The notes beneath the pieces were generated by a model that worked only from the letters and a program-made list of their open reading frames with translations, had not been told where the DNA came from and made no database searches. From the NCBI RefSeq assembly GCF_002735925.1, contig NZ_PEDL01000025.1, forward strand, positions 1 to 33,768: DNA of 33,768 nucleotides, given 5' to 3'. Of this stretch, positions 1-33,768 are shown piece by piece. Position numbers and translations under genes: made by a program. The DNA comes from Sporanaerobium hydrogeniformans. GTDB lineage: Bacteria; Bacillota; Clostridia; Lachnospirales; Cellulosilyticaceae. The stretch's first letter is position 1; the number at the start of each line of letters is the position of its first letter.

Positions 1-1
1 G

Positions 2-115
2 AGTGTAGGGTTATTATCTGGAACAAGTGCAACCACAATGGAACCACAAAGAGAATTAACACGTGCAGAGATGATGACTTTAATTATTAAGTTAAATGAA
101 CTGCTAAATCCATAA
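2..115 (+). CDS. SLH-domain protein, C-terminal end (partial)
   Basis: Only the last 37 codons are in the window, with the reading frame open from base 2 to the TAA at 113-115. The visible peptide ends in a typical SLH repeat tail: a VGLLSG turn followed by LTRAEMMTLIIKLNELL, the same TRAEM/TRGEM-type helix seen in the SLH repeats of the large glycosidase at 19285-25758. SLH repeats bind pyruvylated secondary cell-wall polymer and hold exported proteins on the cell surface. What the rest of the protein does cannot be told from here. An intrinsic terminator about 50 bases downstream separates it from the next operon. Confidence 0.75.
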   Translation, partial: SVGLLSGTSATTMEPQRELTRAEMMTLIIKLNELLNP

Positions 116-162
116 GGTGGTTATATCATCAAAGAAGAGTCTTAGATAAATAGATATAAAAT

Positions 163-231
163 AAGGGTATAACCAATAGTCTAAAAGTATCTTTAGATGC
201 AAGAAAAGAGTGTTGGTTATACCTTCTTTTT
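163..231 (+). terminator. Rho-independent terminator after the SLH gene
   Basis: AAGGGTATAACCAA (163-176) pairs with TTGGTTATACCTT (213-225), with one bulged G, and is followed by CTTTTTG. The 36-base loop contains a smaller hairpin, TCTAAA/TTTAGA (180-185 and 192-197). Confidence 0.75.
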
Positions 232-493
232 GTCTCTAAGTAGGATAGATAGATAGTGAAAAGGAGGGCACCTTAAAAAAACTAACTTTTTAGATAAATA
301 AATATAATTTATTTTTAAATATAATAAATAATTCAAATTAATTCAAAACATAATCTGTATTAACTTTAAAGGTTTTTTTTTATAATAGTGTTATAAATAA
401 GGATTATTCAGCTATTAAACATATAAGGTGCGAACTATAAAACCATTTACAGGACTCTTAGCTAGCACCTTTTTTAAATAAAGGGGTGAAAGA
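232..493 (+). promoter_or_regulatory. Upstream region of the sugar ABC operon with a terminator-like leader hairpin
   Basis: The 262 bases between the terminator and the ATPase gene hold no gene. A TATAAT box at 381-386 is the best -10 candidate, but no good -35 is visible. Downstream of it, AAGGTGC (425-431) can pair with GCACCTT (465-471), which is followed by TTTT. This is a weak terminator-shaped hairpin ending about 20 bases before the start codon. A second copy of GCACCTT lies at 268-274 and could pair with the same AAGGTGC if transcription starts further upstream. Pairing is seen directly; an attenuation role is inference. Confidence 0.35.
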
Positions 494-2023
494 ATGAATA
501 TAAAAGAAAAAAAAGAAGTACTTACCATGCGAAATATAAGTAAAAACTTTCCGGGAGTAAAGGCACTTGCTGATGTGGATTTTACACTTAGAGAAGGGGA
601 AATACATGCATTAATGGGAGAAAATGGAGCTGGAAAATCAACTCTTATTAAGGTTTTAACAGGTGTTGAAGAATTTGAAACAGGTGAAATACGACTTGCT
701 GGCACAGAAGGAGTAATCATTAACAAGTCACCTCAAGAAGCACAAGAGAATGGTATTAGTACAGTTTATCAAGAGGTTAATCTTTGTCCTAACCTTACTG
801 TAGCAGAAAATATCTTCATTGGGCGTGCGCCTAGGAAATGTGGAGGAATTGATTGGGGGACTATGAATGGGCGAGCTAAAGAAATGCTAAAAGCCCTTAA
901 TATTGAACTTGATGTAACAAAGGCACTAGAAAATTATTCTGTAGCTATTCAGCAAATGGTAGCTATTGCAAGAGCTATAGATATTTCAGCAAAGGTTCTT
1001 ATTCTAGATGAACCTACAGCTAGCTTAGATGAACAAGAAGTAAAAAAACTTTTTAATGTAATGAATCAGCTTAAAGCAAAGGGTATTGGGATTATATTTG
1101 TAACACATTTCCTTGAACAAGTATATGAGGTGTGTGACCGCATTACTGTTTTAAGAAATGGAGCGTTAGTCGGTGAATACAAGGTAGAGGAACTGCCTCG
1201 TGTTCAACTAGTAGCTAAGATGATGGGTAAAGATTTTGATGATTTAGCTAGCATTAAAAAGTTAGCGGAAGAAAGTGCAAAAAAAGAACATAAAGAAGTG
1301 TTTATAGAGGCTCAAGCATTAGGTTGTCATGGTAAGATTAATCCCTTTGATTTAACCATTCGTAAGGGAGAAGTTATTGGTCTGTCAGGGCTTTTAGGTT
1401 CAGGGCGTTCAGAGCTTGCACGTACACTTTATGCAGCAGATAAAGCAGATCAAGGAAAGCTTAAGATAAAGGGTGTTAATTCCCATATGGCAGCACCTAT
1501 TGATGCCATGAAAAGAGGGATGGCTTTTTGTCCTGAGAATAGAAAAGATGAAGGGATTATTGCAGATTTATCTGTAAGAGAAAATATTATTATCGCACTT
1601 CAAGCAAAAAGAGGCCTATTTAAGCTTCTTAGTGACAAGGAACAAGAAAAATTTGCAGATGAATATATTAAAGTGCTTCAAATCAAGACAGCTAGTCAAG
1701 ATACACCTATTAAGCAGCTTAGTGGAGGCAACCAACAAAAGGTTATTTTGGCAAGATGGTTACTCACTCATCCAGAGTTTCTAATCTTAGATGAACCTAC
1801 CAGAGGAATTGATGTAGGAACCAAAACGGAGATTCAAAAGCTCGTAGTAAAATTAGCAGAAGAGGGCATGTCTGTGATGTTTATCTCTTCTGAAATTGAG
1901 GAAATGCTCAGAACGTGTAGCCGAATGGCTATTTTAAGAGATGGTAGTAAGGTAGGAGAATTAGATGAACATGAGCTTTCACAAGAAAATGTAATGAAAG
2001 CGATCGCTGGAGGTGACAGATAA
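494..2023 (+). CDS. ytfR: Sugar ABC transporter ATP-binding protein (YtfR/RbsA/MglA type)
   Basis: This is the cytoplasmic motor of a monosaccharide importer, 509 residues with two fused nucleotide-binding domains. The first has a normal Walker A (GENGAGKST, about residue 42), the VAIQQ-type signature usual for this family and Walker B LILDEPTASLD. The second has the family's degenerate Walker A (GLLGSGRSE), an intact LSGGNQQKV signature and LILDEPTRGID. AGGGGTGA lies just before the ATG. The stop overlaps the next start (TAATG), so translation is coupled to the permeases. The two permeases match the E. coli YtfT/YjfF galactofuranose system better than ribose or galactose systems, hence the symbol. 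The true substrate is unknown; a pentose or furanose released by the nearby arabinofuranosidases is a reasonable inference. Confidence 0.9.
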   Translation: MNIKEKKEVLTMRNISKNFPGVKALADVDFTLREGEIHALMGENGAGKSTLIKVLTGVEEFETGEIRLAGTEGVIINKSPQEAQENGISTVYQEVNLCPNLTVAENIFIGRAPRKCGGIDWGTMNGRAKEMLKALNIELDVTKALENYSVAIQQMVAIARAIDISAKVLILDEPTASLDEQEVKKLFNVMNQLKAKGIGIIFVTHFLEQVYEVCDRITVLRNGALVGEYKVEELPRVQLVAKMMGKDFDDLASIKKLAEESAKKEHKEVFIEAQALGCHGKINPFDLTIRKGEVIGLSGLLGSGRSELARTLYAADKADQGKLKIKGVNSHMAAPIDAMKRGMAFCPENRKDEGIIADLSVRENIIIALQAKRGLFKLLSDKEQEKFADEYIKVLQIKTASQDTPIKQLSGGNQQKVILARWLLTHPEFLILDEPTRGIDVGTKTEIQKLVVKLAEEGMSVMFISSEIEEMLRTCSRMAILRDGSKVGELDEHELSQENVMKAIAGGDR

Positions 2024-3078
2024 TGAATAAGGCAGAAACTTCTTTTAAAAAACTAATGAGTCATAGACTCTTTTGGCCTCTTGTATGTTTGGTAGTCGTA
2101 TTACTCTTTAACCTTATTAAAACGCCTGCGTTTTTTAAGATTACTATCAATAATGGGGTACTTTATGGCTATCTAATTGATGTACTTAATAGGTCGAGTG
2201 AATTGATTATTCTAGCAGTTGGAATGACGTTAGTTGTTGCTTCTTCGGGAGGAACAGATATTTCTGTAGGAGCAGTGAGTGCTTTAGCAGGAGCTGTATG
2301 TGTTTTTTCTTTAGGCACAGGAGCAGCTTATAATATGCCTTATGGCTTAGGGTTACTTTTAGGTGTATTTGCAGGTGTAGTTTGTGGGGCATGGAATGGT
2401 TTTTTAGTTGCTAAGATGAAGATACAACCCATGGTTGCTACACTGATTTTATTTACAGCAGGACGAGGAATTGCACAGCTGATTACAGGCGGTAACATTC
2501 TTTATGTCAAGGTGGATTCCTTTAAGCGTTTAGGTGCTTTTTTACCAGGTGTACCTTTACCAACACCTATCTTTGTGGCAGCAGCAGTTGTTATCATCAC
2601 GTTACTTATCTTAAGGAAAACCGCTTTAGGTCTTTATATTCAAACGGTAGGTATTAACTCAAAGGCAGGTAAGTTAGTAGGATTAAATGCAACGCTTATT
2701 CAGTTTTTAACTTATGCATTTTGTGGGCTTTGTGCAGGGATTGCAGGACTTATTATCACTTCTCGTATTTACTCGATTGATGCCAACAATGCAGGTTTAA
2801 ATATTGAACTAGATGCCATTTTAGCAGTTGCTTTAGGAGGAAATAGTTTAGGTGGGGGTAAATTTTCTATTGCAGGAAGCATTATCGGTGCCATTACTAT
2901 TCAGGCACTTACCACTTCTCTTTATGCGATGAAGGTAACGGCTGATCAACTACCTGTTTATAAAGCCATTGTCGTTATTATTATTGTAGCTTTACAGTCT
3001 CCAGAACTTAAGAGGATGTTTAAAGCCTTAAAGCTTAAGATAAACAAAACATCAGAAGGGGAGAAGGTGACAGCATGA
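2023..3078 (+). CDS. ytfT: Sugar ABC transporter permease 1 (YtfT-like)
   Basis: This is a polytopic inner-membrane permease of 351 residues of the RbsC/YtfT family (BPD_transp_2 fold), forming half of the translocation pore. YtfT-like segments include LIDVLNRSSELIILAVGMTL, the GGTDISVGAV loop that contacts the ATPase, and DANNAGLNIELDAILAVALG. About eight to ten hydrophobic helices are visible. The usual motif reads TGGIDLSVG; here it is SSGGTDISVG, with one extra residue. It starts one base inside the ATPase stop, with GGAGGTGA upstream, and its end overlaps the second permease by ATGA, so the pair is translationally coupled and probably heterodimeric. Confidence 0.88.
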   Translation: MNKAETSFKKLMSHRLFWPLVCLVVVLLFNLIKTPAFFKITINNGVLYGYLIDVLNRSSELIILAVGMTLVVASSGGTDISVGAVSALAGAVCVFSLGTGAAYNMPYGLGLLLGVFAGVVCGAWNGFLVAKMKIQPMVATLILFTAGRGIAQLITGGNILYVKVDSFKRLGAFLPGVPLPTPIFVAAAVVIITLLILRKTALGLYIQTVGINSKAGKLVGLNATLIQFLTYAFCGLCAGIAGLIITSRIYSIDANNAGLNIELDAILAVALGGNSLGGGKFSIAGSIIGAITIQALTTSLYAMKVTADQLPVYKAIVVIIIVALQSPELKRMFKALKLKINKTSEGEKVTA

Positions 3079-4103
3079 TTAGTAAATTAAAAAGCAAATT
3101 AGAAGGCAATAACTTTTTATTAGTTATCACTATTTTACTTTTTATCGCTCTTTATGTAGCAGGAATGATTGTTTTTAGTGATAAGAACTTTGCAAAACCT
3201 CAGGTGTTTTTTAACCTATTTGTAAATAACGCAGGACTTATTATTGCTGCAGCAGGAATGACTATGGTACTGATTACTGGAGGAATTGATATTTCCATTG
3301 GTTCAGTTATTGGTATGACTTGTATGCTTCTTGCTTGGATGATGGAAAAGCAAAGTATGAGTGCAGGACTCAGTATCGTCATTGTTTTAATAGTTGGATG
3401 TGTATTTGGATTAGTGCAAGGTTTTTTTGTAGCTTATTTAAAGATACAACCTTTTATAGTTACATTAGCAGGGATGTTTTTTGCTAGAGGTATGACGGCA
3501 ATAATTAGCTCGGACATGATTAGTATTACTAATCAAAGCTTTTTAGCTATAGCCAATGCAAAGTTATATTTACCTTTCTTAGGTACTGTTAATAAAAAGG
3601 GAGTTATGGTATACCCTTATGTTTATCCAAGTGTTATTATTGCAATTGTTGTTTTGGTTATTGTTTTTATTGTGATGAAATATACAGCCTTTGGTCGCTC
3701 TATTTATGCGGTAGGGGGGAATGAACAATCAGCTCTTTTAATGGGACTTAATGTTAGACGAACCAAGTTAAAGGTTTATATTTTAAATGGATTTCTAGCT
3801 GCATTAGCAGGCTTTGCTTTTTGCTTAAATTCTTGTGGAGGATTTGTTGAGCAAGCTCGTGGTTTTGAAATGGATGCTATTGCATCAGCTGTTATTGGCG
3901 GGACATTATTAACAGGAGGAGTGGGTAATGTAATAGGAAGCTTGTTCGGTGTACTGATTAAAGGAACGATCGAATCACTTATTACCTTCCAAGGTACTTT
4001 ATCTTCATGGTGGACGAAGATAGCTATTGCTGCACTATTATGTTTCTTCATTATTTTGCAAAGTTTATTTACAGCCTTTAAAAATAAAAAAATAAAAAAA
4101 TAA
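3075..4103 (+). CDS. yjfF: Sugar ABC transporter permease 2 (YjfF-like)
   Basis: This is the second permease of the importer, 342 residues. It carries the canonical ITGGIDISIGSVIG loop, FIVTLAGMFFARGM, GGNEQSALLMGL and a C-terminal block (DAIASAVIGGTLLTGGVGNV, then GTLSSWWTKIAIA) that closely resembles E. coli YjfF. With its neighbour it would form a heterodimeric channel in the cytoplasmic membrane. The start overlaps the previous stop (ATGA), with GGGGAGAAGG upstream. The next gene is a chemoreceptor 45 bases downstream with no terminator between. No periplasmic-type binding protein gene is present in the operon, which is unusual because YtfQ-type binding proteins usually head such operons. 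Confidence 0.88.
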   Translation: MISKLKSKLEGNNFLLVITILLFIALYVAGMIVFSDKNFAKPQVFFNLFVNNAGLIIAAAGMTMVLITGGIDISIGSVIGMTCMLLAWMMEKQSMSAGLSIVIVLIVGCVFGLVQGFFVAYLKIQPFIVTLAGMFFARGMTAIISSDMISITNQSFLAIANAKLYLPFLGTVNKKGVMVYPYVYPSVIIAIVVLVIVFIVMKYTAFGRSIYAVGGNEQSALLMGLNVRRTKLKVYILNGFLAALAGFAFCLNSCGGFVEQARGFEMDAIASAVIGGTLLTGGVGNVIGSLFGVLIKGTIESLITFQGTLSSWWTKIAIAALLCFFIILQSLFTAFKNKKIKK

Positions 4104-4148
4104 GAAATAAAGGGAGAGGGCCTTTTAAGAAAGCTGAGGAGGATGCTC

Positions 4149-6188
4149 ATGTCAAGAAGGGGACCACATGTCAACAAGGGGATAGTTAAAAGAAAGCTAG
4201 GAATGCAACTTATAGGTGTATTTTTAATAGTGAGTTTAATACCGTGTCTGCTTATTGGTTATGTGAGTATTCGTGCCGTAACAAGTTCGATGGAGGTGAC
4301 ACTGGGTAAATATTCGCAAAAAATCATGGATCAGTTAGCTCATAGTATGAATGAAACGATTGTAACTACAGAAGGAATAGAAAAAAGCTTAATTGATGAT
4401 ATGAGTTTTGGGAAGCTTATCATGAAATACGATCAGTTGACAGCAAGGGAAAGGCTTACTTATGAGGCAGATGCAGATAAAAAGATTGGTAGCTTGGTAA
4501 ATAATCAAGTGTTTATAGAAGAAGTTTATGTGTTTTATAAAGATCAAGAAAAATACCGCTCGAAATTAATAGACAAAGGGATAGAATCAGAAACATTTCT
4601 CAGTAGTTCTCTTTATACTAAAATGAAGAATCAACCTTATGAAAGCTATGGCTGGTATCAAAGTGAAGCTTCAAAGGAGCAGCTTTATGTAGCTAAAAAA
4701 ATGACTAAGGAGGCGGATTCACCCATTCTGATAGCCCTACTTAATAAAAAGGGCTTTCAGGACACTATTGCATTAGCCAGCATTGAAGAAGGCATTGCAA
4801 TAGAAATCTTAGATGCAAGTTACCAGGTATTAGTAGGGAATGATGAAGGAGAAGGGACTGATACATCTTCTAAAGCAGAGGCTGCTCTTGATGAGATAGA
4901 AAATACTGGCATGCAAACAGGTACTTTTGTTTCTCAAAAAGCACTTATTAGTTTTGCAAAACTTACCAATGGATGGCAGGTTATACTTTCAGCGCCTATG
5001 ACTCTCTTGATGAAGGATTTGCAAAAGGCTTGGGGAATCATGGGTATTATTTTAACACTATGTATATTAGTTGGTTTTAGCATAAGTATTTTCATGAGTC
5101 GTAGGATAACAGAGCCTATCGTAGCTATGGCGAACCTTATGAAAAAAGTTGAAGATGGCAATCTGAATATAGAAGAAGACATCCAGACAGATATTAAGGT
5201 TTCTAGCCTTGAAGTGGGGATACTGGTAAAAGGCTTTAGCCATATGCTAAATACTCTAAAGGTGCTTATTAGTAATGCAAAAGAGGTAACAGAGGGTGTT
5301 AAGTATAATACTGTGCAGTTGGAGGAGGTAGCTAACCATACAGCGAGTTCAGCAAAAGATGTAGAGTTAGCAATAGAAAGCTTAGCTATAGGTGCAGAGG
5401 AGCAACGAAACGAAATAGAATCTGCCTTAGGTAATATTCAACGACTCGCAGATCATATTAATGAAGTAACTGATGGGATTGAAGAAATAGAAGAAGCTTC
5501 TAAAAGAAGCATGACTAGAAGTACACAAAGTAAAAAAGAAGTAGAATTGTTATGGTCTCAAACGCAAGAAACACTAGTTATGAATCAGAACATGCAAGAC
5601 CAGGTAAATAGGCTTGGTGATAAAGCGAATAATATTGGAAAGATTATAGAACAGATTAATGGGATTAATGATCAAACAAACCTATTAGCCCTTAATGCCA
5701 GTATAGAGGCAGCTCGGGCTGGACAGTTTGGATTAGGTTTCGCTGTAGTGGCACAAGAAGTAAGAAATCTTTCTGAGCAAATTCAAAGTGCCACTTTAAG
5801 CATTTCAAAAGCCGTTCAAGAAATACAAGAGGAAAAGCAGGCGACCTTAAAAGAGCTAACTAAGGCAATGGGTGTATTTGATAAACAGGTTCCTGTAGTG
5901 GAAGCAACTAAAGCAAGTTTTGAAGCTATTAATGAACAGATGCTTCAAGTAGATGAAAGAATTCATAACGTGACTGAATTACTTCTAGGTGTACAAAACC
6001 AAAAGACAGAAGTTATTGAAGAAATGAAAAGGGTTTCTGAGGTTGTAGAACAAGCAGTGAGCATCTCAGAAGAGGTAAGCTCAACTAGCGAAGAGCAAAG
6101 CAGTTATGCAAAAGAAATAAAAGATATGGTAGTAGCCTTAGTCAGTAGTGTGGAAAATCTAGAGGCAACTTATATGAAGTTTGCGTAG
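4149..6188 (+). CDS. Methyl-accepting chemotaxis protein
   Basis: This is a transmembrane chemoreceptor of about 679 residues. Helix 1 lies at about residues 18-41, an extracellular Cache-like sensor region at about 42-285, helix 2 at about 293-315 and a HAMP domain at about 316-372. The long cytoplasmic coiled coil carries the signalling tip, with segments [20 protein letters not shown] and [15 protein letters not shown]. The tip binds CheA/CheW in known receptors. The in-frame ATG at 4143 abuts GAGGAGG (4136-4142) with no spacing; the ATG at 4149 has a 6-base gap, so I start there. It follows the sugar importer without a terminator, so it is likely cotranscribed and may sense the same sugar, directly or through a binding protein encoded elsewhere. 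The ligand is not deducible from sequence. Confidence 0.9.
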
Positions 6189-6195
6189 GTTCAAA

Positions 6196-6954
6196 CTAAT
6201 ACTCAGGAAATGCCGAATAAATTTGAAATGGACGTCGATTCGTCCCTAAAAAGCTCGTACAGTATGTATCGAGCTTTTTATATTGCGCAGAATTAATGGT
6301 AATCTTTCCATTTATAATACTAAAGTAGTCTTGTTCCTGCAGTTTGCTTAAATGACGATACAGGCTACGTAAATTGATATGTAACAGATGACTCATTGTT
6401 TTACGACTAACTGTTAGAGTAAAAGGAAAAGAAGAACTATTGCAGCTATTAAATAGATAGAGAAGTATTGTATCGTCCAAATTATAAAGAGCACGTATCT
6501 CTGCCATATCCATATAATACTGAGAAACATTAGCGAAATAAGAAATACAGACATTAGCCACTGTAAGATTATTATGCATAGCATGAAAGAAGAGATTAGC
6601 AGGGACTTCAATAATGATGGATGCTTTGATTGTTCTTATAGAAGCAGTATATTTAGGTACATTTAGAATATATTCAAGCAAGCCAAAAATATAAGGTGAT
6701 AACATAGTATCTGCCACGATACTATCTCCAAATACAGAGTTGATAAGGCAGTGATAAGTACCACTGAGAGCAATATAGACGGTATTTGCATCATTTCCCA
6801 TTGTAAGAAATTCGGTATTCGGTTTTAGCTTTCGGAGCTTACAAAGTGGGGCGCAAGTAGATGGATTTATTTCTTCAATATCATCAGCAGTTATAGACTC
6901 TTTTGAGAATAATTTTAATACTTTGCATAGATAGTTATCATAATTATTGGGCAT
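6196..6954 (-). CDS. Crp/Fnr-family-like transcriptional regulator
   Basis: This is a 252-residue putative DNA-binding regulator. Residues of about 35-130 look like a cyclic-nucleotide-binding-type beta-barrel (TVYIALSGTYHCLI, then DTMLSPYIFGLLEYI). A long dimer helix follows at about 135-170, and a winged helix-turn-helix at about 180-235 (VSRKTMSHLLHINLRSLYRHLSKLQEQ, split here by no gap but diverged from Crp). The cAMP phosphate-binding RxS motif of Crp is not apparent, so the ligand is probably something else. GGAGG precedes the ATG. It is divergent from the nucleoside operon, with a perfect palindrome just downstream of its own promoter, which suggests autorepression and control of the operon. 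Its last 20 codons contain the shared terminator hairpin. Confidence 0.75.
   Translation of the reverse strand: MPNNYDNYLCKVLKLFSKESITADDIEEINPSTCAPLCKLRKLKPNTEFLTMGNDANTVYIALSGTYHCLINSVFGDSIVADTMLSPYIFGLLEYILNVPKYTASIRTIKASIIIEVPANLFFHAMHNNLTVANVCISYFANVSQYYMDMAEIRALYNLDDTILLYLFNSCNSSSFPFTLTVSRKTMSHLLHINLRSLYRHLSKLQEQDYFSIINGKITINSAQYKKLDTYCTSFLGTNRRPFQIYSAFPEY
6248..6284 (+). terminator. Hairpin terminator shared by convergent genes
   Basis: AAAAAGCTCG (6248-6257) and CGAGCTTTTT (6270-6279) form a perfect 10-bp stem with a 12-base loop, with a U-run on either strand. It should end the chemoreceptor transcript. It lies inside the last codons of the convergent regulator gene. Confidence 0.75.
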
Positions 6955-6982
6955 ATTTTTCCCTCCTTTTTATTAAAAGATG

Positions 6983-6997
6983 ACAAGTGTCACTTGT
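6983..6997. promoter_or_regulatory. Palindromic operator candidate between regulator and nucleoside operon
   Basis: ACAAGTG-T-CACTTGT is a perfect 7+1+7 palindrome. It lies 15 bases past the -10 box of the minus-strand promoter, so a bound dimer would block the regulator gene. The size and symmetry suit a Crp/Fnr-type dimer, but the bases differ from the Crp (TGTGA) and Fnr (TTGAT) half-sites. Confidence 0.6.
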
Positions 6998-7011
6998 TTA
7001 ATATGTATACT

Positions 7012-7040
7012 ATGTTATTATTAAATTACAAAAAAGTCAA
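7012..7040 (-). promoter_or_regulatory. Promoter of the Crp/Fnr-like regulator gene
   Basis: Read on the minus strand, TTGACT (7035-7040) and TAACAT (7012-7017) are separated by exactly 17 bases, which fits a housekeeping sigma promoter. The predicted start is near 7005, about 50 bases before the regulator ATG. On the plus strand I see no convincing promoter for the operon at 7121. The AT-rich stretch holds two copies of AAAATATTTT at 7065-7074 and 7091-7100. Confidence 0.55.
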
Positions 7041-7120
7041 CTATTTATACAAATTAAACATAATAAAATATTTTAAAATATAAAACATTTAAAATATTTT
7101 ATTCAAAAGGAGGGGTGAGG

Positions 7121-8194
7121 TTGTTACCAAGAGATAGAGTAATAAAAGCTTTAGCTCATGAAAGAACAGATCGAGTTCCTTTAGATTTCTGGGCAACTCC
7201 TGAAACTTGGAAAAATTTAAAGACTTATTTTAATACCAATGAAGAGGAAGAGATCCTACGTAAACTTCAAGTGGATATTCGCCAAGTTCAACCTGATTAT
7301 ATTGGACCTAAGATAGTAAAAGAGGAAGATGGAACCTATTTTGATGCAATGGGAGTTCATAGAAGAGTAATAAAAAATGAGTTCTGTGAGTATGAGGAAT
7401 ATGCAAGCGCACCTTTAGGTTTTGTACAGTCAGTGGAAGACTTTGAAAGATACAATAAGTGGCCTAATATTTCAAATTATGATTTTAAAGGTTTAAAGAA
7501 TAAAATCGGTCCTATAAATGAGACCTATTATATCAAGCTAGAGACAGGAGGGTTATTTGAATTTGCTTGGGCGCTTCGCGGGTATGAACAATTTATGATG
7601 GATATGATTTTGGAACCTGATATTGTTCATTTCATTATGAATAAGATAACTGAATTTTGGTGTGATTATGTAAGAGAAGCTATGGAACAAGCTGGAGATA
7701 AGTATGATATGGTGTATACCTATGATGATATTGCTGCTCAAAACTCACTTCTCATGTCAAAAGAAATGTGGGCAGAATTTATAAAGCCTTATCACGAGAG
7801 ATTAAATCAGGTAATTCATTCCTATGGTAAGACAATCATGTATCACTCATGTGGAGCCGTTTATGATATGATAGAAGATTTAAAAAAACTGCCCATTGAT
7901 GTTTTAAATCCTATTCAGCCAAGAGCAAAGGGAATGGACATGAAGGAAATAAAGAAGCATTTTAAAGATGTTCTTTCTTTTCATGGAGGCATAGATATTC
8001 AATTTGTCTTACCTAAAGGAACGAAAGAAGAAGTAGATGCTGCTGTACGACATGCAATTGATACTCTCGGTGAGGGAGGGGGCTATATATTAACAAGTGC
8101 GCACTATATTCAAGCGGATACGCCTGTAGAAAATATAGTAGAGATGTATAAAGAAGCAAGAGAGTACTCTCAAAATAAAAACTTAGAAAAATAG
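7121..8194 (+). CDS. Uroporphyrinogen decarboxylase (URO-D) family enzyme
   Basis: This is a cytoplasmic TIM-barrel protein of about 358 residues in the URO-D/MtaA superfamily, which covers haem biosynthetic decarboxylases and cobalamin-dependent methyltransferases. It opens with the family-typical RDRVIKALAHERTDRVPLDF. It has a YHSCG segment (about residue 240) resembling the His-x-Cys zinc ligands of MtaA-type methyltransferases, then SFHGGIDIQ and GGGYILTSAHYIQADTP. The third zinc Cys of methyltransferases is not evident, as the corresponding segment reads TSAHYIQ. The context is not a haem operon, so classic HemE activity is unlikely. A GTG at 7115 abuts the AAGGAGGGG site; the TTG at 7121 has better spacing, so I start there. 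It is the first gene of the nucleoside island. Substrate and reaction are unknown. Confidence 0.8.
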   Translation: MLPRDRVIKALAHERTDRVPLDFWATPETWKNLKTYFNTNEEEEILRKLQVDIRQVQPDYIGPKIVKEEDGTYFDAMGVHRRVIKNEFCEYEEYASAPLGFVQSVEDFERYNKWPNISNYDFKGLKNKIGPINETYYIKLETGGLFEFAWALRGYEQFMMDMILEPDIVHFIMNKITEFWCDYVREAMEQAGDKYDMVYTYDDIAAQNSLLMSKEMWAEFIKPYHERLNQVIHSYGKTIMYHSCGAVYDMIEDLKKLPIDVLNPIQPRAKGMDMKEIKKHFKDVLSFHGGIDIQFVLPKGTKEEVDAAVRHAIDTLGEGGGYILTSAHYIQADTPVENIVEMYKEAREYSQNKNLEK

Positions 8195-8203
8195 GAGAAG
8201 GCA

Positions 8204-9142
8204 ATGGCAAAACAGAAACTTATTATAGACACAGATTGTGGATCAGATGATGCAATGGCAATAGCCATGGCACTTAACGATCCTAACTTTGAGATTCTCT
8301 TTTTTACAACTGTCTCAGGTAATGTAGATGCAAAGAGAGCTGCTTATAACACACTTATGACAATAGAACATGCGGGGACCTATCAGCCGCCAGTGTACAT
8401 AGGATGTAACCAAGCTTTATTAAGGGATATGGTATTTGCCCATGAGACTCATGGACTTGATGGAATGGGAGATATAGGGCTTAAAGTAAAGAGTCTAGAG
8501 GTAACACCAGGGAATGGGGTTTTAAAGATCTTAGAAGCTTTAGATACACATGAAGCTGGAGAAATAGAGATTATTACGCTTGGTACACTAACAAACATAG
8601 CATTAGCTATGCGTTTGGAACCAGATATTATGAGGAAGGTAAAAAGAATTGTAGCTATGGGAACAGCGGGGCTTGGTACTGGTAATGTATCACCTGTAGC
8701 AGAATTTAATATATGGCAGGATGCAGAAGCTGCAAAAATAGTCAATGACTTTGGAGTACCCCTTATGTATGTAGGGTGGGATGCTTGTTTAGAAGATGCG
8801 ATGCTAAACGAGGAGGAAATTAATCGCATTAGAGAGAGTGGAGAATTAGGGAAATTTACTATTGATTGTAACAAACGCCTTATGGAGATGAATAGGGAAC
8901 GCTTTGGAGCACTTTACTTAGATATGGCAGATCCAGCAGCGATGGCAGCAGCACTTTATCCAGAATGTATAGAGGAATGTGATCATTATTTCTGTGAGGT
9001 AGATGTTTCAAATGGACCGAGCTATGGAAGTGTATTAGTTGATAAATATCATTTTAGTGGGAAAGAGCCTAATGCCTATATTTGTAGTAAGTTAAAAGCC
9101 AATCTTTACAAAGAATACATATATAAAACACTGGGGGCATAG
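8204..9142 (+). CDS. Nucleoside hydrolase family protein (IU-NH type)
   Basis: This 312-residue enzyme of the inosine-uridine nucleoside hydrolase family would cleave the N-glycosidic bond of a ribonucleoside to base and ribose. The N-terminal calcium motif is present as DTDCGSDDA (residues 9-17; usually DTDPGxDDA). EFNIW at 167-171 supplies the ribose-contacting Asn. The C-terminal calcium Asp is D243 in MADPAAMA. The family's usual His in this motif (HDP), which protonates the leaving base in the purine/pyrimidine enzymes, is replaced by Ala242, so the base specificity is probably unusual. It starts 9 bases after the previous stop, with GGAGAAGG upstream, and is clearly in the same operon. 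Family is certain; substrate is not. Confidence 0.88.
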   Translation: MAKQKLIIDTDCGSDDAMAIAMALNDPNFEILFFTTVSGNVDAKRAAYNTLMTIEHAGTYQPPVYIGCNQALLRDMVFAHETHGLDGMGDIGLKVKSLEVTPGNGVLKILEALDTHEAGEIEIITLGTLTNIALAMRLEPDIMRKVKRIVAMGTAGLGTGNVSPVAEFNIWQDAEAAKIVNDFGVPLMYVGWDACLEDAMLNEEEINRIRESGELGKFTIDCNKRLMEMNRERFGALYLDMADPAAMAAALYPECIEECDHYFCEVDVSNGPSYGSVLVDKYHFSGKEPNAYICSKLKANLYKEYIYKTLGA

Positions 9143-9145
9143 TTA

Positions 9146-9706
9146 TTGAAAAAGATAATACTCGTTAGTCATTGTATTTTAAATACGGCATCTAAGGTTG
9201 TTATGTACAATTTAAAGGAAATAGAAGAGGAGGAGGCATTAAGAAAACAGTTTGTAAAAACAGCATTAGATAGAGGGATACAGCTTTTACAACTTCCCTG
9301 TCCAGAATTTACATTATATGGCTCTAAAAGGTGGGGACATGTAAGTGAACAATTTGATAATGTATTTTTCAAAAAACATTGTAGAAATATTTTATTACCC
9401 ATTATAGAACAGTTAGTAGAGTATAAAGAGAACAAAGAAAGATTTCAAATACTAGGGATTGTAGGAATAGACGGAAGTCCTAGCTGTGGAGTGGATTATA
9501 CTTGCACAGGAGAAAAGAGCTATGGTGCATTAGGAGATAGAGATGAATCCATTATGGAAGTTATTCATAACACCTCACTTTGCAAAAGGAAGGGCATATT
9601 TTTTCAAGTATTAGAAGAGATGTTGGTAGAATTTAAGCTTGCGGATATTAAAGTAGAAGGTCTCTTTGCATTAGAACCCCATAAATGTATGAATTTATTA
9701 AGTTAA
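9146..9706 (+). CDS. TudS-related putative desulfidase
   Basis: This small cytoplasmic protein of 186 residues resembles DUF523/TudS, the family of thiouracil desulfidase, which removes sulfur from 2- or 4-thiouracil with a [4Fe-4S] cluster held by three Cys. Three Cys sit at the expected places: C10 in VSHCILN, C52 in LPCPEF and C114 in DGSPSCGVDYT. From memory, NCBI names a CD3072 family of TudS-related proteins that fits this variant (SHCILN where TudS has a CLLG-like segment); I could not check this. The start is TTG, 3 bases after the previous stop, with GGGGG as a weak ribosome site. Next to a nucleoside hydrolase, a phosphorylase and an ECF importer, desulfurisation of a thiolated base or nucleoside is a reasonable inference. 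Confidence 0.75.
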   Translation: MKKIILVSHCILNTASKVVMYNLKEIEEEEALRKQFVKTALDRGIQLLQLPCPEFTLYGSKRWGHVSEQFDNVFFKKHCRNILLPIIEQLVEYKENKERFQILGIVGIDGSPSCGVDYTCTGEKSYGALGDRDESIMEVIHNTSLCKRKGIFFQVLEEMLVEFKLADIKVEGLFALEPHKCMNLLS

Positions 9707-9764
9707 CGCAGTGTTAACTAATAAAGTATAAAAAAATAACAGGATACAGCAGTAAGAGCTGCTG
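9701..9764 (+). promoter_or_regulatory. Two inverted repeats between desulfidase and ECF S-component genes
   Basis: AGTTAAC (9701-9707) and GTTAACT (9713-9719) form a perfect 7-bp inverted repeat spanning the desulfidase stop codon. CAGCAG (9747-9752) and CTGCTG (9759-9764) form a second hairpin just before the AGGAGGG of the S-component gene. Neither has a U-run. They may stabilise the mRNA segment or be an operator. Confidence 0.35.
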
Positions 9765-9786
9765 CTAAAAACAGGAGGGAAATAAT

Positions 9787-10401
9787 ATGGAGAAAAGACA
9801 TTCAATTAAGGACGATTTTTCAATGTTAGCGTTACTTATTATACCGATTGCAGTTGCAGTAAACTTTGTCGGTGGGCAATTAGCATCTTTATTAAAGCTT
9901 CCGTTTTATTTAGACACTATAGGAACTATTTTTGCAGCCATGCTCTGTGGGCCATGGGTAGGGGCGGTAGCAGGTACATTAACCAATATTGTAACGGGTA
10001 TTGCCAACCCAGTAAACTTTGCATTTATCCCAGTTAACTTACTGGTAGGCTTAGTGACAGGTTTCTTATCTAGAAAAAATATGTTTAGTGTGTGGTGGAA
10101 ATGGATTATTGCAATGGTATTAATGGCTCTAACCTCTATTATTTCTGCAGCGCCTATTGTTGTACTAGTATTTGGAGGTATTACAGGCGGGGGTACATCA
10201 CTTATCACGGCAACAGCAATGGCAGCAGGAGCAAACATTTGGGCAGCGGTGCTTGGAACAGAAGGTGTTTTTACAGTAGTTGACCGAATCATTTCTTTCT
10301 TTATTGGCTATTTTGTTATTAAGGTTATCCCAGCAAGAACCCTTGTTAAGTTTGGGTGTGGAGGTAACTACATAAGAAAGGATAACTCAACATCTATTTA
10401 A
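9787..10401 (+). CDS. ECF transporter substrate-binding (S) component
   Basis: This 204-residue integral membrane protein has about six hydrophobic helices, a short basic cytoplasmic N-terminus and a basic tail. Small-residue-rich segments (GPWVGAVAGTLTNIVTGIAN, then FIPVNLLVGLVTGFLS) are typical of ECF S components, which bind the substrate outside and topple in the membrane on the T/A module. It resembles a group I recall NCBI naming the CD3073 family of putative S components, the C. difficile neighbour of CD3072; this is memory only. The dedicated T and two A genes follow, making a group I (single-substrate) ECF importer. Substrate is not known; the surrounding enzymes point to a nucleoside or nucleobase. 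An AGGAGGG site precedes the ATG. Confidence 0.82.
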   Translation: MEKRHSIKDDFSMLALLIIPIAVAVNFVGGQLASLLKLPFYLDTIGTIFAAMLCGPWVGAVAGTLTNIVTGIANPVNFAFIPVNLLVGLVTGFLSRKNMFSVWWKWIIAMVLMALTSIISAAPIVVLVFGGITGGGTSLITATAMAAGANIWAAVLGTEGVFTVVDRIISFFIGYFVIKVIPARTLVKFGCGGNYIRKDNSTSI

Positions 10402-10414
10402 AACAGAGGAATAT

Positions 10415-10456
10415 ACCGCTACTTACTTAGATAATAATAGGTAGCGGTTATTTTAT
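10415..10456 (+). terminator. Intercistronic terminator-like hairpin between ECF S and T genes
   Basis: ACCGCTAC (10415-10422) and GTAGCGGT (10441-10448) form a perfect 8-bp stem with an 18-base loop, followed by TATTTTAT. The imperfect U-run suggests partial termination or an mRNA stabiliser, which would leave more S component than T/A module. Confidence 0.5.
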
Positions 10457-10481
10457 AAGCAACTAGAGGAGGTTACATACG

Positions 10482-11273
10482 ATGTGGAGAGAGAAGCTTA
10501 GCATTAAAAAGGATAATGCCATTGCAGCATTGTATCCATCAGCTAAATTTTTAATTGTGTGCCTCTATTCTTTTTGTTCCCTAATCATTGGAACAATCAA
10601 AATAGAAGGTTATCCATTCTTTTTAATTCCTTGGTTTTTAATAGTCCCTATACTCTGTGCAGCAAGTGGAGTTTGGAAAAACTTTATAAAGGCATTTAAT
10701 AAAGTCTTATTTATAGCGGTTATTATTTTTGTGGTGCAGAGCTTGTTTGTTCCTAGCGAAACAATAATTTGGCAAATAGGTTTTATAAAGGTATATGAGG
10801 CTGGATTACAAAGTGCAATTGTACTTTCTTTTTCTATTATGAATATCGCTGGAATGTTTATATGGATGTTCCAAACAACAGAAAACAAGGAAATTTCTAG
10901 AGCTTTAGAGGACTCTGGTATGAACTATAAGGTGGCCTACGTATTTATTAGTACCTTACAGATGATAGAGGTGCTTGGAAAAAGTAGTAAGACCATTATG
11001 AATGCTCAGCAAGCACGTGGCGTAGAAACAGAAGGTAATATATTTATCCGAAGTAAAGCCTTTTTTCCATCTATGGTGCCTTTGATTTTAGGAGCTATTA
11101 CAAATACGGAAGAGAGAGTCCTTACATTAGAATCAAAAGGTTTTGATGTAAAGTGTAAAAAAACACATCTTTTTGAAATAGAAAAGTCAGGCAAGGAAAA
11201 ATTAGCAGCGGTAATAGCCATTTTAATTACCACTTTAGTGATTATAGGGAGGGTCTTAGCATGGGTATTGTAA
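10482..11273 (+). CDS. ecfT: ECF transporter transmembrane (T) component
   Basis: This is the EcfT-type scaffold protein, 263 residues, with about five membrane helices in two groups and the long cytoplasmic coupling helices between them. The coupling region carries NAQQARGVETEG (about residues 174-185) and TLESKGFDV; the first holds the ARG/ARS-type motif that docks into the ATPases. It should sit in the cytoplasmic membrane and join the S component to the two ATPases encoded next. GAGGAGG precedes the ATG. Its last codons overlap the first ATPase gene by 13 bases, which indicates coupled translation. Confidence 0.88.
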   Translation: MWREKLSIKKDNAIAALYPSAKFLIVCLYSFCSLIIGTIKIEGYPFFLIPWFLIVPILCAASGVWKNFIKAFNKVLFIAVIIFVVQSLFVPSETIIWQIGFIKVYEAGLQSAIVLSFSIMNIAGMFIWMFQTTENKEISRALEDSGMNYKVAYVFISTLQMIEVLGKSSKTIMNAQQARGVETEGNIFIRSKAFFPSMVPLILGAITNTEERVLTLESKGFDVKCKKTHLFEIEKSGKEKLAAVIAILITTLVIIGRVLAWVL

Positions 11274-12121
11274 TTGAATTTAAGGACGTATCCTATAGTT
11301 ATCCGTTAACCAAGGAACCATCTATTAAAAATTTGAATTGTAAGTTAGAAAAAGGAAAATTTTATGGAGTTATTGGGAAAAACGGTTCAGGTAAGACTAC
11401 CTTATGTACCCTTATAAGAGGGTTTGCACCTAGCTTTTACCAAGGTGTACTAGAGGGGCAAGTTTTGATTGAGGGCAAACCCACAGTAGATCATGGACCA
11501 GGTGAGTTATCACTAAAAATAGGCTATGTCTTTCAAAACCCCTTTAATCAAATTAGTGGGGTGAAAGAAACAGTATTTGAAGAGGTTGCCTTTGGACTAG
11601 AGAACTTTGGAGTTCCCGTTGATGAGATAGAGCGAAGAGTAATAGAGGTTATGGAGCTTACCAAAATCAGCCATATTGCAGAAAAGAATCCATTTGAGTT
11701 ATCAGGAGGTCAGCAACAAAGGGTTGCATTAGCATCTATTATTGTTTTAAAACCAGATATTTTAGTTATAGATGAACCAACATCTCAATTAGATCCTGAG
11801 GGAACAGAAAGTGTTTTTGAAATTATTGATGCTTTAAAGAGAGAGAAGAAAACGATTATTTTAGTAGAGCATAAAATAGATTTAATTGCTGAATATGCAG
11901 ATGATGTCATGGTTCTCGATAATGGAGAAATGATTCGTTTTGGACCCAAGCAAGCTATTTTAAGTGACATGTCTTTATTAGAACATGGTATTCAGCTCCC
12001 ACAAATGGCGATTTTAGGGAATGAATTAGTAAAACAGGGTGTTAAGTTAGATTATATTCCAATTACAGAAAAGCAAGCAAAAGAAGTGATTGGAAGAACA
12101 CTAAGAAAGGAGAGCGTATAA
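11261..12121 (+). CDS. ecfA: ECF transporter ATPase A
   Basis: This is a cytosolic ABC ATPase of 286 residues in the CbiO/EcfA family, with all motifs intact: Walker A GKNGSGKTT (about residue 39), Q-loop FQNPFNQI, signature LSGGQQQR, Walker B LVIDEPTSQLD and switch His in VEHKID. It should power the ECF importer as a heterodimer with the next gene product. A C-terminal extension of about 60 residues follows the nucleotide-binding core. The start lies inside the T-component gene, and one base separates its stop from the second ATPase. Confidence 0.9.
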   Translation: MGIVIEFKDVSYSYPLTKEPSIKNLNCKLEKGKFYGVIGKNGSGKTTLCTLIRGFAPSFYQGVLEGQVLIEGKPTVDHGPGELSLKIGYVFQNPFNQISGVKETVFEEVAFGLENFGVPVDEIERRVIEVMELTKISHIAEKNPFELSGGQQQRVALASIIVLKPDILVIDEPTSQLDPEGTESVFEIIDALKREKKTIILVEHKIDLIAEYADDVMVLDNGEMIRFGPKQAILSDMSLLEHGIQLPQMAILGNELVKQGVKLDYIPITEKQAKEVIGRTLRKESV

Positions 12122-12122
12122 A

Positions 12123-12929
12123 ATGGCACATGTCTCTCTGAAGGATGTTACCTTTGCTTATCCCAATGGTTTTGTAGCAATTGATCATATTAATATTGAA
12201 ATAGAAAAAGGTGAAAACGTAGCTATTGTTGGACAAAATGGAGCAGGAAAAACAACAACTGTTAAAATGTGTAATGGCCTTTTAAGACCTACAAAAGGCG
12301 ATGTGAAGATAGGTGATATGAATACTAAAGATTATACAACTGCACAAGTGTCTAGAAAGGTAGGGTATGTTTTCCAAAATCCAGATGACCAAATTTTTCA
12401 TTCCTCTGTATATGATGAAGTTGTGTTTGGTCCTAAAATGATGAAGCTTGCCAATGAAAAAGTAGAAAAACAAGTGGACTATGCACTAAAGATAACAGGA
12501 ATGGATGTTTTTAAAAACGAGAACCCCTATAATTTACCTCTTTCAACAAGGAAGTTTATAACAATAGCAGCTATTATAGCAATGGATACAGAGGTGATGA
12601 TTTTTGATGAGCCTACAGCAGGGCAGGACTTGGAAGGCAATAGACGGTTGTCGGCTATTTTAAAAGAATTACATCATCAAGGCAAGACAGTTATTACTAT
12701 TTCACATGATATGGAATTCGTTGTTTCTAACTTTGAACGTGTTATCGTAATGGCAAATAAAAAGGTAGTTACGAGTGGCCCACCTAAAAAAATATTTTGG
12801 GATTTTCCAGCCCTAGAGGAAGCCATGCTTAAACAACCGTATATTTCTCAGCTTTGCAATAGTTTAAATCTAGGTGAGGGAATCATTCATTTAGAAGAAG
12901 CTGTAAAAGCAATTAAGGATAGGAGTTAA
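12123..12929 (+). CDS. ecfA2: ECF transporter ATPase A' with degenerate signature motif
   Basis: This is the second EcfA-type ATPase, 268 residues. Walker A (GQNGAGKTT, about residue 38), Q-loop FQNPDDQI, Walker B MIFDEPTAGQD and switch His in ISHDME are intact. Where LSGGQ should stand, before the Walker B block, the sequence reads LPLSTRKFITIA, so the signature is degenerate. In the A/A' heterodimer one of the two ATP sites would therefore pair a normal Walker A with a non-canonical signature. The frame is otherwise perfect, so this is not decay. The ATG is 1 base after the previous stop, and the GGAG of the upstream gene end serves as ribosome site. Confidence 0.88.
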   Translation: MAHVSLKDVTFAYPNGFVAIDHINIEIEKGENVAIVGQNGAGKTTTVKMCNGLLRPTKGDVKIGDMNTKDYTTAQVSRKVGYVFQNPDDQIFHSSVYDEVVFGPKMMKLANEKVEKQVDYALKITGMDVFKNENPYNLPLSTRKFITIAAIIAMDTEVMIFDEPTAGQDLEGNRRLSAILKELHHQGKTVITISHDMEFVVSNFERVIVMANKKVVTSGPPKKIFWDFPALEEAMLKQPYISQLCNSLNLGEGIIHLEEAVKAIKDRS

Positions 12930-12939
12930 TACTAAAAAT

Positions 12940-14115
12940 ATGAATAGAAGGCGTAATATTGCTGCATTTGTAGCTTATGCAATGTATCTTTTAACAGGAG
13001 CTGCTTGTGTAGTGATAGGTAGTAGCATTCCGCAACTAATGACACATTTTAATAAAGATCTTCCCACAATTGCCATTTTGGCATCTGCCTTTGCAATAGG
13101 AAGGGTTGCGACTGTTTTTCCAGTAGGAGTAATGACGGAAAAGGTAGGAGTAAAAATAACCATTACAATGGGAGTACTCTTTTTTCTAGCATTTTTGATA
13201 GGTATTCCACTCACAACCAGTTATGGTATAGCAATAGTCTTATCTGCTATAGCAGGGGTGGGGATGAGTACACAAGATACTTGTTGTGCTGTAATTTTAA
13301 GAGAAGCTTTTCCTGAAAGTTACAGTAGTTCGTTAAGTGCAGGGCAAGCATTTTTTAGTATAGGTTGTTTTTTGTCACCGATGTTAATGGCCATTGCCCT
13401 AGCCAATGAAGTGGATTTTACAGTGGTTTATTTTATGGTAGCATTAGTAGGTTTTACTATGCTCTTAGCCATTCCTTTTATGAAAATAACAAAAGATATA
13501 CATATAGAAGAAGTTTCAGAAAATAAAGAGGTAGAACCTGTAAAATTGAAGAACAAAAAATGGGGGTATGCTTTTTTGGGTATCGCATGCTTTACCTATT
13601 TTGGTGCAACAAATACAATACATACTTATACTGCAACTTTTGTAGAAAGTTTTGGCATATCAGAGAGTATTTCTGTATCTATCTTAACGGTATATAGTAT
13701 AGGGTGTATGGCGGGTTCTTTTTTCTTTATTCCTGTTTTAAGAAAGGTTCATGAAACCCATGTGTTATGGATAAATATGTTATGTGCATTTGTAAGTTTA
13801 AGTATAGCGATGTTATGTAAAACAACAGTCATCTTTTTTATCATGTATTTTGTTGCAGGCTTCTTTTGTGGTGTACTGTTCTCTGTACTAGTGTCTATTG
13901 CAGTTAGTTTAAAGCCACTACATGCAGGTATTGCAGCAGCAACCATAGGATTTGTAGGTGGGATTGCTGATATACTATCACCCCTATTAACAGGAGCAAT
14001 TATTAGTGTTACAAATATTCAATCTACTTTTTATTACTGTATAACCATGTGTGTGTTGTGTATTGCATCTGCATGGGGATATCGTATGATGTACAGAAGG
14101 GAGCTAGATAAATGA
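12940..14115 (+). CDS. MFS transporter
   Basis: This major facilitator superfamily membrane protein of 391 residues has about twelve hydrophobic helices in two halves joined by a charged loop (about residues 185-210, rich in E and K). The GRVATVFPVGVMTEKVGVK segment in the loop after helix 2 is a divergent form of the MFS motif A. Nothing in the sequence fixes the substrate or direction. It stands between the ECF ATPases and the phosphorylase gene and overlaps the latter by ATGA, so it belongs to the operon. Export of a by-product base, or a second import route for the same nucleoside, are equal options. Confidence 0.85.
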   Translation: MNRRRNIAAFVAYAMYLLTGAACVVIGSSIPQLMTHFNKDLPTIAILASAFAIGRVATVFPVGVMTEKVGVKITITMGVLFFLAFLIGIPLTTSYGIAIVLSAIAGVGMSTQDTCCAVILREAFPESYSSSLSAGQAFFSIGCFLSPMLMAIALANEVDFTVVYFMVALVGFTMLLAIPFMKITKDIHIEEVSENKEVEPVKLKNKKWGYAFLGIACFTYFGATNTIHTYTATFVESFGISESISVSILTVYSIGCMAGSFFFIPVLRKVHETHVLWINMLCAFVSLSIAMLCKTTVIFFIMYFVAGFFCGVLFSVLVSIAVSLKPLHAGIAAATIGFVGGIADILSPLLTGAIISVTNIQSTFYYCITMCVLCIASAWGYRMMYRRELDK

Positions 14116-14852
14116 TGAAAGTAAAAGAAGTATTGAATGAGAAAGGTGAACAGTATCATATTTGCTGTAAACCTGGAGACGTTGGAAGATATGTATTATT
14201 ACCCGGAGACCCATTTAGAACGGATTTGATTGCAAGCTATCTTGAGGATGCAAAGCTAGTTGCACACAATAGGGAGCATAAAACTTGGACGGGTACCTTA
14301 AATGGAGTAAAGGTAAGCGTAACATCAACAGGAATGGGCTGCCCATCTATGGCAATTGCTTTAGAAGAACTTATTCACTGTGGTGCAGATACTTTTATTA
14401 GAATTGGAACAGCAGGACATGTATGTGAGGCGTCTTGGGATGAAAGCTTAGATGGCGTTATATGTACTGGAGCAGTGAGAGATGAAGGGACAACCATCCA
14501 TTATATGCCTATTGAGTATCCTGCCATTGCAGATAGGCATATTGTAGCAGCTTTAGCTGATGCCGCAAGAGCAGCTGGGTTAAACTATGCAGAGGGGATT
14601 GTCCAAAGCAAGGATAGCTTTTATGGACAACATGACCCAGATGGCTTACCTAATGGTAAACGATTAAAGGAACGGTGGGAAGCGTGGTGTCAAGGTAATG
14701 TAATGGCTAGTGAAATGGAGACTGCTGCTCTTTTTGTCATATCATCTATTAGGGGATGCCGTGCAGGAGCTATTATGAGCTTTAAAAATATGAAAGAAAC
14801 TATAGGTATTGCATGTGAGGCTTTAACAACCCTAATGAAAATAGACGGATAG
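14112..14852 (+). CDS. Nucleoside phosphorylase, uridine phosphorylase-like
   Basis: This 246-residue enzyme of the PNP/UDP (NP-I) family would catalyse phosphorolysis of a nucleoside to base and ribose-1-phosphate. The phosphate-binding loop LLPGDPFRTDLIA (about residues 28-40), TSTGMGCPSMAIALEEL, RIGTAG and the ribose-contacting SEMETAALF are all present, and the ensemble looks more like Udp than purine phosphorylase. The segment VQSKDSFYGQHDP corresponds to the base-side region of Udp. It is the last gene of the operon: the start overlaps the MFS stop, and a strong terminator lies 14 bases after the stop. Having both a hydrolase and a phosphorylase in one operon suggests two nucleosides or two steps. 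Confidence 0.85.
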   Translation: MMKVKEVLNEKGEQYHICCKPGDVGRYVLLPGDPFRTDLIASYLEDAKLVAHNREHKTWTGTLNGVKVSVTSTGMGCPSMAIALEELIHCGADTFIRIGTAGHVCEASWDESLDGVICTGAVRDEGTTIHYMPIEYPAIADRHIVAALADAARAAGLNYAEGIVQSKDSFYGQHDPDGLPNGKRLKERWEAWCQGNVMASEMETAALFVISSIRGCRAGAIMSFKNMKETIGIACEALTTLMKIDG

Positions 14853-14865
14853 AATAAAGTCAAAG

Positions 14866-14946
14866 AACATTTATGTCATTTCCTTGAAAATGGTGTTTTA
14901 ATAGCCAGGTTAAGTAATGTCCAAGGAAAACATAAATGTTTTTTGT
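14866..14946 (+). terminator. Strong terminator ending the nucleoside operon
   Basis: AACATTTATG (14866-14875) pairs with CATAAATGTT (14931-14940), and TTTCCTTG (14879-14886) with CAAGGAAA (14922-14929). The nested stem is followed by TTTTGTTTTG. Confidence 0.85.
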
Positions 14947-14974
14947 TTTGCTTAAAAGGATGAGATATAAGTGC

Positions 14975-15003
14975 TTGCTCAATATATTTGAAGGTATTAG
15001 AAT
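14975..15003 (+). promoter_or_regulatory. Promoter of the ribokinase-like gene
   Basis: TTGCTC (14975-14980) and TAGAAT (14998-15003) have 17-base spacing, giving a predicted start near 15010 and a leader of about 55 bases. Its place after the operon terminator supports separate transcription of the kinase. Confidence 0.55.
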
Positions 15004-15064
15004 GAAATTATCTGTAAGGCAATTAAAGTATGTGTAAAAATAAAAAATAATGAGGGGGATGTCA

Positions 15065-15982
15065 ATGAAAGTCTTAAATTTTGGCTCTTTGAATATTGAT
15101 TATGTATATAAAGTAGACCATATGATACGAGAAGGTGAAACGCTATCATCAAGTGGTATGGAAGTTTTTTTAGGAGGGAAGGGATTTAATCAGTCGGTGG
15201 CATTGGTAAAAGCAGGGGTACCTGTTTACCATGCAGGGATGATAGGAGAAGAAGGAAAAATTTTCTTAGATGCGTGTGAAGAGTACGGCATATCTTCTAA
15301 GTTTATAAAGACAATCGAAGGGAAAAATGGACATACCATTATACAAGTTGATAAAAATGGTCAAAACTGCATTATGCTGTATGGTGGAAGCAATCGTTCT
15401 TTAACAAAGGATTTTATTGATGAGGTGCTCTCATACTTTGGAGAAGAAGATTACATACTTTTGCAAAATGAAGTGAATCATTTGGATTATATCATTGAGA
15501 AAGCTTATGAGCGTGGTATTAAAATTGTTTTAAATCCTTCCCCATTAGACTCCTATTTAGAGACTTGTGATTTGAATAAAATTACTTATTTTATGATGAA
15601 TGAAATTGAAGGGGAGCAGATTACCGGAGAAAAGGAAGCCAATAAGATATTAGATAAAATGATGCAAATGTATCCAGAGTCTAAGGTGATATTAACACTT
15701 GGTTCAGCAGGTTCGTTATATCAAGATAAGGAGAATTTTTTTGAACAAGGTATTTTCAAAACAAAAGTAGTAGATACAACTGCGGCAGGGGATACTTTTA
15801 CAGGTTATTTTGTATCTGCCATTATCAGTGGAAAGAGCATTCCAGATGCTTTAAAGATGAGTGCAATGGCAGCTTCGATTACAGTATCGAGAGAAGGGGC
15901 ATCTCCATCGATTCCAACCTTAGATGAAGTAAAGGAAAAATTAAATACACATGAGCTAGGTAAGCTTGAAATCTTGAGGTAG
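15065..15982 (+). CDS. PfkB-family sugar kinase, ribokinase-like
   Basis: This cytoplasmic kinase of 305 residues has the ribokinase layout: NFGSLNIDYVYKVD at the N-terminus, the sugar-binding GGKGFNQSVAL at about residue 38, ILNPSP-like VLNPSPL in mid-protein, and the PfkB signature 2 DTTAAGDTFTGYF near residue 235 with the catalytic Asp in AAGD. Ribokinase usually reads DTTGAGD. Ribose released by the upstream nucleoside hydrolase is an obvious candidate substrate, but a nucleoside kinase role cannot be excluded. Three in-frame ATGs occur (15050, 15059, 15065); GAGGGGG at 15052-15058 leaves a 6-base gap only to the third. Its last 27 bases overlap the convergent AraC-type gene. Confidence 0.85.
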   Translation: MKVLNFGSLNIDYVYKVDHMIREGETLSSSGMEVFLGGKGFNQSVALVKAGVPVYHAGMIGEEGKIFLDACEEYGISSKFIKTIEGKNGHTIIQVDKNGQNCIMLYGGSNRSLTKDFIDEVLSYFGEEDYILLQNEVNHLDYIIEKAYERGIKIVLNPSPLDSYLETCDLNKITYFMMNEIEGEQITGEKEANKILDKMMQMYPESKVILTLGSAGSLYQDKENFFEQGIFKTKVVDTTAAGDTFTGYFVSAIISGKSIPDALKMSAMAASITVSREGASPSIPTLDEVKEKLNTHELGKLEILR

Positions 15983-16843
15983 CTTGTGCTGCTCTCTAAA
16001 TTCCTTAGGGGAGAGACCATACTCTTTTTTGAAAGCACGATAAAAGCTTGTGTAATCCTTAAAACCATATTGATGGTAGATTTGATTAAGAGGCATACCT
16101 GACAAGATACTGTTTTTACTAGCATGAATACGTTTTTTTAAGATATATTGATACAGTGAAATGCCCATATTATCTTTGAAAATATGGGAAATGTGATATT
16201 TACTAGCAAAAAAGAAATCTGCAAGGGTATCTAGTCCTAAATCTTCACCTAAATGGCTATTGATATAATCACAAATATTTAAATAGAGTGCATTGCCATG
16301 AGAAGGTGAAACCTGATGAAGCATATTGTAGGTCATACGGTTAAGCAGTATTAAAAAGGTACATAAAAGAAGCTGAATATGCACTTCATGAAAAGGATGG
16401 TGCCCCCTTGTATCTTCTAAGAGTTGTAATAAGGCACCTTGAATTTGTTGATGAGAAATATAATCCAGTCGAAAATGATAGTTCTCGCTTTCAGAAACAT
16501 AGTTAAAGCTATAAGCAAAATCTTTGGACTTCTGGCAAAGCGTGTCCAGATAAGATTTACTTATCCAGAGTATAAGTCGACGATAAGGGGTATCATAAGA
16601 GTTGAAAATAGGATGATGAGGTTTACCAGGTGGGATAAGTAAGTAATCACCAAATTGTAAGTTGTAAGTTTTTTGTTCTATTTTATAAGTAATATCACCC
16701 TCTATAAAAAAATAAATTTCATAGTAGTCATGGGTATGAGGGGAAACATGTTGGAGAGTTGCGTCGTTATAATAAAAAATCTCAAAGTCAGAAGACTTCA
16801 TATATTGCCTAGTATCAAACTCGGTATATAAATCTTTTTTCAT
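15956..16843 (-). CDS. AraC-family transcriptional regulator
   Basis: This 295-residue regulator has an N-terminal cupin-type sensor (about residues 20-90, with HVSPHTHDYYEIYFFIEGDI split over a typical His-rich beta strand pair, and FGDYLLIPPGKPH). The C-terminal domain carries two helix-turn-helix motifs (about residues 190-290: LDTLADFFFASKYHISHIFK, then IYHQYGFKDYTSFYRAFKKE). The family binds direct repeats as two phased contacts and usually activates sugar genes. It is divergent from the uronate genes, and the spacer carries a matching repeat pair that overlaps this gene's own -35. It therefore probably activates uxuA and controls itself in response to a uronate or related sugar. A weak TAGC-type ribosome site precedes the ATG; the start is supported by the family's N-terminal length. 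Confidence 0.88.
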   Translation of the reverse strand: MKKDLYTEFDTRQYMKSSDFEIFYYNDATLQHVSPHTHDYYEIYFFIEGDITYKIEQKTYNLQFGDYLLIPPGKPHHPIFNSYDTPYRRLILWISKSYLDTLCQKSKDFAYSFNYVSESENYHFRLDYISHQQIQGALLQLLEDTRGHHPFHEVHIQLLLCTFLILLNRMTYNMLHQVSPSHGNALYLNICDYINSHLGEDLGLDTLADFFFASKYHISHIFKDNMGISLYQYILKKRIHASKNSILSGMPLNQIYHQYGFKDYTSFYRAFKKEYGLSPKEFREQHKLPQDFKLT

Positions 16844-16907
16844 AAGCTACCTCATTATTTATTAATTTAAAAGCAAAATTTCACAAGAATGGCTAATTAT
16901 TGTATCT

Positions 16908-16936
16908 ATTATAAGGCATATTAAACAGAATCGCAA
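16908..16936 (-). promoter_or_regulatory. Promoter of the AraC-type gene
   Basis: On the minus strand, TTGCGA (16931-16936) and TATAAT (16908-16913) are spaced by 17 bases. The -35 lies inside operator repeat 1, so the regulator can occlude its own promoter. Confidence 0.6.
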
Positions 16937-16968
16937 GTTTTGCAATGCTTGTCGCAAGTCTTCCAATG
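16931..16968. promoter_or_regulatory. AraC-type operator: two direct repeats 21 bp apart
   Basis: TCGCAAGTTTTGCAATG (16931-16947) and TCGCAAGTCTTCCAATG (16952-16968) match at 15 of 17 positions, with a period of exactly 21 bp, two helical turns. The second copy runs up to the -35 region of the uxuA promoter, the classic place for AraC-type activation. The first covers the -35 of the regulator gene. Confidence 0.75.
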
Positions 16969-16994
16969 GTAATATGCGTAATATTGGATATAAT
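16966..16994 (+). promoter_or_regulatory. Activator-dependent promoter of the uxuA operon
   Basis: A perfect TATAAT lies at 16989-16994. At 17-base spacing the -35 position (16966-16971) reads ATGGTA, far from TTGACA, and overlaps the end of operator repeat 2. A strong -10 with a poor -35 next to the operator is what an activated promoter looks like. Confidence 0.6.
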
Positions 16995-17036
16995 AAAAGT
17001 ATATAAAAAAACACGCTCATTAACGGAGGAATTCAA

Positions 17037-18086
17037 ATGAAATTATCATTTAGATGGTATGGTGAAGACGATAAGGTAACTTTACAAAACATTAGACAAA
17101 TCCCAGGTATGAACTCTATTGTAACAGCTGTATATGATGTACCAGTAGGTGAAGTATGGAGTAGAGAGAGTATTGCTAGACTTAAACAATTAGTTGAAGA
17201 AAATGGATTAGCTTTTGATGTCATTGAAAGTGTACCAGTTCATGAAGATATTAAACTTGGTAAACCATCAAGAGATAAGTACATTGCAAACTACTGTGAA
17301 AATATTAGACGTTTAGGGGAAGCGGGCGTTAAATGTATTTGTTATAACTTCATGCCAGTATTTGACTGGACACGTACACAACTTGACCACGTATTACCAG
17401 ATGGCTCTACTTCTTTAGTTTACTACCAAGAACAAGTAGATGCAGTAAACCCATTAGAAAGTGATAGTGACTTAACTCTTCCAGGTTGGGATTCAAGCTA
17501 TACAAGAGATGAGCTTAAAGCAGTAGTAGCTGAGTACAATGCTATGACAGAAGATGACCTTTGGGATAACTTAAAATATTTCTTAGAAGCCATTATCCCA
17601 GTTGCGGCAGAATGCAATATCAATATGGCGATTCATGAAGATGATCCATGCTGGAGTATCTTTGGTCTTCCAAGAATCATTACCTGTGAAGAAAACCTTG
17701 ACCGTTTCTTAAAACTTGTAGATGATAGTCACAATGGTATTACACTTTGTACAGGTTCTTTAGGTTGTTCAAATAAGAATGATGTTGTAAAAATGGCAGC
17801 TAAATATGCAGCTATGGGGAGAATTCACTTCGTACACATGAGAAATGTAGCTGTTCTTGAAAACGGATTTGAAGAAAGAGCACACTTATCAAGCTGTGGT
17901 TCTTTAGATATGTTTGCCATTATGAAAGCTTTACATGACAATGGCTTTAAAGGCTATGTAAGACCAGATCACGGACGTATGATTTGGGGTGAAACAGGTC
18001 GTGCAGGTTATGGATTATACGATAGAGCATTAGGTGCAACTTATCTTAATGGTTTATGGGAAGCTATTGAAAAAATGAGCAAATAA
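17037..18086 (+). CDS. uxuA: Mannonate dehydratase
   Basis: This 349-residue cytoplasmic enzyme of the UxuA family dehydrates D-mannonate to 2-keto-3-deoxygluconate in the hexuronate pathway. The N-terminus [19 protein letters not shown], the [15 protein letters not shown] block, [13 protein letters not shown] and the metal-binding [15 protein letters not shown] and RPDHGR segments are all family hallmarks with the expected His, Cys and Asp ligands. Its length equals the family's usual size (about 350-360). GGAGG precedes the ATG. It is the first gene of a two-gene operon with an SDR oxidoreductase, under the AraC-type control region. The likely source of substrate is glucuronate side chains of xylan. 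Confidence 0.95.
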
Positions 18087-18110
18087 TGACTAAAGAAAGA
18101 GGTAAATAAG

Positions 18111-18959
18111 ATGAGTTTAGCATTTGGAACAGATTTAAATGGGAAAGTAGCTGTTGTAACAGGCGCTGGTGGTGTTCTTTGTGGTATGTTCGCAAAAACC
18201 CTTGCTAAATCAGGTGCAAAGGTAGCTGTACTTGACCTTAACGAAGAAGCAGCAGAAAGTGTAGCAAAAGAAATTGTAGCAGAAGGCGGCGTAGCAAAAG
18301 CTTACAAAGCTAACGTATTAGATAAAACAAACCTTGAAGAAGTACATGCAAAAGTACTCGTAGACTTAGGACCATGTGACCTTTTATTAAACGGTGCAGG
18401 TGGTAACAATCCTCGTGCAACAACAACTAAAGAATACTTTGAAATGGGCGATATTGAAGCAGATACTATTTCCTTCTTTGATTTAGATCAAGCAGGTGTA
18501 GAATTTGTATTTAACTTAAACTTCATTGGAACACTTCTTCCCTCACAAGTTTTTGCAAAAGATATGATCGGAAGAGAAGGCTGTAACATTATCAATGTTT
18601 CTTCTATGAATGCTTACACACCACTTACAAAGATTCCAGCATACAGTGGTGCTAAAGCAGCCATCAGTAACTTTACGCAATGGTTAGCAGTTCACTTCTC
18701 AAAGGTAGGTATTCGTGTAAATGCCATTGCACCAGGTTTCTTTGTAACCAAGCAAAATGAAAAACTTTTATTTAATGAAGACGGCAGCCCAACTGCTCGT
18801 TCACAAAAAATCTTAAATGCAACACCAATGGGACGTTATGGTGAAGCAGAAGAATTAAACGGTGCATTATTATTCCTTGCTAATAACGATGCAGCAGGTT
18901 TCGTAACAGGTGTTGTTATCCCAGTAGATGGCGGTTTCTCTGCTTACTCTGGTGTATAA
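18111..18959 (+). CDS. SDR-family D-mannonate/fructuronate oxidoreductase
   Basis: This short-chain dehydrogenase of 282 residues has an N-terminal NAD(P)-binding motif TGAGGVLCGMFA (about residue 18; classic TGxxxGxG), NGAGG (about 97), catalytic Ser in INVSSMNAY, and YxxxK as YSGAK. The C-terminal VIPVDGGFSAYSG is typical. It resembles the SDR that replaces UxuB in Bacillus-type hexuronate operons (YjmF) and would reduce fructuronate to mannonate, supplying the preceding enzyme. It starts 24 bases after uxuA with AGAGGT upstream, and the operon ends in a hairpin terminator 30 bases after the stop. The pathway role rests on the pairing with uxuA; the family is certain. Confidence 0.88.
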   Translation: MSLAFGTDLNGKVAVVTGAGGVLCGMFAKTLAKSGAKVAVLDLNEEAAESVAKEIVAEGGVAKAYKANVLDKTNLEEVHAKVLVDLGPCDLLLNGAGGNNPRATTTKEYFEMGDIEADTISFFDLDQAGVEFVFNLNFIGTLLPSQVFAKDMIGREGCNIINVSSMNAYTPLTKIPAYSGAKAAISNFTQWLAVHFSKVGIRVNAIAPGFFVTKQNEKLLFNEDGSPTARSQKILNATPMGRYGEAEELNGALLFLANNDAAGFVTGVVIPVDGGFSAYSGV

Positions 18960-18988
18960 AATCATGTTAAGTAAATAGATAAATAGTA

Positions 18989-19035
18989 AAAGTCTTATAA
19001 TGACTCTTTTAAGAGTGGTTATAAGACTTTTTTTA
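18989..19035 (+). terminator. Terminator of the uxuA operon (copy 1 of a repeated element)
   Basis: AAAGTCTTATAA (18989-19000) and TTATAAGACTTT (19019-19030) form a 12-bp stem capped by ACTCTT/AAGAGT, followed by TTTTT. An almost identical hairpin ends the rhamnose mutarotase gene at 26236-26280. Confidence 0.85.
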
Positions 19036-19284
19036 ATTAAATGAATCTATAATAAAAAAAACTAACTAAAAAAAATAAAAAAAACTAAATATAAAAAATA
19101 ATACAAAATATTATAAAATAATCAAAAAAATATATAAAAAATACATAAAATAACACATTAAACTTTTTAGATAAACCAAGTAAAATAAATTATATGTCTT
19201 TAAAAATACAAAAATAAGGAGGGATTGTATAGCAATTTAATAGTACATAATAACTAAAAAATAATGAGGAGGAAGAAGACAGAG
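19036..19284 (+). other. Extremely AT-rich leader before the large GH43 gene
   Basis: About 250 bases without a gene. 19040-19150 is almost entirely A and T, with repeated CTAA/AAAAAA runs. AACTTTTTAGATAAA (19161-19175) also occurs at 285-299, upstream of the sugar ABC operon. An AGGAGGG at 19217-19223 is not followed by a start codon at useful distance. No clear promoter can be picked out in such AT-rich DNA, but one must lie here because a terminator precedes it. Confidence 0.5.
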
Positions 19285-22200
19285 ATGCGTAAAAAAATAG
19301 TTACATTTTTGTTAGTATTTACATTAGTACTTAGTTATGTGCCTACAATATCTTATGCTACACAGGGAGGTAACCAGGTTTCAAATCCACTGATGTGGTC
19401 AGATGTACCAGATGTTTCTGTTATTAGGGTAGGGGATGTTTACTACATGAGCAGTACCACTATGCATATGAATCCCGGTGTTCCGATTATGAAATCTTAT
19501 GATTTAGTAAACTGGGAGATTGTAAATTATGTGTATGATGTGCTAGACACACAAACAGATGCACTAGCACTTAGGAATGGGGAAAATGCCTATGGAAAAG
19601 GCTCATGGGCAAGTAGTCTTAAATATCATGATGGTAAGTTTTATATAGCCTTTGCTTGCTATAATACAGGGAAAACGTATATATACCAAACTGATGATAT
19701 AGAAAATGGCCCATGGGAAAGGTCTGAACTTACAGGTGTCTATCATGACATGTCCCTTCAGTTTGATGAGGATGGGCGTGTCTATATGATTTATGGTGGA
19801 GGAGATATAAAGATTGTTGAACTTACGGAAGATGCATCAGCTATTAAATCAGGAACTGAAAAGGTTATTATTACAGATGCAAGTAAGGTAACAGGTATTA
19901 GTGGAGGTCTTGCTGAGGGGGCTCAGATATTTAAAGTAGATGGTAAATACTACTTATTCCTTATCACATGGCCAACAGGTAGTGAAAGGACTGTGTTATG
20001 TTATCGTGCAGATAATATCAATGGACCTTATGAGGGAAAAGTTGTCTTAAAGGATAAAGGAATTGCTCAAGGAGGTATTTTTGACACACCTGATGGTAAA
20101 TGGTACAGCATGTTATTCGGAGACAGAGGGGCTGTTGGAAGAATTCCTTATCTTGTTCCAGTAGAGTGGCAAGATGGATGGCCAGTATTTGGCATAGATG
20201 GTAAGGTACCTGATATGTTAGACATGGATGCTACTAAGCTAAATTTAAAAATTGTATCATCAGATGAATTTTATCAGTATCAACCTATGACTATGTCATT
20301 ATTGGGAGAAGAAGTATCAGAGTTAGTAGCACAAGAAACAAGAGAGGTAGTACCGAAGGAACTTATTGAAAATGGAGATTTTGAAGCTTCAACCATAGAA
20401 CCATGGACTAATAAAGATCCAGCAACACTTACTTTGACAAGCAGTGAGAAGTACAGTGGTTTACAGAGTTTATCTATTACAAATAGAACGGTTGGATCTT
20501 CTGGACCAATGCAAAGTTTAGCAGGTAAATTAAAGGCAGGTAATACCTATCAGTTTTCAGCTAAAGTTAAATATCTAGCAACAACCTCACAAGCCTTAGA
20601 TATTGAATTATTAGATACAGAGACTAGCCCAAGAGAAATGGTTCAAGATAAACAGTTCAACTTTTGTATTCAAACTAATCCATCTGATTGGCAGACTATC
20701 AAAGTCATAGGATCTAAGACAATTAACAAAGGAGAATGGGGCATTATAGAAGGTACATATACAATTCCTACTAATGCAGATGTGAGTAAGGGGTGTATTT
20801 TTATTGAAACACCATGGGCAGCTGCACCTACACAAGAAAAAGATCTTATGGATTTCTATGTAGATGAGGTCTCTTTCATGGATGTTACACCAGCCGAGGT
20901 AGAAGAAGGAGACTATGGAATCATTCAAAATGGAGGATTTGAAACAGGTCTAGATCCATGGACTGGTAACAGTGGAGCTAGTATAGAAGTAGTAGATGAT
21001 GTTTATTACAGTGGCTCTAAAAGTTTAAAGATTACAAATAGAAAAGATATTGCAGCTGGACCTAAACAAGATATTAAGGGTAAGGTACAAAGTGGCAAGC
21101 AATATAAGGTTTCAGCCAAAGTAAGATATAATGCAGGACCAGCAACTAGAAAATTTAATATGAATATTCAATCAGGAAATTGGGAAACTATCAAAAATAT
21201 GGCTTCTGCAACCATTACAAAGGGTGAATGGGGAAGCATAGAAGGAATATATACGATTCCTGTGGATATGAATGTGGATAATGCTGTTACGTTTATTGAA
21301 ACCTCATGGGTTCAAAATCCAGTAGCAGAAGATGACTGGATGGATTTTTATGTAGATGATATTTCCATTGTAGACATTACACCTGATCCCAATATTATTC
21401 AAAACGGAGGTTTTGAAAAAGGAAAAGAACCATGGATTGGTAATAGTGGAGCCACTATAACAGTAGTAGATGATGTTTATTACAGTGGCTCAAAAAGCTT
21501 AAAGATTAGTGGTAGAAATGATATTGCAGATGGACCAAGACAAGAGATTCCTGGAAAAGTAAAAAATGGTAGACAGTACAAGATTTCAGCAAAGGTAAGA
21601 TATGATGAAGGACCAGCAACTAGAAAATTTAATATGAATATTCAATCAGGAAATTGGGAAACTATCAAAAATATGGCATCTGGAACTATGAAAAAAGGTG
21701 AATGGGGAAGTATCGAGGGGGTATATACAATCCCAGATAATACAGATGTAGATAATGCTTTTATTTTTATTGAAACATCGTGGGCTCAAAACCCAACAGC
21801 TGAAAATGACTGGATGGATTTTTATGTAGATGATATTTCAATGATAGACGTGACACCAGAAAATGTAGATCAAGAACAACCTGGAGAAAATGACTATAAT
21901 GGTTCTGATTTAGCCTTGGTTTGGCAATGGAATCATAATCCAGATAATACAAAATGGTCTTTAACTGAGCGAACAGGCTATTTGAGACTTACAACAGGTA
22001 AGAAGAGTACGAGTATTTTAGATGCTAGAAATACACTTACACAAAGAACTTTTGGACCTGAATGCTCAGGAAGTATAGCCATGGATGTAAACAATATGAA
22101 GAATGGAGATTATGCAGGCCTTGCAGCTTTCCAAAATAAGTATGGCTATGTAGGCGTTAAAATGATTAATGGATCAAAGTCTATTGTTAGAGTAAATGGT

Positions 22201-25200
22201 AAAGGGGCTATTAATGATACAAAAGAAACAATAGAAGAAGTAGCAAGTATTCCACTTAATCAAAATAAAGTTTATTTTAAAGTTGACTTTGATTACAAAA
22301 ATAGAACAGATAAGGCATATTTTTACTATAGTTTAGATGGGACAAATTGGAGTGAGATAGGATCAGAACTGCAGCTTGAATATACTTTACCTCATTTCAT
22401 GGGATATCGTTTTGCATTATTTAATTATGCAACTAAAACAACAGGTGGGTATGTTGACTTTGATTACTTCAGAATAGAGGAGCAGGCCAGTGGCATACAG
22501 CCATCAGGAGTACTCTTAGGTGCCAACCTTTCTAATGTTTCTGATGTCCTAGGGGTGCAAAATACAGAATTTGAAGTACCACTCATGCTAGATGCATTGC
22601 CAGAAGGTGATTATACATCTATCTCAGCTTCACTTAATATTCCAAAAGAACTTGCAGTGACAGATGTTCTTTTTAACTCAGCTAATCTTTTAGGAGATAC
22701 ATCTTATACTTATTTAAATAATAGATTGCAACTTAGTGTAAAAGGAAATGCCATAAATGTTAGTAATCAAGAAAATGATAAATTATTTGCAACAATTAAG
22801 TTAAAAGTAACAGATTTTATTCCAAAAGATAAGACAGTTACCATCAATACAGATTACATTACTGTTCAAGGTTTAACAGCTGAAGGAGAAAGAGTTTCCT
22901 ATAAGGTTTCAGAAGCCGTATCAACGATAACCTTAAAAGCATTAGACACAGAGACGATTGGAAAAGTGCTAGGTTATTCTAACCCTCTTATCAGTCATAG
23001 ATTAGGTGCAGATCCCTATGCTATTACTTATAATGGTAGAGTATATATTTATATGTCAAGTGATGAATTTATGTATGATAACACAGGTAAGATTATAAAT
23101 AATACATTTTCAAATCTTAATAGAGTACTTATTATATCTTCTGATGATATGGTAAACTGGACAGATCATGGCTATGTTCCAGTAGCAGGCCCAAATGGTG
23201 TAGCAAAATGGGCTGTAGGTTCATGGGCTCCAGCAGCAGCGCATAAAAAAGTAGATGGTCAAGATAAATTCTTCTTATATTTTGCTAATGCAGCAGGAGG
23301 AATTGGGGTACTAGAAGGAGAGAGTCCAGTAGGGCCATGGAGTGATCCTCTTGGAAAGGCACTTATTACTAAAGCAACACCTGGGGTAGCCGATGTAGAA
23401 TGGCTATTTGATCCAGCAGTATTAGTTGATGATGATGGTACAGGATATCTCTACTTTGGAGGAGGTATTCCAAGTGGAAAAGATGCAAATCCAGAAACGG
23501 CTAGGGTAGTTCGATTAACAGATAATATGCTTGGTTTAGCTAGTGAAGTTGTTAAAATTTCTCCACCCTATTTATTTGAAGACTCTGGTATTCATAAGTA
23601 TAATGGTAAATATTATTACTCTTACTGTTCAAACTTTGCAGCAGGAGCACGTCCAGAAGGTTCACCTCCAGGAGGTGAGATTGCTTATATGGTAAGTGAT
23701 AATCCTATGGGACCATTTACTTATGTATCCTCTATTTTAAAGAATCCTTCTGTATTCTTTGGAGTAGGTGGCAACAACCACCATGCAATTTTTGAGTTCA
23801 ATGGACAATGGTATATTGTTTATCATGCTCAGACAGTATCCAAAGAGTTAGGTGTTGAACTAGGCTATCGATCACCACATATTAATAAGCTAGAATACTA
23901 TTCAGATGGTACGATTAAAAATGTTGCAGCAGATATGAAGGGTATAGCACAACTTAAATCGCTTAATCCATATATAAGGAATGAAGCAGAAACGATAGCT
24001 TGGAATGCAGGTATTGAGACAGAAATATGCAAGATGCCTAATGGACAAATAGCAACTAACATGAATGTCACAGCTATAAATAGTGGTGATTGGATTGCTG
24101 TAGCTAATGCAGAGTTTGGAGTAAGTGGAGCTACAAGTTTCGAAGCAAATATAGCTTCTACACAAGGTGGAGCTATAGAGATATATCTAGATCAACCATT
24201 TGGTGAGCCAATTGGAGTATTAGAAGTTAAATCTACAGGGGGAGAACAAGAATGGCAAGTAATGAATTGTGATGTAGAAGCTGTTAGTGGTATACATACG
24301 ATTTTCTTTAAATTCAACGGAACATCTTCAGGTAATCTATTTAACTTTGACTATTGGAAGTTTTTAGCTAAAGAAATTACTGCAGTTACAAATGTGAATT
24401 TAAGTGCAAGTACACTTAGTTTGGTAATAGGAGAGAGTAGTCAATTAAGGGCTACTGTTTTACCTGAAACTGCAACAAATACAAGTGTAACATGGACAAG
24501 TGATAACGAAAAAGTAGCTACAGTAGATCAAACAGGAAAGATAACAGCAGTTGGAGCAGGAACAGCAATTATTACTGTAACAACAGTTGATGGTAACAAA
24601 ACTTCAAATTGTGAAATAATTGTAAGACAAGAAGAAAGCGAAGTAGCCCTTTTAACAGGTCAAAATAGTACAGTTACAAGCGGGGGAAAATTCCAAGTAC
24701 CTATTACCCTTGCTAAGGCAAAAGATATGGGAAGACTAAAAGCAACAATTAAATATGATGAAAATCTATTAACGCTTAATAACGTAATCTTTGATGCTTT
24801 TAAAGTACAAGAATGTAATACACAAAACTTAGGAGAAATTGTATTTAATGCAGTTAATCCAGAAGGTTTACCAAATAATGATATAACAAAAATAATAACC
24901 TTAGACTTTACTGCTAAGGGTAATGTAACAAAGCAAATAACTACATCTATTATGTTTATCAACACAGAAGCAAATAGAGTGGGTAATACAGAAATCATGA
25001 CTGTAGAAACAAGTCCTACTATCATAACAATAAAAGCTAAATCTAGTGGAGGAAGTGATTCAGGTTCAGGAGGTGGCTCAGGAAGTGGGTCGGGCTCAAG
25101 TAATGGGTCTGGTACGCCATCAAAACCAGTTGTACCAGAAGAAAAACCACAAACACAGCCTAAACCAGTTATTACTCCAAATACTCATTTACAACCAGGT

Positions 25201-25758
25201 AATCCAGGAAAACTTCAAGATATAACTAAACATTGGGCAAAAGATCCTATTAACAAAGTAGTTCAGTTAGGTTATATGGTAGGAAAGACAGAAACAGAAT
25301 TTAAACCAAATGATTTCCTTACAAGAGGAGAAATGACGGCACTACTTAATCGCTTAATAGTGGATGGTCCAACAGGTAAAGCTTCTTTTGGTGACATTAA
25401 AGGGTATGAATGGTATGCAGGAAGTATTGGCAATATGAGTAAACTTGGTTTGGTAAGTGGCTATAAAGATAATACCTTTAGACCAAACAATTCTATTAAA
25501 CGTGTAGAAGTTATGTCAATCATAGCAAGACTTATGGCTTATAATGGTATGGATAAGACTGTTGCGAATTCGGACAAGATATTGGCAACCTATAAAGATG
25601 GTAAGAATGTGCCAACATGGGCCAAAAGTGATGTAGCTTGGTGTATTAGCCAAGGCATTGTAACAGGTGATACACAGGGGTATATTAATAGTGATGCTGA
25701 TATTACTCGAGCAGAACTTGCAGTTATTATCAACCATATTTTAGCAATACAAAAATAA
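19285..25758 (+). CDS. Cell-surface multidomain arabinofuranosidase/xylosidase with two GH43 domains, CBMs, cohesin-fold domains and SLH repeats
   Basis: This exported protein of about 2157 residues has a signal peptide at 1-25 (RKK, hydrophobic core, SYA). GH43 domain A lies at about 28-345, with candidate base D43, modulator D155 and acid E211. Three CBM4/9-like modules start at about 360, 545 and 703. At about 873-1068 comes the beta-sandwich (LALVWQWNHNPDNTKW) that normally follows such a GH43 directly. Then come a cohesin-like domain (1072-1222); GH43 domain B of the XynD arabinoxylan arabinofuranohydrolase type (1228-1560; D1243, D1376, E1432); CBM6 (1565-1695); Big2 (1697-1784); a clearer cohesin domain (1785-1918); a Gly/Ser then Pro linker; and three SLH repeats (1974-2157). 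It should strip arabinose and xylose from arabinoxylan at the cell wall. The ATG at 19264 lacks a ribosome site; I start at 19285, 12 bases after GAGGAGG. Confidence 0.9.
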   Translation: MRKKIVTFLLVFTLVLSYVPTISYATQGGNQVSNPLMWSDVPDVSVIRVGDVYYMSSTTMHMNPGVPIMKSYDLVNWEIVNYVYDVLDTQTDALALRNGENAYGKGSWASSLKYHDGKFYIAFACYNTGKTYIYQTDDIENGPWERSELTGVYHDMSLQFDEDGRVYMIYGGGDIKIVELTEDASAIKSGTEKVIITDASKVTGISGGLAEGAQIFKVDGKYYLFLITWPTGSERTVLCYRADNINGPYEGKVVLKDKGIAQGGIFDTPDGKWYSMLFGDRGAVGRIPYLVPVEWQDGWPVFGIDGKVPDMLDMDATKLNLKIVSSDEFYQYQPMTMSLLGEEVSELVAQETREVVPKELIENGDFEASTIEPWTNKDPATLTLTSSEKYSGLQSLSITNRTVGSSGPMQSLAGKLKAGNTYQFSAKVKYLATTSQALDIELLDTETSPREMVQDKQFNFCIQTNPSDWQTIKVIGSKTINKGEWGIIEGTYTIPTNADVSKGCIFIETPWAAAPTQEKDLMDFYVDEVSFMDVTPAEVEEGDYGIIQNGGFETGLDPWTGNSGASIEVVDDVYYSGSKSLKITNRKDIAAGPKQDIKGKVQSGKQYKVSAKVRYNAGPATRKFNMNIQSGNWETIKNMASATITKGEWGSIEGIYTIPVDMNVDNAVTFIETSWVQNPVAEDDWMDFYVDDISIVDITPDPNIIQNGGFEKGKEPWIGNSGATITVVDDVYYSGSKSLKISGRNDIADGPRQEIPGKVKNGRQYKISAKVRYDEGPATRKFNMNIQSGNWETIKNMASGTMKKGEWGSIEGVYTIPDNTDVDNAFIFIETSWAQNPTAENDWMDFYVDDISMIDVTPENVDQEQPGENDYNGSDLALVWQWNHNPDNTKWSLTERTGYLRLTTGKKSTSILDARNTLTQRTFGPECSGSIAMDVNNMKNGDYAGLAAFQNKYGYVGVKMINGSKSIVRVNGKGAINDTKETIEEVASIPLNQNKVYFKVDFDYKNRTDKAYFYYSLDGTNWSEIGSELQLEYTLPHFMGYRFALFNYATKTTGGYVDFDYFRIEEQASGIQPSGVLLGANLSNVSDVLGVQNTEFEVPLMLDALPEGDYTSISASLNIPKELAVTDVLFNSANLLGDTSYTYLNNRLQLSVKGNAINVSNQENDKLFATIKLKVTDFIPKDKTVTINTDYITVQGLTAEGERVSYKVSEAVSTITLKALDTETIGKVLGYSNPLISHRLGADPYAITYNGRVYIYMSSDEFMYDNTGKIINNTFSNLNRVLIISSDDMVNWTDHGYVPVAGPNGVAKWAVGSWAPAAAHKKVDGQDKFFLYFANAAGGIGVLEGESPVGPWSDPLGKALITKATPGVADVEWLFDPAVLVDDDGTGYLYFGGGIPSGKDANPETARVVRLTDNMLGLASEVVKISPPYLFEDSGIHKYNGKYYYSYCSNFAAGARPEGSPPGGEIAYMVSDNPMGPFTYVSSILKNPSVFFGVGGNNHHAIFEFNGQWYIVYHAQTVSKELGVELGYRSPHINKLEYYSDGTIKNVAADMKGIAQLKSLNPYIRNEAETIAWNAGIETEICKMPNGQIATNMNVTAINSGDWIAVANAEFGVSGATSFEANIASTQGGAIEIYLDQPFGEPIGVLEVKSTGGEQEWQVMNCDVEAVSGIHTIFFKFNGTSSGNLFNFDYWKFLAKEITAVTNVNLSASTLSLVIGESSQLRATVLPETATNTSVTWTSDNEKVATVDQTGKITAVGAGTAIITVTTVDGNKTSNCEIIVRQEESEVALLTGQNSTVTSGGKFQVPITLAKAKDMGRLKATIKYDENLLTLNNVIFDAFKVQECNTQNLGEIVFNAVNPEGLPNNDITKIITLDFTAKGNVTKQITTSIMFINTEANRVGNTEIMTVETSPTIITIKAKSSGGSDSGSGGGSGSGSGSSNGSGTPSKPVVPEEKPQTQPKPVITPNTHLQPGNPGKLQDITKHWAKDPINKVVQLGYMVGKTETEFKPNDFLTRGEMTALLNRLIVDGPTGKASFGDIKGYEWYAGSIGNMSKLGLVSGYKDNTFRPNNSIKRVEVMSIIARLMAYNGMDKTVANSDKILATYKDGKNVPTWAKSDVAWCISQGIVTGDTQGYINSDADITRAELAVIINHILAIQK
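20929..21876 (+). repeat. Tandem duplication of CBM modules 2 and 3
   Basis: Two 474-bp units (158 codons), beginning at 20929 and 21403, align without gaps. They share an exact 68-base block (21136-21203 and 21610-21677) and a near-exact block at 20988 and 21462. Module 1 upstream (from 20371) is related in protein but diverged and longer. This indicates a recent duplication of one module. Confidence 0.85.
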
Positions 25759-25876
25759 AAGGTTAGGTTACGATTTACTTTATTAGTATGATAAAATAAA
25801 TTATAATCCTATCTAACATTTTTGAAGGATTTGTGTTATCTTATTCTAAAAGGTTGATAAGAATGGAGATGTAAAA

Positions 25877-26188
25877 ATGGTTAAAACATTCAAAATGAAG
25901 CTTTATCCAGGAATGGAAGCAGAGTATGAAAAAAGACATAATGAGTTGTGGCCAGAAATGATTGATATGATTCATGCACATGGTGGTAAGAATTATACCA
26001 TTTCATTAGATCCAGAAACCTTAGTTCTTTATGGTTATATTGAAATAGAGGATGAAGAAAAATGGAGTAAAAGTGCAGATACAGCTATTAATCGTAAGTG
26101 GTGGGACTTTATGGCAGACATTATGGAAACAAATGCAGACAATAGCCCTGTTTGTCAGGATTTAAAGGTTTTATTCCATTTAGACTAA
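25877..26188 (+). CDS. rhaM: L-rhamnose mutarotase
   Basis: This 103-residue cytoplasmic protein of the RhaM/YiiL family (about 104 residues in E. coli) interconverts alpha and beta anomers of L-rhamnose before isomerisation. Family features are visible: FKMKLYPGMEAEYEKRHNELWPEM, the active-site HGGKNYTISLD, YGYIEIED and the RKWWDFMADIM helix with the paired Trp. GGAGA lies before the ATG. No other rhamnose gene is nearby. Its place between an arabinoxylanase and a pectate lyase suggests use of rhamnose from rhamnogalacturonan. The 118-base gap before it has no convincing promoter and only a weak inverted repeat; a terminator shared in sequence with the uxuA operon follows. Confidence 0.92.
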   Translation: MVKTFKMKLYPGMEAEYEKRHNELWPEMIDMIHAHGGKNYTISLDPETLVLYGYIEIEDEEKWSKSADTAINRKWWDFMADIMETNADNSPVCQDLKVLFHLD

Positions 26189-26235
26189 TAAAAAAATTTT
26201 GTTCACAAGATAATTATATAGGATAATACATAATA

Positions 26236-26285
26236 AAAGTCTTATAATGACTCTTTAATAAAGAGTGGTTATAAGACTTTTTATG
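26236..26285 (+). terminator. Terminator of rhaM (copy 2 of a repeated element)
   Basis: AAAGTCTTATAA (26236-26247) and TTATAAGACTTT (26269-26280) form a 12-bp stem with an inner CTCTTT/AAAGAG hairpin and a short U-run. The stem arms are identical to those at 18989-19030. The remaining bases to 26460 are AT-rich leader with no recognisable site. Confidence 0.85.
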
Positions 26286-26468
26286 TATATAAAATTAAAC
26301 TATAAGTATTGGCGTATATGAAATATATTTTAAATCAGAATTTAAAAAATTAATAGCAAGAATAGTAAAAGCAACCTTATATATAACAAAAAATCAAAAT
26401 ATTAAAAATAAAATTTATAATATAATTAAAATAATGAATTATTAAATAAAATTATAGGGGGGAAAGTT

Positions 26469-29400
26469 ATGAATAGGAAGAAGTATATAGCGACAGTGTT
26501 AAGTGTAACGATGTTAGCAGTTAATACTGTTGCGGGTGTTCTACAACCAACAGATATACAAGAGAGTTTGGTACAGCCTATAGAAAAGGTGGTGCAAGTA
26601 CTAGCCACAAAGACAACGACATCAAGTGTGATGCAATTAAATGCCAATGATGTAACTTCTGGGTCAATAACTGCAGATAGGATACAAGGAGATTTTACCA
26701 TAAAAGCAACAAGTGGTAAAAAAGTAGATGTGGATAGTAGTGAGCAGGTAAGTGAATATAATCACTATTTTAATAAGCGTATTAAGTTAGGAGGTACTGG
26801 AGCAGCAGATTATCGCAATATTACATTCACTACAACGGATGTAGCACATGTAAAGGTATATGCCTTGAGTAGCAGTTCAACTGCAGATAGGGAGTTGGGA
26901 ATTTATGATGAAAATGATATCCTTATTCATACCCTTATTGCTTACGGGCAGCCATCTCTAGAAGAGAATAAAATTGCAGTAGAAACGGTTACGCTAGATA
27001 CACCTGGTACTTATAATATTCGCTCAAAGAGTAGTGGTATCAATGTCTATTATGTCAGTGTCACCCAAGGTGAGTCAGAAAGTATAGATTTTAATGAAGG
27101 AGTAGCACCCACTATTGATTCTGTTGTATTAAATGCACTAGATTCTTCTAAGTTAGATGTAAATGTTTCAGGAACCATTCCTAATGAACAGACAGACCGA
27201 ATTGTTGCAAAGCTTTATGACAGTACGGGAAGATTTATAAGTTCCTCTTACACTAATCAGTTAAGTAGTGGCACAGGAGTTATTAGTCTTACTCCGCCAG
27301 AGTCTGGTGATTATAAGATCATTTGTGAAGCAGTTAGAGAAGGGGTGAAGGAAGGCAAAGCATCAACTCCGTATATATACAATGATTTTATAGGACCACT
27401 AGAAGCCCCTGTTATAGATAGTATTCTTACAGGTAAAGGAGCTTCCCTTAAAGTGGATTGGTTAGATGTAGCTAATGCTGAAAAATACGATGTTTCTATT
27501 AAGCAAAAGGATGCATTAGAGTATACTTTAGTAGCCACGGACTTAGGAGATTCCTATTGTGAAATTCCCAATCTAGTGGTAGGCGAGACCTATACGATTA
27601 AAATAGTGGCCTATAGAGGGAAAGAGCAAACGGAAGTCACTCAAGACAAACTTGTTAAAGGACAAGAAGAACGTTTTAAAACAGGATTAGTTGGTTCAGG
27701 GGCATCTGGAGAGATGACTGAACATGAAGATGGATCTGTTACTTTAGATGTGCGTCCGGTAGGTGGTTCTACAGGTGGTAAGTTAGCAGATAGTGAAGAT
27801 GGTTTCGCTTATTATTATACAGAAATCGATCCCGCTACTGAAAACTTTACTTTAAGAGCGACCTTTGTTGTAGATGAATCAGCTAGTAAAGATAATCAAT
27901 CTGGATTTGGTATTATGGCAGTAGATACGATGAAGATAGGGTCTTCTGCAGATCGTTACTTTAATTCAGCAGGAACCATGGTGAGAAAATATACGCGTAC
28001 AGTGGAGGGTGCCTTAGATGTACGCTATGGTATTCCAGGAGGTTATTTTGTAACAGGTTATACAGGAAGTAGTGATATAAGTTCACCTACTAGGAAATTA
28101 ATAGATACAGCACCTTTTGATTGGGATTATCAGGTAGATAGACCCAATAATCTCCCTAAATTTGAGAAAGGAGATGAATATACTTTAACCTTAAGAAAAA
28201 GTAATACGGGTTTTCATAGTACAATCAAAAATAGTCAAACAGGAGAAGAATCTGAGGAAATTATTTGTTATGAACCTGATTTATTATTAAAGCAAGATGC
28301 GAGTAAGTATTATGTAGGAGTATGTGCTAGTCGTAAGATTAAAGTTACAGTAAAGGACATAGCCTTTACGACTATTCATCCAGAGCAAGATGAAGAGAAA
28401 GTAAATAGACCAGCTACTTATGTCACACCAACTTTAAATATGGATTCTAGTACAACGACATGGCAGAGTCAATATGAAGTAGGATTTAAAAGTAATTATA
28501 AGGGTACTCTTACCATTAAAAATGTGGCAGGCAATGTGGTAGCAGATGGTGTAAAGATAGACCCTACTAATGAGTCTGATATAAGAGGAAAAGTAAAACT
28601 TAACTTGCAAACAGGGGTTAATACATTTACTGCTTTATTTACACCAAGTCCTAAAGTAGAACAAGGGACTTTATTAGGAGAAACAGAAGACTTTGAATCC
28701 TATGAGCCTATTTCTATTCACTTTAATATTATCTCTAAAAAATACGGAACGAGTGAAAATGCACTTTATGTAGGGGTTAACGGTAGTGCTACTAATCAAG
28801 GGACAAAGACGAGTCCGCTAGACATTCAAACAGCAGTAGCATATGCACAGCCTGGTCAAGAAATCGTACTTTTAGGTGGAACATATACACTCACTACAGG
28901 TATTAATATAGGGCGAGGGAATAATGGGACGGCCAGTTCACCGATTATACTTATGTCTGAGCCAGGTAAAAAGGTTGTCCTTGATTTATCTCAGTGTACA
29001 ACCAATGGACTGACTGTAAATGGTGACTATTGGTATATTTATGATATTGAAGTTTGTAATGGACAACCAGCCAAGAAACCTGTGCTTGTAACAGGGCATT
29101 ACAATACCTTGGATAAACTTATTGTACATGATAATAAAGATACAGGAATCCAAATTAGTGGCAGTGCCTATGAACCAAAGAATATGTGGCCTTCTAATAA
29201 TTTAGTGGTAAGCTGCGAATCTTATAACAATTGTGATCCGCAAGGAAATGATGCAGATGGTTTTGCTGCTAAGTTAACAGTAGGAGAAGGTAATGTGTTC
29301 CGTTATTGTATTTCCCACCATAATATTGATGATGGTTGGGACTTATATGCTAAGTCAACGACGGGTATCATCGGTGCGGTAGTTGTAGAGCAATGTGTGG

Positions 29401-30896
29401 CATATGAAAATGGACAATTAACACCAGATAAAACCGATGGAAAAACAGGGGAAGGTAATGGTTTCAAACTAGGTGGAGAGAATATACCTGTTGAACATGT
29501 ATTAAGAGATAGTATTTCCTTCAATAATTTAGCAAGGGGTGTATCTAGTAATAGCAATCCTATATGTAAGGTATATCATACAACGGCTTATAACAATGAT
29601 GGAGGTAACTTATTATTAAATACGAATGCAACAACTATTAAGTGGATGGTTGATGGTTTTATATCTTATAAGGGAAAAGAAGCGGATAGTATACCAGAGC
29701 AAGTTAGCCTTCAAAGTTCTTCCAACTATTTTAATGGTATCAATAGTGTAGGCACAAATGTAGTAGACGGCTGGTTTAAGAAGGTTGATACAACCATTCA
29801 GCCAACTATTGCCCAAGATGGAAGTATTGAGATGAATGGACTTCTAGAATTAACAGATAAAGAGTTAGGTGCAGGTGGTATTCTTCAGGCTAATCCTAAT
29901 CCAACAGCCATTACAATAGGTAAAGAGATAACAATCACAACAGGTGGCTCAGGTAGCTCAAGTGGTGGAGGCGGCGGAAGTACAGTAACCACGCCAGCCC
30001 AGGTAAAAACTCCTAATCAAATCATCACTGATGCCTTAAAGAACAAGGAAATACCTCGTATCGAAAATCCACAGTCAGTTTTTTCCATTTCACAAGAATT
30101 GGTACAAGGACTTATAAAAAACAAGCAAGAATTAGTTGTAAAAACGAATAATGCAGAAGTAACCATGATACCTTATCTCTTACAAAAACAGCAAGGGGAT
30201 AGCTCTTTGCAAAAAGAACTAGAGATTACAGTACTACCTATGGATAAGAGCATTTTTGACACCATTAAAGAGAAAGGCTTAAAAGAGAACAAGCTAAAGG
30301 TTGTAGGTGGCATAGAGAATACCTTTAATTTAGCTCTTAAATTAGGAGAAGCTTTCCAAAACTTTAAAGAGCCATTACAAGTTACTATTGATTTATCTAA
30401 AGAAAGTATTAAGAATCAAGATAAACTTACCTTAGTGAGATATGAAAAGCAAAAAGATGGTACCTTTAAGCCTATTAAGCTGGGGGGAAGCTATGATGCA
30501 AGGAGTAAAAAGTTTACAGCCCAGGTGGGAGCGGTAGGAATATATAGTATAGCCGAGGCTGCAGAACTTAAAAAGCTTTCCTTAGCTATTGGGGACAATA
30601 GAAGTACGGTAAATGGTGCAATTGTAACAAGTGATGTAGCACCAGAGCTTATGGGAGATATAACTATCGTGCCTTTAAGGTTTATAGCAGAAAGCTTAGG
30701 TGCAGAGGTTGAATGGAATAATAAAGCTAAGCAAGCCATTATTAAGCTAGATAGTCAAATACTTACATTAACTGCAGATGATAAGGTGACTGTAAAGAGT
30801 GGCAGGATACTCGTGCCTCTTCGCTATGTTTCAGAAAGTTTGGGGGCAAATGTACTTTGGATTCCTTCTACTAAAAGTATAGAGATTGTAAGATAA
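26469..30896 (+). CDS. Secreted PL9-family pectate lyase with fibronectin-like and copper-amine-oxidase-N-like domains
   Basis: This exported protein of 1475 residues has a signal peptide at about 1-27. Accessory beta domains fill about 45-760, including two fibronectin III-like units (about 213-395) and a concanavalin-like sandwich (about 400-650). The right-handed beta-helix lyase spans about 760-1130. It matches the PL9 enzyme Pel9A: calcium ligands D930, D954, D955 and D958, with the same spacing as Pel9A D209, D233, D234 and D237, and catalytic Lys K1000 in NGFKLGG. A Gly/Ser linker, an unassigned domain (about 1175-1365) and a C-terminal copper-amine-oxidase-N-like domain (about 1370-1475, VPLRFIAESLGAEVEW repeated in altered form), often seen on clostridial wall proteins, follow. 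It cleaves polygalacturonate by beta-elimination. No SLH or dockerin is present. GGGGGGAAAG precedes the ATG. Confidence 0.9.
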   Translation: MNRKKYIATVLSVTMLAVNTVAGVLQPTDIQESLVQPIEKVVQVLATKTTTSSVMQLNANDVTSGSITADRIQGDFTIKATSGKKVDVDSSEQVSEYNHYFNKRIKLGGTGAADYRNITFTTTDVAHVKVYALSSSSTADRELGIYDENDILIHTLIAYGQPSLEENKIAVETVTLDTPGTYNIRSKSSGINVYYVSVTQGESESIDFNEGVAPTIDSVVLNALDSSKLDVNVSGTIPNEQTDRIVAKLYDSTGRFISSSYTNQLSSGTGVISLTPPESGDYKIICEAVREGVKEGKASTPYIYNDFIGPLEAPVIDSILTGKGASLKVDWLDVANAEKYDVSIKQKDALEYTLVATDLGDSYCEIPNLVVGETYTIKIVAYRGKEQTEVTQDKLVKGQEERFKTGLVGSGASGEMTEHEDGSVTLDVRPVGGSTGGKLADSEDGFAYYYTEIDPATENFTLRATFVVDESASKDNQSGFGIMAVDTMKIGSSADRYFNSAGTMVRKYTRTVEGALDVRYGIPGGYFVTGYTGSSDISSPTRKLIDTAPFDWDYQVDRPNNLPKFEKGDEYTLTLRKSNTGFHSTIKNSQTGEESEEIICYEPDLLLKQDASKYYVGVCASRKIKVTVKDIAFTTIHPEQDEEKVNRPATYVTPTLNMDSSTTTWQSQYEVGFKSNYKGTLTIKNVAGNVVADGVKIDPTNESDIRGKVKLNLQTGVNTFTALFTPSPKVEQGTLLGETEDFESYEPISIHFNIISKKYGTSENALYVGVNGSATNQGTKTSPLDIQTAVAYAQPGQEIVLLGGTYTLTTGINIGRGNNGTASSPIILMSEPGKKVVLDLSQCTTNGLTVNGDYWYIYDIEVCNGQPAKKPVLVTGHYNTLDKLIVHDNKDTGIQISGSAYEPKNMWPSNNLVVSCESYNNCDPQGNDADGFAAKLTVGEGNVFRYCISHHNIDDGWDLYAKSTTGIIGAVVVEQCVAYENGQLTPDKTDGKTGEGNGFKLGGENIPVEHVLRDSISFNNLARGVSSNSNPICKVYHTTAYNNDGGNLLLNTNATTIKWMVDGFISYKGKEADSIPEQVSLQSSSNYFNGINSVGTNVVDGWFKKVDTTIQPTIAQDGSIEMNGLLELTDKELGAGGILQANPNPTAITIGKEITITTGGSGSSSGGGGGSTVTTPAQVKTPNQIITDALKNKEIPRIENPQSVFSISQELVQGLIKNKQELVVKTNNAEVTMIPYLLQKQQGDSSLQKELEITVLPMDKSIFDTIKEKGLKENKLKVVGGIENTFNLALKLGEAFQNFKEPLQVTIDLSKESIKNQDKLTLVRYEKQKDGTFKPIKLGGSYDARSKKFTAQVGAVGIYSIAEAAELKKLSLAIGDNRSTVNGAIVTSDVAPELMGDITIVPLRFIAESLGAEVEWNNKAKQAIIKLDSQILTLTADDKVTVKSGRILVPLRYVSESLGANVLWIPSTKSIEIVR

Positions 30897-30907
30897 TGAA
30901 ATATTAA

Positions 30908-30958
30908 AAAAGGAGTGTGACGAAACTAATTTATTAGTTTTGTCACACTCCTTTTATA
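30908..30958 (+). terminator. Very strong terminator of the pectate lyase gene
   Basis: A 23-bp uninterrupted stem (30908-30930 with 30933-30955, one G-U pair) has a two-base loop and ends in CCTTTT. The A-run on the left arm lets it serve the opposite strand too. Confidence 0.9.
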
Positions 30959-30960
30959 TA

Positions 30961-31035
30961 TTAGTGACCACACTCATCATGATATTGATGCTCATGACAG
31001 ATAGAGCCAGTTGCTACAACAATAACCTCTATGCC
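30961..31035 (-). pseudogene. His/Cys-rich C-terminal gene remnant
   Basis: On the minus strand an in-frame peptide, GIEVIVVATGS-I-CHEHQYHDECGH, ends at a TAA directly before the bidirectional terminator. A TAG lies just upstream in frame, with no start codon and no continuation visible in other frames. The hydrophobic IEVIVVATG strand plus a metal-ligand-rich tail looks like the end of a metal-binding protein that has been lost, and the leftover terminator fits. It is too short to name. The rest of 31036-31253 holds no gene; TATACT at 31102-31107 is a possible -10 for the sigma operon. Confidence 0.4.
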
Positions 31036-31253
31036 CTAAATTAAGGATAGATTCGCTTTTTATAATACTGAAAAGAGATGTGTATTGTAATCTGTTCCGT
31101 TTATACTGGTTAGGAATGCTTTACTTTTCTTATAGAAAAGGCACAAGAAGCTTTTAAGTTTATTTTATTAGTGAAAATAGAAAAGTGAGGGTATATATAA
31201 GTGTGAAACCAATGCTAAGCAACAATGAGAAGACTAGAGAGAGGAGAAAGGTC

Positions 31254-31805
31254 ATGGAAGATAGAGAGCTAGTGGAGCTGATAAAAGCTTCACCAGAGGA
31301 AGGCTTAAATCAAGCAATGCTACTTTATGCACCGTTTGTTAAAGGAATCGCTATAAGGATTCTCAGTTATAGAGAAGAAAGAGATGTGCAGGAGTGCTTA
31401 TCGAATGTTTTTATAAGGCTTTGGAGGTATATAGATAACTTTGATGAAGTAAAGGGAAGTTTAAAGACCTATATTGTTACGATTAGCCGAAATGAGGCAT
31501 TGAGAATACTTAAAAAATCTAATAAATACATAGAGGATGTATCTCTAGAAGAAGTTAGTTTAGGGATAGAAGTAGATATGACAAATGAAGTAGCAAGAGA
31601 CATTAACAAAGACATCGTTGAGAAGGTAATTGATGAGTTGGGAGAACCGGATAGACAAATTTTTATTAAAAGATATTTTTGGGCAGAGCGTGTAAAACAA
31701 ATTGCTATAGAACTTCAATTAGAAGAAAAATTCATAGAAAATAGGTTGTATCTTGTTAAAAAGAAACTCAAAAACAAACTTTTAGAAAGGGGGATTATCT
31801 TATGA
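31254..31805 (+). CDS. ECF-type RNA polymerase sigma factor
   Basis: This 183-residue sigma-70-family factor has region 2 at about 20-85 (LLYAPFVKGIAIRIL, DVQECLSNVFIRLWRYIDNF, KTYIVTISRNEALRILKK). Region 4 lies at about 125-180 (LGEPDRQIFIKRYFWAERVK, then IAIELQLEEKFIENRLY), the helix-turn-helix for the -35 element. The frame is open upstream to a GTG at 31185. However, GAGGAG at 31241-31246 is placed 7 bases before the ATG at 31254, and MEDRELVELI is a typical start for the family. The stop overlaps the next gene by ATGA. A membrane anti-sigma partner encoded there would hold it inactive until an envelope signal, possibly a plant polymer, is sensed. Confidence 0.88.
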   Translation: MEDRELVELIKASPEEGLNQAMLLYAPFVKGIAIRILSYREERDVQECLSNVFIRLWRYIDNFDEVKGSLKTYIVTISRNEALRILKKSNKYIEDVSLEEVSLGIEVDMTNEVARDINKDIVEKVIDELGEPDRQIFIKRYFWAERVKQIAIELQLEEKFIENRLYLVKKKLKNKLLERGIIL

Positions 31806-33382
31806 ATAAATTAAGTGACTTGCTCATTCACGTGAACTTAAAGGAGGAGGACTATAAGAATATTGCTGAGGAACCACTTACAATAGAAGAACTAGATATC
31901 CTCAAGCAAATAACCTTTAAAGCTATACAAGAGGATCTAAAAGGAAAAGATGAACTTAAATTGAAGGATGAAAGTTTGGTCTTGCAAGATAAAATAATAG
32001 AGATAAATGATGATCTAGGGACAAAAAGCTATAAAAGACGAAAGAAGAAAAGATTACTTTTCCTTGTGGCGATACTTATTTTTACCTGTGTGGCAAGCCT
32101 TATAGCTAATGTTAAAAATGGTAATGTAGAAAGGATGTTTGAAGTACTTTTTGGTTCAGGAACGGCATATATTGGGGAAAGTGGCTTAGAATTGGGGGTA
32201 AATACTACTAAAGAGGGGATAACTTTAAATGTTCAAGGCCTAGTTGGGGATAAAAATAGTGCTATTCTTTTGTTTGACTTGACGAAAGAAGATGGAAGTA
32301 GTTTTGATGGGAACTATATCAAATTTGGTAGGCTAGAATTTGATGTAGAAGGAAAGCATGAAAAAACAAGGAGTTGGAATCCTTTCAAAATCTATGGATC
32401 GCAAGGTTATACTTCAAGTATAGGATGGGGAATGCTGGATGAAGTTTATCAAGTGCCTACAAAGTATACATTTAAGGTAGAAGCAAATTTAACAAAAGAT
32501 TTAATAGGAAAGAATGCAACCCTTAAACTCACAGATATAATTGAGGCTGAGCAAGGAGACTGGTTTTCAGAGATTAACTTGGCAGAATTTTTAAGAGCAT
32601 ATCCAGAGTATACATACCAAGATTCTATTCCTATGGAGGAAAAGTTCATTTCTTATTATGATGAAGAGGAGCTAGAAAGTGAAGGTATGAATGCACAAGA
32701 GGTAATAAGTAAAATTCCTAAGAGAGGACTTGACTCAAAACAATTAGACATTAATCTTTATCCAGACTTTAACACAGAATGGAAAATTGATAACCTTGGA
32801 TTTGTAGATGGCAAGCTCCACCTTCGCATGTATGGAACAGATGAGATGCATTATACACCTAGCTTTGTAGATGAACAAGGAAACGAAATAGAAATGGAAT
32901 ATAATATTACAACTTACCATTCTAATGGGGAGGGAGCAAAAGAAGAGAGATTTGCACAAGGCTATTATGTCTATGCTATTAAGGATTTAGAGGAACTTAG
33001 CAAACTTCGTGTAAGAAGTTGGTTTATAAAAGAACTTAGAACTACTAAAGGAGAGTGGCAATTAAGCTTTAAAGTAGCGATTAAGAATGAAGAGAAACGT
33101 TTAGTCCTTAATAAAATGTATTCACAAGGAGATAGTTTAACACTAGAGGAACTTACTCTTTCTAAACTCTCATTACAGGTTATTTATGAGAATAAAAATA
33201 ATAAGAGAGGTACTATTAAAACACGTCTACTTATGAAAGATGGGCAAGAGATAAAACTAGGAGCTAAGAGTCAAAGCTATGAAGGAAGTAAGGTAACGGT
33301 AAGGTATGCCTTTAAGGAACCTATTGATATAAGCGAGGTACAGGCGGTATTTATTAATAATGAAGAAGTAAAGATAGAGTAG
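31802..33382 (+). CDS. DUF4179-like membrane protein, putative anti-sigma factor
   Basis: This 526-residue protein has a cytoplasmic N-terminal part (about 1-82, acidic, then basic KRRKKKR), one membrane helix (about 84-105) and a large extracytoplasmic domain. After the membrane come LGVNTTKEGITLNVQGLVGD and SAILLFDLT, which resemble the DUF4179 beta domain found beside ECF sigma genes in clostridia. Remaining beta-rich segments run to the end. The ATGA overlap with the sigma gene and AAAGGGGG upstream show tight coupling. By position and topology it should sequester the sigma factor and sense something outside; no carbohydrate-binding module is recognisable. The signal is unknown. Confidence 0.75.
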   Translation: MNKLSDLLIHVNLKEEDYKNIAEEPLTIEELDILKQITFKAIQEDLKGKDELKLKDESLVLQDKIIEINDDLGTKSYKRRKKKRLLFLVAILIFTCVASLIANVKNGNVERMFEVLFGSGTAYIGESGLELGVNTTKEGITLNVQGLVGDKNSAILLFDLTKEDGSSFDGNYIKFGRLEFDVEGKHEKTRSWNPFKIYGSQGYTSSIGWGMLDEVYQVPTKYTFKVEANLTKDLIGKNATLKLTDIIEAEQGDWFSEINLAEFLRAYPEYTYQDSIPMEEKFISYYDEEELESEGMNAQEVISKIPKRGLDSKQLDINLYPDFNTEWKIDNLGFVDGKLHLRMYGTDEMHYTPSFVDEQGNEIEMEYNITTYHSNGEGAKEERFAQGYYVYAIKDLEELSKLRVRSWFIKELRTTKGEWQLSFKVAIKNEEKRLVLNKMYSQGDSLTLEELTLSKLSLQVIYENKNNKRGTIKTRLLMKDGQEIKLGAKSQSYEGSKVTVRYAFKEPIDISEVQAVFINNEEVKIE

Positions 33383-33452
33383 TAAATTTCAGTTTGTTGG
33401 GGTGCTCTTAGGAATTTGAAAGTCAAGAAAAAGAAGAGGTGTAGCCGCGGCC

Positions 33453-33644
33453 GCAAGAAAGAAGGCTTTTCTCCGGTTTCTGGGTCCTCGCCTTGGCAAA
33501 CTCTAGGCTCAGTCCTGTAGACTAACGGTCCTACCTATCGCAAGAAGAACGCTTGCGATAACGTCCCTAAAGACAGCCTACAGGCCTTCACCAAGACTTT
33601 GCGAAAGTCTGTGGAGGAAACCTGCGAAAAGCCTTCTTTCTTGC
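33453..33644. ncRNA. Candidate structured non-coding RNA, GC-rich, unassigned family
   Basis: About 190 bases with roughly half G+C in an AT-rich region fold on paper into a multibranch structure. The closing helix is GCAAGAAAGAAGGCTTTTC (33453-33471) with its perfect complement at 33626-33644. Inside are GGTTTC/GAAACC (33475-33480, 33617-33622), CCTGTAG/CTACAGG (33514-33520, 33578-33584), TATCGCAAG/CTTGCGATA (33536-33544, 33552-33560), and CTTCAC/GTGGAG with AGACTTT/AAAGTCT (33586-33616). TAGGCT (33505-33510) could instead pair with AGCCTA. No tRNA, RNase P, tmRNA or SRP motif is recognised. Strand is undecided: a TATAAA on the minus strand near 33675 is a possible -10. No terminator is clear on either side. 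The flanks 33383-33452 and 33645-33768 show no gene; a NotI-type GCGGCCGC sits at 33447-33454. Confidence 0.55.
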
Positions 33645-33768
33645 TCTCCACTGTAACACGAAAGTTTAAATTTTTTATATTCCTTCTTAAAGACATGAGT
33701 AACAAATCAATACCCATGAATTATTATTAAGAGTCCCAAAGGATGGGATGGTGTATGGGGATGCCTTA

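Follow-up and report, generated by a model that had tools for sequence, protein, structure and literature searches.

Many modified nucleosides are set free as RNA is turned over; to our knowledge, little has been learned about their uptake and breakdown by bacteria. ECF transporters are known mainly for vitamins and metals. The titles and abstract openings listed from the open-licence ECF and nucleoside literature describe no ECF nucleoside importer, which is weak evidence of absence, and a search of open-licence literature for CD3072, CD3073 and the CD630_307xx tags found nothing. Queuosine salvage, in the excerpted account of PMC11130926, uses a nucleoside hydrolase together with an ECF S component. 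The desulfidase TudS, according to the excerpts of PMC10611767, favours 4-thio-UMP over thiouracil and thiouridine; its Tyr18 stacks on the uracil ring and its Arg17 binds the phosphate.

We analysed a 33,768-nucleotide stretch of DNA (hereafter the window) and read one of its operons as a scavenging module for a nucleoside, probably a sulfur-modified one, to which we assign a probability of roughly 0.55. From sequence comparison, import and cleavage of a nucleoside appear well supported and its thiolation moderately so; the operon is, on the same grounds, a new variant made of known parts. All the genes named in the original prediction are present on the strands given there, as judged by Pfam and NCBIfam scores and, for the two ATPases, by reading the sequence (Table 1). 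Nine tightly packed genes (7121-14852, with gaps of -13 to 80 bases; most are preceded at normal spacing by a purine-rich ribosome site) are followed by a ribokinase-like gene and accompanied by a divergent Crp/Fnr-like regulator. The S, T and two ATPase genes lie together and make up a complete ECF importer, the ATPases being assigned by similarity only. A 197-base gap separates the end of the nine-gene run from the PfkB kinase gene, for which the better start follows GAGGGGG, and this gene is perhaps a separate unit. The operon has no recognised nucleoside kinase gene. Rfam gave no match at gathering thresholds; promoter-like sites occur at chance level and terminator-like sites below chance. 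The exact form of the palindrome ACAAGTGTCACTTGT occurs at a single place in the 3.74-Mb genome, with one further place carrying one mismatch. Control of the operon by the Crp/Fnr-like protein probably acts at this palindrome.

Table 1. Features of the candidate nucleoside-scavenging locus, in window positions.
Feature	Position	Strand	Evidence
Crp/Fnr-like regulator, divergent	6196..6954	-	cNMP_binding 24.6 bits (cut-off 27.5), HTH_Crp_2 19.8 bits (cut-off 27); both slightly below cut-off
Perfect 7-1-7 palindrome ACAAGTGTCACTTGT, operator candidate	6983..6997	.	beside Crp/Fnr-like gene
URO-D-superfamily enzyme	7121..8194	+	PF01208 97.9 bits; TTG start after GGAGGGG
Nucleoside hydrolase	8204..9142	+	PF01156 252.6 bits
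TudS-related desulfidase (predicted)	9146..9706	+	NF045597 167 bits (cut-off 130)
ECF S component, nucleoside-linked clade	9787..10401	+	PF12822 37 bits (cut-off 30.7); NF045596 116.1 bits (cut-off 180); tree
ECF T component	10482..11273	+	PF02361 74.4 bits
ECF ATPase 1	11261..12121	+	read from sequence and matches in other ECF operons, no family-library scan
ECF ATPase 2	12123..12929	+	read from sequence and matches in other ECF operons, no family-library scan
MFS transporter	12940..14115	+	PF07690 122.7 bits
Uridine-phosphorylase-like enzyme	14112..14852	+	TIGR01718 239.5 bits (cut-off 280.3); solved relative 3qpb
PfkB-family ribokinase-like kinase	15065..15982 (ORF listed 15050-15982)	+	PF00294; TIGR02152 224.2 bits (cut-off 299.65)

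The main new result of the analysis is the importer. In a tree of 33 S components, built without three proteins longer than 300 aa (L137, L146 and L148) and the later loci L182-L189, the window protein groups with that of a second island, L089 (100/99), inside a 16-row set of the nucleoside-linked clade (95/88). As a correction to the original prediction, it does not qualify as an equivalog of CD3073: it scores below the NF045596 cut-off and falls outside the TudS-linked rows, in their sister clade. Second-tier S genes were collected without a hydrolase or phosphorylase as bait, and at 15 of these 27 places (12 genera; a single genus contributes 5 of the 27 and a single genome 3) a hydrolase or phosphorylase gene lies within 6 kb on the same strand. 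The other 12, some of them on short contigs, show neither. The corresponding counts were 1/15 for TudS-linked places and 0/19 for control neighbourhoods, the latter at E 1e-8 (at E 1e-5 a hydrolase match, weak at 24.7 bits, appears at control locus L095). Some of the second-tier places are whole operons of similar logic: LacI-PfkB-NH-S-T-A-A-UDP at L131 and S-T-A-A-NH-PfkB at L134 and L135, each including its PfkB gene. For all ten phosphorylase-like proteins scanned, the best NCBIfam match was uridine phosphorylase, and one exceeded its cut-off. Together with the S tree, this comparative context (15/27 vs 0/19) supports nucleoside import and cleavage, a part of the original prediction. The sister CD3073-like S group adjoins TudS-related genes at 15/15 places, so the predicted co-occurrence of S component and TudS-related gene extends beyond the window; the full triple with a UROD-like gene was seen in the window only. 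A profile search of solved structures placed FolT-type chains nearest to the S component (E 6.5e-7), and a single-sequence search returned nothing credible.

L089 repeats the UROD, UDP, NH, MFS, S, T, A, A gene set. Its proteins are 49-68% identical to those of the window (64% for the UROD-like pair), and its MFS gene is not recognisable as a homologue of the window MFS gene at E 1e-5. The UROD-like gene comes first in both islands despite this divergence, so its presence is not a recent accident. No TudS-related match was found on the L089 contig, which ends inside the second ATPase gene, or in its 71% complete genome, which suggests that the core needs no sulfur. The predicted desulfidase of the window clusters with that of L037 (100/98), a locus of the TudS-linked type and also the single relative that a scan of genome contigs gave. 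The window island looks composite, joining an L089-like nucleoside core to a desulfidase gene related to those of the CD3073-like S group. At E 1e-60 the UROD query matched 13 of 291 class genomes, with more than 40% identity only in the window and L089, and within the family of L089 it matched 1 of 11 genomes, L089 itself. A hydrolase profile at E 1e-85 found the window alone among 398 phylum genomes. Because the UROD, hydrolase and desulfidase searches gave so few relatives, the UROD-bearing island is rare within the searched genomes.

The strongest competing explanation, though a rather improbable one, is ordinary scavenging of uridine, cytidine or inosine by the ECF importer, with the TudS-related and UROD-like proteins doing side jobs such as thiopyrimidine detoxification or being mere passengers. 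The L089 island, within the limits of its cut contig and partial genome, is what this explanation would expect, as are the 27 second-tier S places, none of which shows a TudS-related or UROD match. However, the TudS-related gene sits between the hydrolase and S genes, 3 bases from the former, and the leading place of the UROD-like gene in both islands also counts against this explanation. The window hydrolase and phosphorylase are moreover divergent from most homologues compared. The hydrolase keeps the DTDCGSDDA motif and has Ala-Asp-Pro in its C-terminal region, where relatives have His-Asp or Asn-Asp-Pro; the functional roles of these hydrolase residues and of those in the phosphorylase are as we presume them. 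The window phosphorylase misses the uridine phosphorylase cut-off that the L089 copy passes (309.4 bits), and the window kinase likewise misses the ribokinase cut-off that the L131 copy passes (360.1 bits). What counts against the scavenging-module reading itself is that two glycosidic-bond enzymes in one operon are redundant.

A further but unlikely proposal is that the substrate is a methylated, methylthiolated or carboxymethylated nucleoside, with the UROD-like enzyme taking off a one- or two-carbon group before the TudS-related protein removes the sulfur. Relatives in the UROD superfamily are methyltransferases or decarboxylases, the gene stands first in both islands, and the host has three B12-binding matches. 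A profile search of solved structures gave MtaA as the only solved relative, with the HxC motif kept (a single-sequence search returned nothing at threshold). However, the window protein, with its HSCG motif, has His where MtaA has the third Cys of what we take to be its metal ligands (HxC...C), and in close UROD relatives the Cys within HSCG is Asp in 3/7 rows. Its NCBIfam MtaA/CmuA scores are 54-76 bits vs cut-offs of 235-400, and the island has no recognised corrinoid-protein gene. Neither the score against the curated cut-off (TIGR01463, 65 vs 235.4) nor the third ligand supports identity as an MtaA/CmuA methyltransferase. An AlphaFold2 model of the UROD-like protein from one sequence (pLDDT 36.4) gave nothing usable.

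For the TudS-related protein, the predicted desulfidase assignment is supported at residue level by cluster and catalytic positions and by homology to TudS. Residues C10, C52, C114, E54 and S111, counterparts of TudS C10, C43, C104, E45 and S101, are invariant across 22 aligned rows, an alignment that omits L040, L042, L049, L055, L061 and matches present only as short loci (e.g. L034-L036). The 22-row profile aligned with one TudS sequence over the N-terminal 46 columns only, and with 14 TudS sequences (those of 31 TudS loci that passed a reading-frame filter) over 130 columns (E 1.1e-4, probability 56%). The Pfam TudS model PF04463 matches four other family members, one over its cut-off; the window protein has no Pfam match at 0.001, hence none to PF04463. 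Solved-structure searches with single sequence and profile gave nothing credible. An AlphaFold2 model from two sequences (window and L037; pLDDT 61.3) had no Foldseek match at E <=0.001, and TudS was absent from the best 50 of 472 Foldseek rows. The thiolated substrate of the original prediction is plausible; what counts against it is that TudS Arg17 and Tyr18 are replaced by Lys and Val, that L089 shows no TudS-related gene on its cut contig or in its partial genome, and that characterised TudS favours 4-thio-UMP although the operon has no recognised nucleoside kinase gene.

Still less likely, the TudS-related protein may serve a non-nucleoside sulfur compound, its place in a nucleoside operon being secondary. 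Family-3 solute-binding ABC importers adjoin TudS-related genes in L045, L046 and L053, and HGD-D and TusA-like genes lie near that of L043. Neighbour-gene names at such loci and in L089 were in part read by eye from the sequence, unless a family search is given. The ABC neighbours also weigh against the main reading, as does the lack of a nearby S gene for 7 of the 19 over-cut-off TudS-related genes. Against a non-nucleoside role, the TudS-linked sister S group is homologous to nucleoside-linked S components, and the window operon itself places the TudS-related gene among nucleoside genes. Queuosine salvage by a QueK-type hydrolase and a QueT/QrtT-type importer is highly improbable: it shares the pairing of hydrolase and S component, but the window S component matches at 0.001 only PF12822 and NF045596 and no queuine family, and the pathway, as the excerpted account describes it (PMC11130926), has neither a uridine-phosphorylase-like nor a TudS-related enzyme.

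On the sulfur-modified nucleoside reading, the ECF importer with its nucleoside-linked S component would take up the nucleoside, as its conserved context suggests. The hydrolase and/or uridine-phosphorylase-like enzyme, judged at family level, would cut the glycosidic bond to yield ribose or ribose-1-phosphate and the base. The TudS-related protein, with a predicted [4Fe-4S] cluster on C10, C52 and C114, would desulfurise the nucleoside or the freed base, and the PfkB kinase may phosphorylate the ribose. The UROD-like enzyme would act on some additional feature of the substrate; transport of substrate or product may fall to the MFS protein. We tentatively propose, as a broader and less certain possibility, an as yet undescribed group of ECF importers that carry nucleosides rather than vitamins and split into two sister branches, the first serving plain nucleosides or bases and the second thiolated ones. 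In this view the window would encode a whole import, cleavage and desulfurisation pathway for a hypermodified RNA nucleoside from which the UROD-like enzyme would remove a second substituent. If true, the nucleoside ECF module would widen the substrate range of this transporter class, the curated but unexplained CD3072/CD3073 family pair would gain a likely function, and a sulfur-removing branch of RNA recycling would become directly testable.

Compared with known systems, the locus shares S, T and two ATPases with the ECF vitamin importers (FolT) but differs in a context of nucleoside degradation, with no folate genes recognised nearby. Its UROD-like enzyme has the URO-D superfamily and HxC in common with MtaA, a methylcobalamin:coenzyme M methyltransferase, but has His as third ligand and stands in an island without a recognised corrinoid partner gene. 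Its TudS-related protein aligns with TudS (PF04463; PMC10611767) at the three cluster Cys and at the catalytic Glu and Ser; it differs in its lack of a Pfam match, in the Lys/Val replacements and in family-specific His9 and Asn13. Its cleavage enzymes match uridine phosphorylase and the RihA/RihC hydrolases at family level and in the main motifs, but fall below NCBIfam equivalog cut-offs and have altered base-loop and His/Asn positions. Like the CD3073/CD3072 pair (NF045596, NF045597), it places a TudS-related protein over the NF045597 cut-off beside a homologous S component, though one of another clade. At the S/TudS-linked places elsewhere, UROD and phosphorylase genes are absent and a hydrolase match occurs at one of 15, whereas the window has all of them.

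All genes that the original prediction had assigned to a nucleoside salvage island were present on the plus strand of the window between positions 7121 and 15982, and the divergent regulator was present before them, with two corrections: the PfkB kinase gene more likely starts at 15065, and the ECF S component reached 116.1 bits against a cut-off of 180 for the CD3073 family. As sequence and context show, a single operon combines an ECF module from a nucleoside-linked clade with members of two families of nucleoside-cleaving enzymes and with a protein whose active site is of TudS type. Intergenic distances among the first nine genes ranged from -13 to 80 bases; the two ECF ATPases were identified by similarity only. 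Across the 3.74-Mb genome, the palindrome upstream of the operon had a single exact occurrence and a single further one with one mismatch. Between the S and T genes lies a hairpin (ACCGCTAC...GTAGCGGT) with a T-rich stretch after it; its 18-base loop exceeds the limit of the terminator scan, and it possibly tunes the ratio of S to T. The genes past the AraC-type regulator are a separate sugar-acid unit.

Features of the window and of loci (L numbers) fetched from other genomes; L038 is a second locus in the window's own genome. S, T, A: ECF S component, T component, ATPase; NH: nucleoside hydrolase; UDP: uridine-phosphorylase-like; UROD: URO-D-like.
Feature	Position	Strand	Remark
Crp/Fnr-like gene	6196-6954	divergent	
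Perfect 15-bp palindrome	6983-6997		Between Crp/Fnr-like gene and operon
Nine-gene cluster	7121-14852	+	URO-D-superfamily enzyme, NH, TudS-related, S, T, A, A, MFS transporter, UDP
Nucleoside hydrolase	8204-9142	+	
TudS-related gene	9146-9706	+	
S component	9787-10401	+	
Hairpin	10415-10448		
Phosphorylase	14112-14852	+	
PfkB kinase	from 15065	+	197-base gap after nine-gene cluster
AraC-type regulator	15956-16843		
Sugar-acid unit	17037-18959		Mannonate dehydratase (PF03786), short-chain dehydrogenase
L038 TudS-related paralogue	9884-10489		G000:C1:77300-77764
L043 S component and TudS-related gene near HGD-D and TusA-like genes	9399-13984		
L045 ABC importer region	8449-10510		
L046 ABC importer region	8192-10540		
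L053 ABC importer region	9992-12078		
L132 amidohydrolase	9610-11109		
L188 amidohydrolase	1656-3008		
L131 operon			LacI, PfkB, NH, S, T, A, A, UDP
L133			Two modules in tandem
L134 operon			Much as L131
L135 operon			Crp-like regulator, S, T, A, A, NH, PfkB

We searched for related S components with a profile of 12 such proteins (E 1e-20), which matched 41 places in 38 of 398 genomes. Fourteen matches were strong, the window included, and the surroundings of all other 27 were fetched; five of these second-tier places belonged to a single genus and three to a single genome. At 15 of the 27, across 12 genera, a nucleoside hydrolase or uridine-phosphorylase-like gene lay no more than 6 kb away on the same strand, compared with 1/15 of the TudS-linked places (Fisher p 0.0024) and 0/19 control neighbourhoods (11 around TudS-related genes that lack an S gene and 8 around UROD genes). 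Neither gene was found at the other 12, some of which lie on short contigs, and no TudS-related or UROD match was near any of the 27. Because the S genes were found without hydrolase or phosphorylase as bait, this link is not circular. Several second-tier places, including L131, L133, L134, and L135, are complete nucleoside operons. Uridine phosphorylase was the best NCBIfam match for all ten phosphorylase-like proteins scanned, one of them above cut-off; RihA was the best for the hydrolases of L131, L134, L135, and L145 and RihC for those of the window and L089, all below cut-off. The amidohydrolases in or beside S-superclade operons at L132 and L188 are possibly base or nucleoside deaminases.

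TudS-related matches at E 0.001 occurred in 27 of 398 phylum genomes, 19 of them above cut-off. Of these 19, 12 (window included) had a same-strand superclade S component no further than 6 kb away; the other seven had none, among them L057, whose TudS-related gene sits near the end of its contig. With two below-cut-off genomes, one genome from the window's own family (L062) and L037 added, there were 15 S genes besides the window's; all had a TudS-related gene nearby and one also had a hydrolase match. The paired NCBIfam names CD3072 and CD3073 already implied this company. At L045, L046, and L053, the TudS-related gene adjoins a family-3 solute-binding ABC importer, which counts against a purely nucleoside reading of these genes and hints at another sulfur-bearing substrate. 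At L043, where an S component and a TudS-related gene lie near HGD-D and TusA-like genes, the context is one of sulfur or selenium.

The window's S component grouped with that of L089 (support 100/99) in a 33-protein tree, within a 16-row set (95/88) of nucleoside-linked or unlinked rows and no TudS-linked row, though deeper forks were weak. Its TudS-related protein, placed in a second tree of 22 such proteins, grouped with that of L037 (100/98), a locus with a TudS-linked type of S component. The island thus looks composite, a nucleoside-type core with a desulfidase gene related to sister-type ones. The S-linked label clustered no more than chance in the latter tree, so TudS-related genes have frequently changed partners.

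The L089 island shows this core without the desulfidase gene, with identities to the window of 64% (UROD), 66% (hydrolase), 68% (S), and 49% (phosphorylase). It also has T and ATPase genes, the contig stopping within the second ATPase, and an MFS gene that is no recognisable homologue of the window's; its regulator has a PF04198 sugar-binding domain, whereas the window's is Crp-like. No TudS-related match was found in the L089 genome, which is 71% complete. In the hydrolases of the window and L089, Ala-Asp-Pro stands at the site of His-Asp or Asn-Asp-Pro in four others compared with them, and GWDACL replaces GLDVT; specificity may be altered. The phosphorylases of the window and L133 lack a C-terminal stretch of the L089 enzyme; a basic residue of the base-binding loop is present in L089 and L139 and absent from the window, L131, L133, and L134.

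Since the UROD-like gene comes first in both islands, its product probably works on the operon's substrate. Homologues beyond L089 in 291 class genomes shared 32-40% identity, and several of their neighbourhoods, read by eye, resemble sugar degradation.

We propose that the ECF module would import a nucleoside, which would then be cleaved, with sulfur taken off the base or nucleoside and ribose phosphorylated, and that the palindrome may mediate control of the operon. PMC10611767 gives 4-thio-UMP as the preferred substrate of TudS, and the operon has no recognisable nucleoside kinase; desulfurisation could therefore come before or after cleavage. The component families are all known. What appears undescribed is a clade of ECF S components associated with nucleoside degradation: our search of open-licence literature found no description of one among the matches listed, and ten S proteins scanned against NCBIfam gave only the names CD3073, folate-family, and ThiW.

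The only solved relative of the UROD-like enzyme found by profile was MtaA. The window enzyme keeps the HxC of MtaA and has His in place of its third Cys, residues that are metal ligands in MtaA. The island has no recognisable corrinoid-protein gene, though three B12-binding matches lie elsewhere in the host genome.

An ordinary TudS is also encoded elsewhere in this genome, as is a second TudS-related paralogue at L038 (113 bits, under cut-off), which adjoins a DAO-type FAD oxidoreductase and spore photoproduct lyase and has a close relative in L041. The TudS-related protein of the window itself scored 167 bits, above the 130-bit cut-off of NF045597. Its C10, C52, E54, S111, P112, and C114, invariant across 22 family sequences, correspond to C10, C43, E45, S101, P102, and C104 of TudS, according to the solved chain and PMC10611767. 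Aligning the family profile with 14 TudS sequences, from 31 TudS loci, brought these motifs into register (E 1.1e-4). Four family members were matched by the Pfam TudS model, one above its cut-off. At the positions gripping phosphate and uracil, Arg17 and Tyr18 of TudS are replaced by Lys and Val. The window protein likely retains the cluster chemistry of TudS and may act on a different substrate.
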